Below, one piece after another: positions 1 to 64,000 of a stretch of 64,000 nt of DNA (position 1 is its first letter; each line of letters starts with the position of its first letter). The stretch is taken from contig NZ_CANLTL010000005.1 of NCBI RefSeq assembly GCF_947494015.1, forward strand, positions 186,001 to 250,000, written 5' to 3'. Both the position numbers and the translations under genes were made by a program. The stretch comes from an uncultured Cellulomonas sp. GTDB taxonomy: Bacteria; Actinomycetota; Actinomycetes; Actinomycetales; Cellulomonadaceae. The notes beneath the pieces are model-generated. The model searched no databases and was not told the origin of the DNA. It worked only from the letters and a program-made list of their open reading frames with translations.

Positions 1-502
1 GTGAGGCCACCAGTACGGGCGCGGAGAAGTCGAAGAACCGTCCCGCCGCCGCCGCGACAGTCGTCCCAGCGGACGCCGCCACGTACTCGCACAGCTCGTC
101 GACCGCAGTCAGCGCCACCTGCGTCACCCCCAGGGCCAGCGCGGCACCGAGGACCGCCTTGCCCACGCCGACCACAGCCCGCGTCAGGCCGCCGGGCTCG
201 CGCCGAAGCACCGAGGTCAGCACCTGCAGGGCGAAGAATGCGACCAGCACCGGCAAGGTGATCGTGGCGATCACCGCGACGTTGTCCCGCAACCACGACA
301 CCGACAGATCGATCGGGGTCAGCGAGTCGAGCGCCGTGAGGGCGCCGGTACCGATCTGGGCGGCCGCGTCGACGAACGCCGCACCCAGACCGCCGAGCAC
401 ATAGTCCGACGCGCCCGCAGCGGCCGAGCCAGCGGCGTTGCTCGCCAGGTCGCACAGGAACGTAATCGGCCCGACGCATGGGTCCAGGGCAGCTACGGAC
501 AT
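1..502 (-). CDS. TrbL/VirB6-like conjugal transfer membrane protein, N-terminal part (runs off left edge)
   Basis: The minus strand is open from an ATG at 502 to the left edge with no stop, giving at least 167 residues. The sequence begins MSVAALDPCVGPITFLCDLA and has an Ala/Gly-rich stretch, a hydrophobic segment near residues 78-95 (ATITLPVLVAFFALQVL) and a second near 115-130. Start with two Cys residues, a short lumenal segment and multiple membrane helices are typical of the TrbL/VirB6-like channel component of actinobacterial integrative conjugative elements. Its ATG lies one base after the TGA of the upstream DUF6112 gene, so the two are probably translationally coupled, and DUF6112 proteins usually sit next to such a gene. 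The assignment rests on this pairing and the membrane pattern; most of the protein lies outside the window. Confidence 0.72.
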   Translation of the reverse strand, partial: MSVAALDPCVGPITFLCDLASNAAGSAAAGASDYVLGGLGAAFVDAAAQIGTGALTALDSLTPIDLSVSWLRDNVAVIATITLPVLVAFFALQVLTSVLRREPGGLTRAVVGVGKAVLGAALALGVTQVALTAVDELCEYVAASAGTTVAAAAGRFFDFSAPVLVAS

Positions 503-503
503 C

Positions 504-779
504 TCAGATCGCCGAGCCCAAGCCCGAGAAGAACGTCACGATCGCGTTCGCCCCACCGATGAGCAGGGCACCGCCGGCCGCGACCAACACTCCGGTCTTT
601 CCGCTCGAGGCGTTGGAGTAGTTGCCCTGCTGGTGCGCCACCGCCCAGATGATCACCGAGATCACCAGCCCGGCCACACACGCCACCAGGCCCCAGGTCA
701 GCAGCGCACCGACGATGCTGCGCACCACCGGCAGCCCCGGCAAGCCGTCCTCATTCGGACTAATCCCTGGATCGGCCAT
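504..779 (-). CDS. DUF6112-type small membrane protein of a conjugative element
   Basis: A 91-residue protein starting MADPGISPNEDGLPGLP. It has two hydrophobic segments (about residues 22-48 and 65-88) separated by a short polar loop ending NYSNASSGKTGV. This two-helix, VirB2/TrbC-pilin-like layout and the GNY...GKTGVL loop match the DUF6112 family encoded by actinobacterial ICEs and conjugative plasmids. The role is inferred to be an inner-membrane component of the type IV secretion apparatus. The ATG at 779 is preferred because it gives the usual family length; upstream in-frame ATGs would add an unlikely basic leader. The stop is one base before the start of the TrbL-like gene, which supports a transfer operon. 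Confidence 0.78.
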   Translation of the reverse strand: MADPGISPNEDGLPGLPVVRSIVGALLTWGLVACVAGLVISVIIWAVAHQQGNYSNASSGKTGVLVAAGGALLIGGANAIVTFFSGLGSAI

Positions 780-1159
780 CGGCACAACCCGTGCCGCCAC
801 CATCGAGAGCCACATGTCCCATACCCCGACCCGCTCGACCGGGCGCCCGCCCCCGACGGCGGAGCGCCTCATGAGCAGGTAGGAACGTCGACCTACAACA
901 TGGTGGTACCTGCGTGGGACTCGACCCGAAACCTCACCTCGGTAGGCGAGCCGGGCGCTCCGCCGCCTCAGCTCCGGTTCGTCCGCCCAGCTACGCGGGC
1001 ACTGGGAAGCATCGACTGTGACCGCCGGAGGTAGGTGGCGGTCCGCTCGCGACGCTACTTGGCGCACTGGGTAAGGCGACGCCGCCATCCAGGTCTTCAA
1101 CCCCGCCAGTCGGATCCGATGATGGCGGCACGCTGGAGGCGGCGTCCCCTACTGGCGAC
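780..1159. other. Non-coding stretch between the ATPase gene and the transfer genes
   Basis: About 380 bases with no supported gene. Both flanking genes run on the minus strand, so this holds the 3' end of the ATPase transcript and probably the promoter of the DUF6112/TrbL pair. I saw no convincing hairpin terminator or clear -10/-35 pair. Confidence 0.4.
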
Positions 1160-3706
1160 TCAGCGGACCAGGCCGCCGGACCAATGCGCCTTGTGTGCCC
1201 TGGCGATCTTCTTGAGGTTGCCCCGCACCACCCGCAGCGTGGCAGTCGACGGTGCTTCGTCGTCATGGTTGCCGGGGTTGAGGACCTTGGGGAAGGTAGT
1301 CCAGTTCCCCTTCTCGGTGCTGTCGAGAGCGAAGCCCCTGACCAGGGGGACCAGGTCGCCGAGGACCTTCGCTTCTCGTTCGACGTCCCCGAGGGCCGTC
1401 GGCGTGCCCTGCGCCGTGCGACCCGTAGCGATGATCTGTTTCGCCAGGCGCTCGGCGGCAGCCCGGTAGCTCAGAGAAGCCTGGCGGCGCCCCTTCGCGC
1501 CCGGCGAGTTGACCCCGTCCTCGGCGTCGAGCATCAATTGATCGAACACGTCTGAGGTCTGCGTCGCCTCGGTACCGGCAACGTGGTCGGTCAGCGTCAA
1601 CTCGAAGGTGCGGTGGGCCTGTCCCGAGTGCTGTGCTGCAGTTAGTTGCGCGAGGTGGTGGTCGTAGGTCGTCAAGATGACCTGGGCGCCGGCGGCGAGC
1701 AGTGCGCCCACGGTGTTCTGAGCGAAGGTGAAGCGGTGGTCGGCGTCGCTGCCGGGGATGGGGTCGTCCAAGACGACCAGCGGTGTGCGGAGCAACTCTG
1801 TCCGGGCGAGGAATGTTGACAGTCCGAGGGCATTGAGCTGTGAGTCGCTGAAGACGCCTAGCGCGTGACGCTCGACTGGCGTAGCGGCCGGGTCAGTGCG
1901 CAGCGCCGCCATCAGGCTCACAAACGTGGTCCCGCTGGCGCGGCGCTGCACTCCGGCGAACGCAACGAGTTCCTCGGGGCGGATCGTTGACCACCAGCGT
2001 GTGATGCTGTCGCTCATTTGCTGAAAGCGTGAGTCAAGAATGTCGACCGCGGCGGTGGCCAACGCGCCCTCCGCCGCCGACAATCGGCTGTCGGCGGCAG
2101 CCCGGGCGGCTGCACTGCGAAGCTCCACGGCGATGTCGCCGGCGTGCTGCACCGCCCGCAGCAGCTCGGCAAGCCCGGCGCCAGCGGTCCGTGCCGCGAC
2201 TACCGGCCTGACGGCCGCATGAAGGGCAGCCGCTGCCTCGTCGCTTACGTGTTGGGCGCTGCGGAGGTCCGCCATGGAGAGGGCTAGGTCCACTGCGGCG
2301 GCGCTGCTGGCGGTGCTGTTGACGTCCACCCTCGTGGTGATGGCTCCCATGTCAGCGCTCAAGGTCTCCTGGAGTGCGGACGCGGTGGAGCGGACGGCCG
2401 CCGCCGCAGCCTTCACATCCCGGGCGGCTGAGCAAGCGGTGATCAGTAGGGCCTCGTCCAACTCAAGTGTCGCCAACTGCTCCTTCGCGGTCTGGACCTG
2501 CTCGCCGCTCCAATGTGCGGCGGCGGGGACCGCAGCCTGAGCCTGCTGAGAGCACCTCCCGGCGTCCGCGATCGCTGCACGCAGTGCCGCGAGCGTGGCA
2601 AAGGCGGCGGCCTCGAGACCTTGACCGTGGCGAAGCGCATCACGGAGCACTTCGAGTCGCTCGGGGGTGAGCGCCTGGGGGGTCGCGCAGACAGGGCAGT
2701 CCACCGGCCCGGCCGCGTGCTGGATCGTCGGAGCGGCCAGTACCGCGTTGAAGATCGGCGCGAGCTCGGCGAGCTTGCGATCTGCTCGCCCGAGGGCCGC
2801 TGCGTACTCGCTGATATCGACCGGAGCGACATCCTCAGGCACCGAGCTGGCTGCGAACGCTCCCAGCGGAAACGCGGCCTCACGCTGCCGCTCGAGCATC
2901 GAGTCGAGGCCATCGTTCAGGTCGGTGAGGTCCTTCGGCTTCTTACCCAGGGCCTGCTCCCCGGCGGTGAGCAGTGCCCCCTGGACTAGTCCGGTCACCT
3001 GCTCCTCAGTGAGGGTCGAACGCGCGAAGCCGAGCGCGACGAATACGTCTTGGAACGGGGTGGCGCGCAGCGCCGTCAACATGCTGCCCCCGTTCGTCGG
3101 CGGCTGATTGCGCAGTCGTCGCCGCACCTGAGCGACGCGCTCTCGCAGCTCATCAAGGTCGGTCAGCGAGAGCAGTGACTTAAAGTACGCCACGCGCTGC
3201 TTGGGCTCGGTCGACAGTACGTGGCGCAGGGTGTGCTGCAAGAGGACCGGCGCGCCGAGATTGGACCCAGCAGCGGGAGCCAGTCCGAACGCCCCCAGGT
3301 CGTCCTTCACGACGCCGTCGACCAGCAGCCGCGAGTCGCACTCCGTCCCCTGCGCGAAGTCGCACACCAGCTCACGGCGGACCTCGTGTACCTGCCCGTC
3401 GGCGCCGCGCATGCCTGCTGCGACCCAGACATCTGCGTCTGCAGCCGGCAGGTGCACGTTTCGGAGAGTCTCGTGGTACTCCGCCTTGGCGCCGCCGAGC
3501 AGATCGCGTCGGCTGCTGCGGCCAGTGAGGAGGAACTCCAGCGCCTCAGCAAGGCTGCTCTTGCCCTGGCTATTGCTGCCGTGGAGAACGCTAAGCGGAG
3601 CGTCGAGGTCGAGCCGCTGTGGCGCGGTGCCAAAGGCTCGGAAGCCGCGGATCTCAAGCCATACAAGGACCGGCGCCCCTGTGGCGACGGTTTCGGGCGC
3701 GGTCAC
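1160..3706 (-). CDS. RecF/SMC-like AAA (ABC-class) ATPase, possible defence component
   Basis: An 848-residue protein. Near the N-terminus, VWLEIRGFRAFG leads into a Walker A at about residues 43-51 (GSNSQGKSS), as in RecF/RecN/SMC ATPases. The centre is a long Ala/Glu/Arg-rich region of probable coiled coil with a CxxC at the tip (DCPVCATP), resembling a Rad50-type zinc hook or a coiled-coil break. A Walker B-like LVVLDDPIPG follows near residue 645, then a D-loop/H-loop region (ILTTYDHH). Such stand-alone ATPases occur in DNA repair and in anti-phage systems, including ABC-three-component systems; which applies here is not visible. The GTG start at 3706 overlaps the TGA of an upstream reading frame by four bases (GTGA), so the upstream gene was a coupled partner. 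That partner is interrupted by an amber codon. Confidence 0.75.
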   Translation of the reverse strand: MTAPETVATGAPVLVWLEIRGFRAFGTAPQRLDLDAPLSVLHGSNSQGKSSLAEALEFLLTGRSSRRDLLGGAKAEYHETLRNVHLPAADADVWVAAGMRGADGQVHEVRRELVCDFAQGTECDSRLLVDGVVKDDLGAFGLAPAAGSNLGAPVLLQHTLRHVLSTEPKQRVAYFKSLLSLTDLDELRERVAQVRRRLRNQPPTNGGSMLTALRATPFQDVFVALGFARSTLTEEQVTGLVQGALLTAGEQALGKKPKDLTDLNDGLDSMLERQREAAFPLGAFAASSVPEDVAPVDISEYAAALGRADRKLAELAPIFNAVLAAPTIQHAAGPVDCPVCATPQALTPERLEVLRDALRHGQGLEAAAFATLAALRAAIADAGRCSQQAQAAVPAAAHWSGEQVQTAKEQLATLELDEALLITACSAARDVKAAAAAVRSTASALQETLSADMGAITTRVDVNSTASSAAAVDLALSMADLRSAQHVSDEAAAALHAAVRPVVAARTAGAGLAELLRAVQHAGDIAVELRSAAARAAADSRLSAAEGALATAAVDILDSRFQQMSDSITRWWSTIRPEELVAFAGVQRRASGTTFVSLMAALRTDPAATPVERHALGVFSDSQLNALGLSTFLARTELLRTPLVVLDDPIPGSDADHRFTFAQNTVGALLAAGAQVILTTYDHHLAQLTAAQHSGQAHRTFELTLTDHVAGTEATQTSDVFDQLMLDAEDGVNSPGAKGRRQASLSYRAAAERLAKQIIATGRTAQGTPTALGDVEREAKVLGDLVPLVRGFALDSTEKGNWTTFPKVLNPGNHDDEAPSTATLRVVRGNLKKIARAHKAHWSGGLVR

Positions 3707-4152
3707 GGCGTCGCCCAGGCACGCGTGATCTCGTCCAGAACCCGATCCACGTCAGCCCACGAGGTCGCTGAACCCGCCGCGGTCGCGAGTTCAGAGGCAT
3801 CCACCCCGGCCTCCGAGGCAGGCAACGCCATCAGTAGGTCGGCGAGGTTGGGGATGAGGTTCGACATCCCGGCGAACGGTACTCGCCTGGCCGCCTTCAG
3901 TAGGGGAGGGAGCGTCCGAACACTGCCGACGGCTCGCTAGGGAGACGTGAACAGCAAGTCCAGTTCCTCGGTAGTGGGACAAGCCAAGGGTCGGGCCGGC
4001 AGTTGGTTGTCGATCCAGGCTCGGTCCCACTGGTCGAGCCGAAAATCCGTACTAGGAGCCCGGTACGGACACGACCTCCGGGCGCCCGCCCGGCGGAGCT
4101 CGCCCGCCACACGAGCCCGCTCGGCGACCGTGTGGCTGCCCGTCGTCCCCAC
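3703..4152 (-). pseudogene. Partner gene of the RecF-like ATPase, split by an in-frame TAG
   Basis: Reading the minus strand from the GTG at 4152 gives 71 residues (VGTTGSHTVAERARVAGELR onward, ending ELDLLFTSP) and then a TAG at 3939-3937. The same frame continues without change for about 78 more codons, ending ...LDEITRAWATP at a TGA that overlaps the ATPase start by four bases. Both halves have protein-like composition and codon use, so the simplest reading is one roughly 149-residue gene with a single nonsense mutation. A second translation start at the ATG at 3867 could still give a 54-residue C-terminal piece. No family was recognised. The protein may start further upstream, because the boundary on that side is also unclear. 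Confidence 0.5.
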
Positions 4153-4246
4153 CTGCCTGAAGTGGCTGACGACAACCGGCCTTGTCGCGAAGTCGCGCGA
4201 CGGATTAGCCGCCGAGCGGCACGCACGCGCTGGCGCACGTGACCCG

Positions 4247-4351
4247 TCAGCGCCGCACCATCCGCCCGATCGGCTCGTTGCCGACAGGGCATCGGAAGCA
4301 GTCGACGTCGAAGATCGCCATGACGTCGTGCTCGACACAGAACCGCTCCAT
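4247..4351 (-). CDS. Small CxxH...CxxC putative zinc-binding protein
   Basis: A 34-residue frame, MERFCVEHDVMAIFDVDCFR then CPVGNEPIGRMVRR, preceded by a GGAGGG ribosome site about nine bases before the ATG at 4351. The pattern C-x2-H at residues 5-8 and C-x2-C at 18-21 is that of a small zinc-binding fold. The frame stays open upstream to 4501 but that extension is poor in protein-like sequence. No family is recognised and the gene is too short for certainty. Confidence 0.35.
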   Translation of the reverse strand: MERFCVEHDVMAIFDVDCFRCPVGNEPIGRMVRR

Positions 4352-4589
4352 GGTGCTCGCCCTCCACAGGGGTGCGGTGTTGCGTCCATGCCAGGTGGAT
4401 GTGCGGCCGCGCGACCGCGCGTGCACCAGGCACCCGGGAGCATCGACAATCGGCGCACCTAGGATCGCGGGGTTGCATATGGGTACACCCGAACGCGACA
4501 CCTTGCCGCGGCGGCGCCGCAGCGTGATTCGACCGTCGCGCCAAGTCGGCTAGCGGCGTTTTGCGACGTTTGTGTGCAAGGGTCTAGGG

Positions 4590-5189
4590 ATGGCGCGACA
4601 CATTGGGAAGAGGCTCGGGTACGCGCGGGTGTCGAGCACCGATCAGAACCTCGACCGCCAGCGTGCGGCGCTGGGGGAGGTCGATCGGCTGTTCCAGGAG
4701 AAGCAGTCCGGCGCCGGCCGCGGAGCGCGCACCGCGTTGGCCGAGCTGCTCGACTACGCCCGCGACGGTGACACCGTCGTGGTGTCCTCGATGGACCGCC
4801 TCGCGCGGTCGGTCGTCGACCTCAACGGGATCGTGGCGGAACTGGTCGCCAAGGATGTCGTCGTGGAGTTTTTGGCCGAGGGCGTCACGTTCCGGCCCGG
4901 CGCGGCGGATCCGTTCGCGGAGTTCCAGCTGAACATCATGGGCTCGTTCGCCCAGCTCGAGCGGGCCATTGCCAAGGAGCGTCAGACCGAGGGCATCCGC
5001 GCCGCCAAGGCACGCGGGGTCTACCAGGGCAGGCCTCGCCGGCTGAGCGCCGCCGACGTCGCGCAGGCCCGCGAGCTCGTCGGCGCCGGCGTGCCGAAAG
5101 CCGAGGTCGCGCGGCGCCTCGGTATCCACCGCTCGAACCTGTACCGCGCCCTGGACGCAGCCGCTGCGGTGCCGACGGCCAGCCACTGA
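4590..5189 (+). CDS. Serine recombinase of the resolvase/invertase family
   Basis: A protein of 199 residues from the ATG at 4590. It has the N-terminal catalytic signature GYARVSSTDQNLDRQR with nucleophile Ser15, the VVVSSMDRLARS motif with the conserved catalytic Arg residues, the long E helix (FAQLERAIAKERQTEGIRAAKARG), and a C-terminal helix-turn-helix (VPKAEVARRLGIHRSNLYRAL). This is the usual architecture and length of Tn3-type resolvases and plasmid invertases. An in-frame GTG at 4572 would add six residues; the ATG is favoured because the family normally begins a few residues before the GYARVS motif. No transposase lies beside it, so it may serve element or plasmid dimer resolution. 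It is distinct from the second resolvase at 61.9-62.5 kb. Confidence 0.9.
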   Translation: MARHIGKRLGYARVSSTDQNLDRQRAALGEVDRLFQEKQSGAGRGARTALAELLDYARDGDTVVVSSMDRLARSVVDLNGIVAELVAKDVVVEFLAEGVTFRPGAADPFAEFQLNIMGSFAQLERAIAKERQTEGIRAAKARGVYQGRPRRLSAADVAQARELVGAGVPKAEVARRLGIHRSNLYRALDAAAAVPTASH

Positions 5190-5345
5190 CCCGCCGCCGC
5201 AGCTTCTGTCTCCTGCCGACGTGCTCGTCGATCTCGCGCGGCCCGACTCGTCAGAGCCGACGTCGCGGTGCTCGCGGAGTCGCAGGCTGACCCGTTGGGC
5301 CAGCCGGAAACGGGGCTAGCCCGCCTACTGCCGAGTGTGCGTCCG

Positions 5346-5576
5346 TCAGCCTGGGATGTTGCGCGGATCGTTGCCCGGTTCGACGGTGTCCTTGGCCCGG
5401 ATCTTCCCATCGCGACCGCTGATGCTCACCTCGCCGCCGCCCTGGTTACCGACGATCTCCTTCGCACGCGCGATCGCCTGCGCCTGCGTGTCGGTGTGCG
5501 CTGAGGCGCGCTTGCCGCCGCCTGTCACGTCCCAGCCGCCCTCGGGATTCGGGACCACGTTCCTATTAGGTGCCAT
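5346..5576 (-). CDS. DUF2188 domain protein
   Basis: A 76-residue soluble protein, MAPNRNVVPNPEGGWDVTGG at the N-terminus, followed by a helix (SAHTDTQAQAIARAKEIVGN) and a GEVSISGRDGKIRAKDTV strand pair. The NVVPxxxGWDV start, the Q-x-A-I-A-x-A-K helix and the G-E-V-x-I-x-G-x-D-G-x-I-R ending match DUF2188. These small proteins are common in actinobacteria and their function is unknown. The ATG at 5576 gives the usual family length. It has no obvious operon partner. Confidence 0.85.
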   Translation of the reverse strand: MAPNRNVVPNPEGGWDVTGGGKRASAHTDTQAQAIARAKEIVGNQGGGEVSISGRDGKIRAKDTVEPGNDPRNIPG

Positions 5577-5807
5577 CACTCTCAACTCCCTGGTGCTGTC
5601 GGCGAGGCTTGGATGCCTCGACCTATCAGAGTCAGCGTGGCAGAGGGCACTGACATGCCGGGCAGCCCTGCATCGGCGCGCAGTTGCTCGAGGCCGTGCA
5701 AGACCGGTTGTTTCCGAACAATTGAGCGTGCCGCTGCTCGGCGGGGGGGCAGAGGTCGCTTGTGGGCGGCTGCCGACCGCGCGTGGCCGTGGTGGTGGCG
5801 TCGCCTG

Positions 5808-5845
5808 CGCGGTCAGGCGCGACGGCGCCGGTGCGCCTGACCGCG
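5808..5845 (-). terminator. Hairpin terminator after the copper-storage gene
   Basis: A 13-base perfect inverted repeat (CGCGGTCAGGCGC / GCGCCTGACCGCG) with a 12-base loop starts about 12 bases past the stop of the gene at 5858-6259. No clear T-run follows, as is common in GC-rich actinobacteria. Confidence 0.6.
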
Positions 5846-5857
5846 TCCGGGGTGGGG

Positions 5858-6259
5858 TCAGGCGATGGCGTTGAGCAGCTCGGTGCAGGCCGCCTCGCAC
5901 GCCCGGCACGCCTCGGCGCAGACCCGGCAGTGCTCGTGCATGCCGGCGTGGCTCTCGCACTCGTCGCCGCAGGCGCGGCACGCGGCGATGCATGCCTGCA
6001 GGTGGGCGCGGGTGACGTTGGCGTCGTAGCCGGTGTGGCGGGACAGGATGGCGGCCGTGGTGGCGCAGCTGTCGGCGCAGTCGAGGTTGCTGCGGATGCA
6101 CTTGCGCAGGTCGGCGACCATCTCCTCGCTCAGACACGCGTCCGCACAGGCGGTACAGGCCTGGGAGCAGGTGACCAGGGTGTCGATGACCCGGGCGAGG
6201 AGCTCGCGGTCGAGGTTGATCTCGGCGGGGTAGGTCTGCAGCATCGCGGCGGTCTTCAT
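5858..6259 (-). CDS. Four-helix bundle copper-binding protein (Csp family)
   Basis: A 133-residue protein beginning MKTAAMLQTYPAEINLDREL and dense in Cys and His arranged on four helices: TCSQACTACADACL, KCIRSNLDCADSCATT, ACIAACRACGDECESH and HCRVCAEACRACEAAC. This C-x3-C-x2-C-x3-C spacing is the hallmark of copper storage proteins (Csp, formerly DUF326), which bind many Cu(I) ions inside the bundle. There is no signal peptide, so it should act in the cytoplasm like Csp3. The ATG at 6259 has a good GGAGGG ribosome site. It is transcribed divergently from the CopB-like ATPase, and the shared intergenic region holds a direct-repeat box and a CsoR-like palindrome, which suggests copper control. 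Confidence 0.93.
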   Translation of the reverse strand: MKTAAMLQTYPAEINLDRELLARVIDTLVTCSQACTACADACLSEEMVADLRKCIRSNLDCADSCATTAAILSRHTGYDANVTRAHLQACIAACRACGDECESHAGMHEHCRVCAEACRACEAACTELLNAIA

Positions 6260-6376
6260 CGTGCCCTCCGGTGGGTCTCGGGTGACGGCGCGTGGCCAAC
6301 GTGAGCCCGCGCACCTGGACCCCATCGACGCTAGGGACCCACGCGGCCGGTCGCATGGTGGGGCCCCGGGGGCGGC

Positions 6377-6394
6377 GATGAAGTTTCGATGAAG
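6377..6394. promoter_or_regulatory. Direct-repeat box, likely OmpR-type response regulator site
   Basis: GATGAAG occurs twice with 11-base spacing (6377-6383 and 6388-6394; whole site GATGAAGTTTCGATGAAG). Tandem repeats one helical turn apart are the classic binding pattern of OmpR/PhoB-family regulators. The same box, with one mismatch, lies at 10990-11007 in front of the response regulator gene. The regulator encoded at 11046-11777 is the obvious candidate to bind both (inference). Confidence 0.6.
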
Positions 6395-6450
6395 CCCCAC
6401 CCCGGCGGACACACTGGGGAACACCAGCCCGGTCCAACCGGTTCCTGCGC

Positions 6451-6467
6451 ATACCCCACAGGGGTAT
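6451..6467. promoter_or_regulatory. CsoR-like palindromic operator
   Basis: ATACCCCACAGGGGTAT is a perfect 7-base inverted repeat with a three-base centre. TACCC...GGGTA palindromes are typical of Cu(I)-responsive CsoR sites in GC-rich Gram-positives. It sits just before the ribosome site of the CopB-like ATPase. No csoR gene is in this window, so the repressor would be encoded elsewhere. Confidence 0.55.
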
Positions 6468-6594
6468 CCAATGGGAGGTCACGACGAGCGCGGACGAGCA
6501 CACCGGTCACACCACGCAGCCCGGCCGCAGCGGCGCCGGCCACCATGACGGGCACGTCGGCCCGGCGGGCGACCATGCCGAGCACGCGGCCACG

Positions 6595-8682
6595 GTGGCG
6601 GCTGATCACGGTGGCGGCGACCACGGGGGGCACGGGGGCCACGGCGGTGGCGGGCACGGCGGTGGGCAGCACGGGGCTGAGCAGGCGCACGCCCAGCACG
6701 GCAACGCCGGTCACGGGCACCACGTGGGCCAGTTCCGGGACCGGTTCTGGGTCAGTCTGGTGCTGGCGGTGCCGGTGGTGGTGTTCAACCACATGTTCGC
6801 CGAGCTGCTCGGCTACACGCCGCCGGCGTTCGCCGGGTCGGGGTGGATCTCCCCGGTGCTGGGCACGGTCGTGTTCTTCTACGGCGGCTGGCCGTTCCTG
6901 ACCGGCGCCCTGGTGGAGGCCCGCAGTCGCCGGCCCGGGATGATGCTGCTGATCGCGCTGGCGATCACGGTCGCGTTCGTCGCGTCGTGGGCCACCACGC
7001 TGGGTGCGGCGATGGAGCTGGACTTCTGGTGGGAGCTGGCGCTGCTGGTCGTGATCATGCTGCTGGGGCACTGGCTGGAGATGCGGGCCCTGGGTGCGGC
7101 GTCGGGTGCGCTGGACGCGCTGGCGGCGCTGCTGCCGGACCGGGCCGAGAAGGTCACCGGGACCGGGACGCTCGAGGTCGCCGTGTCAGAGCTAGTAACC
7201 GACGACGTCGTGCTGGTCCGCCCCGGGGGCAGAGTGCCCGTCGACGGGCAGATCGTCGACGGCGAGGCGCACCTGGACGAGTCGATGATCACTGGTGAGT
7301 CCCGGGCGGTACGCCGAGCGGCGGGCGACACGGTCGTGGGCGGCACCGTCTCGACCGACAGCACGCTGCGGGTGCGGGTGACCGCGGTCGGGCAGGACAC
7401 GGCCCTGGCCGGCATCCAGCGGCTGGTCGCCGACGCCCAGGCGTCGAGCTCACGCGCGCAGGCGCTGGCGGACCGGGCCGCGGCGTTCTTGTTCTACTTC
7501 GCCCTGGCCGCCGGCGTGCTGACCTTCGCAGCGTGGATGGTGTTCGGGGACACCGGCGACGCCGTGACGCGGACCGTGACGGTGCTGGTCATCGCCTGCC
7601 CCCACGCGCTGGGTCTGGCCATCCCGCTGGTGATCTCGATCTCGACCGAGCGCGCCGCCCGGGCCGGTGTGCTGGTCAAGAACCGGCTCGCCCTGGAGCG
7701 GATGCGCACCGTCGACACGGTCCTGTTCGACAAGACCGGCACCCTGACGAAGGGCGCGCACGCGGTCACCGGCGCCGTGGCCACCGCCGGGGTGGACCAG
7801 GCCGCGATGCTCGCACTGGCCGCGGCCGCCGAGACCGACAGCGAGCACCCCGTCGCCCGGGCCATCGTGCGCTCCGCCGGTCAGGTGTCGGCGACCGTCC
7901 GGGACTTCCGCGCCCTGCCCGGGCGCGGGGTGCGGGCCACAGTTGACGGCCACGAGGTCGTCGTCGGCGGGCCGGCGCTGCTCGCCGAGCGGCAGTGGAC
8001 GGCTCCGGCGGACGTGCAGGCCGCCACCGGGTCGTGGGTGGACCGGGGGGCGTCGGTGCTGCACGTCGTGCGTGACGGTCAGGTCATCGGCGCGGTCGCG
8101 GTCGAGGACGCCATCCGGCCCGAGTCCCGCGACACGGTCGCGGCCCTGCACGCCCGTGGGGTGCGGGTGGCGATGATCACCGGCGACGCCCAGCAGGTCG
8201 CCGACGCGGTCGCCGCCGAGCTCGGCATCGACGAGGTCTTCGCCCAGGTCCTGCCCACCGACAAGGACGCCAAGGTCAGCGAGCTCCAGGCCCGCGGGCA
8301 CAAGGTCGCGATGGTCGGCGACGGCGTCAACGACGCCCCTGCGCTCGCCCGGGCCGACGTCGGGATCGCGATCGGGGCCGGCACGGACGTCGCCGTGGAG
8401 TCCGCGGGGGTCGTCCTGGCCTCGGACGACCCCCGCGGGGTCGTGTCGGTGATCGCGCTGTCCCGGGCGTCGTACCGCAAAATGTGGCAGAACCTGGTCT
8501 GGGCGACCGGCTACAACCTCATCGCGGTGCCCCTGGCAGCGGGCGTGCTCGCCTTCGCCGGGTTCGTCCTGTCACCGGCCGTCGGGGCGATCCTGATGTC
8601 CGCCTCGACGATCGTGGTCGCCGCCAACGCCCAGCTCCTGCGGCGCCTGGACCTGGACCCCGCCCGCGTGACCCAGCCTTGA
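6595..8682 (+). CDS. copB: CopB-type (P1B) copper-translocating ATPase
   Basis: A 695-residue P-type ATPase from the GTG at 6595. A His-rich N-terminus (several HGG repeats) precedes the first helices at about residue 45. Other landmarks are the actuator TGES, the membrane metal site CPH (Cys335-His337), the phosphorylated Asp379 in DKTGTLTKG, and the MVGDGVNDAPAL hinge. The CPH motif in place of CPC, with a His-rich rather than a Cys-type N-terminal domain, marks the CopB/P1B-3-like group. The frame stays open upstream and keeps coding character (further His-rich HHDGHVGPAGDHAEH). A strong GGGAGG site at 6473-6478 sits just before ACG codons at 6481 and 6484, so the true start may be non-canonical and give about 732 residues. 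It is divergent from the Csp gene, with a CsoR-like palindrome in front. Confidence 0.93.
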   Translation: MAADHGGGDHGGHGGHGGGGHGGGQHGAEQAHAQHGNAGHGHHVGQFRDRFWVSLVLAVPVVVFNHMFAELLGYTPPAFAGSGWISPVLGTVVFFYGGWPFLTGALVEARSRRPGMMLLIALAITVAFVASWATTLGAAMELDFWWELALLVVIMLLGHWLEMRALGAASGALDALAALLPDRAEKVTGTGTLEVAVSELVTDDVVLVRPGGRVPVDGQIVDGEAHLDESMITGESRAVRRAAGDTVVGGTVSTDSTLRVRVTAVGQDTALAGIQRLVADAQASSSRAQALADRAAAFLFYFALAAGVLTFAAWMVFGDTGDAVTRTVTVLVIACPHALGLAIPLVISISTERAARAGVLVKNRLALERMRTVDTVLFDKTGTLTKGAHAVTGAVATAGVDQAAMLALAAAAETDSEHPVARAIVRSAGQVSATVRDFRALPGRGVRATVDGHEVVVGGPALLAERQWTAPADVQAATGSWVDRGASVLHVVRDGQVIGAVAVEDAIRPESRDTVAALHARGVRVAMITGDAQQVADAVAAELGIDEVFAQVLPTDKDAKVSELQARGHKVAMVGDGVNDAPALARADVGIAIGAGTDVAVESAGVVLASDDPRGVVSVIALSRASYRKMWQNLVWATGYNLIAVPLAAGVLAFAGFVLSPAVGAILMSASTIVVAANAQLLRRLDLDPARVTQP

Positions 8683-8735
8683 GCGGCCCGCGACCAAGCC
8701 TGCACCGACGTCCCACCGAAAGGCACCCTGAACTG

Positions 8736-9653
8736 ATGCGGCTGCACCACCGCGCCACGGCACCCGCCCGGGCCCTGACCGGCCTCGGGCTGGTCGCCAC
8801 CGTCCTGACCGGCTGCGCCGCGACCCCCCAAGCCGACACCGCCTCGACACCCGCACCGCCGGTGTCGGCCGAACCCGGCCCCGCCGATGCCGGCCCGGGC
8901 TCTGGGGACGGCCTGCCCAGCAGCCATGTCCATGGCGTAGCGGTCAACCCGGCCGACGGGCTGGTGTACCTGGCCAGCCACGACGGGCTGTTCCGGTACG
9001 GGCCCGACGGCCCCGAGCGGGTCGGGCCGGCGATCGACCTGATGGGCTTCACCGTCGCCGGACCGGACCACTTCTACTCCTCCGGACACCCCAGCCCGGG
9101 CGTGGACCTGCCGGCGCCGTTGGGGCTGGCCGAATCCACCGACGCTGGGCAGACCTGGCAGCCGCTGTCGCGCGGCGGGCAGTCCGACTTCCATGCCCTG
9201 ACCGCCTCGACCGCCGCGGTGGTCGGCTACGACGGTTCCGCGCTGCGCAGCACCACCGACGGGCAGACCTGGACCGAACTCGACGCACCGGTCGAACCCT
9301 TCGCCCTGGCCGCAACACCCGACGGCCGCGTGCTGGTGGCCACCAGCCAGGCCGGGGTGTACCGGTCCGACGACGGCGGGGCGACCTGGCAGCAGCCGCA
9401 GGCCCCGCTGCTGCAGTACGTGGCGTTCGCCGACGACACGGTGGCCGTGGGGGTTACCCCGGACGGTGACGTGGCCCGCAGCGACGACGCCGGGCAGACC
9501 TGGACGCAGGTCGGTGCACTGGGTGAGCCGGTCGCCGCCGTCGGCGCGGCGCGCGGCCCCGACGACACCGTGCGGGTGGTGGTGGTCACCGCCGACCAGG
9601 TGCTGGAGTCCAGTGACGGCGGGGCCACGTTCGGGGCCCTGACGACCGAATGA
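8736..9653 (+). CDS. F510_1955-type exported lipoprotein (BNR/sortilin-like repeats)
   Basis: A 305-residue protein with a lipoprotein signal peptide: basic start, hydrophobic core and lipobox LTGCA at about residues 25-29. An Ala/Pro-rich linker follows, then HVHGVAVNPADGLVYLASHDGLFR and repeated Asp-box-like motifs (STDAGQTW, STTDGQTW, SDDGGATW, SDDAGQTW, SSDGGATF). This is the pattern of the F510_1955 family, annotated as a glycosyl-hydrolase-like beta-propeller, which is often found beside copper genes in actinobacteria. No enzymatic activity can be claimed from the sequence. It starts 54 bases after the copB-like gene with a GAAAGG ribosome site and is probably in the same operon. Confidence 0.8.
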   Translation: MRLHHRATAPARALTGLGLVATVLTGCAATPQADTASTPAPPVSAEPGPADAGPGSGDGLPSSHVHGVAVNPADGLVYLASHDGLFRYGPDGPERVGPAIDLMGFTVAGPDHFYSSGHPSPGVDLPAPLGLAESTDAGQTWQPLSRGGQSDFHALTASTAAVVGYDGSALRSTTDGQTWTELDAPVEPFALAATPDGRVLVATSQAGVYRSDDGGATWQQPQAPLLQYVAFADDTVAVGVTPDGDVARSDDAGQTWTQVGALGEPVAAVGAARGPDDTVRVVVVTADQVLESSDGGATFGALTTE

Positions 9654-9694
9654 CCGGCTGACACCCCCACGATGGCGCACCGTGTCTGAGGAGG

Positions 9695-9863
9695 TCACCA
9701 GGACCATCCGTCGTTGGCGACCATCGTGGCCAGGGTCCGCCGACGGTCGGCCGCCGCGGCGACGGCCTGCCCGAAGTCGGCGTCGCCGGTGACGGGGGAT
9801 GCCGGCCTTCGCGGGCCCCGCCAGGTTCAGCAGCAGGGGTGAGTCGTCGACCTGCACGGGCAT
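9695..9863 (-). pseudogene. Frameshifted small gene of unknown family
   Basis: The minus strand from the ATG at 9863 reads MPVQVDDSPLLLNLAGPAKA and then loses coding character. Shifting by one base after GIP restores a protein-like stretch, VTGDADFGQAVAAAADRRRT, which ends NDGWSW at a TGA (9697-9695). Together they look like one roughly 55-residue protein broken by a single frameshift. The family is not recognised. Confidence 0.35.
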
Positions 9864-9971
9864 CTAGGGCTTCCTTCGCCGGTGCGGCACGATGCTGGCC
9901 TTACGGATGGCCAGCATGACGCGGCGGCGCTGGACCCTGTGCGAGGGTGCGTCAAGCCGGCGGCACGCGAC

Positions 9972-10006
9972 GACGCCGAGCCCGCGTGGTCGCCGGGCTC
10001 GGCGTC
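9972..10006 (-). terminator. Hairpin terminator after the DUF305 lipoprotein gene
   Basis: A 12-base perfect inverted repeat (GACGCCGAGCCC / GGGCTCGGCGTC) with an 11-base loop begins 13 bases past the stop of the DUF305 gene. Confidence 0.65.
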
Positions 10007-10018
10007 AGGTGGTTGGCC

Positions 10019-10648
10019 TCACAGGTCGCGCAGGAGGTTCTCCATCTCGGTGATCTCACGCGTCTGGTCGTCGATGATCTCGCGGGCCAGCTCCCGGGCC
10101 TCGGCGTTAGCGCCGTCGACCAGGTGCGCCTCGGACATCTCGATCGCACCGCGGTGGTGCTCGGTCATCATCTCCAGGAAGGCGCGGTCGAACTCCGCGC
10201 CGGAGAGCCCTTCCAGCTCGGTCATGGCGGAGCCCATGTCCATGCCGCCCATGTCCATGGCGCCGTGATCCATCCCACCCATATCGGCGTCCTGGGGGCC
10301 TTCCTCGCCCCACGCCTGGAGCCATGAGGTCATCTCGTCGATCTCCGGGCCCTGCGCGGCGGAGATCCGCTCGGCCAGTGCCCGCACGTCCTCGCTGTCG
10401 GCCTTGTCGACCGCGAGGTCAGCCATTTCGATGGCGCCCTGGTGGTGGACGATCATCATCTGCGCGTACTCGGTGTCCGCGTCGTTGTGCTCACTGGCCT
10501 CCTCCTCGACCTGCGGGGCGGTGGAGGTCGCCGCTGGGGCCGGCGGTTCAGCGGTTGGCTCGGCGGCGTCGGAGCAGGCGGTCAGCCCCGCCGCCAACGC
10601 CAGGGCGGTCGCCGTAGCAGCCAAACGCCGCTGGGTCGTGGTCCTCAC
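10019..10648 (-). CDS. DUF305 lipoprotein, putative metal-binding
   Basis: A 209-residue protein from the GTG at 10648, placed after a GGAAGGAA site. The signal peptide ends in a lipobox (LTACS, about residues 17-21). The mature part contains two DUF305 halves, each with the family motif: YAQMMIVHHQGAIEMADLA and FLEMMTEHHRGAIEMSEAHL. A Met/His-rich linker between them (MGGMDHGAMDMGGMDMG) is suited to Cu(I)/Ag(I) binding. DUF305 proteins are ferritin-like bundles commonly found in copper-resistance loci. It should sit on the outer face of the cytoplasmic membrane. Downstream of the Cys-rich small gene and on the same strand, it probably belongs to the same copper-responsive unit. Confidence 0.9.
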   Translation of the reverse strand: MRTTTQRRLAATATALALAAGLTACSDAAEPTAEPPAPAATSTAPQVEEEASEHNDADTEYAQMMIVHHQGAIEMADLAVDKADSEDVRALAERISAAQGPEIDEMTSWLQAWGEEGPQDADMGGMDHGAMDMGGMDMGSAMTELEGLSGAEFDRAFLEMMTEHHRGAIEMSEAHLVDGANAEARELAREIIDDQTREITEMENLLRDL

Positions 10649-10682
10649 GGAAGTTCCTTCCCAGAACAGGTGTGCAGGTGGT

Positions 10683-10838
10683 TCAGGCGGTCGCGCCCGG
10701 GGTGCAGCACGGGTCGTTCTCGGTGGCGTCGCCACCGCAGCACCCACCACCGGTGGCGGCCTGGGCCGTCTCGCGCGGGTCCTGCGCAGTGGGGGCGGTC
10801 GTGATGGTGGCCGTGGTCGTGTCCTGGCAGCAGCCCAT
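10683..10838 (-). CDS. 51-residue Cys-rich small protein, putative metal binder
   Basis: A short gene starting MGCCQDTTTATITTAPTAQD and ending GGGCCGGDATENDPCCTPGATA. It has three Cys-Cys pairs (residues 3-4, about 34-35 and 44-45) in a Gly/Thr/Ala-rich chain. The ATG at 10838 has a textbook AAGGAG ribosome site at the right distance, which strongly supports translation. It lies 34 bases upstream of the DUF305 lipoprotein gene on the same strand and is divergent from the two-component system, sharing the promoter region that carries the direct-repeat box. No named family was recognised; a cytoplasmic copper or soft-metal chelating peptide is the natural guess. Confidence 0.65.
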   Translation of the reverse strand: MGCCQDTTTATITTAPTAQDPRETAQAATGGGCCGGDATENDPCCTPGATA

Positions 10839-10989
10839 CGGGTCTCTCCTTCGTGGTGTCATGCGGTTGATTCGCGTCGAGCGCGGGCAGTCATGGTGGG
10901 CCAGCGCACTGGCCGCGCGGCCGGTGCGGGGCGCCGCCGCGAACGCGCCCCATCATCGATGCCGGTCGCTGAAGGGCCCGTCACCGGCC

Positions 10990-11007
10990 GATCAAGGTTC
11001 GATGAAG
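10990..11007. promoter_or_regulatory. Second direct-repeat box before the two-component operon
   Basis: GATCAAGGTTCGATGAAG: two heptamers (10990-10996, 11001-11007) with 11-base spacing, differing from the 6377 site at only two positions. It lies between the divergent Cys-rich/DUF305 genes and the response regulator gene. Autoregulation plus control of the metal-binding genes is the likely meaning (inference). Confidence 0.6.
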
Positions 11008-11045
11008 ATCGCGGGCCCGGTGGCCGGCACGCCGACAATGAGGCA

Positions 11046-11777
11046 GTGAGCATCCCTTCGTCCCCAGCAGCGGCGTCCCGGCGTGCGGTCGTCGTCGATG
11101 ACGAGCAGGCACTGGCGCGGCTGGTGGCCGGGTACCTCGAGCGGGACGGGTTCGAAATCCACGTCACCCACGACGGCGCCCAGGCGGTCGGGGTGCTGCG
11201 TGCGGTCGATCCCGACGTGGTCGTCCTGGACCTGGGCCTGCCGGGTCTGGACGGGGTGGAGGTCTGTCGTCAGCTGCGGACCTTCTCCGACTGCTACGTC
11301 ATCATGCTGACCGCCCGCGCCGAAGAGGTCGATACCCTCATCGGCCTGTCGGTCGGTGCCGACGACTACATGACCAAGCCGTTCAGTCCCCGCGAGCTCA
11401 TGGCCCGGGTCGGGGTCCTGCTGCGCCGACCCCGCCGGCCCGCCCAGCCACCCTCCACCCCGACTGCTCGGCCGAGTGTCGACGTCGGGCCGCTGCGCCT
11501 GGACCTGGACGCCCGCGAGGTCCACCTCGACGGGGTGCCGGTGCCGTTGACCCGCACCGAGTTCGACGTCCTGGCGGCCCTGGCATCCGGACCCGGGCGG
11601 GTCTTCAGCCGCCGGGCCCTGATCGAGACGGTGTGGGGACCGAACTGGGTCGGGGACGAGCACCTGGTCGACGTCCACGTCCTGCACGTGCGCCAAAAGC
11701 TCGGCGACAGCCCCGAGCGGCAGCGGTTCGTGCGCACCGTCCGTGGGGTCGGCTACCGGATCGGCACCGGCACATGA
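11046..11777 (+). CDS. OmpR/PhoB-family response regulator
   Basis: A 243-residue two-domain regulator from the GTG at 11046. The receiver domain has the acidic pair VVVDDEQ, phospho-acceptor Asp62 (VVLDLGLPGLDG), the MLTARAEE switch Thr and Lys111 (MTKPFSP). A Pro-rich linker leads to a winged-helix DNA-binding domain (PLTRTEFDVLAALASGPGRV ... VDVHVLHVRQKLGDS ... RTVRGVGYRIG). The stop overlaps the kinase start by four bases (ATGA), so the two are coupled. The genes on either side are copper-related, so the pair is probably a CusRS/CopRS-like copper or envelope-stress system; the stimulus itself cannot be read from the sequence. Confidence 0.95.
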   Translation: MSIPSSPAAASRRAVVVDDEQALARLVAGYLERDGFEIHVTHDGAQAVGVLRAVDPDVVVLDLGLPGLDGVEVCRQLRTFSDCYVIMLTARAEEVDTLIGLSVGADDYMTKPFSPRELMARVGVLLRRPRRPAQPPSTPTARPSVDVGPLRLDLDAREVHLDGVPVPLTRTEFDVLAALASGPGRVFSRRALIETVWGPNWVGDEHLVDVHVLHVRQKLGDSPERQRFVRTVRGVGYRIGTGT

Positions 11778-12925
11778 CCCCCGCTGCCCGGGGCACCCGG
11801 TGGGGGCTGGCCGCGCGGCTGCTCGCCGCACTAGTCGTGGTCCTGGCCGTGGCAGCCCTCACCGCCTGGCTGGTCGCCTCCGCGGTCGGGCCGGGCCTGT
11901 TCCACGAGCACATGGTCCGCGCCGGCCTGCAGGACAACGACCAGGCGGTCCTGCACGCCGAACGGGCGTTCCGCGACGCCAGCGCCGTCTCCCTGGCCCT
12001 GGCCCTGGGTGCCGCGGCGATCGCCTCCGCAGGCGTCAGCGTCGTCCTCGCTCGGCGCATCGGCCGGTCCCTGGCCACCGTCTCCACGGCCGCCGCGCGC
12101 CTGGGCGCGGGCCAGTACGAGTCCCGCGTCCCCGCCGCCGGCCTCGGCGCGGAGTTCGACGACCTGGCCGCCTCGTTCAACACCATGGCCGCCCGCCTGC
12201 AGGACGCCGACCGGCTACGGGCCCGCCTGCTGGCGGACGTCGCCCACGAGGTCCGCACGCCCGTGGCCACCATCGCCGGCTACCTCGAGGCGGTCCAGGA
12301 CGGGGTCCAGCCGCTGGACGAGGCGACCGTCACGGTGCTGGGCGACCAGGCCGCACGGCTGACCCGGCTAGCCCAGGACCTGGCCGCCGTGACCCGCGCC
12401 GAAGCCGGCGACCTGGTGCTCGACGTCGAGCCCGTCCCCGCACGCGACTTGCTCGAGCTGACCGCGGCGGCATGGCGCGACCGCGCCACCGCGGCGGGCG
12501 TCCACCTGACCCTCGGCCCCGACACCACCGCCGCGCCGGTGGCCGTCGACCGCCACCGCATCGCCCAGGTCCTGGACAACCTGGTCGCCAACGCCCTGCG
12601 GCACACACCGCCCGGCGGCACCATCACCCTGCGCGCCGCGCCCGCCGACGCCCCCCACCACGTCGCCCTATCCGTCGCCGACACCGGCGAGGGCATCGCC
12701 CCCGAGCACCTGCCGCACGTGTTCGAGCGGTTCTACCGCGCCGACACCGCACGCGACCGCGCCAGCGGCGGATCCGGGATCGGCCTGGCGATCTGCAAAG
12801 CCCTCACCGAAGCGCACGGCGGCACCATCACAGCCACCAGCACCGCAGCCGGCGCGACCTTCGTCGCCACGCTCCCCACTAGTTCAGCGGCCCACGCGGC
12901 ACTCGTCCGCGATAGCTCTCCGTGA
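11774..12925 (+). CDS. Membrane sensor histidine kinase
   Basis: A 383-residue kinase. It has two transmembrane helices (about residues 13-36 and 72-92) with a short extracytoplasmic loop of about 35 residues containing HEHMVRAGLQDND; a His/Met-containing loop could bind metal. A HAMP domain follows, then the H-box with His158 (LLADVAHEVRTPVATIAGYL), N-box (VLDNLVANALRHTPPGG), G1 (VADTGEGIAPEHL), F-box (HVFERFYRAD) and G2 (GGSGIGLAICKAL). The start overlaps the regulator stop. With the small sensor loop and copper neighbours, it is a candidate copper sensor (inference). About 90 bases of unremarkable sequence separate it from the convergent cadD. Confidence 0.94.
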   Translation: MTPAARGTRWGLAARLLAALVVVLAVAALTAWLVASAVGPGLFHEHMVRAGLQDNDQAVLHAERAFRDASAVSLALALGAAAIASAGVSVVLARRIGRSLATVSTAAARLGAGQYESRVPAAGLGAEFDDLAASFNTMAARLQDADRLRARLLADVAHEVRTPVATIAGYLEAVQDGVQPLDEATVTVLGDQAARLTRLAQDLAAVTRAEAGDLVLDVEPVPARDLLELTAAAWRDRATAAGVHLTLGPDTTAAPVAVDRHRIAQVLDNLVANALRHTPPGGTITLRAAPADAPHHVALSVADTGEGIAPEHLPHVFERFYRADTARDRASGGSGIGLAICKALTEAHGGTITATSTAAGATFVATLPTSSAAHAALVRDSSP

Positions 12926-13018
12926 GCAGACTTACCAAGCTCGTGCTCGCAACCCTCCGTCAAGGTCGATTCCGTAAATGAGTCGTGGTCCCGAGAGATC
13001 GGCTCCCCACCGACAGTG

Positions 13019-13615
13019 CTAGAGCCCGAAGGCGCCGCCCTCGACGAGGATGACGATGCCCAGGGCGATCAGGACCAGGGGGAACAGGACGTGCTCCCAG
13101 CGCTCGAGGGCCTCGGCGATGGGTCGTCGGGTGGCGACGTACCGGGCGACGAGGACGAGTACGGCGACCAGGGCGAGGAACACGACGGCGTAGGCGGCGA
13201 TCGCGGCGGGGCCGACGGTGAGGAAGACGGGGACGTAGACGCCGATGTTGTCTCCGCCGTTGGCGAAGGTGACGGCTGCGACGGTCCAGACGGCGACGGC
13301 CTTGCCGGGGTCGTCGTCATCGTCGTCGTCGCGGTTTCGCCATGCCTGCCAGGCGGCGTAGAGGCCGAGGAGCAGGGGGATGAGCCCGAAGTAGGGGATG
13401 GCGCCTTCGGGCAGGAACGCGTTGGCTCCGAGTGCGACGAGGACGGAGGCGACGAGGATGGCGCCGAAACCGATGTACTGCCCGGCGGTGATCTTGGCGG
13501 TGGTGCCTGGAGCGCCGGCGCCACGGGCGAAGAACAGCGACAGGACGATGATGTCGTCGATGTTGGTGACGAAGAACAGTCCGACGGCTTGCAGGGCGGC
13601 AACTGCCAGGTCCAT
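13019..13615 (-). CDS. cadD: CadD-family cadmium resistance transporter
   Basis: A 198-residue membrane protein, MDLAVAALQAVGLFFVTNID at the N-terminus. The TNIDDIIVLSLFF motif in helix 1 and TFANGGDNIGVYVPVF in the middle are the paired conserved acidic motifs of the CadD/LysE-like cation exporters. Five or six hydrophobic helices and a cytoplasmic Asp-rich loop (RNRDDDDDDDPGK) are visible. CadD confers Cd(II) efflux in Gram-positives. The ATG at 13615 has a GAAAGG site. The gene lies next to a ruined methyltransferase copy and close to a CmtR-CadA pair, which fits a cadmium module. Confidence 0.9.
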   Translation of the reverse strand: MDLAVAALQAVGLFFVTNIDDIIVLSLFFARGAGAPGTTAKITAGQYIGFGAILVASVLVALGANAFLPEGAIPYFGLIPLLLGLYAAWQAWRNRDDDDDDDPGKAVAVWTVAAVTFANGGDNIGVYVPVFLTVGPAAIAAYAVVFLALVAVLVLVARYVATRRPIAEALERWEHVLFPLVLIALGIVILVEGGAFGL

Positions 13616-13689
13616 GGAAGGGCCTTTCGGGTAGGGGGTGGTGATGCAGGCGGGGACAGCGGGCTACTCGCGGCGGCGTGGAGGCAGGC

Positions 13690-14277
13690 GTCCGACTCTG
13701 GGAGGAACCGCCCCACGCGGGCGGCGTCGTTGGCATCGGCCTGCCCGTGCGCGGCGAGCAGGTGGACTTCCTCGACGGCGCGGACCTGCATGCGGATTCC
13801 TGTGTCGACACGGCCGGGCCGGCCAAGGTGACGGGGTTGGGGGTGGTGAAGGCGAGCCCGGTGAAGATGGGGTCGCGCACGAACGCGAAGGGCCCGGCGG
13901 TGGACAGGTCGGTGTGGTCGGTCGGGTCGACACCCGATGCGCCAGGCGGTGCCCATGGCGAGCTGCGCCGCGTAGCTGCACACGACGCCTGCTGCCGCCT
14001 TTACGACTGGCGCGGTGCGCAGGGCCGGTGAGCTCAGCTGGGGGGTGACATGGTTGAGCCCGAGGAGCTCTGCGACCGGTCCGGCGACACACACCGACCG
14101 CGACCGAACCGGCACCGCTGATGCGAGTGGCCAGCATGGCGGGGTCCCTCGCGGGGGGCCGCGAAGCGGAACCCGCTGTCACCGGTGTGCCCGGCGCGCG
14201 ACGGCCATGCGACCGACCCCGGCGAGTAAGCCCCACACGGCGAACATGGCCAGGCTGAGGATTGCGTGGCCGCTCAC
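13690..14277 (-). pseudogene. Isoprenylcysteine carboxyl methyltransferase-like gene, multiply frameshifted
   Basis: The remnant can be followed against the intact copy at 24523-25164. It begins with a GTG at 14277 overlapping the upstream methyltransferase stop by four bases (GTGA) and reads MSGHAILSLAMFAVWGLLAG and on to ...VARRAHR. The next frame gives TGDSGFRFAAP, another gives YAAQLAMGTAWRIG (compare AAQGGMGTSWRIG), then STAGPFAFVRDPIFTGLAFT (compare TTGLFGVVRNPIFTAM), and finally MQVRAVEEVHLLAAHGQA followed by RVGRFLP (compare LQVRVVEEPYLSATHGQA). At least three frameshifts separate these pieces, so the gene is dead, although every family block is still legible. The 3' boundary is approximate. 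Confidence 0.75.
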
Positions 14278-14942
14278 AGCGGTCCTTGGTTCGCGGTCGC
14301 CGGTTTGACGGCGACGCCGAGGACGAAGTCACCGAAGAACCGGGTCACGGCAGGGACCGGCATCGTCAGCCCCTCCTCGAGCAAGGCCTCGACGAACTCG
14401 TCCGAGCTGAACCGGTCGACCTCGGGGTGCTCGAGGAACGTGCGGTAGGACCAGCGCTGCAACGCGTGGCGGGTGACCTCCTCGAACACGAGCTGCCCGC
14501 CGGGACGTAGCACCCGCACCGCTTCGGTCACCGCGTCGCGCCAGACCGGGACGTGATGGATGACCGCGAAGTCCACAACCGCATCCGCCGCTGCGTCATC
14601 GAGCGGCAGCTCGCAGGCGTCACCGACCCGCACCTCGACCCGCGACCCGAACCGGGCCAGGCGCCGCCGAGCCCGCTCGACCATCGCCGGGTCCAGGTCG
14701 ATCGCTGTGACATGGGCGGCGCCCCACCGTTCAAGCAGCAGCTCCGCGCCGACGCCGCGCCCGCATCCGATCTCCACCACGCGCCGACCGGGGATCCGCG
14801 CGCCCAGCCGCTCCAGCAGCGGCAGCTCGTACGAACGCTGCAGCCACGCACGCGGCGGGCTGTCGACGAGCGCCGTCTCGATCCGGTTCATCAGCACAGC
14901 TGCCTCCCGCGTGTCCTCGGTCGTGCCGAAGTTGTCGTCCAT
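14274..14942 (-). CDS. Class I SAM-dependent methyltransferase
   Basis: A 222-residue protein with a Rossmann-fold methyltransferase core: motif I VVEIGCGRGVGAELLL (about residues 55-70), the acidic end of strand 2 (VTAIDLDPAMVERAR), motif II-like VRVGDACELPLDDAAADAVV and LRPGGQLVFEEVTRHALQ. The substrate is not evident. It is divergent from the CmtR gene and coupled to the decayed isoprenylcysteine methyltransferase-like gene, so it may once have been part of a cadmium-induced pair of methyltransferases acting in the envelope or on lipids. That role is speculation. The start ATG at 14942 is 25 bases from the CmtR start, so the two share one short promoter region. Confidence 0.85.
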   Translation of the reverse strand: MDDNFGTTEDTREAAVLMNRIETALVDSPPRAWLQRSYELPLLERLGARIPGRRVVEIGCGRGVGAELLLERWGAAHVTAIDLDPAMVERARRRLARFGSRVEVRVGDACELPLDDAAADAVVDFAVIHHVPVWRDAVTEAVRVLRPGGQLVFEEVTRHALQRWSYRTFLEHPEVDRFSSDEFVEALLEEGLTMPVPAVTRFFGDFVLGVAVKPATANQGPL

Positions 14943-14955
14943 CCGAACGGAACGC

Positions 14956-14976
14956 TAGCATCGGTCTATGCCGATG
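14956..14976 (+). promoter_or_regulatory. Leaderless promoter and operator of the first CmtR gene
   Basis: A -10-like TAGCAT (14956-14961) ends six bases before the ATG at 14968, so transcription should begin at or next to the start codon. A palindrome, CATCGG at 14959-14964 and CCGATG at 14971-14976, flanks and covers the start. The same arrangement occurs at the second CmtR gene (23971-23991), which supports an autoregulatory CmtR operator. Confidence 0.6.
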
Positions 14977-15366
14977 ATCGCCGCAAGTCATGATCAGATC
15001 AGCCGGGCCGAGCTTGCCCCTGCAGGGGCGCTGTTCCGTGGGCTGGGCGACCCGACCCGCTTGGCGTTGGTGCGCCGCCTGGCAGTGGGCGAGGCCAGGG
15101 TGGTGGACCTAAGCACGGAGCTGGGCCTGAGTCAGTCGACCGTCTCGACGCACCTGGCGTGCCTGCGTGACTGCGGTTTGGTCGACTACCGCGCGCAGGG
15201 CCGGGCCTCGGTGTACCACCTGACCCGCCCCGAGCTGATGGACCTGCTCGCGGCAGCAGAAGGCCTGCTGGCGGCGACCGGGAACGCGGTGGCGCTGTGC
15301 CCGACCTATGCCGACCCGGCAGCCGACACCCACGATCTAGTCCTCTCGAAGGAGACTGCACGATGA
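14968..15366 (+). CDS. cmtR: CmtR-like ArsR-family Cd/Pb-sensing repressor
   Basis: A 132-residue winged-helix protein. The recognition-helix region contains HLACLRDCGLV with Cys65 and Cys69, and a third Cys (Cys111) lies in ALCPTYADP. Mycobacterial CmtR uses three thiolates with the same spacing (two four apart in the DNA-binding helix and one about 41 further on) to sense Cd(II) and Pb(II). The ELCVCD motif of CadC/SmtB proteins is absent. The stop overlaps the CadA start by four bases (ATGA), so the repressor and the pump form an operon with lspA. The promoter appears leaderless, with an operator palindrome over the start codon. Confidence 0.88.
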   Translation: MPMIAASHDQISRAELAPAGALFRGLGDPTRLALVRRLAVGEARVVDLSTELGLSQSTVSTHLACLRDCGLVDYRAQGRASVYHLTRPELMDLLAAAEGLLAATGNAVALCPTYADPAADTHDLVLSKETAR

Positions 15367-17330
15367 GCGACGCCTGCGGCTGCGGCGACGACCAGACCAC
15401 CCCCGCCGGCAAGGACTCCGAGGAGCACGAGGCCCAGCGGCTGTGGGAGGTCAGCGAGCTCCGCTTCGCCGCCGCCGCCGGCGGCCTGCTCCTCGCAGGC
15501 CTGGTCGCCGGGTCCATGGAACAGCCCACGGTCGCGTTGGTCCTGAACTGGGTCGCCCTGCTGGTCGGCGCGTGGACGTTCGTGCCCAGCACGTTGCGGC
15601 GGCTGGTGAAGGGCAAGATCGGCGTCGGGACGCTGATGACCATCGCCGCGATCGGTGCGGTGCTGCTGGGTGAGGTCGCCGAGGCGGCCGCGCTGGCGTT
15701 CTTGTTCTCCATCAGCGAGGGCCTGGAGGAGTACTCCCTGGCCCGCACCCGCCGCGGCCTTCGGGCGCTGCTCAGCCTCGTCCCGGCTCAGGCCACGGTG
15801 CTGCGCGACGGCTCAGAGAGCACCGTGCCCCCCGGCGACCTGCGGGTGGGGGACCTGATGCTGGTCAAGCCGGGCGAGCGCGTCGCCACCGACGGTGTCA
15901 TCCGTACCGGCCGGACGGCGCTGGACGTCTCGGCGATCACCGGCGAGTCCGTGCCCGTGGAGGCCGGACCAGGTCAGGCCGTGTACGCGGGGTCGATCAA
16001 CGGCTCCGGTGTACTCGAGGTCGAGGTCACCACGGCGGCGGAGGACAACTCCCTGGCGCGGATCGTGCGGATCGTCGAGGCCGAGCAGTCCCGCAAGGGC
16101 CAGGCTCAGCGGCTGGCGGACCGCATCGCCAAGCCGCTGGTGCCCGGGGTGATGATCGCCGCCGCCCTGATCGCCATCGCCGGCAGCCTCCTGGGAGACC
16201 CCGGCACGTGGATCGAGCGGGCACTGGTGGTCCTGGTCGCAGCCTCGCCGTGCGCCCTGGCGATCTCCGTGCCGGTGTCCGTGGTCGCCGCCGTCGGGGC
16301 TGCGTCCAAGCAGGGGGTGCTGATCAAGGGCGGTGCCGCGGTGGAGACCCTCGGCGCGATCCGCGGCGTCGCCCTGGACAAGACGGGCACCCTGACCCGC
16401 AACGCTCCCGCCGTCGTGGCCGTCGTCGCTGCCCCAGGCCGGACCGAGGACCGTGTCCTGGAGGTCGCGGCCGCGCTCGAGGCCCGCAGCGAGCACCCCC
16501 TGGCGCGCGCGATCCTGGCCGCGGTGCCGGCGGTCACCCCAGCGACCGACGTGGAGGCCGTGCCCGGCGCCGGGCTCACCGGCACGTTCGACGGTCGGCC
16601 GGTCCGACTCGGGCGACCCGGCTGGGTCCAGTCCGGGGCGCTGGCCGGCGAGGTGGAGCGGATGCAGCAGGCCGGTGCCACCGCCGTCCTGATCGAAGAA
16701 GACGGCCAGCTGCTCGGGGCGGTCGCGGTGCGCGACGAGCTGCGCCCTGAGGCCGCGCAGGTCGTGGCCCAGCTGCGCCGCGACGGGTACCACGTGGCCA
16801 TGCTCACCGGTGACAACACGCTGACGGCCAACGCCCTGGCCCGGGAGGTCGGGATCGAGGAGGTGCACGCCGACCTGCGCCCGGAGGACAAGGCCGCACT
16901 GGTCGCCCAGCTGCGGACCCAGCGCCGCACGGCCATGGTCGGCGACGGCGTCAACGACGCCCCCGCCCTGGCCACCGCGGACCTGGGCATCGCGATGGGC
17001 GCGATGGGCACCGACGTCGCGATCGAGACCGCCGACGTCGCGCTCATGGGTGAGGACCTGCGGCACCTGCCCCAGGCGTTCGCCCACGCCCGCAGGGCCC
17101 GGGCCATCATGCTGCAGAACGTGGGCCTGTCCCTGGCGATCATCGTCGTGCTGATGCCCCTGGCGCTGACCGGGGTCCTCGGGCTGGCTGCCGTGGTCCT
17201 GGTCCACGAGGTCGCCGAGGTCTTCGTGATCGCCAACGGTGTCCGCGCCGGCCGCACTCGCCCCCTGCCGCCAGACACCACCACGGAAACCGCTGCCGCC
17301 TTCGAGCGCCCAGCGCTGGCCACCCGATGA
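15363..17330 (+). CDS. cadA: P1B-type heavy-metal ATPase (CadA/ZntA-like)
   Basis: A 655-residue P-type ATPase. The N-terminus begins MSDACGCGDD, a short Cys cluster in place of a full heavy-metal-associated domain. The actuator has ITGESVPVEAG, the membrane site is SPC (Cys297 in AASPCALAIS), phospho-Asp339 is in ALDKTGTLTRN, and the hinge is TAMVGDGVNDAPALATAD. The SPC motif rather than CPC, together with the regulator, suggests Cd/Zn/Pb export; SPC is a known variation and could alter specificity. About six to eight membrane helices are visible, ending in VLVHEVAEVFVIANG. It overlaps cmtR at its start and lspA at its end by four bases each. Confidence 0.92.
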   Translation: MSDACGCGDDQTTPAGKDSEEHEAQRLWEVSELRFAAAAGGLLLAGLVAGSMEQPTVALVLNWVALLVGAWTFVPSTLRRLVKGKIGVGTLMTIAAIGAVLLGEVAEAAALAFLFSISEGLEEYSLARTRRGLRALLSLVPAQATVLRDGSESTVPPGDLRVGDLMLVKPGERVATDGVIRTGRTALDVSAITGESVPVEAGPGQAVYAGSINGSGVLEVEVTTAAEDNSLARIVRIVEAEQSRKGQAQRLADRIAKPLVPGVMIAAALIAIAGSLLGDPGTWIERALVVLVAASPCALAISVPVSVVAAVGAASKQGVLIKGGAAVETLGAIRGVALDKTGTLTRNAPAVVAVVAAPGRTEDRVLEVAAALEARSEHPLARAILAAVPAVTPATDVEAVPGAGLTGTFDGRPVRLGRPGWVQSGALAGEVERMQQAGATAVLIEEDGQLLGAVAVRDELRPEAAQVVAQLRRDGYHVAMLTGDNTLTANALAREVGIEEVHADLRPEDKAALVAQLRTQRRTAMVGDGVNDAPALATADLGIAMGAMGTDVAIETADVALMGEDLRHLPQAFAHARRARAIMLQNVGLSLAIIVVLMPLALTGVLGLAAVVLVHEVAEVFVIANGVRAGRTRPLPPDTTTETAAAFERPALATR

Positions 17331-17860
17331 CCGTGCCCGGCCAGACCACGGCCAAGACCAGGGTGACGAGCCCCGCGCGGCGGCGCGTAGCAGCGGGTCT
17401 GGGTGCCGTGCTGGTCGCCGCCGTCGACCTCAGCGCGAAGGCCTGGGCAGTGAGCGAGCTGCAGGACCGGGTCATCCCCGTGGGCCCGGTCGACCTGCGG
17501 CTGGCGTACAACCCCGGGGTGGCCTTCTCCGTCGGGGCCGGCGCACCGACATGGCTCGTGCTCACCGTGACCGTGCTCGTCACTGCTGCGGTCGGCGTGG
17601 CCGCCTGGCGGACCGCCGCCGCCCCCTCGCGAGGGCAGCTGGCCGCCCTGGCCCTGGTGCTGGGTGGTGCGATCGCGAACGTCGTGGACCGGGCCAGGGA
17701 CGGTGTCGTGACCGACTACCTGCACACCGGATGGTTCCCGACCTTCAACCTCGCCGACACCGCCATCGTCACCGGCGCCGCCCTGCTGGTGCTGACCACG
17801 CTGCGCCACCCGACACCTCGACCCAACGAGGACCGCACGAGCACCCGAGAGACCGGGTGA
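17327..17860 (+). CDS. lspA: Signal peptidase II (prolipoprotein signal peptidase)
   Basis: A 177-residue membrane protease with four hydrophobic helices. Conserved blocks are present: DLSAKAWA near the start, YNPGVAFS, GAIANVVDRARDGVVTDYLH with catalytic Asp121, and FNLADTAI with catalytic Asp144. The enzyme removes signal peptides from lipid-modified prolipoproteins. The ATG at 17327 overlaps the cadA stop by four bases, so it is co-transcribed with the metal ATPase. Coupling of an extra lipoprotein signal peptidase to metal resistance is known from Firmicutes copper operons (lspA with lit). Here a separate Lnt gene at 38.2 kb and several lipoproteins in the window fit the same idea. A strong hairpin terminator follows. 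Confidence 0.93.
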   Translation: MTVPGQTTAKTRVTSPARRRVAAGLGAVLVAAVDLSAKAWAVSELQDRVIPVGPVDLRLAYNPGVAFSVGAGAPTWLVLTVTVLVTAAVGVAAWRTAAAPSRGQLAALALVLGGAIANVVDRARDGVVTDYLHTGWFPTFNLADTAIVTGAALLVLTTLRHPTPRPNEDRTSTRETG

Positions 17861-17886
17861 ATGAAGCAGCGCAGCGGATCCACGCT

Positions 17887-17923
17887 GAGCAAGGGCCACC
17901 GCCATGACAGGTGGCCCTTGCTC
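17887..17923. terminator. Strong hairpin terminator after the cmtR-cadA-lspA operon
   Basis: A 14-base perfect inverted repeat, GAGCAAGGGCCACC and GGTGGCCCTTGCTC, with a nine-base loop, about 27 bases past the lspA stop. It insulates the next operon, whose promoter follows at once. Confidence 0.8.
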
Positions 17924-17928
17924 ATATC

Positions 17929-17949
17929 AACGCTCGTTACGATGTTCAC
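17929..17949 (+). promoter_or_regulatory. Leaderless promoter region of the CadC-like repressor operon
   Basis: TACGAT at 17938-17943 ends six bases before the ATG at 17950, as expected for a leaderless -10. An AACG/CGTT inverted pair lies at 17929-17938 and may be part of the operator. This would be the only promoter for the seven genes up to 23815. Confidence 0.45.
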
Positions 17950-18354
17950 ATGACGGACGAAGCGTGTGACCTGCTGTGCCTGGACGTGCCGCACGCCGAG
18001 GCGGTCCGCGCAGCACTGCCGCAGCTGCACCGTTCTCAGGCGATGGCGCAGACCGCCAAGGCACTGGCGGACCCGGTGCGCCTTCACACCGCATCGGCCC
18101 TGGCCCTGGGGACCGAACTGTGCGTGTGCGATCTGGCGTGGGTCGTCGGCGCCGCGCCGAACCTGGTCTCCCACCACCTGCGTGTCCTGCGCCGAGCCGG
18201 GCTGGTGACCTCCCGCAGGCAGGGCAAGCTGGTGATGTGCCGGCTCACGGCGCACGGCGAGGCGCTGCTGGAGGTGCTGGGCGTCACCGCACCGGGTCAG
18301 CTCTCACCGCCAGCGGACCAGTCGGAGCTGATGGCGGCGCCCGATCGTGGATGA
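17950..18354 (+). CDS. CadC-like ArsR/SmtB-family metal-sensing repressor
   Basis: A 134-residue protein. The N-terminal extension carries Cys6 and Cys10 (MTDEACDLLCLD) and the alpha-3 helix carries ELCVCDLA with Cys58 and Cys60. Staphylococcal CadC senses Cd(II)/Pb(II)/Bi(III) through two N-terminal Cys and Cys58/Cys60, so the whole four-thiolate site is conserved here. The recognition helix is AAPNLVSHHLRVLRRAGLV. The ATG at 17950 is favoured over upstream in-frame GTG codons because it restores the CadC-like N-terminus and suits the -10. Its stop lies inside the next gene (eight-base overlap), so it heads the TlpA-CcdA-DUF3105-DUF305-ResB-CcsB operon and presumably represses it. Confidence 0.9.
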   Translation: MTDEACDLLCLDVPHAEAVRAALPQLHRSQAMAQTAKALADPVRLHTASALALGTELCVCDLAWVVGAAPNLVSHHLRVLRRAGLVTSRRQGKLVMCRLTAHGEALLEVLGVTAPGQLSPPADQSELMAAPDRG

Positions 18355-19027
18355 GCCAACCCCAGCCGGCGGACCTTCGGCGCAGGGAACCGCCGCGCCG
18401 ACACGGTCGCGCCCACTGCTGACCCGACCGCGGGTCATCGTCCTGGTCCTGATCGTGGTCACCGGCGCCCTGGTGGCGGTCCAGCTCGCCGGGTTCCTGT
18501 CGGCGGGCCAGGGCGCGGCGGTGGAGCAGAGCTCGCCGTCGACGGGCAGCAGGGCAGTGGTCGAGTACGCGGCGCAGGACCGGGCCGAACCGGTGGTCCT
18601 GTCCGGGACCGGGCTGACCGGTGAGGCGATCGACATCGCGGCCTGGCGCGGCGACGTCGTGGTGATCAACGTGTGGGGTTCGTGGTGCGCGCCGTGCCGT
18701 GAGGAGGCGCCGATCCTGGCGGCCACGTCGGCCGCCTACGCGGACCAGGCAGTGCGGTTCCTCGGGGTCAACGTGCGCGACAACCCCGCTGCGGCGATCG
18801 CGTTCGAGGAGAGCTACGGGATCACCTACCCCAGCATCGACGACAGCGACGGCCAGGCCCTGCTGAGCCTGGCTGAGCACCTGCCGGCTGCCGGGGTCCC
18901 GGTGACCTTGATCCTGGACCGCGACGGGCGCCCGGCGGCGCGCGTCCTGGGAGCGGTCCAGGAGTCGACCCTGACCGCGCTGCTGGACACGGTCCTGGGC
19001 GAGCAGCCCCAGGGGCCGCCGTCGTGA
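18347..19027 (+). CDS. TlpA/ResA-type membrane-anchored thiol-disulfide oxidoreductase
   Basis: A 226-residue protein from the GTG at 18347. One N-terminal membrane anchor (about residues 30-50) is followed by an extracytoplasmic thioredoxin-like domain with the active site GSWCAPCREEAP (Cys114 and Cys117). The C-terminal part has the cis-Pro region PAAGVPVTLILDRDG. ResA/TlpA proteins keep apocytochrome c heme-binding thiols reduced or reduce other exported thiol proteins. It overlaps the repressor by eight bases and its stop overlaps ccdA by four. In this operon it would receive electrons from CcdA. A role in protecting exported Cys from soft metals is an alternative. Confidence 0.92.
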   Translation: MDEPTPAGGPSAQGTAAPTRSRPLLTRPRVIVLVLIVVTGALVAVQLAGFLSAGQGAAVEQSSPSTGSRAVVEYAAQDRAEPVVLSGTGLTGEAIDIAAWRGDVVVINVWGSWCAPCREEAPILAATSAAYADQAVRFLGVNVRDNPAAAIAFEESYGITYPSIDDSDGQALLSLAEHLPAAGVPVTLILDRDGRPAARVLGAVQESTLTALLDTVLGEQPQGPPS

Positions 19028-19770
19028 GCGCGCTGCAGGACCTCGTCGCGGCCGGCCCGATGCTCGCGGCCGCGGCGGTCGCGGCCCTGGCCGGGCTGAT
19101 CTCCTTCGTGTCCCCGTGCGTGCTCCCCGTGGTGCCCGGGTACGTGTCCTACGTCGCCGGCGGCCCGTTGCTCGATCAGGAAGCGGGGACGCGGCGACGC
19201 CCGGTCGTGGTCGGCACCGCGTTGTTCATCCTGGGGTTCGCTGCGGTCTTCGTCGCCTACGGCGCCCTCTTCGGCGGCCTCGGAGCCACGTTGCAGTCCT
19301 CCCAGGTGGTGCTCACCCGCGTCCTGGGGGTCGTGGTCGTAATCATGGGTCTGGTCTTCGCCGGCTGGCTCCCCGGGTCCCAGCGCCAGCTGCTGCCGCG
19401 GCTGCGCCCTAAGTCTGGTCTGGTAGGCGCCCCGTTGATGGGCGTCACCTTCGGGCTGGGCTGGACCCCGTGCCTGGGCCCGACCCTCGCCACGGTCCAG
19501 ACCCTGGCGTTCACCGAGGCCAGCGCCGGGCGCGGGGCGACGCTGGCCGCGGTCTACGCCGCCGGGCTCGGTCTGCCGTTCATCGCGGTCGGCCTGGGCA
19601 TGCGCCGGGCCCTGACCGCCACCGCGTGGGCGCGACGGCACACGGCGGCGATCAAACGCGCCGGTGCGGTGATGCTCATCGCCACCGGCCTGCTGCTGGC
19701 CACCGGGGTGTGGGACCACCTCATGCGCGCCATGCAGTCCACCATCTCCGGTTACACCACGGTCCTGTGA
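19024..19770 (+). CDS. ccdA: CcdA-type cytochrome c biogenesis/thiol electron transporter
   Basis: A 248-residue membrane protein with six hydrophobic helices. The two conserved membrane Cys motifs are present: FVSPCVLPVVPGYVSY in helix 1 and LGWTPCLGPTLATV in helix 4. CcdA (the short relative of DsbD) carries electrons from cytoplasmic thioredoxin to extracytoplasmic TlpA/ResA-type proteins. The GTG start overlaps the TlpA stop (GTGA), so the two donor-acceptor proteins are made together. The gap to the next gene is 31 bases. Confidence 0.94.
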   Translation: MSALQDLVAAGPMLAAAAVAALAGLISFVSPCVLPVVPGYVSYVAGGPLLDQEAGTRRRPVVVGTALFILGFAAVFVAYGALFGGLGATLQSSQVVLTRVLGVVVVIMGLVFAGWLPGSQRQLLPRLRPKSGLVGAPLMGVTFGLGWTPCLGPTLATVQTLAFTEASAGRGATLAAVYAAGLGLPFIAVGLGMRRALTATAWARRHTAAIKRAGAVMLIATGLLLATGVWDHLMRAMQSTISGYTTVL

Positions 19771-19801
19771 CCACCACGCACCTGGAAGGCATCACCAGCT
19801 G

Positions 19802-20437
19802 ATGAGCACACGAATGGACGCCTCTGAGCGCGGGGCCCGGCTGACCGAGATCCGCGAGCAGCAGCGACGCGCCGAACGCCGCCGCACGGGTCTCATCACC
19901 GGCGTCAGCGCACTGGTCGCCGCGGTGCTGATCGCCGTGACCGCGATCGTCATCGTCGGTGAGCAGCGGCGTCAGTCCGATGTCGCCGAGGCTGCGGCCG
20001 GGGACATCTCCGGCGTGCAGACGTTCACCGACCTCTCGGCGACCCACGTCCAGCAACCGGTCCAGTACGAGCAGACCCCACCGGTCGGTGGCGACCACGC
20101 AGGTGCATGGGCCAACTGCGGCACGTACACCGAGCCGATCCCCAGCGAGCTCGGGGTGCACTCCCTGGAGCACGGTGCCGTGTGGATCACCTACAGCCCT
20201 GACGTGCCGACCGAGCAGGTGCAGCGGCTGACCGACCTGGCCGGCGGCAACGCCTACGTCCTGCTCAGCCCCTTCGACGGCCTGCCCGAGCAGCCAATCG
20301 TGGCCAGCGCGTGGGGCCTTCAGCTTCCGCTCGAGACTGCGGATGACCCGCGCCTGGAGCAGTTCCTGGTCAAGTACCAGCAAGGTGAGCAGACGCCTGA
20401 GCCGGGCGCGCCGTGCACCGGTGGGGTGAGCCCCTGA
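19802..20437 (+). CDS. DUF3105 membrane-anchored protein
   Basis: A 211-residue protein: a basic cytoplasmic start, one membrane helix (about residues 33-54) and an extracytoplasmic domain. Conserved blocks are HVQQPVQYEQTPPVGGDHAG, WANCGTYTEPI, VHSLEHGAVWITY, and FLVKYQQGEQTPEPGAPC. The GGDH, the H-x4-H pair in HSLEHG and two Cys residues are fixed features of DUF3105 and look like a metal or redox site, but the biochemical role is unknown. A second copy is at 34568-35224, next to CtaG, so both copies sit beside cytochrome/copper assembly genes. The stop and the next ATG overlap by one base. Confidence 0.88.
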   Translation: MSTRMDASERGARLTEIREQQRRAERRRTGLITGVSALVAAVLIAVTAIVIVGEQRRQSDVAEAAAGDISGVQTFTDLSATHVQQPVQYEQTPPVGGDHAGAWANCGTYTEPIPSELGVHSLEHGAVWITYSPDVPTEQVQRLTDLAGGNAYVLLSPFDGLPEQPIVASAWGLQLPLETADDPRLEQFLVKYQQGEQTPEPGAPCTGGVSP

Positions 20438-21120
20438 TGACCGAGAACGCGACTGCGCGGCGCGCGATCGCCACCGCGGCGCTGGTGATTCTGCTGGCCG
20501 CGGTAGTGGGGGTCGTCGGCATGGTGGCCGGTGCCGCCCTGAGCGGTGAGGGTGATGCCGTCTCTCGGCCGGCGGAGGGCTCCGCCGAGGCGGGGTTCGC
20601 CCGGGACATGCAGGCCCACCACACCCAGGCGGTGCAGATGTCCACCATGGTCCGCGACGCCACCGATGACCCCGAGGTCCGGTCCCTGGCGCTGGACATC
20701 ATGCTGACCCAGCAGCAGCAGGCCGGGCAGATGTACGGCTGGCTCGAGCAGTGGGACCTGCCTCAGGCCAGCCTGGCGGCGCCGATGCAGTGGATGAGCG
20801 GCACCGACTCCGACACCGACATGGGCTCCATGGACCACGGGACGGACTCGACGGATTCGACGGTGGGGCCCGACTCCGGCGCGGTGATGCCGGGGATGGC
20901 GACCGACCAGGACCTGCAGCAACTGGACCAGGCCGTCGGTGTCGACGCGGAGACGTTGTATCTGCGACTCATGGTGGCCCACCACCAGGGGGGCGTCACC
21001 ATGGCCCAGGGCGCTCTGGACCGGGTGCAGGACCAGGACGTGCGCCGCCTGGCGCAGGCGATCGTCGACTCCCAGACCGCTGAGCTCGCGGTCCTCGAGC
21101 AGATGCTGGCCGAGCGTTGA
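20437..21120 (+). CDS. DUF305 membrane-anchored protein
   Basis: A 227-residue protein with an N-terminal membrane helix (about residues 10-33) and no lipobox. The extracytoplasmic part has the DUF305 halves FARDMQAHHTQAVQMSTMVR and YLRLMVAHHQGGVTMAQGAL, joined by a Met/Asp/Ser-rich linker (MQWMSGTDSDTDMGSMDHG). Paired His residues and Met suit copper binding. The ATG at 20437 overlaps the DUF3105 stop by one base (TGATG). It is a paralogue of the lipoprotein at 10019-10648 and of the broken copy at 39870-40146. Here it is embedded in a cytochrome c maturation operon. Confidence 0.88.
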   Translation: MTENATARRAIATAALVILLAAVVGVVGMVAGAALSGEGDAVSRPAEGSAEAGFARDMQAHHTQAVQMSTMVRDATDDPEVRSLALDIMLTQQQQAGQMYGWLEQWDLPQASLAAPMQWMSGTDSDTDMGSMDHGTDSTDSTVGPDSGAVMPGMATDQDLQQLDQAVGVDAETLYLRLMVAHHQGGVTMAQGALDRVQDQDVRRLAQAIVDSQTAELAVLEQMLAER

Positions 21121-22841
21121 GTCCTCCCTCGAAGGAGACCGGCACCGCCGCCGGCAGGGTTGGTGCGCCCGGGCAGACGCCGGGTCGGGCGGGGACCGTC
21201 ACGAGCCAGGTGCAAGCCGCCCCGGACGAGGACGACGTGCTCGCGGCCCGAGCCGGAGTCATGGCGGTACCGCGGCGACCGACCGGTGGCGGAGCGACGG
21301 CGTGGGCCCGGTGGGCGTGGCGCACGCTGACGTCCATGCGCACCGCGGTGCTGCTCCTGCTGGCACTGGCGCTGGCCGCCGTCCCGGGTTCCTTGCTGCC
21401 GCAGCGCGGTGTGGCGTTCGACCCCGGCGCCGTCACGCGGTTCAACCGGGACAACCCGACTCTCGGGCCGTGGTTGGACCGCCTGGGATTCTTCGAGGTG
21501 TACTCCTCGCCCTGGTTCGCCGCGATCTACCTGCTGCTCATGGTCTCCATGACCGGCTGCGTCCTGCCGCGCGCGGCCCGGCTGTGGGAGTCCGCCCGCG
21601 CGGAACCTCCGCGGGCACCGACCAACCTGGCGCGCCTGGACGACCACCGTCGCGCCACGGTGACCGTGGAACGGGCCCAGGTCTTGCAGGCGGCAGCCGT
21701 GCACCTGCGCGCCAGAAGATTCCGCGTCGTGGTCGACGAGCACTCCGTACGGGCGGAGAAGGGGTACCTGCGCGAGGTCGGCAACCTCGTGTTCCACCTG
21801 TCCTTGCTGGTGCTGCTCTTCGGGGTGGCGATCGGGTCGTTGTTCGGCTTCGAGGGGCGGGTGATCGTCGTGGAGGGCGCCTCGTTCACCAACACCCGCC
21901 TGCAGTACGACGAGTTCACCCCCGGGCCTTTGACCGACGCCGAAGCCTTGACCCCGTTCTCCCTCACGCTGGACGACTTCACCGCCGAGTTCGAGACGTC
22001 CGGCCCCCAACGCGGCAGCGCGCGCGACTTCCAGGCCGACGTCACCGTGCTGCGCACACCCGGCGGCGCCTCCGAGGCCGTCACGGTCAAGGTGAACCAC
22101 CCCCTGCGGGTCGAGGGGACCAAGGTGTTCCTCACCGGCAACGGGTACGCCCCCGTGGTCAGCGTCCGTGACGGCCGCGGACAGACCGTGTTCACCGGAC
22201 CTGTGGTGTTCGCGCCCGTCGACGGGAACCTGTCCTCCGAAGGGGTGATCAAGATCCCGGACGCCCAACCCACCCAGCTTGGCTTCGAGGGGTTCTTCCT
22301 GCCCACCGCCTCCATCGACCCCCAGGTCGGGCCCCGTTCGCTGTACCCGGACCTGCTCGACCCGCAGCTGCTGCTCACCGCCTACACCGGCGACCTCGGC
22401 CTAGCCGACGGCGCACCCCAGTCGGTGTTCCGCCTGGACAAGAGCGACCTGACCCAGGTGATGACCGGGGACGAGCCGTTCGCGCGAGCCCTGGCACCGG
22501 GGGAGTCCATGACCCTGCCCGACGGGCAGGGCACGCTGACGTTCGAGTCGGTCTCCCGGTTCGCGAACTTCCAGATCGCCCAGGACCCGGGCAAGGAGAC
22601 CGCCCTAGCGGCAGCCGTCGCTCTACTGCTCGGCCTGACGGTGTCGCTGGCCGTGCGCCGGCGCCGGATCTGGATCCGCGTCACCGACACCCCCACAGGC
22701 GGCGCCTTCACGCTCGAGGCCGCCACCTACGCACTGACCCGCCGCGGACCAGTACCGGACGAGCTCTCGTCCGTGCTCGCCGCCCTGCCGGGCACCGAAC
22801 CGGCCGGCACCGACCCTTCCCCGCACGACCGAGAGGACTGA
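21117..22841 (+). CDS. resB: ResB/CcsB1-type cytochrome c biogenesis protein
   Basis: A 574-residue System II protein from the TTG at 21117, which overlaps the DUF305 stop by four bases. After a hydrophilic lead of about 75 residues it has membrane helices at roughly 77-95 and 142-160, the conserved FFEVYSSPWFAAIYLLLMVS region, a third helix (NLVFHLSLLVLLFGVAIGSL), a large extracytoplasmic domain of about 270 residues and a last helix near 500-517. ResB with CcsB/CcsA forms the heme-delivery and attachment complex. The exact start is uncertain; a GTG about 20 codons downstream is possible. It is followed two bases later by ccsB. Confidence 0.93.
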   Translation: MSPPSKETGTAAGRVGAPGQTPGRAGTVTSQVQAAPDEDDVLAARAGVMAVPRRPTGGGATAWARWAWRTLTSMRTAVLLLLALALAAVPGSLLPQRGVAFDPGAVTRFNRDNPTLGPWLDRLGFFEVYSSPWFAAIYLLLMVSMTGCVLPRAARLWESARAEPPRAPTNLARLDDHRRATVTVERAQVLQAAAVHLRARRFRVVVDEHSVRAEKGYLREVGNLVFHLSLLVLLFGVAIGSLFGFEGRVIVVEGASFTNTRLQYDEFTPGPLTDAEALTPFSLTLDDFTAEFETSGPQRGSARDFQADVTVLRTPGGASEAVTVKVNHPLRVEGTKVFLTGNGYAPVVSVRDGRGQTVFTGPVVFAPVDGNLSSEGVIKIPDAQPTQLGFEGFFLPTASIDPQVGPRSLYPDLLDPQLLLTAYTGDLGLADGAPQSVFRLDKSDLTQVMTGDEPFARALAPGESMTLPDGQGTLTFESVSRFANFQIAQDPGKETALAAAVALLLGLTVSLAVRRRRIWIRVTDTPTGGAFTLEAATYALTRRGPVPDELSSVLAALPGTEPAGTDPSPHDRED

Positions 22842-22843
22842 CC

Positions 22844-23815
22844 GTGCCGACCCCTCTGCTGGCCGAGCTCAGCGACCGGCTGATCTACAGCGCCATCGCC
22901 GTCTATGCCCTGGCGATGCTCACCTACGCCTACCAGGCGGCCAGACGCTCGCAGTCCCCGGCACAACGATCGCGCCTGGTCGAGGCGGTCGCCGTGGGCG
23001 GGCCCTCGGCGTCCCCCGCCCCCCCGCCCAACCCCGCCGCCGTCAGCCGGCCCGCTCCAGCAGCCCGCCGGCCGGAGCGGATCGCCGCCGCCCTGACCAC
23101 GCTCGCGTTCGTGCTGCACCTGGCCGGCGTCCTGGCCCGGGGCCTGGCCGCGAGCCGGGCGCCGTGGGGCAACATGTACGAGTTCACCACCGCCGCCACC
23201 CTGGCAGCCACAGCCGCCTACCTGGTGTTCCTGCGGCGCCAGCCCGTGCGTGACCTCGGCGTGTGGATCCTCGCGCTGGTCACCCTGAGCCTCGGGCTCG
23301 CCGTGACCGTCCTGTACACCCCCGCCGGAGACCTCGTCCCCGCACTGAACTCCTACTGGCTCGTCATCCACGTCGCAGCAGCGATCATCGCCGGCGGCGT
23401 GTTCACCGTCGGCGCTGCTGCCACTGCCCTGTACCTCCTGCGCCGACGAGCGGACGCACGCGACGCCGGTGTCGCGGTTGCGGGCTACGCCGGACGTCTC
23501 CCGGCGGCCAGGACCCTTGAGGACATCGCCCACACAGCTCACCTCTTCGCCTTCCCGGTCTGGACCTTCGCCGTCCTGGCCGGCGCGATCTGGGCCGAGG
23601 ATTCCTGGGGCCGGTACTGGGGATGGGACCCCAAGGAGACCTGGGCGTTCATCACCTGGGTGCTCTACGCCGCCTACCTGCATGCCCAGTCCACCGCCGG
23701 GTGGCGCGGCACCAAAGCCGGCTGGCTCGCCCTGGCCGGCTACGCGGCGTTCCTGTTCAACTTCGTCGGCGTCAACCTGTTCATCAACGGCCTGCACTCC
23801 TACGCCGGCGTCTGA
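22844..23815 (+). CDS. ccsB: CcsB/CcsA-type cytochrome c synthase heme-handling protein
   Basis: A 323-residue multi-helix protein of the HMWP/CcmF-CcsA family. The tryptophan-rich heme motif is present (WGRYWGWDPKETWAFITW), with flanking His residues in VLHLAGV, LVIHVAAA, TAHLFAF and INGLHSY that serve as heme ligands in this family. It completes a System II set with ResB, CcdA and TlpA. The operon contains no c-type cytochrome and I saw no CxxCH protein anywhere in the window, so the substrate must be encoded elsewhere. Confidence 0.94.
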   Translation: MPTPLLAELSDRLIYSAIAVYALAMLTYAYQAARRSQSPAQRSRLVEAVAVGGPSASPAPPPNPAAVSRPAPAARRPERIAAALTTLAFVLHLAGVLARGLAASRAPWGNMYEFTTAATLAATAAYLVFLRRQPVRDLGVWILALVTLSLGLAVTVLYTPAGDLVPALNSYWLVIHVAAAIIAGGVFTVGAAATALYLLRRRADARDAGVAVAGYAGRLPAARTLEDIAHTAHLFAFPVWTFAVLAGAIWAEDSWGRYWGWDPKETWAFITWVLYAAYLHAQSTAGWRGTKAGWLALAGYAAFLFNFVGVNLFINGLHSYAGV

Positions 23816-23970
23816 GGTGCCCGCCACCCGCGGTAGCGAAGCACGATCGATGCTTCTTCCATCAGCGCCGCCGCGGCCGATGGACCTCGACGGCCATCGT
23901 CACCGACCGGTGCAGTCGACGGGCTACGCACGGGAGCGAGTGCGGCTTGCCACCGCCTCCGCGAGAGGCC

Positions 23971-23991
23971 TAGCATCGCCGCATGGCGATG
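23971..23991 (+). promoter_or_regulatory. Leaderless promoter and operator of the second CmtR gene
   Basis: TAGCAT at 23971-23976 ends six bases before the ATG at 23983. The perfect palindrome CATCGCC (23974-23980) and GGCGATG (23985-23991) covers the start. CTAGCATCG and CGATGA are shared with the site at 14956-14976, with the same spacing. Confidence 0.6.
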
Positions 23992-24405
23992 ACAAAGACC
24001 GCTGGCTATGCACCGATGGATGAAGCGGCTGCCTTGTCGGTGGCGGCGTGCTTGTTCCACGGGTTCAGCGATCCGTCCCGGTTGGCGATCCTGCGGCACC
24101 TGACGCTGGGGGAGCACCGGGTGGTGGACCTGACCGGTCACCTGGGGCTGGCGCAGTCGACCGTGTCCAAGCACCTGGCGTGCCTGCGCGACTGCGGTCT
24201 GGTCGAGTCCCGCCCGCAGGGTCGGGCGTCGGTGTTCTCCCTGACCCACCCCGAGGCAACGCTCGAGGTACTCGCGGCCGCCGAGGGGCTGCTGGGCCTG
24301 ACCGGTGACGCGGTGGCGCTGTGCCCGGTGTACGGCGTCGACGCGGCCACCGGCGCGGTGGCCGCACCCGCGACGGTGGCGGATCGGTGGGCGCGGGCAC
24401 GCTGA
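23983..24405 (+). CDS. cmtR: CmtR-like ArsR-family repressor, second copy
   Basis: A 140-residue paralogue of the regulator at 14968. The recognition helix has HLACLRDCGLVESRP with Cys67 and Cys71, and the third thiolate is Cys114 in ALCPVYGVD. Spacing matches the three-Cys CmtR site, predicting Cd/Pb sensing. The C-terminal tail is about ten residues longer. It lies upstream of a small acidic frame, a methyltransferase and a CDF exporter, all on the same strand with overlapping or adjoining ends, so it probably controls that group. The promoter appears leaderless. Confidence 0.88.
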   Translation: MAMTKTAGYAPMDEAAALSVAACLFHGFSDPSRLAILRHLTLGEHRVVDLTGHLGLAQSTVSKHLACLRDCGLVESRPQGRASVFSLTHPEATLEVLAAAEGLLGLTGDAVALCPVYGVDAATGAVAAPATVADRWARAR

Positions 24406-24533
24406 CCGACACGCAGGTTGACGGCCTGACCCGGCGCGGGCTGAGGCTGGCGCAGGGCAAGGAGGCCTGGGAGGGCGAGCTCGTCGAGGACCAGGACGAC
24501 GACGAGGATGAGGAGGTGGACGATGAGCGCTGA
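24387..24533 (+). CDS. Small acidic-tailed protein of unknown function
   Basis: A 48-residue frame from the GTG at 24387: LTDTQVDGLTRRGLRLAQGK followed by EAWEGELVEDQDDDEDEEVD. The C-terminus is almost all Asp/Glu. It overlaps the end of the repressor gene and the start of the methyltransferase gene by about 11 bases. The repetitive GAC/GAG run could be chance in GC-rich DNA, but the gene fills the space between two real genes on the same strand exactly. No family was recognised. Confidence 0.4.
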   Translation: MGAGTLTDTQVDGLTRRGLRLAQGKEAWEGELVEDQDDDEDEEVDDER

Positions 24534-25164
24534 TCGGGCGGCTGATGTCGCGCTGGTGCTCTTCGCTGCCGGGGTCGTGACCACGTTCGGGGTGCGCACG
24601 TGGGTGCACTGGCGCCGCACCGGTGCCAGCGGGTTCAGCGGCATCTCGGGGCCGGCGTGGTCGGGCGGCTGGTGGGGCGGGGTGCTGTTCGTCGCCGCCC
24701 TCCTCTCTGCAGCCGTGGGCCTGATGCTCGCGTCGATCGCCGTGGTGCCGTCCGGGCCGGGCGTCCCGGGTGCGCTGCGGTGGACCGGGCTGGCGGTGAG
24801 CGTGGCCGGGTTCGCGGTGACGCTGGCCGCGCAGGGCGGCATGGGCACTTCGTGGCGGATCGGTGTCGACGCGAGCGAACGCACCGCCCTGGTCACGACC
24901 GGGCTGTTCGGCGTCGTGCGCAACCCAATCTTCACGGCGATGTGCGCCGCCGTGGCCGGGCTCACCGTGATGGTCCCCACCCCGCTGACCGTCGCCGCAC
25001 TGGTGTGCCTGGTGACCGCCGTCCAGCTGCAGGTCCGCGTCGTGGAAGAGCCATACCTGTCAGCCACCCACGGCCAGGCCTACAGCGCGTACACCGCTCG
25101 GGTAGGCCGATTCGTCCCGGCCGTCGGCCGGACGCACGCCGTGGCGCGAGAAGGGATGCGCTGA
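24523..25164 (+). CDS. Isoprenylcysteine carboxyl methyltransferase (ICMT)-family membrane protein
   Basis: A 213-residue membrane protein with about five hydrophobic helices. The C-terminal catalytic region is typical of ICMT/PEMT-like enzymes: MGTSWRIGVD, GLFGVVRNPIFTAM and VVEEPYLSATHGQAYSAYTA with RVGRFVP. The RNPI and EEPYL...HG-Y motifs bind S-adenosylmethionine and the substrate head. The bacterial substrate is unknown. The ATG at 24523 has a GGAGG site seven bases upstream; its stop overlaps the CDF gene by one base. A wrecked copy lies at 13690-14277 beside another cadmium exporter, so association of this enzyme with cadmium genes has happened twice. Confidence 0.85.
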   Translation: MSADRAADVALVLFAAGVVTTFGVRTWVHWRRTGASGFSGISGPAWSGGWWGGVLFVAALLSAAVGLMLASIAVVPSGPGVPGALRWTGLAVSVAGFAVTLAAQGGMGTSWRIGVDASERTALVTTGLFGVVRNPIFTAMCAAVAGLTVMVPTPLTVAALVCLVTAVQLQVRVVEEPYLSATHGQAYSAYTARVGRFVPAVGRTHAVAREGMR

Positions 25165-26081
25165 TGGGCGCCGGACACGACCATGCCCACGGCACCGCGA
25201 CCGGCCGGCACCGCCGGCGCCTGGTTGTCGTGCTCGCCATCACGCTGTCGGTGGTGGGTGTCCAGGTCATCGGCGGTCTGGTGTCCGGGTCGCTGGCGCT
25301 GCTCGCTGATGCCGGGCACATGCTCACCGACGCGACCGGTGTCGCGATCGCACTGACCGCCGCGGCCTTGGCGGGTCGCCCGGCGACCAAGGCCCGCACC
25401 TACGGGCTGCAGCGCGCCGAGATCCTCGCCGCCCTGGCCAACGCCCTGCTACTCGGGGGGCTCGCGGTGTGGGTCATCACCGAGGCCGTCCAGAGGTGGG
25501 CCGATCCACCCGAGGTCGCCACCGGCGTCATGCTCGCGGCCGCGGCCGCGGGGGCCGTCGCCAACCTGGTCAGCCTGCTGATCCTGCGCGGCGGCCAGTC
25601 CGTGAGCCTGAACCTGCGCGGGGCGTACCTGGAGGTCCTCGGTGACCTGATCGGGTCGGTTGCGGTCATCGTCGCCGGCGTGGTCATCGTGACCACCGGG
25701 TACACCCGCGCCGACGTCATCGCCTCGATCCTCATCGGCGTGTTCATCCTGCCCCGGGCGTGGTCGCTGCTGCGCGAGGTGGTCGACGTCCTCCTCGAGG
25801 CGACACCCAAGGGCATCGACCTCGACGACGTCCGGTCGCACATCAAGGGCGTCGACGGGGTGGTGGACGTGCACGACCTGCACGCCTGGACCATCACCAG
25901 CGGCGTCCCGGCCCTGTCGGCGCACGTCGTGGTCGACCAGGACTGCCTCGACCAGGGCCGCTCCGGGCAGGTCCTGGACGCCCTGGCCGAGTGCCTTGGT
26001 GGTCACTTCGACACCGAGCACTGCACCTTCCAGCTCGAGCCGGCCAGCCACGCCCAGCACGAGCCCGCACGGCACGACTGA
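25164..26081 (+). CDS. CDF-family cation efflux transporter (CzcD/ZitB-like)
   Basis: A 305-residue exporter. A His-rich start (MGAGHDHAHGT) precedes six membrane helices. The metal sites are DAGHMLTDATG in helix 2 and the matching EVLGDLIGSV in helix 5 (a His/Asp pattern with Glu-x3-Asp). The cytoplasmic domain contains VHDLHAWTITSG and ends FDTEHCTFQLEPASHAQHE. It exports Zn(II), Cd(II) or Co(II) in exchange for protons. It is coupled to the methyltransferase gene by a one-base overlap. The last 19 codons are also found as a stray fragment at 57611-57667. Confidence 0.93.
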   Translation: MGAGHDHAHGTATGRHRRRLVVVLAITLSVVGVQVIGGLVSGSLALLADAGHMLTDATGVAIALTAAALAGRPATKARTYGLQRAEILAALANALLLGGLAVWVITEAVQRWADPPEVATGVMLAAAAAGAVANLVSLLILRGGQSVSLNLRGAYLEVLGDLIGSVAVIVAGVVIVTTGYTRADVIASILIGVFILPRAWSLLREVVDVLLEATPKGIDLDDVRSHIKGVDGVVDVHDLHAWTITSGVPALSAHVVVDQDCLDQGRSGQVLDALAECLGGHFDTEHCTFQLEPASHAQHEPARHD

Positions 26082-26379
26082 GCACACATCGGGGTCGTCC
26101 GCGCCGCGCCGCGGCGGCGGACCGGCGGCTGGGGTGACCGCGCGCACCATCGTGACGGGGCCGTGACCGTCTGCGATGGCGACTGCGCCAAGCCAGACGC
26201 TCCAGCAGGGAGCAGCCCGCAGGGCGTCCGCCACCGAGCGCAGCGAGGGCCGCCGGCTCCCGTTCACCCGAGGACCGGCGGCCCAAGCCACCTGATACGG
26301 GTACCCGGCCGCAGAGCGGGGTTCCGCAGCACCAATCTAGAGCCAGCCACCGATTTCGTCTCGACTGGAAGTCGGGCAC

Positions 26380-26530
26380 GAGCACTTCGCTGCAACAGCC
26401 ACGAGCACACCGACGACTACCAGCCGCAGTACGACTCTGGAACGGTGCAGAGACCGCCCAAGGTCATCCCCACCCAGCACGTACCCAGTCCACTGCAGCA
26501 CCGGGTAGTAGCCGTTGCACAGGACGCCAT
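26380..26530 (-). pseudogene. Fragment of a DUF418-family membrane protein gene
   Basis: Minus-strand reading gives [20 protein letters not shown] followed by LGRSLHRSRVVLRLVVVGVL, which matches [20 protein letters not shown] and the following part of the intact gene at 29136-30386. The DNA match is also plain (for example CACCGGGTAGTAGCCGTTG in both). Only about 50 codons survive and the reading frame is damaged. It stops abruptly where the YnfA-like gene begins. The 248 bases between this and the CDF gene (26082-26329) hold nothing I can identify. Confidence 0.75.
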
Positions 26531-26861
26531 TGACCAGGCGTTCCCTGGTCTTGTTCGTGCTGGCTGCTGTGGCGGAGATCGGCGGGGCGTGGCTGGTGTG
26601 GCAGGGCGTGCGCGAGCACCGCGGCTGGATCTGGATCGGTGCCGGTGTGATCGCCCTGGGGGTCTACGGGTTCGTCGCCACCTTGCAGCCCGACGCGAAC
26701 TTCGGCCGGATCCTGGCCGCCTACGGAGGCGTGTTCGTCGCCGGGTCCCTGGCGTGGGGCATGGTGATGGACGGGTTCCGGCCCGACCGCTACGACGTCA
26801 CCGGCGCGCTGATCTGCCTCGCCGGGTCGCGGTCATCATGTACGCACCACAACCCACCTAA
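26530..26861 (+). pseudogene. YnfA/UPF0060-family membrane protein with a C-terminal frameshift
   Basis: [20 protein letters not shown] opens a typical UPF0060 protein of four helices ([62 protein letters not shown]). After ICLAG the frame is lost; moving one frame gives [11 protein letters not shown] and a stop at 26861, the normal family ending. A single missing G in GCCGGGTCGCGG explains it. Read as is, the frame runs on to about 27009. The available starts (TTG at 26515 or 26530) lie in or at the edge of sequence copied from the DUF418 gene, so the natural start and promoter were lost in a rearrangement. Confidence 0.65.
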
Positions 26862-26880
26862 CCGCTGCCACCAAAGCGTC

Positions 26881-26908
26881 CGGCCCGGAGCTGGGCAGCT
26901 CCGGGCCG
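26881..26908. terminator. Bidirectional hairpin between the YnfA remnant and phoA
   Basis: A 12-base perfect inverted repeat, CGGCCCGGAGCT and AGCTCCGGGCCG, with a four-base GGGC loop. It lies between convergent genes and is 60 bases past the phoA stop. Confidence 0.75.
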
Positions 26909-26968
26909 AACGTCTTGGCACGCTACCCGGCGGCCTGCGCCGGGCCCAGACTGAAGTGCGGGTGTGGC

Positions 26969-28276
26969 TCAGCGTCCGGGTCGGGCGCGGAACATCGACT
27001 CGAGCATGACCTGGTGGACGAAGGTGTTCTCGTGGACGCCGGCGAGCCGGTCCGCGCCGGGTCCCATCGCGGTGAGGGGCACGTCGACGTTGGTGTGGCC
27101 GGTCGTGGTCCAGTCCACGTTGAACGAGAACGCGGAACCCGCCACGGGGAACGGCCCATCCTCCGCCGAAACGCCGTCGCCGCTCTCGTCGTTGCTGCCG
27201 GTGTCCTCGATCGCCATGCCGCCGGTCTCGTGGTCGGCGGTGGTGATGACCAGGGTGCGGCCGTCCTGCTCGGCGAACTGCTTGCCGACGGCGACGGCCT
27301 TGTCCAGTTCCAGGACGGTGTCGATGGTGCGCTGGGCGTTGTTGCTGTGCGCCATCTCGTCGACGGCCTCTTCCTCGACGATCAGGACGAACCCGCGCCG
27401 GGACTGCGACAGGGTCTCGATGGCCTTGCGGGTCATCTCCTCCAGGGACACGACCGGGTCGTAGATGTCGCCCTGACCCTCGGGGCGCTGCTGGAACATC
27501 TCCTGGTTGGCGAACAGGCCCAGCAGCTTCTCGCCGTTGGCGGCGGTGAGCTCGTAGGGCGAAGTCACGTACTGGTACCCGAACTCGTCGGTGGCGCGCT
27601 GAACGAGGTTGCCCTGGTTGCTGCGGCTGCCCTCGGCGGGGTCCTCTGCGGGAGCGTCGGGGAAGGTGCCGGGGTCACCGGCGGGGTACCAGAAGTCCTC
27701 ACCGCCGCCGAGCAGGACGTCCACCCCGGTCTCCTCGATGTACTGCCGGGCGATCTCGGTCTGCTCGGACCGGTTCTCCACGTGGGCGCCGAACGCGGCG
27801 GTGGACGCGTCGGTCACCTGGCCGGTGGTCACCAGGCCGGTGGCCTTGCCGGCGGACTCGGCGCGCTCGATCAGCGTCTGGACCGGGTTGTTGTTGACGT
27901 CGACGCCGATCGCGCCGTTGTAGGTCTTGACGCCGGTCGCGTACGACGTCGCCGACGCAGCGGAGTCGGTGATGAACCCGTTCGGGTCCGCGGCGTCGGT
28001 CTTGATGAGCCCGGCGTAGTCGAGGCTGTCCATCACCAGGTCACCCTCGAGGCCCACTCCGGCCAGGCGGGCGGCGTTGCGGTGGGCGGCGCCCATCCCG
28101 TCGCCGATGAACAAGATGACGTTGTTCGCCCGGCCCTGCCCGGAGCGGGCGCGGTCGCGGTCCTCGTCGGCCGCGACGGCGACGCCCGCGCCCGTGGCCA
28201 CGACGGCCGCGGTCAGCGCGCCGGCGGCGACGACTGCGGGCCAGCGGCGAGGAGCACGCATTCGTGTGTCAGACAT
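26969..28276 (-). CDS. phoA: Alkaline phosphatase (PhoA family), secreted
   Basis: A 435-residue enzyme from the ATG at 28276 (GGGAGAG site upstream). The signal peptide ends in VAVAADED at about residue 36. Catalytic and metal motifs are clear: [11 protein letters not shown] (Asp metal ligand), [15 protein letters not shown] with the nucleophile Ser in [24 protein letters not shown] (Glu and His ligands), [12 protein letters not shown] (Asp-His), and [11 protein letters not shown] (His). It hydrolyses phosphomonoesters outside the membrane using two Zn and one Mg. The product has the length expected for actinobacterial PhoA. Its tie to the metal theme may be incidental, though phosphate release can precipitate metals. 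Confidence 0.96.
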
Positions 28277-28461
28277 TGACTCTCCCTGGACGTGCATCTG
28301 GGCTGCACCCGGACGGGCAGCCAAATCGACGCTAGGGACGCCATATGAGCGGCAAGCAACGACCAGGCCAACACCCACCACCGACCCGGTGAAGCCCCGC
28401 ACCACCACGCTAGGTGCCTGTCCGGCAGCGGCCTCGACCCGTCAGATGCGTCTTGGGGTCG

Positions 28462-28956
28462 TCACTGCGTGACGTACTCGGTGAAGAAGACCTCCAGCAC
28501 CTCTCCCTCGTAGGCCTCGTGCAGCTGCTGCGTCAGCTCCACCTTGAGCGAGGCTCGGCCCTCGGGGCTGGTGACCTCGTCGACCGACCGGCCGGAGAAC
28601 ACGGAGATGGTCCGGTCCAGGGCCCGAGCCGGGTCGATCTCTTCCTCGATCTCAGCGGGCAGCTGCAGTCCCAGGCCGATGCGCAGGTACCGCCCGTCGG
28701 CCAGGTTGATGCTGACCGGCTCGACGGTCTGGACCACGCCGGGTACGGGCTGCGCCTGGACCTCTTCGGTGGCCGGTCCGCTGGCCGCACCGGGCCCCAG
28801 GACGAACCAGTACCCGGCGCCCGCGCCGGCCAGCAACACCACCACCAGCACGACGACCAGGCGCTTGCGCCGGGGTACCGGCGCCGGTGCGGGCGCCGGT
28901 GCCGGCGCCGCAGCCGGGGCAGTGCCCCGGGATCCGATCTTCGGCTTGCTGGACAT
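28462..28956 (-). CDS. fliL: Orphan FliL-like flagellar basal-body protein
   Basis: A 164-residue protein from the ATG at 28956: a cytoplasmic Ala-Pro repeat linker, one membrane helix (RLVVVLVVVLLAGAGAGYWF), and an extracytoplasmic FliL domain (VEPVSINLADGRYLRIGLGL ... IDPARALDRTISVFSGRSV ... LHEAYEGEVLEVFFTEYVTQ). In-frame ATGs at 28977 and 29055 would lengthen the start. FliL supports stator function at the flagellar motor. No flagellar operon is present, only this gene and the ruined motA at 47.5-48.2 kb, so both look like strays from a motA-motB-fliL cluster. Confidence 0.85.
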   Translation of the reverse strand: MSSKPKIGSRGTAPAAAPAPAPAPAPVPRRKRLVVVLVVVLLAGAGAGYWFVLGPGAASGPATEEVQAQPVPGVVQTVEPVSINLADGRYLRIGLGLQLPAEIEEEIDPARALDRTISVFSGRSVDEVTSPEGRASLKVELTQQLHEAYEGEVLEVFFTEYVTQ

Positions 28957-29135
28957 GACTCGCTGCTCTGTTGACATCGGCACGGGCTCTCGGGTCGTAG
29001 GTGGCCGGGTGACCTCGGGCTTCTCATCGGCTCTCGCGAGACCAACCTTCGCCATTTGCGATCGCCAGGCGTCCAGCGCGACCCGCGCGCGGTCACCCTC
29101 GAGCGTTCAGCGCAACGCGCCTTTGCCTGGAGCGC

Positions 29136-30386
29136 TCAGGCTCCGGGTTGTTCGGGGGCGGCGGACCTGCGCGCCGCGGCGCTGAGCTGGGCGGCGACGT
29201 CCTCCAGCGGGCCTCGACGACCGGTGAGCTGCCACGCGGTGGCCAGGGCCACCGCAAGGCCCACGTTCACCCACAGCAGCGTCGCCGACGACTCCGCGGA
29301 TGGCAGGCCGAGCCCGGCGGCGACGGCCAGGCCGACCACGTGCAGCGTGTACAACGTCAAAGGCATCGACCCGGCGGCGGCCACCGGCAGGAGCAGGAAC
29401 CTGTACCTGCCCAGCATCGCAGCGGCCAGCACGCACGCCCCGATGACCGCCAAGGACGTCCCGGTAGTGTGCAGCAGGTCCAGCGGGGTACCGGAGTGCG
29501 GTGCGGACACCGCGAGCCACCACCACGACGTGGTGGGGGTGGTCCCGTACAGACCGGTCACCAGCGCGCTCTGCAGGTCGCGCCCGGCGATCGGCGAGGT
29601 GGGGGGCACGGTTAGCCGCTCCAGGCCGCCGGCTGGTCCCAGCAGCACCGCTGAGATGAGCTTCGCTCCGACCGCCAGCAGCACACCGGCGACCACCAGC
29701 CGTACAGCGAGCCTGGGGCGGTGCAGGGGCAACCGGCCCAGGGCCATTCCCACCAGCACGTACCCGGTCCACTGCAGCACCGGGTAGTAGCCGTTGAACA
29801 GGACGCCGTTGAAGAGCTCGGCCGGGTGAGCCAACGAGAACAGCGACGGGCTGGGTCCCGGACCAGGGGGGAGTGCCGAGCGGACCAGGTGCCCCACCAC
29901 CGGGGCGAGCGTCAACCATCCCGCGCCGAGGACCAGCAGGGCCCGGGTGGGCAGGCCCAGGAACAGCGCGCCGACCGCGAAGAGGACCGCGTAGTTGACC
30001 AGGATCACCGCGACGCCCGATGGCAGCACACCCACGACCATGCCGATCAAGGCGACCCACCCAGCGCGTGCCAGCACACCGCGACGTGCCCCCAGGGCCA
30101 GCGGCTGGTCGTGGCCGCGGCCGGTCGTGGAGAGCACCAACGACACCCCGGCAAGGACCGCGAAGAGGCCCGACGCGCGACCTGCGAACAGCCGGTACGC
30201 CCAGCTGACGTCGCCGCCGGCGTCCAAGGAGGCGACGATGTGCACGGACATCATCGCGATCAGTGCGATCCCGCGGGCCACGTCCACCCCGACCAGGCGC
30301 CCCGGTCGCAGCAGCCGACCACCGGGGGCGCGCGCGGTGCTGTCGTTCAACGCGCCGCGGCCCGCGACGGCGCCTGCTCCGACCAT
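29136..30386 (-). CDS. DUF418 / heparan-alpha-glucosaminide N-acetyltransferase-like membrane protein
   Basis: About 416 residues from the ATG at 30386 (an earlier start at 30425 is possible). Ten or so membrane helices are visible. The N-terminus has RLVGVDVARGIALIAMMSVH, the conserved R-x-x-G-x-D-x-x-R-G and membrane His of the DUF1624/DUF418 acyltransferase-like group, and the C-terminus ends with the DUF418-type TGRRGPLEDVAAQL. These proteins probably move acyl groups across the membrane; the substrate is not known. Damaged copies occur at 26380-26530 and 43218-43977, so this gene family has been copied at least three times in the region. Confidence 0.8.
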   Translation of the reverse strand: MVGAGAVAGRGALNDSTARAPGGRLLRPGRLVGVDVARGIALIAMMSVHIVASLDAGGDVSWAYRLFAGRASGLFAVLAGVSLVLSTTGRGHDQPLALGARRGVLARAGWVALIGMVVGVLPSGVAVILVNYAVLFAVGALFLGLPTRALLVLGAGWLTLAPVVGHLVRSALPPGPGPSPSLFSLAHPAELFNGVLFNGYYPVLQWTGYVLVGMALGRLPLHRPRLAVRLVVAGVLLAVGAKLISAVLLGPAGGLERLTVPPTSPIAGRDLQSALVTGLYGTTPTTSWWWLAVSAPHSGTPLDLLHTTGTSLAVIGACVLAAAMLGRYRFLLLPVAAAGSMPLTLYTLHVVGLAVAAGLGLPSAESSATLLWVNVGLAVALATAWQLTGRRGPLEDVAAQLSAAARRSAAPEQPGA

Positions 30387-30470
30387 GGGGTGGACCGTAC
30401 CGCCTGCGGCCCGCCCTGCCGGCAACCGTCACTGGGACACGGGTGTGGTCGCCGGCCGATGCCGCATGTG

Positions 30471-31208
30471 TCAGTCGCCGAAGTAGACGGTGATGGCGGC
30501 GAAGATCGCGAAGCCGGCAGTGAGGAAGATGGGACCGAGCTTGGAGGTGTCGCCTTCGTGTGCCTCGGAGACCATCTCCTCGATGACCACGGTGGTCAGC
30601 GCCCCACCGGTCAGGGCGAGCACGGCCAGGGTGGCCAGCTCGGGGGCCTGGCGCAGGGCGAAGTAGCCGATCGTCGCACCGAGCAGGATCGGTATCGCGA
30701 ACGCCGCGGCCAGCAGCAGCCGGGTGCGTCGGCGCACCCCTGCCCGTCGCAGGGTCGCGATCGCGGCGAAGCCCTCCGGGATATCAGCAGGCACCTGCCC
30801 CAGCGCCAGCAGCAGCCCCAGCGCCGGGTTGAGCACGGTCGCGGTGCCGATCATGACGCCGTCGCTGAACAGGTCGATCGACACCCCGGAGAAGATGGCC
30901 AGTGCCCCCGCCTGCCGGTCGTCGCCGCCCAGGCGCCCCTGGACGTACCCGATGACCCGGTCCAGGCCGATGAACAGCGCACCCCCGGCGACGAACGCGA
31001 CCAGCGGCACCCAGGGCGGGTCGCCCGCCAGTGCCTCGGGCATCAGCTCCAACCCGACCACAGCCAGCACGATCCCCGCGGCCAGGTGCAAGGCCAGGCT
31101 CAGTGCGCGCTCGGAGACCCGGACCACCTCGGCCAGCGCCCCGCCGACGAAGTTCCCCACAGCCGGCAAGGCGGCCAGCCCCAACACCGTCCAGAACGTT
31201 GAGATCAC
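30471..31208 (-). CDS. ZIP-family divalent metal transporter
   Basis: A 245-residue protein with eight hydrophobic segments. ZIP signature residues are visible in the central helices: HLAAGIVLAVVGLELMPEAL, SGVSIDLFSDGVMIG, and LGQVPADIPEGFAAIATLRR (the His-x3-Glu-type helix is replaced by PADIPEGFA). ZIP proteins bring Zn, Mn or Fe toward the cytoplasm. Because the usual metal-binding His in the two core helices are partly replaced by Asp/Glu, specificity is uncertain. It lies 84 bases upstream of the DUF418 gene on the same strand. The 253 bases before it hold nothing I can identify. Confidence 0.85.
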   Translation of the reverse strand: MISTFWTVLGLAALPAVGNFVGGALAEVVRVSERALSLALHLAAGIVLAVVGLELMPEALAGDPPWVPLVAFVAGGALFIGLDRVIGYVQGRLGGDDRQAGALAIFSGVSIDLFSDGVMIGTATVLNPALGLLLALGQVPADIPEGFAAIATLRRAGVRRRTRLLLAAAFAIPILLGATIGYFALRQAPELATLAVLALTGGALTTVVIEEMVSEAHEGDTSKLGPIFLTAGFAIFAAITVYFGD

Positions 31209-31461
31209 CCCTCCTGGTCAACCTCGTGGCCGGCGCCCAGGGGTGAACGCTGCCTGCCGATGCCCGGGCCGCTAGCCCGCACGGTGTCGAGAAACCGTCC
31301 GCCAAGCGTGCCGCACGCTCTCATGGGAGGCGTGCGAGGCGCGGCGAGCTCGGCGCGGTGGTGTCGAGCGCAGCGCGACGCCACCATGTGCCGGCGACGA
31401 TCGGGCACGAGTTGCCAGGCACGCTCGGAGTGGTTAATCGGTCGGTGGTGACGCCGCCCGA

Positions 31462-31719
31462 TCAGTCAGAGTCCACCGGCGGTGGGGCCGGTCGCCCGGC
31501 CCCGTCAGTGGCTGACTCTGGCGCCGGGGACGCAGGGGCGGTTGCACCCGCTGCGCGGCCCCAGCCCTTCTCGCGCTCCTCACGTTCGATCTGGGCCAGG
31601 GCAGCGCGCTCGGTCTTGTCGGCTCGCAGCACGGCGCGCATCGCGATCGTGAACAGCACCGCGACGCCCGTGGGTGCGGCAAGTGCCGCCGCCGCAGCCA
31701 GCAGCCATTCCCTGTCCAT
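31462..31719 (-). CDS. Small single-helix membrane protein (paralogue at 44037)
   Basis: An 85-residue protein: MDREWLLAAAAALAAPTGVA leads into one membrane helix (GVAVLFTIAMRAVLRAD), then a charged helix and a Pro/Ala-rich tail. It is clearly related to the 83-residue protein at 44037-44288 (MDLDWLLSEAQALVIPVGVA ... VVFAATMRALLKK). Both lie near a DUF418 gene and a CtaG gene. The family was not recognised. It is 55 bases downstream of nothing convincing and 56 bases from the M23 peptidase stop, so it may be co-transcribed with that gene. Confidence 0.65.
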   Translation of the reverse strand: MDREWLLAAAAALAAPTGVAVLFTIAMRAVLRADKTERAALAQIEREEREKGWGRAAGATAPASPAPESATDGAGRPAPPPVDSD

Positions 31720-31774
31720 GCCTCCAGGCTAACCGCGGACGGCTATGGGCTGGGACGTGCCGGTGCGTGATGCG

Positions 31775-33184
31775 TCACAGACCCAGCAGGGGGCGCGGGT
31801 TGGTCGTGGCGCCGTTGAGGTAGACCTCGAAGTGCAGGTGGCAGGCACCGGATAGGCCGGTGTTGCCGGCGTACCCGATCAGCTGGCCCCGGGAGACTCG
31901 CTGACCGTCGCTGACCACGGACCGTGTCAGGTGGTTCGAGCTGGACATGACGGAGTTCCCGTTGAGGTACCCGTAGTCGAGCATCACCTGGTTGCCGAAC
32001 CCGCCCCGCCACTGCGACCACCGCACGGTCGCGTCGCGGGGTGCGTACAGGGGGGTGTTGCAGTAGGTGCGCAGATCGATCCCGGCGTGCAGACGCCGGT
32101 AGCCCAGGATCGGGTGCAGCCGCATCCCGTACTCGGAGGTCACGTAGATCGGGTCGATCGACGTCGGGTTGCTGAACATCGCCCCCGACAGCGAGCCTGA
32201 CGGGGCCTGGGCAGCACCCTGGGGTGCGGCGGGAGCCGGTGCCGGGACTGGTGCGGGCCCACCGGGTGCCTGCTGTCGGCGTTGTGCGGCGGCGGCTTCC
32301 TCGGCCGCCTTCGCGGCGGCAGCGGCCGCTGCGGCCTGCTGGGCGGCGGCCCGCTCGGCGGCGATGATGGCCTGCAGCTCGGACTCGATCGCCGCCTGCT
32401 GGCCCTCGAGCTGGGTCTGCTGGGCTTCGGCCGTCTCCTTCATGCCTGCGATCGTGGCCTGGTGGGCGGCCTGCTCGGCGATGAGCTGTTCGATCTCCGC
32501 CTGCCGGTCCTGGGCCGCGGCGCGTGCCTGGTCCGCTTCGGTGACCTTCTGGTCGGCTTCCGCCTTGAGCTCGGTGACGCGTTCGCGCACCGCGTCCAGG
32601 CGGGCCCGGTTGTTGCGGTTGGCCGCCTCGAGCTGGCGCAGCTCGTCCAGGACCTGGCTCTGGGTGCGCATCGCGGTGGACACCATGCCGTACTGGTCGA
32701 CGAAGTCCTCGGTGCTGTCCGCTCCCATCACCACACCGAGCCCGGTGGTGGCCCGGTCGCCCTTGTACGCCTGCCGGGCCATCTGCCCGATGGAGGCGCG
32801 CACCTGCTTCCCGCGGGCCTGGTCGCCGGCGATCGTCTCGGTGATCGTGGTGACCTGGTCCTGGGCGTCTTGCAGGCGCGCTGCGATCAGGGTGGCTTCG
32901 CGTTGGGCGGTGTCCAGGGCCTGGTTGGCGGCCGCTAGCTCGGCCCGGGCCAGCGGTAGCCGCGATTGAGTGGCCTGGAGGTCCAGGACCGCCTGGCCCA
33001 GCTGCGCGTCCAACCCTTCGATCGACGCCTCCAGCGCTTCGATCTGCCGGTCGGTCTGCGCGGACCGTTCCTGGGCGGCGCGTCGTTGCTCGTCGAAGTC
33101 GTCAGCCGAGACCGGCCCAGCGATCATCGTCAGGGTCAGCAGAGCGCTGACGACGGCCGCGGCCTGGCGGCGAGGGTGGGTCAT
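31775..33184 (-). CDS. Secreted M23-family peptidase with coiled-coil domain
   Basis: A 469-residue exported protein from the ATG at 33184. The signal peptide ends near GPVSADDF. A long coiled coil (about residues 30-280, rich in Gln/Ala/Glu) has the layout of EnvC/RipA-type cell wall regulators. An Ala/Pro-rich linker is followed by the LytM/M23 domain: YVTSEYGMRLHPILGYRRLH with AGIDL, and HLHFEVYLNG. The HPILG...H-x-G-x-D and H-x-H motifs hold the zinc site, so the domain is probably active on peptidoglycan. It likely acts in cell separation or wall remodelling. The 260 bases upstream (33185-33444) hold the divergent promoters of this gene and ctaG. Confidence 0.92.
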   Translation of the reverse strand: MTHPRRQAAAVVSALLTLTMIAGPVSADDFDEQRRAAQERSAQTDRQIEALEASIEGLDAQLGQAVLDLQATQSRLPLARAELAAANQALDTAQREATLIAARLQDAQDQVTTITETIAGDQARGKQVRASIGQMARQAYKGDRATTGLGVVMGADSTEDFVDQYGMVSTAMRTQSQVLDELRQLEAANRNNRARLDAVRERVTELKAEADQKVTEADQARAAAQDRQAEIEQLIAEQAAHQATIAGMKETAEAQQTQLEGQQAAIESELQAIIAAERAAAQQAAAAAAAAKAAEEAAAAQRRQQAPGGPAPVPAPAPAAPQGAAQAPSGSLSGAMFSNPTSIDPIYVTSEYGMRLHPILGYRRLHAGIDLRTYCNTPLYAPRDATVRWSQWRGGFGNQVMLDYGYLNGNSVMSSSNHLTRSVVSDGQRVSRGQLIGYAGNTGLSGACHLHFEVYLNGATTNPRPLLGL

Positions 33185-33444
33185 GAGTGGGGGCTCTCCG
33201 GAGGAACGCGACGGCGAGCCCTGGCCGGACCGCGCAGCGCCGCATGCGGCGACGGGCGGGGGTACCAGGACGCCGTCTGGGCGTGCAACCCAAGCAACGT
33301 ACACACCGGGGGGCTTTCGTCGGGCCGCCACGCCGCACACTGGTCGCCGGCACCTGGCGCGGGCGACCGACGCTCACCGCTTACGATCGTCGCCCAGACC
33401 GGGGCGCGCGGGCCCCGTCAGGATCGCAAAGGTGGTGAGCGAGA

Positions 33445-34428
33445 GTGCTCATCGGCGCGCTGGCCGGCGGTGACCAGATCAGCGGGCCCGTGTGGGTTCC
33501 CTCGGCGCCGCCGTCCCTGGAGAACTACCTCGCCCCCACCCTGCAGCCGATCCCGCTCCTACCGGCCATCGCCGTCCTGATGGGCCTGCTGTACCTGTCC
33601 GGCGCCATCAAGCTGTGGGTGACCGGGCGCTCGTGGTCACTGGCCGCCACCGCGTCGTTCCTGGGTGGATGCGTGGTGATCGCCGTGGTGATGGGCGCCG
33701 GCGTCGAGGGCTACGGGCTGCGGATGTTCTCGGTGTTCATGTTCCAGCAGCTCACGCTCATGATGGCGGTGCCGCCGCTGCTCGTCCTGGGCAAGCCCGG
33801 GACCCTGCTGCTGCGCGCACTGCCGCACAACCGGCTCGGGCGCACGGTGATGACCGGTGCCCGCTGGGGCCTGAGGTCATCCCTCGGGCGCGTGCTCATC
33901 CACCCCGCCCTGATGATCCCGCTGTTCCTGGGCTGCTTCTACGGGCTGTACCTCAGCGGAGCCGCCGACACGCTCCTACGCACGTGGACCGGGCACGTGG
34001 GACTGGAGGTGCTGTTCCTGGTCGCGGGCATCTTATTCACCGTCCCGATCCTGTCCACCGACCCGCTGCCCGCCCGCCAGAGCCACATGGGCCAAGCGGT
34101 CGACGTCGCCGTGGAGATGCCGCTGCACGCGTTCTTCGGGGTCGTGCTGATGATGGCCCCCGCGCCGCTGGTGCCGTTCTTCGCCTCACCACCAGCCTCC
34201 TGGGGCCTGGACCCGTTGAAGGACCAGGGCACCGCCGGCGGGCTCGCCTGGTCCTACGGCGAACTGCCCACGCTGATCATCTTGCTGCTCATCCTGACCC
34301 GGTGGTTCCGGGTCGACACCCGCGACGCCGCAGCCGCGGATCGCCGGATCGACCGAGACGGCAACCCCGAGCTCGACGCCTACAACGCCTACCTCGCCCA
34401 GCTGCACCGGCAAGGACCCGCCCGCTGA
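33445..34428 (+). CDS. CtaG/caa3-type cytochrome c oxidase assembly factor
   Basis: A 327-residue membrane protein from the GTG at 33445. It has about seven helices with the caa3_CtaG family features: MFSVFMFQQLTLMMAVPPLL, VLIHPALMIPLFLGCFYGLY, VLFLVAGILFTVPILSTDPL, MGQAVDVAVEMPLHAFFGVV and the C-terminal LDAYNAYLAQLHRQ. The family acts in CuA/CuB or heme insertion during oxidase assembly, probably as a copper-handling membrane protein. A second CtaG domain is fused to CopD at 44360-46411. Next downstream is a DUF3105 gene. Confidence 0.9.
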   Translation: MLIGALAGGDQISGPVWVPSAPPSLENYLAPTLQPIPLLPAIAVLMGLLYLSGAIKLWVTGRSWSLAATASFLGGCVVIAVVMGAGVEGYGLRMFSVFMFQQLTLMMAVPPLLVLGKPGTLLLRALPHNRLGRTVMTGARWGLRSSLGRVLIHPALMIPLFLGCFYGLYLSGAADTLLRTWTGHVGLEVLFLVAGILFTVPILSTDPLPARQSHMGQAVDVAVEMPLHAFFGVVLMMAPAPLVPFFASPPASWGLDPLKDQGTAGGLAWSYGELPTLIILLLILTRWFRVDTRDAAAADRRIDRDGNPELDAYNAYLAQLHRQGPAR

Positions 34429-34567
34429 GACCCGACCCCGCACCGGGCAGATGCGCGAGAACACACTCGCGCGGCGAAGCCCTGGCGCACGGCCCGTCGT
34501 GCTGGTCCCTGCGCAGTCCCGCACGGGCAGCCCTGTACTGGCAGACCCGCCTCACCGAAGGAGAGCT

Positions 34568-35224
34568 GTGAACGACCGCAGACAGCAGGACAACAAGGCC
34601 CGCGCCGACAAGGTTGCCGCGATGCGCACGGCTCAGCGCCGCCAGCAACGGCGGCGCGACTCGATCATCATCGGCGTGCTCGGGGTGTTCGTCCTGGGGC
34701 TGATCGGCACCACGTTCGCCGTGGTCAGGGCAGAGGACCAGGAGCAGGCCCAGCAGCGGGCGCAGCTGCGGGAGGCCGCCAGCCGGCCCATCGAGGGGGT
34801 CCAGGAGTACCCCGAGCTGTCCCAGAACCACGTGACCGAACCGGTCGTCTACGAGCAGTTCCCGCCCGTTGGCGGCGACCACGCCTCGGTCTGGATGAAC
34901 TGCGGCGCCTACACCTCACCGGTGGTGAACGAGCAAGCCGTGCACTCCCTGGAGCACGGCGCGGTATGGATCGCCTACCAGGCGGACCTGCCCGCTGATC
35001 AGGTCCAGGCCCTGACGGAGCTGGCTCAGAGCAACAACTACACGCTGCTGAGCCCGTTCGACCACCTCGACGGCTTCTCGGTCGTGGCCAGCGCCTGGGG
35101 CGTGCAGTTGGCGTTGGACGACGCGAGCGACCCCCGCCTGGAGCAGTTCCTGGTCAAGTACATCCAGGGCGAGCAGACCCCCGAACCGGGTGCGCCGTGC
35201 ACCGGCGGCGCGGGCCAGGCGTAG
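34568..35224 (+). CDS. DUF3105 membrane-anchored protein, second copy
   Basis: A 218-residue paralogue of the protein at 19802. It has a basic start, a membrane helix (IIIGVLGVFVLGLIGTTFAV), and the conserved HVTEPVVYEQFPPVGGDHAS, WMNCGAYTSPV, VHSLEHGAVWIAY and YIQGEQTPEPGAPCTGG blocks. The GTG at 34568 has a GAAGGAGA site. It follows ctaG by about 140 bases and precedes a group of small membrane proteins and copC-copD, so a function in extracytoplasmic copper or cytochrome handling is plausible but not proven. Confidence 0.88.
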   Translation: MNDRRQQDNKARADKVAAMRTAQRRQQRRRDSIIIGVLGVFVLGLIGTTFAVVRAEDQEQAQQRAQLREAASRPIEGVQEYPELSQNHVTEPVVYEQFPPVGGDHASVWMNCGAYTSPVVNEQAVHSLEHGAVWIAYQADLPADQVQALTELAQSNNYTLLSPFDHLDGFSVVASAWGVQLALDDASDPRLEQFLVKYIQGEQTPEPGAPCTGGAGQA

Positions 35225-35232
35225 GCGCGGCA

Positions 35233-35406
35233 GTGGACCGGTTCGGCCCAGGACGCACCCGGGCGGGTGCCGGCGCCCCGCAGGCAGCACCAGCAACGAC
35301 CACGGCGCCCCACCGAAGCCGCGACACCGGACATCACGGCACGGCCACCCAGCGTCCGGCCATGGGCGGGCGCCATGGCGTGCCCTTGGCGAAACGGAAG
35401 CGATGA
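35233..35406 (+). CDS. Small basic protein of unknown function
   Basis: A 57-residue frame, starting VDRFGPGRTRAGAGAPQAAP, ending GVPLAKRKR. It is rich in Arg, Pro and Ala with several His. The main evidence is position: it begins eight bases after the DUF3105 stop and its TGA overlaps the next start by four bases (ATGA). The composition is poor and it could be spurious. Confidence 0.3.
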   Translation: MDRFGPGRTRAGAGAPQAAPATTTAPHRSRDTGHHGTATQRPAMGGRHGVPLAKRKR

Positions 35407-35612
35407 AGAGCCCGGGCGCCGCCACCGGTGGACGGCGGCGGTGGATTGCGCCGCAGGTGTCCGGGCGCCTGGTCCTGGGTGCGCTGATCATGATCGCCCA
35501 AGGCCTGTGGGTCGGTGTACGGGTGGCCCAGTCCGTCGCGCAGGACGTCGACCCCGGCGCGTGGGCGCTCGTGCACCCCCGGGCACCGGTCGCCGCGGAC
35601 GGCTACCGCTAG
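35403..35612 (+). CDS. Small membrane protein of unknown function
   Basis: A 69-residue protein: MKSPGAATGGRRRWIAPQVS then a hydrophobic helix (GRLVLGALIMIAQGLWVGVR) and a polar tail ending PVAADGYR. The ATG at 35403 is preceded by CGGAAG. It lies in a row of small genes between DUF3105 and copC, all on the plus strand. No family was recognised. Confidence 0.5.
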   Translation: MKSPGAATGGRRRWIAPQVSGRLVLGALIMIAQGLWVGVRVAQSVAQDVDPGAWALVHPRAPVAADGYR

Positions 35613-35733
35613 ACCACCAGAGGCGCTGGCGGCCTCCGAGGTGGACGTGGCCGACCACGCGGGCGGCCGACGGTCCATGGCTCCACCGGCCGCGCCGGGT
35701 GCACGAGGTTGGGGCGTGCGCCTGGCGCCATGC

Positions 35734-36159
35734 ATGATGACCGCGATGAGTCTGGGCCCGGAGTTCAGCCAGCGACCGCGCCACGGTCTGCTGTCGATCC
35801 TGTGCGCCCTGTTCGTCGCCCTCGGGTGCGTCGCGCTGGCCCAGGCGTGCGCCCAGGCCACCGTCGAGGCCACAGCAACGCTGAGCGTGGCCCTCGACGC
35901 CGCGGACCTCGGCGGGGGAGCCGGCCCGACGCCGGATGACCGCGATGCCCCGCACGCCGGCACCGACGTGCTGCAAGCCCTGGGTGCGTGCATGGTCGCG
36001 CTGACCGATGTCGTGGCGCTCATCGCCGCGCGCCGCGCACCGGCACTGGTCGCGGTGCTCTCAGCACCGCGTGGCACCCACACGCTGATGAGGTTCACAG
36101 CCTGCGCCGTTCGCCGCGGCGCCACGCCGCCGCACGCTCTGTGCGTCATCCGCGTCTAG
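35734..36159 (+). CDS. Small membrane protein, resembles DUF6153-type proteins
   Basis: A 141-residue protein from ATG codons at 35734/35737 (a third is at 35746). It has a helix near the N-terminus (LLSILCALFVALGCVALAQA), an acidic loop (DAADLGGGAGPTPDDRDAPH) and a second helix (LQALGACMVALTDVVALIAA). Two helices around a short His-containing loop before copC are the layout of DUF6153-like proteins, a tentative match only. The 199 bases between this gene and copC hold no gene. Confidence 0.5.
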   Translation: MMTAMSLGPEFSQRPRHGLLSILCALFVALGCVALAQACAQATVEATATLSVALDAADLGGGAGPTPDDRDAPHAGTDVLQALGACMVALTDVVALIAARRAPALVAVLSAPRGTHTLMRFTACAVRRGATPPHALCVIRV

Positions 36160-36358
36160 ACCAACAGCACGCCCCCGAGCACCGGCCACCGAACGCGCCC
36201 TGGGCGGACCACAGCCCGAGCCGCGCGCAGCGCGCCCGCGTCCACCACGTCCCCATGCCCGCGGCCTCTGACACCTCGGCCAGCCGGCTAGGCGCCCCAC
36301 ATCGAACGGCCTCCGGGCGTGGCGCCCCGGCACGAACCACCTACAGGAAGGTGATCCG

Positions 36359-37057
36359 ATGAGCACCCACAGTGGCACCATCGCTCAGCCCCTCACCACC
36401 ACCAGGCCTCGAGGCGCTGCCCGGGCCCATGCCCGGGCTGCGACGCTGGCTGCGCTCCTGTGGGTGTGGACCGCGCTGCTCGTGCCTCAGCCGGCGGCTG
36501 CGCACACCGAGCTGACCGGCTCCGACCCCGCCGCAGGATCATCCGTCAGCGAGCTGCCCGCTGCGGTGACCCTGACGTTCAACGACACCGTCGCACCGCA
36601 GTTCGCGACCGTGGCGGTGGCGGTGGCGGGTGGAGATCCGGTCGAGGTGCCCGCCACGGTGGACGGCGCCCAGGTGCTCGCCGACATCTCGACGCTGGAC
36701 ACAACCGCGCAGGGTGCCGGAGCGTGGCAGGTGGTCTACCGGGTGGTGGCCGCCGACGGGCACCCGATCACGGGCACCATCGACTTCACCGTCACCGTCA
36801 CCGCGCCCGCCCCCGAACTCGAGCCGGCGACGCCCACGACCCCGACACCGACGGACCCAGCACCGGCCGTGCCCGAACCATCCGCCCCCGCACCCACACT
36901 GCAGCCGGCGGCACCGGTCGACGCCGACGACACCGAGGCGCAGGAGGGTGACTCCGAGTCCGGGCTGGGTGTGGCCGTCGGCCTGGCTTCGCTGGTCGTG
37001 GCCGTCGTCCTGATCACCGTCGCAGCCATCCTGGCGCGCCGGATGCGCTCTCAGTGA
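36359..37057 (+). CDS. copC: CopC-domain copper resistance protein
   Basis: A 232-residue protein: signal peptide ending QPAAA, then mature HTELTGSDPAAGSSVSELPA, where the first His after cleavage is the known Cu(II) ligand of CopC. The beta-sandwich domain includes VTLTFNDTVAP and YRVVAADGHPITGTIDFTV with the DGHPI metal-site His. A Pro/Thr/Ala-rich linker and a C-terminal membrane anchor (LGVAVGLASLVVAVVLITVA) follow. It binds Cu(II) outside the membrane. The stop overlaps the copD start by four bases. The ATG at 36359 has an AGGAAGG site. Confidence 0.93.
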   Translation: MSTHSGTIAQPLTTTRPRGAARAHARAATLAALLWVWTALLVPQPAAAHTELTGSDPAAGSSVSELPAAVTLTFNDTVAPQFATVAVAVAGGDPVEVPATVDGAQVLADISTLDTTAQGAGAWQVVYRVVAADGHPITGTIDFTVTVTAPAPELEPATPTTPTPTDPAPAVPEPSAPAPTLQPAAPVDADDTEAQEGDSESGLGVAVGLASLVVAVVLITVAAILARRMRSQ

Positions 37058-38058
37058 ATCGGCGCACCACGTCGCTGGCGGCTGCCGGCACGGTCGTGCT
37101 GGTACCGGTCGTCGCGGTGACGGTCCTCGCGGTCGCCGGCGACCTGGCGCCCGCACCGGCGGGCCTACCCGATCCCGGCGCCTTGACTCGCTGGGGGTTG
37201 CCCGCCACGCGGGCTTTGCACGACGCCGCGGCGGTCATCACCATCGGCATGCTGGTCCTGACCACCGTCGTGCTGCCGCGCGACCCACCAGACCCGGAAC
37301 GGTTCAGTGCACCGCAGGCCAAGGCGATGCGGATCGCGGCCATCACCGGGACGGTGTGGGCCGTGCTGGGGGTCGTGATGCTCGTGCTGACGTACTGCGA
37401 AGTGTCCGGGGTCAGCCTGCTGGACCCCGGTCTGGGGCCCCAGCTCGGTGCGTTCGTGGTGCAGTTCGAGCTGGGCCGGCTGTTGCTGGGCAGCACGATT
37501 GTCATCGCCGTAGTCGCTACCGGCGCTCACCTGGCGACCCAGCTGTCCGCCGCCGTGCTCCTGCAGATGCTCGCGTTCGGCGCCCTGCTGATGGTCGCGC
37601 TGACCGGTCACACGTCCGGAGCGGACAACCACAGCACCGCGGTGAACACCCAGCTGGCGCACATGATCGGCGTCACCGCCTGGGTCGGGGGGCTGGCGGG
37701 GCTCGGCTTGTTGCGCGGGACGCTAGGGACCCGATTCCCCGGCGCGGCCCGGCGCTTCTCCACGGTCGCCGCAGCGTGCTTTGTCCTGGTCGCTGTCTCC
37801 GGGGTGGCTGGCGCCGTCGCGCGCACCGAGGGGTGGCCGGACCTCACATCACGGTACGGGCAGCTACTGGTCGCCAAGGTGGCCCTGCTCGCCGTCCTCG
37901 GAGCGGCCGGGTGGCTGCACCGGCGCCGCACGCTCGCGCGACTCGACGCCGGCCAGGCGTCAGGTCGGGCGTTCGGCCGCCTCGCGGCCGGCGAGCTCGC
38001 CGTGATGGCCGTCGCAATCGGGCTCGGCGTTGCGCTGTCCCGCACCCCGTTGCCGTAG
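37054..38058 (+). CDS. copD: CopD-family copper transport membrane protein
   Basis: A 334-residue membrane protein from a GTG overlapping copC (GTGA). About eight helices are visible. Conserved His positions of the CopD domain are in TRALHDAAAVIT, ALTGHTSGADNHSTAVNTQL and AHMIGVTAWVGGLAGLGLLR. CopD with CopC is thought to carry copper across the cytoplasmic membrane. It is paralogous to the N-terminal half of the fusion protein at 44360-46411. Confidence 0.92.
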   Translation: MNRRTTSLAAAGTVVLVPVVAVTVLAVAGDLAPAPAGLPDPGALTRWGLPATRALHDAAAVITIGMLVLTTVVLPRDPPDPERFSAPQAKAMRIAAITGTVWAVLGVVMLVLTYCEVSGVSLLDPGLGPQLGAFVVQFELGRLLLGSTIVIAVVATGAHLATQLSAAVLLQMLAFGALLMVALTGHTSGADNHSTAVNTQLAHMIGVTAWVGGLAGLGLLRGTLGTRFPGAARRFSTVAAACFVLVAVSGVAGAVARTEGWPDLTSRYGQLLVAKVALLAVLGAAGWLHRRRTLARLDAGQASGRAFGRLAAGELAVMAVAIGLGVALSRTPLP

Positions 38059-38172
38059 CGAGGTACCGACGCCCACGCGGCAGCCGAAACTGACCCGGAA
38101 CCCGGGCACTGCCCGCCTGTGATGCGTTCCTGAATCCAGCCGCACAGACAGCCCAAGCCAGGCAGGAGCTCC

Positions 38173-39828
38173 ATGCCCACCCCGTCACGCACCGTGGATC
38201 CCGTCACCACGGAGTCAGGGCTGACTCCCACGCGTGCGGGCACGCCAGCCAGCGCCCGTAAGCAGGCTGCCGGTTCTCGAGGGGTCGCCTTGCTCGTGGC
38301 GGCCGCCGGGGGACTGATCACCGAGACGGCGTTCCCCGGCAAGTCGTGGTGGGTGATGGCCTATCTCGGTGTCGCCCTGCTGCTGCTGGTCCTGCGGATT
38401 GACTCCATACGGGCGGGTTTCGTCCGCGCGTTCGTCTTCGGCCTGGGTCTGTTCCTGCCGCACCTGTGGTGGGCGAACGAAGCCGTGGGCCAGCCCATCG
38501 GGTGGCTTGCACTGTCCGCGGCGCAGGCCGGCATGGTCGGGGCCTTCGGTGTGAGCGTGGTGTGGGTGCGCCGCACACCGGCGGTGCGTAGCCGGGCGTG
38601 GCTCGACTGTGTCGCAGTGGCGGTCCTGTGGGTCGCTGTGGAGCACTTGCGTGGGCGGGTGCCGTTCGGGGGCTTCCCGTGGGCCACGTTGGCCTTCTCC
38701 CAGACCGACGCACCCATGTTGGGCCTTGCTCCGGTGGGTGGGTCCACACTCGTGAGCTTCATCGTGGTGCTGGTCGCTGCGGTACTGGCGAAGGTCCTGG
38801 CCTACTCGCGTCAGACCGGGCCGACCCGTGGGGTCCTTGCCGGCATGGCTCTCGCAGCTGGACTGGTCCTCGCGCCAGGGCTCCTGCCCTTGGCGACCGA
38901 GGCGCAGTCCGGCGTACTGCGTGTGGGTGCGGTGCAAGGCAACGTTCCCGTCCGTGGTGCCGAGGCCACGTCCCAGGCGCGTGCCGTGCTGCAGAACCAC
39001 GCCGCCGGCACACGCGCGATGGTGCAGCGCACCGCCCCTGACCGGTTGGACCTCGTGCTGTGGCCCGAGAGTGCGTCCGACATCGACCCACGCACCGACG
39101 ACCGCGCACGCGCCGTCGTCGACGGCGCCGCACGGGCCGCCGGCGCCCCCATCCTGCTGGGCACCCAGCGCTTCCGCGGGGAGATCCGGTACAACGATTA
39201 CCTGCTGTGGCGACCTTCGATCGGGGCCGCCGCCAGCTACACCAAGCAGCACCCTGTGCCCTTCGGGGAGTACATCCCCTACCGCAGCTTCTTCCGGCGT
39301 CTCACCCCGGCGGTAGACCTCGTAACCACTGACATGGTGGCGGGCGCGGACCCGTCACCGATCGCGGTGCCCATCGATCGCTTGGGGCGATCAGTGCCGA
39401 TCACCACCGGAATCTGCTTCGAAGTCGCCTATGACGACCTGATCCGCCAGTCGGTGCTCGCCGGGGGCGAACTGATCGTCATCCCGACGAACAACGCTTC
39501 CTTCGGCATGACGCAGGAATCCACCCAGCAGCTGGCCATGTCGCGGTTCCGCGCCGCCGAGCACGGCCGTGCCGTCATACAGATCTCCACCGTCGGTGTC
39601 AGCGCTGTGATCGCCCCCGACGGATCGGTCGTGGAACGAACCTCCTTGTTCACCGCAGACCAGCTGGTCGCCGAGGTTCCGTTGCGCACCTCGACGACCC
39701 TCAGCGACCAGCTCGGTCGGTGGCTCGCAGTAGCGGTCGACTGCCTGGCTGGTCTCCTGCTTGCTGGAACGCTGGTGACGACCCTTCGATCCCGCCGGGC
39801 TACGAAGTCCCTGCGCGACGGTCGCTGA
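38173..39828 (+). CDS. lnt: Apolipoprotein N-acyltransferase
   Basis: A 551-residue enzyme. The N-terminal half has about seven membrane helices (FPGKSWWVMAYLGVALLLLV onward, with the LRGRVPFGGFPWATLAFSQ block). The C-terminal nitrilase-like domain has the catalytic triad Glu299 (LVLWPESASD), Lys358 (TKQHPVPFGEYIPYRSFFR) and Cys415 (TTGICFEVAYDDLIR). Lnt adds the third acyl chain to lipoproteins. The gene follows copD by 114 bases on the same strand. An lspA gene also sits in a metal operon at 17.3 kb, so lipoprotein processing recurs in this region. A 3' fragment of a second copy is at 51487-51712. Confidence 0.95.
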   Translation: MPTPSRTVDPVTTESGLTPTRAGTPASARKQAAGSRGVALLVAAAGGLITETAFPGKSWWVMAYLGVALLLLVLRIDSIRAGFVRAFVFGLGLFLPHLWWANEAVGQPIGWLALSAAQAGMVGAFGVSVVWVRRTPAVRSRAWLDCVAVAVLWVAVEHLRGRVPFGGFPWATLAFSQTDAPMLGLAPVGGSTLVSFIVVLVAAVLAKVLAYSRQTGPTRGVLAGMALAAGLVLAPGLLPLATEAQSGVLRVGAVQGNVPVRGAEATSQARAVLQNHAAGTRAMVQRTAPDRLDLVLWPESASDIDPRTDDRARAVVDGAARAAGAPILLGTQRFRGEIRYNDYLLWRPSIGAAASYTKQHPVPFGEYIPYRSFFRRLTPAVDLVTTDMVAGADPSPIAVPIDRLGRSVPITTGICFEVAYDDLIRQSVLAGGELIVIPTNNASFGMTQESTQQLAMSRFRAAEHGRAVIQISTVGVSAVIAPDGSVVERTSLFTADQLVAEVPLRTSTTLSDQLGRWLAVAVDCLAGLLLAGTLVTTLRSRRATKSLRDGR

Positions 39829-39869
39829 AAACAGGGCCCAGCGGCAAGAACCCGCGTGATCGCGCGATG

Positions 39870-40146
39870 TCATCCGGTTGCGCACTGGCGGTCTGCGGAC
39901 GCCTGGAAGGTCGGGATGGGGCGTGCCTGCGTCTCGTTGATCTCGCGCCGCTGAGCTTCGCTTATCTCGGCGAGCTCGCAGACGCGCATGTCGACGATCT
40001 CGGCGCTCGGAGCGAGTGATGGCCAGAGAGTGGTGCGGGATCATCGCGCTCTTCCACCCGATGTTCTGCAGCGTGGTATGGCTGCGGTTCAGGAACACCC
40101 CGCCGCCAATCAGCAGGACTCCGCCGGGACCGACCCCGACGAGCAC
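39870..40146 (-). pseudogene. DUF305-family gene, frameshifted and truncated
   Basis: From the GTG at 40146 the frame reads VLVGVGPGGVLLIGGGVFLN, then RSHTTLQNIGWKSAMIPHHS followed by LAITRSE, which is the classic membrane-anchored DUF305 sequence. A one-base shift then gives AEIVDMRVCELAEISEAQRR followed by EINETQ and a TGA at 39872-39870. The two pieces together cover the normal DUF305 core. Upstream, an in-frame TGA cuts off the expected N-terminal helices. The rest of the 39829-40339 interval shows no other gene. Confidence 0.7.
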
Positions 40147-40339
40147 GCGATGCCATTCGTCCTGGCCTCACTCGCCAAACCTGGGATCGACCGAAGTGAT
40201 CAGGTGCCTCAGCGAGTGATCCCCGAGCTGGTCGCTCTGGCCGACGTCGTCGTCGGACTCAGGCCCGCACTCACATTGCTGCCGCACCCGCGCCTGCCAA
40301 AAGTGGTTACTACCCGACCCTGCCGGGGGTGGGATCAGG

Positions 40340-40765
40340 TCAGGAGCGCAGGGCGCGCTTGCCACCTGCAGTCGGGATGATGTGGCAGACCTGGGACGCC
40401 CGGGGACATTCGGCAGGGTCCAGGGTGGTGGCGCGTTCGCGCAGCAACCGCACCTGCTCCAAGAGTGCGACCAATTCGGCGATGCGGCGCTCGAGGTCGG
40501 CGGCGTGGTCCTCGAGAAGGCCGGCGACGTGCCGGCAGGGTGGACCGCTGCTGTCGCGGACGGAGATGACGTCGGCGATCTGCGCGAGCGTCAGGCCGGC
40601 CGCCTGCGCGGCCCTGACGAACTCGAGTCGCTCGATGGCGTCAGGGTCGTACTGCCGGTAGCCCGACGCTTGACGCGCAGGCGCAGGAAGGACGCCGGTC
40701 GTCTCGTAGAACCGGATGGCTTTGGTCGTCACGCCCGCCGCTGCAGCCAGCTCCCCGATACGCAT
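40340..40765 (-). CDS. merR: MerR-family heavy-metal-responsive regulator
   Basis: A 141-residue protein, MRIGELAAAAGVTTKAIRFY at the N-terminus, with the MerR-type winged helix-turn-helix and wing (YETTGVLPAPARQASGYRQY), a long dimerisation helix, and C-terminal metal-loop Cys/His residues (GPPCRHVAGLLEDH and DPAECPRASQVCHI). It is divergent from the mercuric reductase gene. The intergenic region holds an over-long spacer promoter typical of MerR control. The Cys positions fit soft-metal sensing, with mercury the most likely given the target. Confidence 0.88.
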   Translation of the reverse strand: MRIGELAAAAGVTTKAIRFYETTGVLPAPARQASGYRQYDPDAIERLEFVRAAQAAGLTLAQIADVISVRDSSGPPCRHVAGLLEDHAADLERRIAELVALLEQVRLLRERATTLDPAECPRASQVCHIIPTAGGKRALRS

Positions 40766-40781
40766 CTTGTAACCGTATGCC

Positions 40782-40813
40782 TTGACGTTCCCCTGCGGTG
40801 GAACGTCTACGGT
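40782..40813 (+). promoter_or_regulatory. MerR-type promoter of the mercuric reductase gene
   Basis: TTGACG (40782-40787) and TACGGT (40808-40813) are separated by 20 bases. The spacer holds the dyad CGTTCC/GGAACG (40786-40791 and 40800-40805). A spacer longer than 17 bases with a central dyad is the hallmark of MerR-activated promoters. Confidence 0.7.
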
Positions 40814-40860
40814 CGGCCGCCCGGCCAGATGGCGCCATCGGCGCAGCGAAGGAGTGCACC

Positions 40861-42228
40861 ATGGACGAGTACGACCTGATCGTGATCGGCACCGGAGGCG
40901 CTGCGATGGCCGCCGGGATCGAGGCCCGCTCGCGCGGAGCCAGCGCCCTGCTCGTCGAGCGCGGCTCGCTCGGGGGCACCTGCCTGAACATCGGGTGCGT
41001 GCCGAGCAAGAACTTGCTGGCCGCCGCAGGCCAACGCCACCGCGCCGCGGCAAACCCGTTCCGTGGCGTGGCCACAAGCTCCGGTGGTGTCACCATGGGG
41101 GAGTTGCTCACCCAGAAGCAAAAGCTCATCGACTACCTGCGCCAAGCCAAGTACGCCGACGTGGCCGACGCCCACGGCTTCCCCATCACCTACGGCCACG
41201 CCCGATTCCTCGACGCGCACACCCTGCAAGTTGGCGACCAGCAGCTACGCGCAGCGGCGTACGTCGTGGCCACCGGGGCCGCCCCGCACGTCCCTGACCT
41301 TCCAGGCATGGCTGACGTGGACTACCTCACCTCCACCACCGCGATGGAACAGGACGATCTGCCGGCATCCATGATCGTGATCGGCGGCGGGTACGTCGGC
41401 CTGGAGCAGGCACAGCTGTGGGCGCACCTGGGCGTGGAAGTCACGCTCGTCGGGCGCTTCGCGCCACACGCCGAGCCTGAGGTCGCCGACGTGCTCCGCA
41501 CCGTGTTCCACGACGAGGGCATCACCGTGGTCGAGGAGCACGCGAGCACAGTGACCCGTACAGCAGACGGTGTCGTGGTGACGACAACAGCCGGTACTCG
41601 AGTAGAGGGGCAGCGGCTCCTGGTCGCGGCCGGCCGCTTCGCCGACACAGGTGACCTCGGCCTGGACGCCGCAGGTGTCCGGACCGATGCGCTCGGGTTC
41701 ATCGTCATCGACGAGAACCAACGCACCACCAACCCCCGAGTGTTCGCCGCCGGCGATGTCTCCGGGGCAGCGCAGTACGTCTACGTGGCCGCGCAGACCG
41801 GACATGTTGCCGCCGCCGGCGCCCTCGGCGAGCCGACCACCGTGGACTACCGCGGCCTGCCCAGCGTCACCTTCACCACCCCGCAGATCGCCAGCGCCGG
41901 GCTCACCGAGGAACGCGCCCTCGAACTCGGCCACACCTGCGAGTGCCGCGTCCTCGGCGCACAGGACATCCCCCGGGCGCTGGTCAACCAAGACACCCGC
42001 GGAGTCCTCAAGCTCGTCATCGACGCCCAGACCCGCGAAGTCCTCGGGGTCCACGCCGCACTGGACGGCGCTGGCGACCTGATGCTCGCAGCGACGTACG
42101 CGATCAAGTTCGGCCTCACCGTCGATGACCTGGCCGACACCTGGGCGCCGTACCTCACCATGAGCGAAGCTCTGCGCATCACTGCCGGCCTGTTCCGCTC
42201 CAACCTGCCCACCAGCTGCTGCGCGTAG
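40861..42228 (+). CDS. merA: Mercuric reductase
   Basis: A 455-residue flavoprotein disulfide reductase. FAD-binding VIGTGGAAMAAGIEA opens it, followed by the redox site GGTCLNIGCVPSKN (Cys41 and Cys46), the second nucleotide site VIGGGYVGLEQAQ, FAAGDVSGAAQYVYV, and the C-terminal vicinal pair Cys453-Cys454 (TSCCA), diagnostic for MerA. It reduces Hg(II) to volatile Hg(0) using NADPH. There is no N-terminal MerP-like domain, and no merT, merP or merB is beside it, so this is a minimal mer operon. Divergent from merR. Confidence 0.95.
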   Translation: MDEYDLIVIGTGGAAMAAGIEARSRGASALLVERGSLGGTCLNIGCVPSKNLLAAAGQRHRAAANPFRGVATSSGGVTMGELLTQKQKLIDYLRQAKYADVADAHGFPITYGHARFLDAHTLQVGDQQLRAAAYVVATGAAPHVPDLPGMADVDYLTSTTAMEQDDLPASMIVIGGGYVGLEQAQLWAHLGVEVTLVGRFAPHAEPEVADVLRTVFHDEGITVVEEHASTVTRTADGVVVTTTAGTRVEGQRLLVAAGRFADTGDLGLDAAGVRTDALGFIVIDENQRTTNPRVFAAGDVSGAAQYVYVAAQTGHVAAAGALGEPTTVDYRGLPSVTFTTPQIASAGLTEERALELGHTCECRVLGAQDIPRALVNQDTRGVLKLVIDAQTREVLGVHAALDGAGDLMLAATYAIKFGLTVDDLADTWAPYLTMSEALRITAGLFRSNLPTSCCA

Positions 42229-42278
42229 CGCCCAGCGGATTCACGCGAACACCACCTAATAACCCAGATCCGGGGGAC

Positions 42279-42419
42279 TCAGTCGGCACCATCCCGCCGG
42301 AGTCGCAGAGCTATCCACAACCCACAGCGCCGACAGACGTAGACGTCGTCGCGCACGGCGTGGAGAGACCTACGTGCCTTCTCGCGACCACAGCACGCGC
42401 ACACCGCAACGCCGTCCAT
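42279..42419 (-). CDS. Small zinc-ribbon-like protein
   Basis: A 46-residue frame: MDGVAVCACCGREKARRSLH then AVRDDVYVCRRCGLWIALRL and a basic tail. C-x-C-C at residues 7-10 and C-x2-C at 29-32 make a four-Cys zinc-ribbon pattern. The same frame is open upstream, so the start is uncertain and no good ribosome site is seen. Could be a small DNA-binding or metal-binding protein. Confidence 0.35.
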   Translation of the reverse strand: MDGVAVCACCGREKARRSLHAVRDDVYVCRRCGLWIALRLRRDGAD

Positions 42420-42556
42420 CCAGTCATGTTGCCATGCCGGTGCTGATTGCTCGGGTCGACAGCGTTGCGTTGGGGTACACCTGTACGCGACGCGCCGTCG
42501 CTAGCCGTTCCCGCCGGTGCGCAGGGTCGGTCTTTGAACTTCGCGGCACATCTGTG

Positions 42557-42578
42557 CACCGGGTCTCGCTAGACCCGG
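42557..42578. repeat. Hairpin in the merA-AbiTii interval
   Basis: A perfect nine-base inverted repeat, ACCGGGTCT and AGACCCGGT, with a CGCT loop, set inside a looser inverted pair (CCGTTCCC ... GGGAACGG). Could be a terminator or a relic end of an element. The rest of 42420-42881 shows no supported gene. Confidence 0.4.
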
Positions 42579-42881
42579 TGGAGGGAACGGGCGGTCGCAC
42601 CGGAGAGAGCAGCCCGAGGGGCGCTGTTGCATCGTTGTCGCCTCGTTAGCGCCCCCGCAGCGTCACCCATGGGCTGAAGGTGTGGGGCTGAGTTGTGTTA
42701 CGGGCACCGCGGCCCGATGCAGCCGGTGGTGGCGTCTCGCAAGCGCGGACCACTCCAGTGCCGCACTGATCGACGCCTCTGGCGATGACGACACCGTCGA
42801 CGCCGAGCGCGGCACGCTGCGGACGGCCAGGCAGGAGGCTATCGAGGAGCGACCGCAAGTTCGTCGGCACGCCCGGCGAGC

Positions 42882-43217
42882 ATGGGTGTCGTGACCTTTC
42901 TTGAGGACATCGTCTCTGGCGCAAGCGGTGAGACCGCCAATTCCTCCTTGCTGCGCCAGTTGCGAGTGCTCGCGTCTCGCACCGGTGGAGCGCCGCTCGA
43001 CCTCTGGGTGAGCGCGGAGTTCAACGGCTACGGGCCTGACGACGCTGTACCCGCCGATCGAGGTCCTTTCAGGCCGGCTGCCTTCGGCCACTTCGTCGGC
43101 TCCTTCGGGGCCCAGCGCCTTCGACGTTGTGCTCAGAAACCCATCGCCGAGTTCAAGGAGATGGCTAAAAGCACTGCGTCCACTCTGGGATGGCCCGCCG
43201 ACATGGTGCAGGTCTAC
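42882..43217 (+). pseudogene. Truncated AbiTii-domain gene (abortive infection type)
   Basis: The frame from the ATG at 42882 (or GTG at 42891) reads VTFLEDIVSGASGETANSSL, then LRQLRVLASRTGGAPLDLWV and SAEFNGYGPDDAVP, which are the defining N-terminal blocks of AbiTii. The later STLGWPADMVQVYN matches the family's WPAD...YN block but arrives too soon, so an internal stretch is missing. Directly after VQVYNPP the sequence changes to DUF418 gene sequence, so the C-terminus is lost. Confidence 0.65.
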
Positions 43218-43977
43218 AACCCACCCCAACGAGCTGGTGATCGGTGTGCTCTTCACCGGCTACTACCCGGTGCTGAGATGGACCGGGTACCTCCTCCTCG
43301 GGATGGCGCTGGGTCGGCTCCCACTTCAGCAGACCCGGACCGGGCTGCGGCTGCTAATCGTCGGCGCGCTGCTCGCCGCCAGTGCCAAGTTACTCTCGGC
43401 GCTGCTGCTCGGGCACGCCGGTGGGGGCAGCGACTGACGGTCCCGCCGTCATCGGTCCACGCCGACCAGGACCTGGCCACGGTCGTGCAGACGGGCATGT
43501 ACGGCACATCCCCACGACATCGTGGTGGGTGGCTGGCAGTGTCCGCCCCCCCACTCGGGGACACACCCTGCTCTGCTGGGCACCACGGGACCGCCCTGGC
43601 GGTGATCGGTGCCTGCCTTCTGACCACCAGGGCGCTGTCAGGCCGGTGGACGTGGGCAGTCCTGTCCCCTGGCCGCCGTTGAGCTCGATGAGCTTGACCT
43701 GGTACACGCTCCACGTCATCGCCCTCACCGCCGTCAGTGCCGCGGTCGCCGTTTGGGCCCCGTTACCAGCGGCGCTGTTGACCACGACCGTGGCCCTGGC
43801 GCTGCTCGTGGCCACTGCCTGGCAGCGCAGGGGTCGGCGGGGGCCGTTGGGAGCCGTGGCAACGCGGATCAGAGCTGCCACCCGCCGTCATCTGACGACG
43901 GCGTCGCGCAGGCCCCAACGCCCCGACACTCAGCAAGCGCGCACGCACGGAGGCCACGTACCGCGTCTGCGCTACTG
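43218..43977 (+). pseudogene. DUF418-family membrane protein gene, 5'-truncated and frameshifted
   Basis: Pieces in different plus-strand frames match the C-terminal half of the intact protein at 29136-30386: VIGVLFTGYYPVLRWTGYLL, GMALGRLPLQQTRTGLRLLI, DLATVVQTGMYGTSPRHRGG, GTALAVIGACLL, MSLTWYTLHVIALTAVSAAV, and TAWQRRGRRGPLGAVATRIR. At least three frameshifts separate them. The 5' half of the gene is absent and its place is taken by the AbiTii fragment. Confidence 0.75.
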
Positions 43978-44036
43978 ACGACGGACGTTCGGGTTCACAT
44001 GGAAAGCCGCTGCCCGGGCCCGGCTAGTCTGTCGGC

Positions 44037-44288
44037 GTGGATCTGGACTGGCTGCTGTCCGAGGCGCAGGCGCTGGTGATACCGGTAGGCGTCGCCGTGG
44101 TCTTCGCCGCGACGATGCGTGCGCTGCTCAAGAAGACCCTGGCACGCGTCGAAGCCCAGGCCGCATCCCACGCGCAGACGACGCCGACCGCTGCTGCGGA
44201 CCAGGCAGCCGAAGAGCCGACCGCGAGAAGAGAATCGGCCACCGGATCTGGCGACTCACCTGCGAGTCCAAACCGCCTGACCCCTTAG
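44037..44288 (+). CDS. Small single-helix membrane protein (paralogue at 31462)
   Basis: An 83-residue protein from the GTG at 44037: VDLDWLLSEAQALVIPVGVA, then VVFAATMRALLKKTLARVEA and a polar Ala/Thr-rich tail. It aligns with the 85-residue protein at 31462-31719 over the first 45 residues. As there, a DUF418 gene (here ruined) and a CtaG domain gene are nearby. No family was recognised. Confidence 0.6.
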   Translation: MDLDWLLSEAQALVIPVGVAVVFAATMRALLKKTLARVEAQAASHAQTTPTAAADQAAEEPTARRESATGSGDSPASPNRLTP

Positions 44289-44359
44289 GGGAGCTTGAGG
44301 TCAGGCGGCACAGCGCCGGGCACGCCACCGCCACGGTCATCGCTGGTGGCGGGCGTGGC

Positions 44360-46411
44360 TCAGGTATGGCTGGGGGGCTTCCCGTGCGGGGGTGTCGACC
44401 GCTGGGCCAAATGGGCGAGCATCGCGTTGTACTCGTCCATCTCGACGTCGCCGCCGCGGTCGACCTGGCGGTCGCGGCGGCGGGCGGTGCGCTCGTCGTC
44501 ACGCGCCCAGGACAGGGCGACGATGATCGCCAGCGCGATGGTGGGGACCTCCCCGAGCCCCCAAGCGAGGGCGCCGCCGCGCTGCTGGTCGGCCAGCGCC
44601 GTGGGCCCCCAGTCGCGGCCGAGGTTGCCGAACCAGTCGGGCACGAGCAGCACCTCGCCGCCCATCAGGGTGACGCCGAAGAACGCGTGGAACGCCATGG
44701 TGCCCAGCAGCAGGAGCAGGCGCTGGGGGTAGGCGGGCCGGTGCGGGGAGGGGTCAATCCCGACCAGGGCGTTGACGAACAGGTACCCGGCAAGGATGAA
44801 GTGGGCGACCATTGCCAGGTGCCCAGCGTAGGTGCGCAGCGCGAGCTCGAACAGTCCCGTGTAGTAGAAGACCACCATCGACAGCGCGAAGTTCGCCGCC
44901 GCGACCAGCGGGTGCCCCAGGATCTGGGCGACCCGGCTGTTGACCAGCGTGAGGATCCACTCCCGTGGGCCCCGCGAGTCGTCCCGGCGTCCGGGCAGCG
45001 CCCGCAGGGCGAGGGTCACCGGCGCCGCGAGCACCAGGAAGATTGGGACCACCATCGCCAGGATCATGTGCTGGACCATGTGCACGCTGAACAGCACGTG
45101 CCCGTAGGCAGCCAGGCTGCCCGAGGTCGTCCAGGCCAGCAGGACCATCCCCAACACCCATGACACGGTCCGGGTCACCGGCCAGGCGTCTCCGCGGCGG
45201 CGCAGGCGGCGCGCCCAGCGCAGGTAGACGACGATCCCGGCTGCGCAGCCGGCCGTTAGCAGCAGGTCCCAGCGCCACTCGGTCCACCACGCCGCACCGA
45301 CCGGAGCTGGGGGCAACGGGTGACCGGTGACCAGCTCAGCGGGCGTCGGGTCGCTGATCGGCGCGTCGGACACCGGCGGCGGCGTCACCGACAGCGCGAC
45401 CGCGACGCCGGAGACCGCTCCCATGAGCGCGAGTTCAACCAGCACCAGTCGCCACAGCAGCCCGGTGGCACGGGGGGCGCGGTGACCGGCGGGCGTTGTC
45501 AGGTGCGGGATGACCGATCGGCGGTGCGCCCAGCCGAGCGCCCCGAGCAGCCCGAGGAGGGCGACCTTGGCCGCCAGCAGCGCGCCGTACCGGGTGAGCA
45601 GGCCGTCGGTCCCGCCTAGCCGCAGCGCCGCGGTCACGGTGCCGGAGACCGCGACGGCGACCAGGCACCAGGCGGCGACGGGAGAGAAGCGCGCCACCGC
45701 GGGCCCGACGTCCGCGCCGAGCCGCCCGTTCAGCGCGGCCAGCGCGGCCAGGCCGCCGATCCACACCGCGGCACCGGCCAGGTGCAACAACGACGCGGCG
45801 ACGGCGAGCTCGTGGTTGCTCGCGCCGGCCGTGTGACCGGTCTGCGCCTGGAGCACCAGGGCCGTCGATCCGGTGACGGCAGCCCAGGCTGCGCCCGTCG
45901 GCGTCGCGGCCGCCAACGTCACCGCGCTGGTCAGCGCGGTGACGACCGTGATCCCCAGCAGGGTGCGGCCCAGGGACACCTGGCCGACGAACAACCCCAG
46001 CTCGGCGCCGAACCCGGGCCCACCAACGGGCCGGCCAGCGATGCTCGCATAGGTCAGGACGAGCTGGACGACGCTGAGCGCGGTCCACACCGAGGCCGCC
46101 GCTCCGGCTAGAGCCAGCGACGCGGGGTAGGCGCGGCCGTCCGCCGGTCTGCCTTGGCGAACCGTCCGTGGGCTCCCAGTGTTCGACCGGCGGGGGAGCA
46201 CCGCTATCGCCAGCATGAGCGCGCCAACAGTGACCGAGGCGGCCAGCTGAGCCAGGGTCCTGGTGATCGGCAGGCCCCAGCGAACCACCGTCCCCGGGTC
46301 CCCCAGGACACTCGGGGCGGCGGCCCCGGAGATCAGCAGGCCCACCACGACGGCGACCGCGCCGCAGCAGGCAAGAACCACCAGCCGGACGACGTTCCAC
46401 TGGGCCAACAC
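44360..46411 (-). CDS. Fused CopD-CtaG membrane protein
   Basis: About 683 residues from the GTG at 46411; an ATG at 46535 could extend it. The N-terminal half is a CopD domain (LPITRTLAQLAASVTVGALM ... QAQTGHTAGASNHELAVAAS ... LHLAGAAVWIGGLAALAALN). The C-terminal half is a CtaG/caa3 assembly domain (VLFSVHMVQHMILAMVVPIF, GYLFVNALVGIDPSPHRPAY, MAFHAFFGVTLMGGEVLLVP, and a final MDEYNAMLAHLAQ). The two halves correspond to the separate proteins at 37054-38058 and 33445-34428. Fusion implies direct hand-over of copper from import to oxidase assembly. The fusion is a known actinobacterial architecture. Confidence 0.9.
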   Translation of the reverse strand: MLAQWNVVRLVVLACCGAVAVVVGLLISGAAAPSVLGDPGTVVRWGLPITRTLAQLAASVTVGALMLAIAVLPRRSNTGSPRTVRQGRPADGRAYPASLALAGAAASVWTALSVVQLVLTYASIAGRPVGGPGFGAELGLFVGQVSLGRTLLGITVVTALTSAVTLAAATPTGAAWAAVTGSTALVLQAQTGHTAGASNHELAVAASLLHLAGAAVWIGGLAALAALNGRLGADVGPAVARFSPVAAWCLVAVAVSGTVTAALRLGGTDGLLTRYGALLAAKVALLGLLGALGWAHRRSVIPHLTTPAGHRAPRATGLLWRLVLVELALMGAVSGVAVALSVTPPPVSDAPISDPTPAELVTGHPLPPAPVGAAWWTEWRWDLLLTAGCAAGIVVYLRWARRLRRRGDAWPVTRTVSWVLGMVLLAWTTSGSLAAYGHVLFSVHMVQHMILAMVVPIFLVLAAPVTLALRALPGRRDDSRGPREWILTLVNSRVAQILGHPLVAAANFALSMVVFYYTGLFELALRTYAGHLAMVAHFILAGYLFVNALVGIDPSPHRPAYPQRLLLLLGTMAFHAFFGVTLMGGEVLLVPDWFGNLGRDWGPTALADQQRGGALAWGLGEVPTIALAIIVALSWARDDERTARRRDRQVDRGGDVEMDEYNAMLAHLAQRSTPPHGKPPSHT

Positions 46412-46957
46412 GTCGTCCAGGGTAGGCGCCGTGGCCGCGTCACTCCGCGCCGCCCCGTCATCGCACGCTGTGATTCGATGCGCAGCTCCGGACTTGGGAT
46501 GTCTCCAGCGCGGGGAGTGCGCTGCTGCGGGCATCTGACGCAGCCCCCTCGCCCACAGTGCCCACGCGAGATTCAGCGGGGGTGCGCAGCACTCCGAGGT
46601 GCGGCTCTTGTGCCAGCCGCCCACTGCCGCACCGCTTCGACGCTCCCCGGGCACTGGCCGGTGACCTGGGGCGACGTGGTGAGCCGTCGCGATGGGCGAC
46701 GATGGTCGCCCGCGGCGACTGGTTGGCGGTGCCCCCGGCCGCGATGGCCCGGATCAACGGAAGGTGGAATCTGTGAGCGAGATCCGCGGCGTCAGGACAA
46801 GTGACACCGGCCCCCGGGCGAGCCGGCCATGCACGAGCGCAGCACCGGGGTCCCGATTTGGTGGTCACCGGTCCAGGCGTGGGAGCTGGCGATCTCACTC
46901 GAGCCCAGGGCCATCTTCGAGGACCACCGACGTCGACGTCGCTGTCGAAGTGGCGGC
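46412..46957. other. Interval without a supported gene
   Basis: About 545 bases between divergent genes. Several open frames exist on both strands but none shows a recognisable domain, a good ribosome site or protein-like composition. It probably holds the promoters of the CopD-CtaG gene and of the small gene at 46958, and perhaps decayed sequence. Confidence 0.4.
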
Positions 46958-47332
46958 ATGAGCGCCGTGGCGGTCTCCGAGGCTGTTGTGGCGCCCATGC
47001 GCGCCGGCTCTGGAGGTGGGGTGGGTGACTTGGTTGGCACGTCCCCCGCGTGGTCGGCCGGTGTCAGCATGACGGTCGAGCCGACCCCGATGCCGACACA
47101 GGACGGAAGCTTCGAGTCCTGGGAGGTCTCCCCGGGCTTGGCCGGGTTCATCCCGGTCTTCCTGATCGCTCTGGCCTGCATCGTGCTGTTCCTGTCCCTG
47201 ACCCGCCAGATGCGCCGTGTGGCGGTACGCCAAGCGCACCGAGACGCGCTGGACCGTGAGCAAGACACCGACCAGACCGAGACAGCCATCAACCGCCCCG
47301 ACGTTCAGCCCCGCGGCGTGTCCGGTGAGTGA
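46958..47332 (+). CDS. Small membrane protein of unknown function
   Basis: A 124-residue protein from the ATG at 46958; the frame is open further upstream to 46829. The second half has a single strong helix (SPGLAGFIPVFLIALACIVL) preceded by DGSFESWEVSP and followed by a basic, then acidic tail (TRQMRRVAVRQAHRDALDRE). The E-x-x-x-SPGL-GF plus helix plus basic stop-transfer layout is common in small actinobacterial membrane proteins of unknown role. It is the last gene before the ruined motA. Confidence 0.55.
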   Translation: MSAVAVSEAVVAPMRAGSGGGVGDLVGTSPAWSAGVSMTVEPTPMPTQDGSFESWEVSPGLAGFIPVFLIALACIVLFLSLTRQMRRVAVRQAHRDALDREQDTDQTETAINRPDVQPRGVSGE

Positions 47333-47548
47333 CATCCGACGCACCCCCAGGCCGGTCCGCGGTCCGCGGTGCCTGGACACGCACCCTCGAGGAGCAGCAG
47401 CACCTTGCCCCCGATGCGTACCGGCATGCACTGCGGCGCTGTCAGGTTTCAGCCCCTGACGGTGGCGCAGGTGTGTGTTCCCGCGACTACCTCACCGGAC
47501 TCGCGGACCCAGCAACCAGGTGAGCTGCAACACTCGCCGGGAGGAGAG

Positions 47549-48225
47549 GTGAACCAGGCAGCGGCGTCGGCGTCGGCGGCGCGTTTGCCGCGGTGTTGGC
47601 CTCGATCTTTCTCAAGGGCTCCAGTCCGATGCCGGTCGTGCTGCCCCGTCGATGATCCTGGTCATCGGCGGCACCTTCGGCGCGGCACTCATCGGCGGCA
47701 CGCCTCAAGGACGCGGCCTTTCGCGTGCACCGCGTTGCCAGAAACCTGCTCGCCAACCCCCCCCGTAGACCGAGCAGGCCGTCGAGACGATGGTCGGGTC
47801 GCCGACCGGGCGCGCCATGAAGGGCTGCTTGCCCTGGAGGGCGCCGCCAAGGATCTCGAGGACGACTTCCACAAGTCGGGCCTGCGGGGCGCCTTCGACG
47901 GCACCGACCCCGATGACCTGCGCGGGATCCTGGAGGACCGCATCGCCACCAAGCGCAGTGCTGGAGAACCTCGACAACCCCGAGCAGCTCGGCCACATGA
48001 TCGTCGCGGCGTTCGTCGGGACGCTGTGGGGCCCTCTGCTCCCGGCCAACACCACGTACCTGCCGTTCGCCGCGCGTGTCAAGCGGCATCCGAGCTCGGA
48101 GTGCGCCCACATAGAACTGGTACTCGAGCGGCTGATGTCGAAGGCGGGCGTGGACCCGCGCCTGGTGGGGGAGGGGCTGCGCCGCCTGCTGCCCGCCCAG
48201 CCCTTGGAGAGGCAAGGCGGCGGCA
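47549..48225 (+). pseudogene. motA: MotA flagellar stator gene, frameshifted with an internal deletion
   Basis: Starting at a GTG with a GGGAGGAGAG site, three frames together give a MotA: GVGVGGAFAAVLASIFLKGS, MILVIGGTFGAALIGGT, LKDAAFRVHRVARNLLANPP, ADRARHEGLLALEGAAKDLE, DDFHKSGLRGAFDGTDPDDL, RIATKRSA and then VLENLDNPEQLGHMIVAAFV, GTLWGPLLPANTTYLPFAAR, and LVGEGLRRLLPAQP. The block between KRSA and VLENL, which should hold the third helix, is missing, an in-frame-scale deletion of about 100 bases or more. Several frameshifts are also present. No motB follows. Confidence 0.8.
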
Positions 48226-48283
48226 TGAGCCGCCCGCTCCACGGGCGGTCCTGCCAGCGACACGGGAATGTCCTGGCCACCGA

Positions 48284-50131
48284 CTACTGGCGGTGCTCGG
48301 TGTCGTCGTCCGGGCGCACGCCGTCGCCGACAACGCCTTGGGCCGCCTGTTCCGGCTCGCCGGTCCCCGTGGCCATCCGCTGCCGCCCCAGCTCGCGCTG
48401 ACCCTGGTGGTCGGACTCCCAGTCGAAGAAGCCCCCGTCCGGCGTCGCGAAGTCCATCGCCGCGACCTCAGGGTGGTGCAGGTCGAACGCCGGTCGCTCG
48501 GAGCGGATCCGGGGCAGCGACGTGAAGTTGTGCCGCGGCGGCGGACAGCTCGTGGCCCACTCCAGGGAGTTGGAGAAGCCCCACGGGTCGTCGACCGTCA
48601 CCTTGGGCGCCTTGCGCCAGGTCACGTACACGTTCCACAGGAACGGCAGCGTGGACGCCGCCAGCAGAAAGGACCCGATGGTCGACACCTGGTTCATCCA
48701 GGTGAAGCCGTCCTCGGGTGCGTAGTCGGCGTAGCGGCGGGGCATGCCCACCACGCCGAGCCAGTGCTGGATGAGGAACGTCATGTGGAAGCCGACGAAC
48801 AGCGTCCAGAAGTGGATCTTGCCGAGCTTTTCGTCCAGCATCCGTCCGGTGAACTTGGGCCACCAGAAGTAGAAGCCGGCGAACATCGCGAACACGACGG
48901 TGCCGAAGACCACGTAGTGGAAGTGCGCGACGACGAAGTAGGTGTCGGTGACGTGGAAGTCCAGCGGCGGGCTGGACAGGATGATCCCGGTCAGTCCGCC
49001 GAACAGGAACGTCACGAGGAAGCCGATCGACCACAGCATCGGCGTCTCGAACGTGATCTTGCCGCGCCACATCGTGCCGATCCAGTTGAAGAACTTCACC
49101 CCGGTCGGCACCGCGATGAGCATCGTCATGACCGCGAAGAACGGCAGCAGGACCGCACCGGTCGGGTACATGTGGTGCGCCCACACCGTCACGGACAGCG
49201 CCGCGATCGCGATCGTCGCGTAAACGATGCCCTTGTAGCCGAACAGCGGCTTGCGGCTGAAGACCGGCAGGATCTCCGACACGATGCCGAAGAACGGCAG
49301 CGCGATGATGTAGACCTCGGGGTGCCCGAAGAACCAGAACAGGTGCTGCCACAGGATGGCGCCGCCGTTCTCGGGGTTGAACACCTGGGCGTCGAGGCGT
49401 CGGTCCGCACCGAGCGCGAAAAGCGCGGACGCCAACGGCGGGAACGCCATGATCACCAGGATGCTGGTCACCAGGATGTTCCAGGTGAAGATCGGCATCC
49501 GGAACATCGTCATCCCGGGCGCCCGCATCGTGACGATCGTGCTGATGAAGTTGACCGCCCCGAGGATGGTCCCGAAGCCGGTCAGCGCGAGACCGAACAC
49601 CCACAGGTCCCCACCGAGCCCCGGTGTGAAGGTCGTGTCCGACAACGGCGCGTAGGCGAACCACCCGAACGACGCCGCGCCCTGCGGCGTGAAGAACCCG
49701 CCGCAGGCGATCAGCCCGCCGAAGAGGTAGAGCCAGTACGCGAACATGTTGAGTCGCGGGAACGCGACGTCGGGCGCACCGATCTGCAGCGGCATGATGA
49801 CGTTGGCGAAGCCGGCGAAGAGCGGGGTCGCGAACAGCAGCAGCATGATCGTGCCGTGCATCGTGAAGAGCTGGTTGTACTGCTCCTTGCTCTGCACGAT
49901 GTCGATGCCGGGCGTGAACAGCTCCGCGCGGATCAGCAGCGCCATGAGGCCGGCGATGCAGAAGAACATGAACGACGTGATCAGGTACAGGTACCCGATC
50001 GTCTTGTGGTCGGTGGAGGTGATCCACTTCACCACCGTGCGGCCCAGCGTCTGTCGCCGCAGGGCCAGGCCCGGGACGTGCGGTTCGACGTGCTGCGCCG
50101 AAGGGGCCGAGGGTGCTGTGTCGGTCGCCAT
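48284..50131 (-). CDS. ctaD: Cytochrome c oxidase subunit I (aa3 type)
   Basis: A 615-residue heme-copper oxidase subunit from the ATG at 50131 (AAGGAA site). Twelve helices and the metal ligands are visible: [13 protein letters not shown] (low-spin heme His), [20 protein letters not shown] (CuB His and the cross-linked Tyr), [10 protein letters not shown] (CuB His-His), and [11 protein letters not shown] (heme a3 and heme a His). It is the catalytic subunit that reduces oxygen. No ctaC, ctaE or ctaF is in the window, so this is an isolated extra copy. Its C-terminus (after [13 protein letters not shown]) is a variable tail. CtaG-type assembly genes in the same region may serve it. Confidence 0.95.
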
Positions 50132-50479
50132 GTCAGTTCCGGTTCCTTTGCATCGCCAGCGGCGCGGCTCAGTCTGGGTGTAGGGGTCAGGCCATTGCCG
50201 GAGCACCTGGCCCGCCCCTTCTGGGCGCGTGGACCGCTTCTTCAGTTTGCAGCTGAAGCTTCAGTAAGCGGGCGGCCCGGACGCGCCGGTTACGCTCGCT
50301 CGTGTGGTGAGGCTAACGCCCGGCGGCAACGCATGTAGCGCGGGGCAGGCATCGGCGTGGTGGCTCGGTGGAGCTATGCCTCCTGTCATGCTGGTGCCAG
50401 GCACATCGGCCCACAGCTACGGCTGCACGCCGCTGATGGTGTGTGTGGCCATCCCAGCAACGACTGACAAGGAACTGCC
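50132..50479. other. Divergent promoter interval between ctaD and the aquaporin gene
   Basis: About 350 bases. A perfect 12-base palindrome CTGAAGCTTCAG lies at 50253-50264, with another CTTCAG just upstream (at about 50240), making a possible regulator site. Nothing else is clear. Confidence 0.4.
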
Positions 50480-51469
50480 ATGTCTCACCAGAGCCCCGAC
50501 CCGACCCCGGACGCCGGCGACCCCACCACGTCCACCGATGGCACCCGCGCCGAGACGACCGGCCTGGCGTCGCCGACCGCAGGCGCCTCCACAGCCGCTG
50601 CACCACGCGACCTTGACGCGACGGACAACGCGCGGCCCTCCCTGGTCGCGCGCGCCGGGGCCGAGGCCCTGGGAACCTTCATCCTGGTACTGGTGGGCGT
50701 CGGCCTGTCGCTGTACGCCCAGCTGGCCGGTCCCACGGCCACCGTGAGCGTCGCGCTCGGGTTCGCGTTCGCCGTGACCGCCGGCGCGGTCGCGTTGGGG
50801 CACGTCTCCGGCGGCCACTTCAACCCCGCGATCACCCTCGGGGCGGTGGTTGCAGGCCGTGCTCCTGCGCGTGATCTGCTGCCGTACTGGCTCGCCCAGC
50901 TCGTCGGGGCAGCCCTGGCCGCCGCGGCCCTGTTCGTCACCATCCCCACCCAGCTGGCCGGCCTGCTGGGCCTGGAAGGTCGCCGGGCGATGTTCGCGAC
51001 CGCCGCCAACGGGTACGGCGACCACTCGCCGCTCAACCGGCTGTCCCAGGGCCAGGTGACCTTCGACCTGCTGCCGGCGCTGGTCCTGGAGCTCGTGGCC
51101 ACCGCGGTGCTGGTCGGCGTTGTCCTGGGCGCGAGCAGCCGACACGTGTCGCGCGCGGTGGCGCCGGTCGCGATGGGTCTGGCGTACGGGGCGCTGGTGC
51201 TGCTGGTCGTGCCGGTCACGAACGCGGGCCTGAACCCCGCTCGCTCCACAGCCGCCGCGCTGTTCTCCGACGGCGGCGTTGTCGGACAGCTGTGGGTGTT
51301 CTGGGCCGCGCCGCTGGTCGGAGCCGCGATCGCTGGGCTCGCCCACCGCGCGTTCACGTCCAGCACCGCACCCCGCAACGTCGTGGAGGACGACGACCCG
51401 CTCGCCGACGAGGAGTCGCACCCCGACGACGAGGCAGACCCGGTCGCGATCAGCGCCCGGACGACCTAA
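50480..51469 (+). CDS. MIP-family aquaporin/glycerol channel
   Basis: A 329-residue membrane channel. A hydrophilic Thr/Asp-rich start of about 50 residues precedes six helices. The two half-helix signatures are GHVSGGHFNPAITLG and VTNAGLNPARSTAAAL (NPA and NPAR). The selectivity-filter region resembles AqpZ-like water channels. An acidic C-terminal tail (DDDPLADEESHPDDEADP) is unusual. Some aquaporins pass arsenite, but nothing here shows it. Confidence 0.92.
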   Translation: MSHQSPDPTPDAGDPTTSTDGTRAETTGLASPTAGASTAAAPRDLDATDNARPSLVARAGAEALGTFILVLVGVGLSLYAQLAGPTATVSVALGFAFAVTAGAVALGHVSGGHFNPAITLGAVVAGRAPARDLLPYWLAQLVGAALAAAALFVTIPTQLAGLLGLEGRRAMFATAANGYGDHSPLNRLSQGQVTFDLLPALVLELVATAVLVGVVLGASSRHVSRAVAPVAMGLAYGALVLLVVPVTNAGLNPARSTAAALFSDGGVVGQLWVFWAAPLVGAAIAGLAHRAFTSSTAPRNVVEDDDPLADEESHPDDEADPVAISARTT

Positions 51470-51486
51470 CACGGTCTCCACCGTCG

Positions 51487-51712
51487 TGTCAGCGCTGTGA
51501 TCGCCCCGGACGGGTCGGTCCTGCAGCGAACGCGTTGTTCACCGCAGACCAGCTGATTGGGAGGTCCCCTGCGCACACCTCGCTGACGCTCAGCGACCGG
51601 GATCGGCCAGCGGCTCGCCGTGACCTTCGACTGGCTCGCTGGTCTCCTTGTTGCCGGAGCGCTAGCGACGACCGCCCGATCCCACCGCGCTTCGAGGTCC
51701 GCCCATCACGGC
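51487..51712 (+). pseudogene. 3' fragment of a second lnt gene
   Basis: The DNA closely follows 39597-39828 of the intact lnt, for example TGTCAGCGCTGTGATCGCCC, TTGTTCACCGCAGACCAGCT and GGCTGGTCTCCTTG-type blocks, with small insertions and deletions. Translation gives SAVIAPDGSV-like and ADQL pieces in changing frames. Only the last 75 or so codons remain. It begins immediately after the aquaporin gene. Confidence 0.75.
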
Positions 51713-51850
51713 GGACGAACAGGTGAAGTTCGGCCAAGCAGCGGGCGAGGCGAGGCCGACTTGAGGCAACCGTAGAGGCGTGCCAGCGCGCGTCGGCGAT
51801 CGCGAGTGCACGGAACCGGGGCCTACCCAACGGCCGGGACACGGAGTGGC

Positions 51851-54037
51851 TCAGCTTTGGCGCGCTGGCGTCTTCAAGGTCGCCTCTCGCAGGATCATGG
51901 CGACCTGCTGCTCGTGGTCCGCTGGCACGCGCGCTCGGGGGGCTGGCGCGTACCGGTGGTCCTCCACCGCCCGCGCCAGGTCGGTGAGCGCCGAGCGGGC
52001 GTCCGGGCTTATCGGGCGGCCGTGTCGGGCCTGGAGTTGCGCGGCGATCTCAGCGGCTACCTGGCGGGGGGTGTGGGCATCCGTCCAGGTGATGCCTGAC
52101 CCGGCGAGCCGGCGGCGCAGGTGCGCCCAGGCGACCTCCGGCTGCATCTCCTCGGTGACCGTCAGCCGTCGCCGCACGAAGACGGCGCTGGCTATCACCA
52201 GCAGCAGCGCGGCCCCAACGGCCACCGTGCCCACCCAGCCACCCGAGTCGGCGGTCGCGGGGGCGTCCTCGGGTTGCAGGAGGGGCTCCGTGGCCGGCGG
52301 CGGGGTGGCCGGCGCGGCGGGCGGCTGCACCTCCTCGGCCGTGGGCGCGCCCGAGTTCAGGAAGGGGTCGGCCCACCGCGGCGGGGCGCCGGACTGGACC
52401 GCCGGTGTCGGCTCGAAACGAACCCAGCCAACATCGGCAAAGTACAGCTCCGGCCACGCGTGCGAGTCGCGGCCGGTGACCACGTACACGCCTTCGTCGT
52501 CTTGCCGACCGGGAAGAAACCCCACGGCCAGGCGCGCCGGGATGCCCAGCGACCGGGCCATCACGGTCATCGCCGTGGCGAACTGCACGCAGTACCCGCG
52601 GCCCGACTCCAGGAAGTCCCAGACCGCGTCATTAGTGCGCGCCGGATCGACCTCGGTCGCGTACGTGAAGTTCTGCGCCGAGCGGAAGTAGGACTGCAAG
52701 GCCAGCGCCCGCTCGTAGCGGCCCTCGGCGCCGGCCACGATCTCCTGCGCGCGTGCCCGCAGGTCGTCGGCCCGGGCCGTGCGCGGCAGCTGCAGGTAGT
52801 CCGCGACGTCTCCGGGGTCCGCGGTTCGTGAGGTGCGCAGCGTGTCGGCTGTGAGGTCGAGGAGCTGGACCTCCATCGAGTACTCCAGCCCCGCACTGGT
52901 GGGTACAGGCCGGACCACCTCGTCGCGACCGGCGTCGTAGGAGATGCCACCGCTGACCTGCACCGTGCGCGGCATGACCGGGACCGGCAGGCGGTCCTCG
53001 CGCAGACCCTCGACCCGCACCTCCAGCCGGGTCACCGTTGGGGCGCCCTCGCCCGGTGGCTCGGGCGTGAGGTCACGGGCCGGCCAGAGCACCGCTCCCG
53101 GCTCGGCCGTGGGCACCTCGCCCCGCGGAGGATCCTCGGGGACCCACCGCCGGCCGTCGTAGTCGCGCAGCGTGAACACCCGCAAGGGCCCGGCCGGGAC
53201 GGGGTCCGCTCGATAGGTCAGCACGATCTCCGAAGACCGCGCGCCCAAGCTCCGACGCATGTCGAGGTCGTCGGCCAGCTGCACCGGCCCACCGGCTGCC
53301 GAACCCAGGTAGGGCAAGGGCACGCTCGACCAGCCGGGGAGCACGGCACCGACCGGGCCGATGAGCAGCGCGACGACGGTGACCGTGCCGGCGATCGGCA
53401 GGGCAGCGGTGACACGTCGTCGCCGCTCACCGGCGCCGCGGTTGCGGTGCGCGGGACGACCCGGCGCGGCGGCGACCGCGAGCAGCAGGAGGTAGGCCAG
53501 CGCCGCTCCGATGAACGCCGGCGTGCCTGTGGGTCGCCCGATGACCAGCGGCGGAACCCACAGTCCGAGCAGCGCGAGGCCTGACCACGCGGGCGCGCCG
53601 AGGCCCACCGCGAGGAGGTCAACCGTCAGGAGCACGAGCAGGGCGCCGCCGACGACCAGCACCTCGAGCGGGATGGTCGCCTCCGCGGGAGGCGCCGACG
53701 CCTGGGCCGCATCAAGGCCGGCGCGCAGCAGATCACCCAGGCGGGCGACCGCCTCGCGGTCGGGAAGCACCTGCAGGCGTCCCGGCGGACCACCGTACGC
53801 GACCAGCAGGCCGGCCATCACGACGAGCGCGCCGACCAGCGTAGGCGCCCACCAAGCCCGCGTGCAGGCCCGCACCGTCATCAGGACCACGCCCAGACCG
53901 AGGAGTGCGACGATCCCCGCACCGAGCCATCGACCCGGGGCGATCAGGTGACCCAGGGCGAACAGGCTTGCCGTGACAGCGCCGACGCACAGGCCACCGG
54001 CAAGCCGCGCGAGCGGATTGCTTGGGACGTCCCTCAT
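51851..54037 (-). CDS. TgpA-like transglutaminase membrane protein (DUF3488)
   Basis: A 728-residue protein. The first 200 or so residues form several helices (DUF3488 region), then an extracytoplasmic transglutaminase-like domain with the catalytic Cys in SGRGYCVQFATAMTVMARSL, His in VVTGRDSHAWPELYFADVGW, and the following Asp/Val strand (GWVRFEPTP). A Pro-rich linker, a last helix (GTVAVGAALLLVIASAVFVR) and a C-terminal DUF4129-type domain end it. TgpA proteins usually stand beside moxR and DUF58 genes; neither is here, so the cluster is incomplete. The start ATG is at 54037. Confidence 0.92.
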   Translation of the reverse strand: MRDVPSNPLARLAGGLCVGAVTASLFALGHLIAPGRWLGAGIVALLGLGVVLMTVRACTRAWWAPTLVGALVVMAGLLVAYGGPPGRLQVLPDREAVARLGDLLRAGLDAAQASAPPAEATIPLEVLVVGGALLVLLTVDLLAVGLGAPAWSGLALLGLWVPPLVIGRPTGTPAFIGAALAYLLLLAVAAAPGRPAHRNRGAGERRRRVTAALPIAGTVTVVALLIGPVGAVLPGWSSVPLPYLGSAAGGPVQLADDLDMRRSLGARSSEIVLTYRADPVPAGPLRVFTLRDYDGRRWVPEDPPRGEVPTAEPGAVLWPARDLTPEPPGEGAPTVTRLEVRVEGLREDRLPVPVMPRTVQVSGGISYDAGRDEVVRPVPTSAGLEYSMEVQLLDLTADTLRTSRTADPGDVADYLQLPRTARADDLRARAQEIVAGAEGRYERALALQSYFRSAQNFTYATEVDPARTNDAVWDFLESGRGYCVQFATAMTVMARSLGIPARLAVGFLPGRQDDEGVYVVTGRDSHAWPELYFADVGWVRFEPTPAVQSGAPPRWADPFLNSGAPTAEEVQPPAAPATPPPATEPLLQPEDAPATADSGGWVGTVAVGAALLLVIASAVFVRRRLTVTEEMQPEVAWAHLRRRLAGSGITWTDAHTPRQVAAEIAAQLQARHGRPISPDARSALTDLARAVEDHRYAPAPRARVPADHEQQVAMILREATLKTPARQS

Positions 54038-54356
54038 CGTGCCGCCTCACCGAAACATGACCAGACGAACCTGCTCCATGCTCCCACCCGCGCGCCGCCA
54101 CACATTCGTGGAGCGGTGGCACGGCACGGCCTGGGAGACCCCCCCACACTCGGTCGCGTTCACCGTGCCGAACGATCCAAGGGCCGCTGAGCTGATCAAG
54201 TCGGCGGGGTGCGTGCCCTGCGTGTACTGGGCGCACCACGGGACCACATGACCGCGGAGCGCGCCGCTGGTGGCAGTGCCGGCGCTACGGCCGACCCGCG
54301 GACCGGCAGCCTGTCTTGCCGGAACGAGCCCCCCGGCCCAGGCAGCAACATCTGCA
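54038..54356. other. Interval before the ArsR-CDF operon
   Basis: About 320 bases. A 57-residue plus-strand frame (54078-54251, MLPPARRHTFVERWHGTAWE, ending CVPCVYWAHHGTT) is the only candidate gene; it has a C-x2-C but no ribosome site or family match. Otherwise nothing clear. Confidence 0.35.
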
Positions 54357-54369
54357 TATAATTACATAC
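54357..54369 (+). promoter_or_regulatory. Leaderless promoter of the CzrA/CadC-like repressor
   Basis: TATAAT at 54357-54362 ends seven bases before the ATG at 54370, so the transcript should start at or next to the start codon. The AT-rich block around it (GCATATAATTACATACATG) stands out from the GC-rich surroundings and probably also holds the operator. Confidence 0.6.
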
Positions 54370-54759
54370 ATGAAGACGAGCACTAGTCGCGTTGTGCCTC
54401 TCGACGCCTGCCAGGTCGTCACGGTGCACCCGGACAAGGTTGCGCTGGCTCGCCAGAAGGTTCCGGACGCCGAGGAGGCCGGCGTTCTGGCGGATCTGTT
54501 CAAGCTGCTCGGTGAACCGAAGCGGACGCGGATCCTGTATGCCCTGCTCGAGGCCGGTGAGCTGTGCGTCTGCGACATCGCTGCAGCCGTGGACGTGCCG
54601 GAGGCGTCGGTGTCACAGGCGTTGCGCCTGCTGCGCACGGCGGGCGTGGTCGACAACCGCAGGTCCGGGCGGATGGTGTACTACCGGCTCGCCGACGCCC
54701 ATGTGCGGTCGCTGCTGGACCTGTCCCGTGAGCACACCGGGCACGAGGTGAGCAGTTGA
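54370..54759 (+). CDS. ArsR/SmtB-family metal sensor with CadC- and CzrA-like sites
   Basis: A 129-residue repressor. The alpha-3 motif GELCVCDIA carries Cys66 and Cys68 and an N-terminal Cys14 lies in LDACQVVTVHPD. The last helix, DAHVRSLLDLSREHTGHE, has Asp-x-His ... His-x2-His, the spacing of the alpha-5 Zn site of CzrA. It could therefore read both soft metals and Zn/Co. Recognition helix: VPEASVSQALRLLRTAGVV. It is one base short of the CDF gene (TGATG overlap) and the promoter looks leaderless. Confidence 0.9.
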   Translation: MKTSTSRVVPLDACQVVTVHPDKVALARQKVPDAEEAGVLADLFKLLGEPKRTRILYALLEAGELCVCDIAAAVDVPEASVSQALRLLRTAGVVDNRRSGRMVYYRLADAHVRSLLDLSREHTGHEVSS

Positions 54760-55670
54760 TGGGCGCCGGACACAGCCACGGCGCCCCGAGCCAGCACGCT
54801 GGGGGCCGCTACCGTCGCCGGCTGGCTGGCGCGTTCGCCCTGACCGCTTCGTTCTTTGTTGTCGAGCTCGTCGCGGGTCTGCTGTCGGGGTCGCTGGCCC
54901 TGATTTCCGATGCCGGGCACATGGCGGCCGACGTCGTCGCGCTCGGGGCCGCCCTGGTCGCCACCCGGATCGCCACCCGGCCGGACCCCTCGGGGCGCCG
55001 CACGTACGGGTCCTACCGCGCGGAGGTGTTCGCCTCGGGCCTGACTGTCCTGATCATGCTGGGCGTCGGGCTGTACGTGGTCGTGGAGGCCATCGGCCGG
55101 CTCGGTGACCAGCCGGAGGTCACCTCAGGCGTCATGCTCCTGGTCGGCTTCGCTGGCTTGCTGATCAACGTCGCGTCGATGCTGCTGCTGCGTGGGGGGT
55201 CCAAGGACAGCCTCAACGTTCGCGGGGCGTACTTCGAGGTCGTGGCGGACGCGGCCGGGTCCGTCGGGGTGATGGTCGCCGGGCTGCTGATCATCGTCAC
55301 CGGGCAGCCGGTCTGGGACGTCGTGGTCGCCGTCGCGATCGCCATGTTCGTCGTCGTCCGGGCGGTCGCGTTGGGCCGTCAGGTCGTTGCGGTGCTCGGC
55401 CAGCACGCGCCCGCCGAGATCAACCCCGAAGCGGTCGCCACCGAGCTCGGCGGCGTCGCCGGCGTCGCTGCGGTCCACGACCTGCACCTGTGGGCACTGA
55501 CCTCCGGCATGAACGTCGCCACCGCCCACCTGGTCGCGGTCGACCAGGCGGACCAGAACCGAGTGCTCGAGGGAGCCCGGCAGGTCCTGCGCGACCGTTT
55601 CGGTATCGCACACGCCACCTTGCAGGTCGAGCCCGCCGACCACGACGGCTGCGCCGACCTCACCTGGTAG
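54759..55670 (+). CDS. CDF-family cation efflux transporter, second copy
   Basis: A 303-residue exporter: MGAGHSHGAPSQHAGGRYRR, then six helices with the metal sites SDAGHMAADVVALG (helix 2) and YFEVVADAAGSVGV (helix 5), and a cytoplasmic domain with VHDLHLWALTSGMN and HATLQVEPADHDGC. It probably exports Zn/Co/Cd. The ATG at 54759 overlaps the repressor stop; a TTG three bases earlier is an alternative. It is a paralogue of the gene at 25164-26081 but not its closest copy, as motifs differ (H-x3-D versus H-x3-D with different flanks). Confidence 0.93.
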   Translation: MGAGHSHGAPSQHAGGRYRRRLAGAFALTASFFVVELVAGLLSGSLALISDAGHMAADVVALGAALVATRIATRPDPSGRRTYGSYRAEVFASGLTVLIMLGVGLYVVVEAIGRLGDQPEVTSGVMLLVGFAGLLINVASMLLLRGGSKDSLNVRGAYFEVVADAAGSVGVMVAGLLIIVTGQPVWDVVVAVAIAMFVVVRAVALGRQVVAVLGQHAPAEINPEAVATELGGVAGVAAVHDLHLWALTSGMNVATAHLVAVDQADQNRVLEGARQVLRDRFGIAHATLQVEPADHDGCADLTW

Positions 55671-55819
55671 TGCCTGGTGATCTCACGCACCTCCGGGGGT
55701 GAATGGCTCCTGGCGCCTATGCACCGGCCGGGTCCGGCAAGGGCGTGCGCGGTTAGGCTGGGCACAGTGAGCGGTCGATCTTGGTCGTCGCTGCGCTCGA
55801 TGACGTCGGCGAGGCGCAC

Positions 55820-56470
55820 CCCGGCGCATCGAGACCCGGATCCAGATCACCCGGACGCTCTCGCGCCGCGGGCCGGTGTGGACCGGCCCCCACGTGGTCT
55901 ACGGCGTCCACGGTCGGGTGGGTCCTGGCCCGCACCGCGTGCCGTTGCTACGCAAAGCGCGAGCCGCGACCGGGCTGCCGATCCGGGCCTGACGCCGCAC
56001 CGCGAACCGGTACGAGCACCCCTACCCTGGGTCGCTGGTCCACAACGACGTCAAGAAGCTCGGCCGCATCCCCGACGGCAGCAAGCTGAAACGCCCAGGG
56101 GCGGAGCGAGTACGTCAAGGGCCGCGGAATCGGCTACGACTACGTGCACACCGTCATCGGCGACGGCATCACCGTCGAACGAGTCATCAGCGACAACGCC
56201 AGGAACCACCGGCCCTCCCGCGACTTCACGGCCGCGGCCGGGCAGCGGGGCATCCAGCTGAACTCGTCAAGCCGTACTGCCCCTGAACCAACGGCAAGAT
56301 CGAGCGCCTCAACCGCACCCTCGCCGCCGAGTGGGCCTACTCGCGCGTGTTCCACTCCAACACCGAACGCGCCGAACTCTTGCCCACCTGGCTCGAGCAC
56401 TACAACCTAAACAGACCCCACCTCGGCGCCACCCAACCGACCGCGTCAACAACGTTGCGGGTCAGTACAC
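55820..56470 (+). mobile_element. Decayed IS481-family transposase
   Basis: Plus-strand pieces in changing frames match an IS481 transposase: AATGLPIRA, then RYEHPYPGSLVHNDVKKLGR followed by IPDGSK, GIGYDYVHTVIGDGITVERV with ISDNARNHRPSRDFTAAAGQ, NGKIERLNRTLAAEWAYSR, and VFHSNTERAELLPTWLEHYN followed by LNRPHLGA. The final DDE Glu (KIER) is present but the middle is shortened and several frameshifts exist. Ends and target duplications were not identified. The 100 or so bases before it are undefined. Confidence 0.75.
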
Positions 56471-56475
56471 CTAGG

Positions 56476-57363
56476 TCAGTAAATGAAGATCGCGAACATG
56501 TCTGGGTTGTGCGCGTGCACGATCGCGAGGAACACGATCGCGTCGAACAGCAGATGCACGACCAGCACGTACGTGAACGACCCGGTGCGCGTGAAGATCC
56601 ATCCCTGCAGCAGCGCGAACGGGACGGTCAGGGCCGGTCCCCACTCCCGGTAGCCGAGCTCCCACAGGAACGAGACGAAGATCGTCGCCTGCAGCAGGTT
56701 GGCGATAAGCGTGGAGAAGTGGCGGCGCAACAGCGTGAAGCACGTGCAGATGAAGAACAGCTCGTCCCACGTGCCGACGGCGTTGACGCCGACGAAGAAC
56801 CGGGCCAGCTCGCTGCCGTCGGTGATGTCCGGCCAGTTTTGGTATGCACCGGAGGTGATGAAGTAGAATGGCAGGATCGCCCAGCCCAGCAGCGGGACGG
56901 CGACCAGGTACACCTTCTCCGGCTGTGGCCAGTGTTGTCCGGTGCGCCATGGGAACCGGATGGCGTGCCGCTTGTAGACGAACCGGTCGATAAAGAACGG
57001 CACCACCACGGCCAGTGTGAGGGCGGTGCCGATTGCGACGTACCGCGGCCAGGAGACGTCGGCCTCCATCGACGTGGTGCTGACGATGGAGATCCCGACG
57101 CCAATGAGCAGCAGGTCCTTGCCGAGGCCACGGTCGAGCAGGAAGGCCGCGACGAGCGCCGCGGCGAGCACGATCCACCCGAGCGGGCGCACGTGGGCGC
57201 CGAAGAGCAGGAACGCCGAGAGCGAGACGCCCGCCGCCGGCACCAGCGTGCGGGCGGTGGTGCGCGGGCGTGCGAGGTCCGCGGGGGGCGCCGCGCCGGC
57301 GGACTGGACGGCGCCTGCCGGCACTGCGGCGTCAGACGTTCGGGGATCAACTGGCCAAGCCAC
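56476..57363 (-). CDS. CPBP-family intramembrane protease-like protein
   Basis: A 295-residue membrane protein with about eight helices. The CPBP/Abi region includes GTWDELFFICTCFTLLRRHF (the usual EExxxR is here D-E-L-F-F), LGYREWGPALTVPFALLQGW and VLVVHLLFDAIVFLAIVHAH with the final His/Asp pair. Whether the altered glutamate motif is active is doubtful. Function in the region is unknown. It abuts the IS481 remnant at its 3' end, and its last codons may be changed by that. Confidence 0.75.
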   Translation of the reverse strand: MAWPVDPRTSDAAVPAGAVQSAGAAPPADLARPRTTARTLVPAAGVSLSAFLLFGAHVRPLGWIVLAAALVAAFLLDRGLGKDLLLIGVGISIVSTTSMEADVSWPRYVAIGTALTLAVVVPFFIDRFVYKRHAIRFPWRTGQHWPQPEKVYLVAVPLLGWAILPFYFITSGAYQNWPDITDGSELARFFVGVNAVGTWDELFFICTCFTLLRRHFSTLIANLLQATIFVSFLWELGYREWGPALTVPFALLQGWIFTRTGSFTYVLVVHLLFDAIVFLAIVHAHNPDMFAIFIY

Positions 57364-57390
57364 GGGCCCAGGATGCCGTGTCCCACGCTC

Positions 57391-57590
57391 CTATGGTTCG
57401 TCAAGCCGGTAGGCCGTGCTCGAGTTGGCGGTAGAGGCGTCGGCGAGGTAGCGCTTGAGGCAGCGGCGGATCTTGCGGCCGGTCTTGCCCTCGGCGCGGT
57501 GGCGTTGGATGTAGTCGCGGGCCTGCTGGTGGTCGCGAGTCCGCGAAGCGCGACGACGTGCAGGGCACGGTTGAGCTGGCGATCCGCGGA
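57391..57590 (-). mobile_element. Remnant of an IS110-family transposase (C-terminal end)
   Basis: Two minus-strand frames give DRQLNRALHVVALR and RTRDHQQARDYIQRHRAEGK then TGRKIRRCLKRYLA, the conserved C-terminal sequence of IS110 transposases (transposase_20). A frameshift separates them and the rest of the element is missing. Confidence 0.75.
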
Positions 57591-57610
57591 TCGATTCAGC
57601 CGATGCCGCC

Positions 57611-57667
57611 TTCCAGCTCGAGCCGGTCAACCAGGCCCAGCACGAGCCCGTACGCCACGACTACTGA
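57611..57667 (+). pseudogene. 3' end of a CDF transporter gene
   Basis: FQLEPVNQAQHEPVRHDY and a TGA, matching the last 19 codons of the gene at 25164-26081 (FQLEPASHAQHEPARHD). The upstream neighbour is the IS110 remnant, so a second copy of that gene was cut here. Confidence 0.7.
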
Positions 57668-57740
57668 GCACCCTGCGAAGCGGCGAATGGCTCGCGTACG
57701 CGCCGCTCACGCCGCTGGCTAGTCAGCCACGTAATGTCGG

Positions 57741-58151
57741 TCAGGGGCAGGGGCGCCGGCGCTGCGTGACGCACTCGGAGGAGCAGTGGTCGTCGGAGTC
57801 GGGGCAGGCAGCCAGGTCGGCCTGCGCGGCGTCCAGCCGCTTGCTCAGACGTTCCAGGCGCGCGCGCTTGTCGTTGAGTCGTCGGATCTGCTGGGTCAGC
57901 AGCGGGGCGAGGTGCTCGCGGACGTCGGTGCACGAGCGGGTTCGCAGCACCGTCAGGTGCTCGCTGATCTGCTCCAGCGACAAGCCGAGCTCCTTGCTCG
58001 CCTCGATCAGGTCCAGGCGCACCAGGTCGGCCTCGTCGTAGTCGCGGTAGCCGTTGGCCGTGCGGGCCACCGGCAGCAGCCCGGCGTCCTCGTAGAAGCG
58101 CAGCGTGGTCGCCGGGACCCCGCTGCGCCGGGTGACTTCGGAGATGCGCAC
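57741..58151 (-). CDS. MerR-family regulator with Cys-rich tail
   Basis: A 136-residue protein from the GTG at 58151: VRISEVTRRSGVPATTLRFY then EDAGLLPVARTANGYRDYDE, the MerR-type DNA-binding domain, a long dimer helix, and a C-terminal tail with four Cys (CPDSDDHCSSECVTQRRRPC). A Cys is also in RTRSCTDVREHL. The soft-metal or metalloid effector is likely, and the divergent gene is an ACR3/BASS-type transporter. The promoter between them has MerR architecture. Confidence 0.85.
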   Translation of the reverse strand: MRISEVTRRSGVPATTLRFYEDAGLLPVARTANGYRDYDEADLVRLDLIEASKELGLSLEQISEHLTVLRTRSCTDVREHLAPLLTQQIRRLNDKRARLERLSKRLDAAQADLAACPDSDDHCSSECVTQRRRPCP

Positions 58152-58180
58152 ACCAGTGACGGTAGCGACCCCCGTCCGCC

Positions 58181-58211
58181 TTGACCTTCCAGCGGCTCGA
58201 AGTTTTACGGT
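58181..58211 (+). promoter_or_regulatory. MerR-type promoter of the ACR3/BASS-like gene
   Basis: TTGACC (58181-58186) and TACGGT (58206-58211) with a 19-base spacer containing the dyad CTTC ... GAAG (58186-58189 and 58199-58202, allowing for one base shift). The -10 sequence is identical to that of the merA promoter. Confidence 0.65.
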
Positions 58212-58284
58212 CGGTGCCCGTGCCCACCCCACCGCCGCGACCCGCCCCACTGCTTGCTCCCGCACGTCACCTGCAGCGCCAGGC

Positions 58285-59274
58285 ATGACCGGACGTCTCG
58301 TGGCCCGGCTCGAGCGGCACCAGATCGGCCTGTACCTGGTGGCGATCATCGCCGGCGTGGGCATCGGGCTGGCGGTGCCCGGCGCCCCCGGGCTCGAGGT
58401 GGCGATCAACCCGGTGCTGGCGCTGCTGCTCTACGCGACCTTCCTCAGCATCCCCTTCGCTGCCATCACCCAGGCCGCGCGCGATGGCAGGTTCATTGCC
58501 GCGGTGGTCGTGCTGAACTTCGTCCTGGTGCCGGTGATCGCCTACGGCCTGTCCCGCTTCGTTGCCGACGAGCCGGCCCTGGTCTTCGGGGTGCTGCTGG
58601 TGCTGCTGACCCCTTGCATCGACTACGTCATCGTCTTCAGCGGTCTCGCCGGAGCAGCCTCCGAGCGGCTGCTGGCCGCATCCCCACTGCTGATGCTCGC
58701 CCAGCTGCTACTGCTGCCGCTGTACCTGCTGATCTTCATCGGTCCCCAAGGCCTGGGCGTCGTGGAGGCCGGCCCCTTCGCCGAAGCGTTCCTCATCCTG
58801 ATCGTCCTGCCGCTGACCGCGGCTGCAGCCACCCAGGCCCTGGCCCGCCGCCACCGGCTCGGGTTGCTCCTGCAGTCACTGCTGCAAGCTCTCATGGTCC
58901 CGCTGATGATGATCACCCTGGCCGTCGTCGTGGCCTCACAGGCGCAGCTGGCCAGTGGCGCCGCCGACCAGCTCCTGCGCGTGGTGCCGGTCTTCGCGGG
59001 CTTCCTGGTCGTCATGGCCGTCGTCGGTGCGCTCACCGGCCGCGCCTTCGGCCTGGACGTCCCGTCCCGGCGTGCCTTGATCTTCAGCGGCGCCACCCGC
59101 AACGGCCTGGTCATCCTGCCCCTGGCCCTCGCCCTACCCAGCTCGCTGTCCCTGGCACCAGCGATCGCCGTCACCCAGACCCTCGTCGAGCTCGTCGGCA
59201 TGGTCATCTACGTCCGCATCGTTCCCGGCCTGGTGCCCCACCCACGCCCCACGCACACACTCCCTCAGCTGTAG
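58285..59274 (+). CDS. ACR3/bile acid:sodium symporter-family transporter (putative arsenite or metalloid efflux)
   Basis: A 329-residue protein with about ten helices. The BASS/ACR3-like core includes NPVLALLLYATFLSIPFAAI, VVLNFVLVPVIAYGLSRFV, LLVLLTPCIDYVIVFSGLAG (with the membrane Cys typical of ACR3-like arsenite carriers), and SGATRNGLVILPLALALPSS. Actinobacterial arsenic-resistance proteins of this kind are paired with various regulators. Divergence from a Cys-rich MerR protein supports a metalloid or soft-metal role. The exact substrate is an inference. Confidence 0.8.
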   Translation: MTGRLVARLERHQIGLYLVAIIAGVGIGLAVPGAPGLEVAINPVLALLLYATFLSIPFAAITQAARDGRFIAAVVVLNFVLVPVIAYGLSRFVADEPALVFGVLLVLLTPCIDYVIVFSGLAGAASERLLAASPLLMLAQLLLLPLYLLIFIGPQGLGVVEAGPFAEAFLILIVLPLTAAAATQALARRHRLGLLLQSLLQALMVPLMMITLAVVVASQAQLASGAADQLLRVVPVFAGFLVVMAVVGALTGRAFGLDVPSRRALIFSGATRNGLVILPLALALPSSLSLAPAIAVTQTLVELVGMVIYVRIVPGLVPHPRPTHTLPQL

Positions 59275-59452
59275 TGCGGAAGGTGCGGCTTGAGACGACC
59301 CACTCGACGCCTCTCAAAACCAGTCGTTTCCGACACGCGGGTGGGCTCATGTCGGTCGAGGGCGTCGAGCGAGTCCAGCTCGGTCGCCTCAAGCGCGGCT
59401 GGGCAACGGGCGCCGTCACAGGGTGCGAGCGTGCAAGGTGGCGCCCGCGGCA

Positions 59453-59866
59453 TCAGTGCTCAACGGCGACCACGGGCTCGTTCCCGGACTGCATCGCGGA
59501 TCGATGACCCTTGGTAGCGGCAAGAACAGCAGCGACTCCGAGCGCTACCCATGCGACCACGCTGCCAAGCCCGACTGCGAAGATTCCGGGGATCCCGTAC
59601 AGCGCCTCAGGCGGCGGTGGCTCCGCCGGCCCCTCGATGAGACCGAGACCCATGCTGATTGCGAGTGCGACCGTCACTCCCACTGCGATGCCATGGTGGG
59701 CCCGTGCTGCCCATACAACAGCGGAAGATCCCGCTGCCACCATGATGAGCACGATCCACGGCGTCGCGCCCGTGGTGAGCGCTTCGTGGTGCCGATACGA
59801 CTCGCCGGCAAGTAGCGCGATAAACCACACTACTCCGGCGATGATTCCTATCCCGAACTTGACCAT
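59453..59866 (-). CDS. Small multi-helix membrane protein of unknown function
   Basis: A 137-residue protein: MVKFGIGIIAGVVWFIALLA opens the first of four helices, with ATPWIVLIMVAAGSSAVVWA, GIAVGVTVALAISMGLGLIE and GIFAVGLGSVVAWVALGVAA following. The loop between helices 3 and 4 is Pro-rich. No family was recognised. The codon use is less GC-biased than that of its neighbours. The gap to the transporter gene holds nothing clear. Confidence 0.65.
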   Translation of the reverse strand: MVKFGIGIIAGVVWFIALLAGESYRHHEALTTGATPWIVLIMVAAGSSAVVWAARAHHGIAVGVTVALAISMGLGLIEGPAEPPPPEALYGIPGIFAVGLGSVVAWVALGVAAVLAATKGHRSAMQSGNEPVVAVEH

Positions 59867-60391
59867 GGTTCACGCTCCTCATTGAGTTTGAGGCTTGTCT
59901 GCGCCGCGAAGTGCTGGTCGGTCGCAGTGTGATTACGTCTCAAGCTGTGTCAGCCGGTACGCCCCAATGTACACCGTGTGCCAATCCGCGCCGGGCTGCG
60001 CCCAATCACTAGCCTGGCGACAGTTGGTGTTTAGTCGAGCGCGTGGCGTTCCTTGAGGCGTTAAGGCGCGAAGCGACATGGCGTTATGTCATGGCCGTTC
60101 TGGCGACTTGTCGAGTAGGGACAGCGCTGCGATGGCGGGGTGCGGATCGAGGTCCCGGCGGGTGGCACGGCCGTGTGCCGACCCGCGTCCGGCTACTAGC
60201 CGCAAGGCCCGCCATGTCCGAAGTCGGTTAATTCTGAGACACGCGCTCGGCTCACGAGCGCGGGCCACCCGCACGCCGCGCCGACATGTGCGGATGGTCG
60301 CGACCGTACGAACGGCATGTCGGATGTCGTAGCCCGCGAGTCGAGGCCCCGGTCCTGGGGCGCGTGTGTTCGGAAACGACTTACGCGACGG
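59867..60391. other. Interval without a supported gene
   Basis: About 525 bases with lower GC than the window average. No frame shows a recognisable protein and no hairpin or promoter stands out. Confidence 0.35.
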
Positions 60392-60532
60392 TTAGTCGAG
60401 ATGACGACGCTTGCGTACCAAAACAACACTGACGAGCGCGACCACGATCGCGGCGGCGAGCCCGAAAAGAGGGTCGAGATCGGGACCGGCGATGCCAGAC
60501 GGGTCCGGGTGTTGGAAGCCAGTGAAGACCAT
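60392..60532 (-). CDS. Small single-helix membrane protein
   Basis: A 46-residue frame: MVFTGFQHPDPSGIAGPDLD then one helix (LFGLAAAIVVALVSVVLVRK) and a basic end (RRHLD). Helix followed by positive charges fits an anchored small protein. No clear ribosome site. The 260 bases on its right (60533-60793) hold nothing I can identify. Confidence 0.35.
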   Translation of the reverse strand: MVFTGFQHPDPSGIAGPDLDPLFGLAAAIVVALVSVVLVRKRRHLD

Positions 60533-60793
60533 CGTTCGAGCGTACCCGGCGGGTCCAGTCGTGGCGATGGGCGATGAGCGTTGGGTCCTAAGGGTCCTTT
60601 CCGGACAGTCGTCGACCGCCCGGGCGGAGCTGACTTCGTCACAGACTGGTGGCGTCGTCTACTCAAGCTGTGGCGGGCAGCTGCATCTCCACGCACCGGC
60701 CAGCGACTGGGGACCGCGCGCGACCGGCGGCATGAGCGCGTGCAGTCGAGGTAGCGTGCCAGACGAGTAGGAACGGAACTCGGAGAGAAAAAG

Positions 60794-61444
60794 GTGGGGG
60801 CGTTGGTCAGCGGCAGATGGACGAAGTCCGAGCGGACGAAGGCTCTGGCCGCCGAGCTTAAGGGAGCGGGTTTCGCTCGCAGTGGCGCCGACTGGGTGCT
60901 GGAGCGTAATGACCTCCGCTGGATCAGTTTCTTGAGCGTCGTGCGTGACCCCGACGGAGACATCTACGACGTGATGTCCGCGCTTTACAGGGTCGGCGAG
61001 AACCAAGAACAGTCGGGCGGCGATGTGATCTGCCAGTTTGGCGTCGCCGACGTGTTGGGTCTTGACGCACAACTCGCCTACGGACCCGCGACTCCGTCGC
61101 CTGACGATCCCCTGATCCGCGACGTCCAGACGACACTTCTGCCCTCAATAGAGCGGCATGACACCGCACTCTCCGCCCTGCGCGCCCTCAGTGACGGCGC
61201 CATCCGCGAGACCGGATGGCCGATCAGCAACCCCGCTAGCGCGGTCCTCTCAGGCTGGCACGCAGCGAAGCGCCTGGGGTACCTCGACGAGGTCAACCGC
61301 GCGGAACTCATCGTCAGCAGCACTGCTTGGGACCGGAGGACACGTCGCTTCATCGAAGAGACCGCTGCAGCGTGGGGTGTCGGGAACCAGCTGGTACCGG
61401 GAAGGTCGCCCTCGCGGTGGGGCTCACTACTCCGAAGGTCTTAG
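60794..61444 (+). CDS. Soluble protein, possible DUF4304 type
   Basis: A 216-residue protein. The N-terminal part (TKALAAELKGAGFARSGADW, VLERNDLRWISFLSVVRDPD) has the layout of DUF4304-like proteins: a helix, a GF-x-x-x-G turn and a strand pair. The rest has a helical region with PISNPASAVLSGWHAAKRLG. Its function is unknown. The GTG at 60794 follows an A-rich GGAGAGAAAAAGG stretch. Confidence 0.6.
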   Translation: MGALVSGRWTKSERTKALAAELKGAGFARSGADWVLERNDLRWISFLSVVRDPDGDIYDVMSALYRVGENQEQSGGDVICQFGVADVLGLDAQLAYGPATPSPDDPLIRDVQTTLLPSIERHDTALSALRALSDGAIRETGWPISNPASAVLSGWHAAKRLGYLDEVNRAELIVSSTAWDRRTRRFIEETAAAWGVGNQLVPGRSPSRWGSLLRRS

Positions 61445-61538
61445 CCCGGCGCACCGTGCAGCTCTTGAACGCCACAGTCGGGAGCGCTGTGGCGAGTACG
61501 CGCGCAGCGGCAGATCCGGGCAAGCGGTCAGACGGTGC

Positions 61539-61913
61539 CTAGCGCTTCTCCCAGCCGCCTTCTACGTAGACGGCGCGTGCCCAAACCTCGCCGGGTGCGA
61601 CCACGGGCAACGACTCACCCTCGGCCCTCTGTCGATCCTCAAGATTCTTGAAGCTGCCCTTGTGGACGGACGTGAAGCCCCGCTTGCGGAGCTCAGCGGT
61701 GGCATCCATTCGCGACTCGGCACTTACGAGCACTTCGACTCCGCACCCGTACTCCGATGTCGACGGCCGGTTGTCGTTGATGACGCCAACGTAGAAGACC
61801 TGCACCTGCTGGACGATACGCCACCCCCGTGCCAACTCGCCGTCCCTCACCCCGGTGCCCGACCTTGCGCTCATCGGCATGAGCGTTAAGCCGTCGTCGA
61901 CGGGTCCGGCCAC
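61539..61913 (-). CDS. Hypothetical protein
   Basis: A 124-residue frame. The second half is protein-like: VQVFYVGVINDNRPSTSEYG, CGVEVLVSAESRMDATAELR and EVWARAVYVEGGWEKR. A later ATG near 61880 (MPMSARSG) may be the true start. No domain was recognised. It lies between a DUF4304-like gene and a resolvase, with no clear operon. Confidence 0.45.
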   Translation of the reverse strand: MAGPVDDGLTLMPMSARSGTGVRDGELARGWRIVQQVQVFYVGVINDNRPSTSEYGCGVEVLVSAESRMDATAELRKRGFTSVHKGSFKNLEDRQRAEGESLPVVAPGEVWARAVYVEGGWEKR

Positions 61914-61935
61914 CAGTTGGCCCTGCCGACTCGGC

Positions 61936-62532
61936 CTACGCCGTGCTATTCGGGAGTCGTGAGGCGCGCGTGGTGGGTGGGCGGTTGAGGGCTCGGTAAA
62001 TGGTGGTGCGGCTGACGCCGAGCACGCTCCCGATCTGGGCGACGGTCATTTCCTTCTGCTCGTACATCCGACGTGCCGCTCGGACCTGGTCAGCTGACAG
62101 CAAGGAGGGTCTTCCACCGGTGCGCCCACGCGCTCGGGCCGCCGCCAGACCGGCGTTCGTTCGCTCACGGATGAGGTCGCGTTCGAATTCTGCGAGGGCG
62201 GCGAACACGTGGAAGACGAGCCGGCCGCCGGGGGAGGTGGTGTCGATGGTCTCCTGCAGGGATCGGAACCCGACGCCACGGTCGGCGAGGACCTCCAGCT
62301 GGTCGATGAGATGCCGGATGGAGCGGCCGAGGCGATCCAGACGCCACACGACGAGGGTGTCGCCGGGGCGGAGCTGGTCGAGCAGCTTGTCGAGCTCGGG
62401 TCGGTGCTGCAGCGACCCGGAGATGGTGTCGACGAAGACGCGGTAGCAGCCGGCGTTGGTGAGTGCATCGATCTGGAGCGAGGCGTCCTGGTCGGTGGTG
62501 GACACGCGCGCGTACCCGAGGAGGTGTCCCAT
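61936..62532 (-). CDS. Serine recombinase, Tn3/Tn402-type resolvase
   Basis: A 198-residue protein: MGHLLGYARVSTTDQDASLQ with nucleophile Ser11, VVWRLDRLGRSIRHLIDQLE, the E helix FAALAEFERDLIRERTNAGL, the GRTGGRPSLLS hinge and the helix-turn-helix MTVAQIGSVLGVSRTTIYRA. It is unrelated in detail to the resolvase at 4590 (about 40 percent similar by eye). A TniB-like ATPase gene upstream on the same strand suggests both come from one transposon. The 160 bases between them could hold the res site. Confidence 0.92.
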   Translation of the reverse strand: MGHLLGYARVSTTDQDASLQIDALTNAGCYRVFVDTISGSLQHRPELDKLLDQLRPGDTLVVWRLDRLGRSIRHLIDQLEVLADRGVGFRSLQETIDTTSPGGRLVFHVFAALAEFERDLIRERTNAGLAAARARGRTGGRPSLLSADQVRAARRMYEQKEMTVAQIGSVLGVSRTTIYRALNRPPTTRASRLPNSTA

Positions 62533-62692
62533 CGGCCGACCGTACCGAAACTCGTGCGGTTGGGGGAGTGGCGCGACGTAGAAAGTGGCACTGAGTTACG
62601 CACCTAGGGACGGGTCGCGGCGCCTCGTAACGAGGTTGTGGCTTTCATCGCTAGGTGGCGGCGTGTTGTGCTCGCTGAGTGGCGGGGCGGTG

Positions 62693-63514
62693 TCAGGTCA
62701 CGCCGATGACCAAGGTGCTCTGTGCTGCCTCTATGACGTCGTTGGTGATGGTCTGGAGCTTGTTGATCTTCAGCACGCGCTCGATCTGAGGGAAGAGGCG
62801 TTCGAGAAGCCGGAAGTTCCCTCGGGTGACGCGGGCGATGGCGGCGATGGCTTGGGCGTCGGTGAAGTCGTCGGGGTCGAGTGTCTTGCCGAGTTCGCGC
62901 CAGTGCCGCTGGAGGACGAAGAGCAGCTCGTCGTTGCCCAGGGGGCGGTAGTGATGGGCGAAGCCGACTCGGCTGTAGAACTGGGGGTAGTGGCTGAACT
63001 GCTTCTCCAGGCCGGGCATGCCGATGAGGATGACGGCGATGTTGTCGCGGTCGTATCGATCGCGGAGCAGCTCGAGCGCGGTCGGGCTGAGCCGTTCGGA
63101 CTCGTCGACGATGATGAGCTGGACGTAGTTCTTGGGTCGCCAGGTCACCGCGGCGCCGTCCACGTGCTGCTGGATGCAGATGTTGGTCCGCGAGATCGCC
63201 AGGTTCAGGTCATCCCGCAGGAGACGGGGCGTTGTGAGGACCCCGGGGGTGTAGACGACGGTGCGGCTCTTGGCGAGGGCGGCGTAGATCTTGGCGTCGG
63301 TCTCGGAGCGTGGGCCCCAGTCGGTGAGCAGGTCATGGGCCTTGTCCCAGTGGGCGTAGCGGCGGGCGGAGACGGTCTTGCCGACGCCGGCGGCCCCGAA
63401 GCACAGGCCGATGGTGTGGCCGTGTCGTACGGAGTCGGCGAACTCGGTGAAGCGGCGGTGCTCATTGTCGCTACACCTCCCTAGAGCAGCCGGCTGCTTG
63501 CGCCGCAGGGCCGA
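62693..63514 (-). CDS. TniB/ExeA-like AAA transposition ATPase, start unclear
   Basis: The frame contains RRFTEFADSVRHGHTIGLCF followed by GAAGVGKTVSARRYAHWD (Walker A), AISRTNICIQQHVDG, LIIVDESERLSPTALELLRD (Walker B), IGMPGLEKQFSHYPQFYSRV and a C-terminal helical domain, as in TniB-type target-selection ATPases. It is about 255 residues from the first aligned block. No ATG or GTG lies in this frame between the upstream TAG (63517-63515) and the family start; a GGGAGG site is followed by an ATG in a different frame about 40 bases before RRF. A frameshift at the very start, or a CTG start, is therefore likely. A GTG at 63163 would give only a 156-residue protein without Walker A. Confidence 0.7.
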   Translation of the reverse strand, partial: SALRRKQPAALGRCSDNEHRRFTEFADSVRHGHTIGLCFGAAGVGKTVSARRYAHWDKAHDLLTDWGPRSETDAKIYAALAKSRTVVYTPGVLTTPRLLRDDLNLAISRTNICIQQHVDGAAVTWRPKNYVQLIIVDESERLSPTALELLRDRYDRDNIAVILIGMPGLEKQFSHYPQFYSRVGFAHHYRPLGNDELLFVLQRHWRELGKTLDPDDFTDAQAIAAIARVTRGNFRLLERLFPQIERVLKINKLQTITNDVIEAAQSTLVIGVT

Positions 63515-63856
63515 CTATGTGGCGATGGTTGTCGAGGTGCGCGTGTCGGGCAGAGGCCGAGCCGTCGCGCAGAGCACCGGGACAGCGTTGGCAACGCTCC
63601 GACGTACGGTCTCCACCGTGGTGGGCCCCAGTGAGCACTCCAAAGTGATCTGTGCTGTCTCGTCGGGCGTCGTGTCGTACTGCAGGCGATGGACGAGGAC
63701 CCGGCGCGAGTGCAGGACCGAGAGGACCTTGAGGAGTCCCGCGGTGCCGTGGCTCGCGGCGAGGTGGATGACGAGCTCATCGGAGGGCACGTCGTACGCG
63801 CGGTCGCCGGCCGCAGGCACGACCTGCTCCCCGGCTCGGGCCGGGCGCCGTTCCAC
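63515..63856 (-). CDS. ACT-like small protein
   Basis: A 113-residue protein from the GTG at 63856. After a variable lead comes DELVIHLAASHGTAGLLKVL then SVLHSRRVLVHRLQYDTTPD and a strand-helix-strand ending CSLGPTTVETVRRSVANAVP. This beta-alpha-beta-beta-alpha-beta order resembles an ACT domain. It starts six bases after the ABC ATPase stop, so the two are probably in one operon. Function unknown. Confidence 0.55.
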   Translation of the reverse strand: MERRPARAGEQVVPAAGDRAYDVPSDELVIHLAASHGTAGLLKVLSVLHSRRVLVHRLQYDTTPDETAQITLECSLGPTTVETVRRSVANAVPVLCATARPLPDTRTSTTIAT

Positions 63857-63861
63857 CGCGG

Positions 63862-64000
63862 TCAGGCGTGAGCGGAGTCGAGGACCGACGCGGCGCGGCC
63901 GTCGCGCATCTCGACGATGGCGTCCGCGGTGTCGAGGTGGTCGTGGTCGTGGGTGACCAGGACGGTGGCGGTGCCTCGTTCCCGGGTCAGGGTGGTGATC
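63862..64000 (-). CDS. ABC transporter ATPase, C-terminal end (runs off right edge)
   Basis: The last 45 residues before a TGA at 63862: ITTLTRERGTATVLVTHDHD followed by HLDTADAIVEMRDGRAASVL. VTHD is the H-loop switch and DADAIVEMRDGR is the usual ending of ABC nucleotide-binding domains. The gene continues beyond 64000. The subfamily cannot be told. Confidence 0.8.
   Translation of the reverse strand, partial: ITTLTRERGTATVLVTHDHDHLDTADAIVEMRDGRAASVLDSAHA

Follow-up and report, generated by a model that had tools for sequence, protein, structure and literature searches.

A CadC-type repressor gene heads an additional System II operon for cytochrome c maturation in an actinobacterial metal-resistance island

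Gene content of the locus

The window analyzed here is a stretch of 64,000 nucleotides from an uncultured Cellulomonas sp. (contig NZ_CANLTL010000005.1, positions 186,001 to 250,000). Between positions 17950 and 23815 it contains seven genes, all on the + strand, in the order ArsR (CadC-type)-TlpA-CcdA-DUF3105-DUF305-ResB-CcsB (Table 1). Successive junctions are an overlap of 8, an overlap of 4, a gap of 31, an overlap of 1, an overlap of 4 and a gap of 2 bases, in agreement with the gene number, order and spacing given in the original prediction. Pfam matched every product: HTH_5/ArsR (3.1e-10), Redoxin for TlpA (2.4e-15), DsbD_TM for CcdA (2.7e-13), DUF3105 (5e-47), DUF305 (6.7e-44), ResB (PF05140, 1.2e-138) and Cytochrom_C_asm for CcsB (2.1e-44). 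ResB and CcsB were full length with the expected motifs. CcsB scored above the TIGR03144 cut-off (234.1 bits vs 187.6) and carried the tryptophan-rich, heme-handling motif WGRYWGWDPKETW; CcdA had its cysteine pair and a CxxC thioredoxin-like partner (WCAPC in TlpA). The earlier claim of a complete System II operon with a CadC-type sensor at its head was upheld.

Table 1. Features of the operon and its surroundings (window coordinates).
Feature	Position	Strand	Basis or remark
CmtR-like ArsR repressor, upstream neighbor	14968..15366	+	CmtR model match below cut-off; conserved neighbor
CadA-type heavy-metal P-type ATPase, upstream neighbor	15363..17330	+	TIGR01512 above cut-off; conserved neighbor
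LspA, signal peptidase II, upstream neighbor	17327..17860	+	Family match; conserved neighbor
RNA hairpin between lspA and operon	17888..17922	+	15-bp stem, -32.2 kcal/mol, z -7.3
Predicted ArsR operator CATATCAACGCTCGTTACGATG	17923..17944	+	22-nt imperfect inverted repeat overlapping predicted -10
Predicted -10 TACGAT, leaderless promoter	17938..17943	+	Predicted from sequence; six bases before ATG 17950
ArsR/SmtB repressor, CadC type	17950..18354	+	Pfam, solved relatives, alignment; Cys6/Cys10/Cys58/Cys60
TlpA/ResA-like thiol-disulfide oxidoreductase	18347..19027	+	WCAPC; N-terminal anchor probable
CcdA, transmembrane thiol reductant carrier	19024..19770	+	DsbD_TM; conserved Cys pair
DUF3105 protein	19802..20437	+	One long N-terminal helix plus domain with invariant His/Cys; probably extracytoplasmic
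DUF305 protein, CopM-like	20437..21120	+	DUF305 family; two HH motifs
ResB (System II)	21117..22841	+	PF05140
CcsB/CcsA, System II heme-handling subunit	22844..23815	+	Motif WGRYWGWDPKETW
Lnt	38173..39828	+	Next recognized gene after ccsB in relatives; here elsewhere in island
Second ctaD, cytochrome c oxidase subunit I	48284..50206	-	93% identical to contig 3 copy

The winged-helix domain of the repressor scored above cut-off with both PF01022 and NF033788, and Lmo1102 and CadC were among its best solved relatives. It fell below the CmtR equivalog model (33 bits vs a cut-off of 150). The cysteines predicted at positions 6, 10, 58 and 60 are present there, and all four are retained in 12 of 12 aligned operon-type ArsR rows. 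The CadC metal site is given as Cys7, Cys11, Cys58 and Cys60 in CadC numbering (PMC6975044).

The operon belongs to a metal-resistance island, where it comes immediately behind cmtR-cadA-lspA. The original prediction did not recognize this metal-island context. The second ctaD in the window had also been missed.

The DUF3105 and DUF305 genes were earlier thought to add an uncharacterized step in heme or copper delivery. DUF305 is not wholly uncharacterized: the operon protein matched the DUF305 family, which includes copper-binding CopM relatives, although it scored below the CopM model NF049983 (84.2 vs cut-off 90). A delivery step was unsupported as stated, the pair usually occurring without System II. 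We likewise rejected the pair as a general System II part, since ResB/CcsB appeared in 1 of 74 other DUF3105 loci, which were the best of the matches listed and in part lie on short contigs. Invariant residues of DUF3105 are His82, His99, His120, His124 and Cys205. Its structural model was confident (pLDDT 92.6), yet the Foldseek search returned a best E of 0.024 and none ≤0.001, with thioredoxins or thioredoxin-based designs making up most of the 50 matches listed; none of these matches was significant. No paper on DUF3105 was found in the open-licence literature searched.

Promoter region and predicted operator

A strong terminator had been proposed upstream of the operon. The hairpin is real and its stem terminator-like, but this description was only half right: the hairpin lacks a T-run behind it and is absent from the output of the terminator scan. 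The leaderless promoter is a prediction from TACGAT, six bases 5' of the ATG at 17950; no sigma-70 pair was found there.

The predicted operator, an inverted repeat in which 7 of 11 pairs match, had been overlooked. It scored 25.8 bits, compared to 9.6 for the next distinct site in the window and 18.3 for the best of 100 shuffles, using a matrix derived from the promoters that related ArsR genes have in other families. Because the sites in those promoters had been picked by eye, we ran an unpicked control in which each of the 42,652 window 22-mers was ranked by its summed match to eight outside promoters. The operator ranked first (127 of 176; window mean 96.2, sd 4.0). The operator pattern had one exact site in the 4.28 Mb genome; of the remaining four rows, one was this site read on the reverse strand and three were sites with 3 mismatches, and a control pattern gave one match. 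This single exact site led us to reject a wider ArsR regulon. Near the genome's other System II set the matrix found no site (best 8.4 bits in 11 kb).

In all 12 other operon stretches the top-scoring site sits directly before ArsR. Four of the 13 instances scored only 14.1-16.3 bits, inside the shuffle range (best 18.3), and six of 17 held-out stretches (L063, L164, L242, L259, L261, L262) lacked a site above 16. An inverted-repeat operator at the repressor's own promoter is characteristic of the CadC type, and the site predicted here from sequence alone fits that description. The link between regulator and operon is well supported at the sequence level; ArsR would be expected to bind the repeat and to respond to metal.

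Conservation, the other maturation set and candidate clients

Searching genomes for the conserved gene order had been set beforehand as a test able to refute the link. We found 13 instances, 12 of them complete and one ended by a contig end; every one begins with ArsR and keeps the order, so the link survived in the genomes searched. The same instances place the arrangement beyond the source genome.

The genome encodes two ResB proteins. A separate tlpA-ccdA-resB-ccsB set, overlooked earlier, lies on a different contig; it is 46-51% identical to the operon's genes and has the same order of these four. The operon makes up the genome's second System II set for cytochrome c maturation. All nine genomes of the family in which an island ResB was detected carry at least one further ResB, and in the eight whose other copy was included in the tree this copy fell in the housekeeping group (the tree covered the other copy of all but G088). 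Metal-linked ResB proteins were scattered over several places in the tree, forcing at least four label changes. The Demequina sediminis copies of tlpA and resB are interrupted by in-frame stops, indicating that the set is dispensable there. We rejected the idea that island enzymes are "metal-hardened", as Cys, Met and His densities of ResB were similar to those of other copies. CcdA has two cysteines in 9 of 9 island copies vs three in 14 of 14 others; this may go back to a single change within one clade and does not count as evidence on its own.

Outside the lineage, the nearest ArsR relatives had CadA adjacent in 11 of 21 places and ResB within the stretch in 4 of 21. Among 16 selected plasmid neighborhoods of resB/ccsB, 15 had metal or copper genes nearby, 13 had lipoprotein-processing genes and 8 had oxidase or oxidase-assembly genes. 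A plasmid of Streptomyces sp. CdTB01 carries trx-VKOR-tlpA-ccdA-arsR-resB-ccsB, an order unlike that of the operon, with an ArsR 62% identical and a held-out operator site of 31.0 bits before the cluster.

The earlier statement that the window has no CxxCH protein was correct, the lone CVGCH falling in a 40-aa frame. Across all six window frames, no CxxCH, CxxxCH or CxxxxCH motif lay in a credible gene, and a dedicated island cytochrome was rejected on this basis; the window proteins scanned also gave no match to COX2 or cytochrome c families. Genome-wide, the CxxCH pattern had fewer matches than its reversed control among those listed. A three-CxxCH protein on contig 6 was set aside for want of a cytochrome family match. 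On contig 3, a di-heme cytochrome c is encoded beside a Rieske protein and cytochrome b. It is a likely candidate client, and the suggestion that the client is encoded elsewhere is thereby borne out as likely.

Proposed function and comparison with known systems

Taking together the gene order, second copy, conserved regulator and operator-like site, we consider the locus to be probably a spare operon for cytochrome c maturation, inducible by metal and located in the metal-resistance island. The best reading is that it replaces a metal-sensitive envelope pathway when metal is present. In the proposed mechanism, the CadC-type ArsR would keep the operon off while bound to the 22-bp inverted repeat over the -10 of the leaderless promoter, and soft metal ions (Cd, Pb or Zn) that enter the cytosol would free it from the repeat by binding to its four-cysteine site. 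The second System II would then be made: CcdA and TlpA would keep outer heme-binding cysteines reduced, ResB-CcsB would deliver and attach heme, and the CopM-like DUF305 protein and DUF3105 may trap or remove metal where assembly takes place. Since metals are reported to poison the assembly of cytochrome c, the clients would presumably be the cytochromes c that the host normally makes, and chiefly the di-heme cytochrome of its bc complex; copper disturbs this assembly according to PMC6247083 and PMC11591864, both citing Durand 2015. In PMC6975044, two Bacillus vietnamensis genes, one for CcdA and one for a thiol-disulfide oxidoreductase, rose 131-373 fold with Cd, but overexpression of this pair (orf4108-4109) brought no notable gain in Cd resistance, which we count against the spare-operon reading. 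Also counting against it are the greater frequency of CadA than ResB near outside ArsR relatives, the decay in Demequina, the weak operator sites and the missing window cytochrome c.

Much of this evidence also bears on other explanations. It is unlikely, though worth considering, that the operon serves envelope thiol and copper defense in place of cytochrome c maturation, with TlpA-CcdA, the CopM-like DUF305 and DUF3105 reducing metal-oxidized thiols and binding copper, and ResB-CcsB serving heme or redox export for no specific cytochrome. The copper binding of CopM, the usual occurrence of DUF3105-DUF305 apart from System II, and the thioredoxin and VKOR genes found with TlpA or CcdA on some metal plasmids all fit this idea; full-length ResB and CcsB with intact motifs, in the order of the genome's other maturation set, do not. 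Service to a spare respiratory branch of the island, comprising the second CtaD, CtaG factors and a cytochrome out of view, is quite improbable. The window does contain two CtaG-type proteins besides that ctaD, and ctaD recurs in L166, in L167 and on metal plasmids of Kocuria and Mycolicibacterium. However, CtaD has no heme c, and the window supplied neither a credible CxxCH protein nor, among proteins scanned, a COX2 or cytochrome c match.

Equally improbable is accidental linkage, in which horizontally acquired System II genes hitchhiked in a gene-rich metal island and came to lie behind a repressor by chance. Resolvase genes in the window, variable gene order outside the lineage, the decayed Demequina copy and the commoner placement of this repressor type beside cadA all speak for it. 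Set against these are the predicted operator over the operon's promoter with its unique exact match in the genome, the order kept in 13 of 13 instances, the separate CdTB01 case and the several tree positions of metal-linked ResB.

Accounts of metal resistance usually turn on efflux, sequestration and detoxifying enzymes. That a soil-type bacterium has a second maturation set, apparently under a cadmium/lead-type sensor, suggests that deploying spare copies of metal-damaged machinery is one way to survive toxic metals. More tentatively, and with the balance somewhat against it, actinobacterial metal islands may carry a "target-replacement" kit of metal-switched spares for metal-poisoned extracytoplasmic assembly machines, built repeatedly in different lineages, with the CadC-headed System II operon as the clearest case. 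Such a kit would include cytochrome c maturation, lipoprotein processing (LspA/Lgt/Lnt), disulfide formation (VKOR-Trx) and oxidase assembly (CtaG/CtaD/SURF1). If true, replacing a poisoned envelope pathway under direct metal-sensor control would be a different resistance strategy; it would account for resB, ccsB, lspA, lnt and ctaG on actinobacterial metal plasmids, and open to experiment the question of which envelope pathway is the first to fail under cadmium, lead or copper. The portions of the open-licence literature searched contained no account of such a system, either for System II genes on metal plasmids or for lipoprotein genes on them.

The operon differs from known systems in several ways. 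Standard System II (Ccs) consists of resA/tlpA-ccdA-resB-ccsB, and all four components are present here with their motifs; in contrast to it, this set is a second copy, headed by ArsR within a metal island, with DUF3105-DUF305 inserted between ccdA and resB. CopM, a copper-binding protein of Synechocystis, shares the DUF305 family and HH motifs with the operon protein, whose gene, unlike that of CopM, lies inside a System II operon. Actinobacterial metal plasmids (Arthrobacter FB24, Kineococcus pKRAD01, Rhodococcus, Streptomyces CdTB01) mix metal genes with System II, lipoprotein and oxidase-assembly genes as here, but in different gene orders, and among those compared only CdTB01 combines a close ArsR relative with a strong operator site on a System II cluster. 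The Cd-induced pair of Bacillus vietnamensis likewise places a thiol oxidoreductase and CcdA near cadA-cadC, whereas no ResB-CcsB is listed in that 31-gene insert (PMC6975044). Lastly, the operon ArsR is homologous to the solved structures 1u2w and 3f72 and has the four-cysteine site at positions equivalent to those of CadC, the cadmium/lead repressor of cadA on S. aureus pI258. Its actinobacterial relatives often lie beside cadA and share an operator-like site with it; unlike CadC, however, the operon ArsR precedes cytochrome c maturation genes and not an efflux ATPase.

Gene order and conservation of the operon

The window corresponds to positions 186001–250000 of contig 5 in the source genome (G000), an assembly of 4.28 Mb in 44 contigs. 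The seven-gene operon described in the original prediction, ArsR-TlpA-CcdA-DUF3105-DUF305-ResB-CcsB, was confirmed. Its position, order and spacing, read from the sequence, were as claimed, protein family models bore out all seven assignments, and the four repressor cysteines (Cys6, Cys10, Cys58, Cys60) had been placed correctly. The best solved relatives of this ArsR were Lmo1102 and CadC. The nearest named relatives of the operon's DUF3105 protein were in Actinotalea, Cellulomonas and Demequina, so that the family sampled below is probably Cellulomonadaceae. Island CcdA had two cysteines in all nine copies compared; other CcdA proteins had three (14 of 14).

Features of the metal-resistance island and related genes (window coordinates unless a genome and contig or a locus is named)
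Feature	Coordinates	Strand	Remark
LspA	17327-17860
Predicted operator	17923-17944
Seven-gene operon	17950-23815	+	overlaps 8, 4, 1, 4 bases; gaps 31, 2
Island CcdA	19024-19770
Lnt	38173-39828
Second DUF3105 gene	34451-35224
Third DUF3105 gene	G000:C13:99778-100407		paired with DUF305
Further DUF305 match	G000:C5:196031		in window
Further DUF305 matches	G000:C5:255689, 261365, 272284		same contig, past window
Protein above TIGR02053 (MerA, mercuric reductase) cut-off	40798-42228
Second cytochrome c oxidase subunit I gene (ctaD)	48284-50206
Serine resolvases	4572-5189, 61936-62532		near both window ends; possible mobile-element borders
Demequina sediminis tlpA and resB	L023:8466-9122, 11210-12940		in-frame stops

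We found 13 instances of the operon: in the source genome, in G088 (two), in G112, G138, G118, G150, G120, G033, G156, G146 and G849, and in Demequina sediminis (L023). Stretches L020, L021, L022, L024 and L025 appear to be the same places as those in G088 (contig 3), G112, G138, G118 and G150, and were counted once. The order ArsR-TlpA-CcdA-DUF3105 was present in 13/13 instances and ran on through DUF305-ResB-CcsB in 12, G146 being cut by a contig end. In D. sediminis the gene order was intact, with in-frame stops in two genes. In a draw of 200 family genomes, the operon-type ArsR (67–82% identity) and DUF3105 (76–89%) were both present in the same 10 genomes, source included; G063 had an additional ArsR match (43% identity) without such an operon. 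Twelve instances have sequence on the upstream side, and in 11 of these CmtR and LspA immediately precede the operon, the exception being G156; G138 fell outside this count, as its contig ends there. Full-length CadA stood between CmtR and LspA in 10 instances, and G146 gave a fragment match only. Downstream, Lnt was the next recognised gene 3′ of CcsB in all 11 relatives with sequence there; in the source genome it is not next, lying at 38173 instead.

A predicted operator shared across families

Alignment of the regions upstream of operon-type ArsR genes revealed a conserved block, ATATCAACG..CGTTA..ATG, and a similar block preceded related ArsR genes in other families. We built a matrix from eight 22-mers chosen by eye from the other-family promoters, operon-type sequences excluded; seven lay directly 5′ of ArsR-cadA pairs, whereas for the eighth (L172) the sole CadA match was partial and 1.9 kb distant. 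The site at 17923–17944 scored 25.8 bits and the next distinct site in the window 9.6; across 100 shuffled versions of the window the maximum was 18.3 (mean 12.3). Because choice by eye favours the window's block, we also ran an unpicked control, in which every third window 22-mer on both strands served as a seed and was placed at its best-fitting position in the unprocessed 175-base stretches of the same eight promoters. The 17923 site ranked first of 42,652 seeds (127 of 176 letters; mean 96.2, SD 4.0); ranks 2–4 were shifted copies of it, followed by a score of 114.

In the stretches examined, the best-scoring site lay directly 5′ of ArsR in 13/13 instances, exceeding 18.3 bits in nine and reaching 14.1–16.3 in G118, G150, G120 and G849. 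Among 17 held-out stretches, the best site scored above 16 close 5′ of ArsR in 10 and 5′ of the whole cluster in one (Streptomyces); six had no site above 16. The pattern had one exact match in the source genome, and no comparable site was present near the System II set on contig 1 (best 8.4 bits). The predicted operator overlaps the predicted −10 element TACGAT, six bases 5′ of the start codon. Its inverted repeat is imperfect (7 of 11 pairs) and is equalled by 2% of sampled window 22-mers; the cross-family match is therefore the strong part of the case.

A second System II set and its metal-linked surroundings

The source genome contains two ResB genes. The other lies on contig 1 in a tlpA-ccdA-resB-ccsB set, 46–51% identical to the island proteins and with no DUF3105 or DUF305 match beside it, which we infer to be the housekeeping set. 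ResB was present in 19 of 20 chosen genomes searched, with none found in G005. Nine of the 10 island-bearing family genomes (G000, G088, G112, G138, G150, G033, G120, G118, G156) had island ResB and at least one further copy; the single ResB of G146, whose island contig stops within DUF3105, was not an island-type protein. The 10 island copies grouped together (support 100/100) in a tree of 41 ResB proteins. A housekeeping group (14 rows, 100/100) combined copies from further family members with the remaining copies from eight of these nine genomes; G088's other copy had been left out of the tree. Eleven metal-linked rows from plasmids and other genomes, labelled as such by us, were scattered over several places, with six label changes, at least four of them forced by well-supported branches.

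Among 72,556 plasmid records, 94 had a match to ResB and 105 a match to CcsB. We read 16 plasmid neighbourhoods (14 via ResB, two via CcsB), picked non-randomly for different genera and judged by annotated names. Metal-transport or copper-handling genes were present in 15; the Pseudonocardia autotrophica stretch had none. CtaG-type, CtaD or SURF1 genes accompanied eight of the 16, and lspA, lgt or lnt occurred in 13 of the 16 stretches with System II genes (L217–L226, L237–L242), an association for which the literature searched offered no explanation. The window also carries LspA, Lnt, two CtaG-type proteins, CopC, CopD and a second CtaD. That ctaD is 93% (protein) and 90% (DNA) identical to the contig-3 copy, and ctaD is also found on Kocuria and Mycolicibacterium metal plasmids.

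The operon's DUF305 protein is a relative of the periplasmic copper-binding protein CopM but scores slightly below the CopM model's cut-off; DUF305 matches in the source genome number nine in all. DUF3105 had 25 invariant columns across 33 sequences, including His82, His99, His120, His124 and Cys205. Its structure was predicted with a confidence of 92.6, and a structure search with that model showed only a weak, non-significant likeness to thioredoxins (best E 0.024). Among the best-matching other DUF3105 loci, DUF3105 and DUF305 genes were at most 1.5 kb apart in 60/74, and ResB/CcsB occurred in 1/74, suggesting that a System II operon gained the pair by insertion.

Proposed recruitment of ArsR control and comparison with a related cluster

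Outside the operon lineage, the closest relatives of this ArsR occupied 21 places (L165–L176, L254–L262), 12 from a class draw (394 genomes) and nine from an order draw (396 genomes), several sharing a genome and some on short contigs. CadA adjoined the ArsR on the same strand in 11; TlpA, CcdA, ResB or CcsB occurred anywhere in the stretch in nine, and ResB in four (L166, L175, L254, L260). Repressors of this type are thus most often partnered with the ATPase, which weighs against the proposed regulator link, and the operon reads as recruitment of this ATPase-linked ArsR control to cytochrome c maturation. The link between sensor and System II genes is stronger than the original prediction could have known.

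We propose that metal binding to ArsR would release the operator, and that the operon would then provide fresh CcdA, TlpA, ResB and CcsB, while DUF305 and DUF3105 might guard the outer surface. One likely client is the contig-3 di-heme cytochrome c (Cytochrome_CBB3, 8.7e-23; two CxxCH motifs), which has a Rieske protein of QcrA type and cytochrome b as neighbours and COX1/COX2 genes 5 kb away. Passages in PMC6247083 and PMC11591864, citing Durand 2015, describe disturbance of cytochrome c assembly by copper. Cadmium raised expression of a CcdA gene and a thiol oxidoreductase gene 131–373 fold in Bacillus vietnamensis, yet their overexpression gave no notable gain in resistance (PMC6975044). 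The operon is of interest for the idea that replacing a vulnerable envelope pathway under a metal switch may be one part of metal resistance.

A plasmid of Streptomyces sp. CdTB01, a strain called cadmium-tolerant in the title of a cited reference, offers a comparison. Its cluster shares with the operon a related ArsR (62% identity), a predicted operator, and the TlpA-CcdA and ResB-CcsB pairs, but its order differs: thioredoxin-VKOR-TlpA-CcdA-ArsR-ResB-CcsB. The held-out site (31.0 bits) lies ~90 bases 5′ of the annotated thioredoxin gene, and none was found directly 5′ of the ArsR. Because of the different order, the cluster was probably assembled separately; its ResB is 43% identical to island ResB, and the tree does not fix its branching relative to the island group. 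The operon is a novel variant of known parts and not a new kind of machinery.
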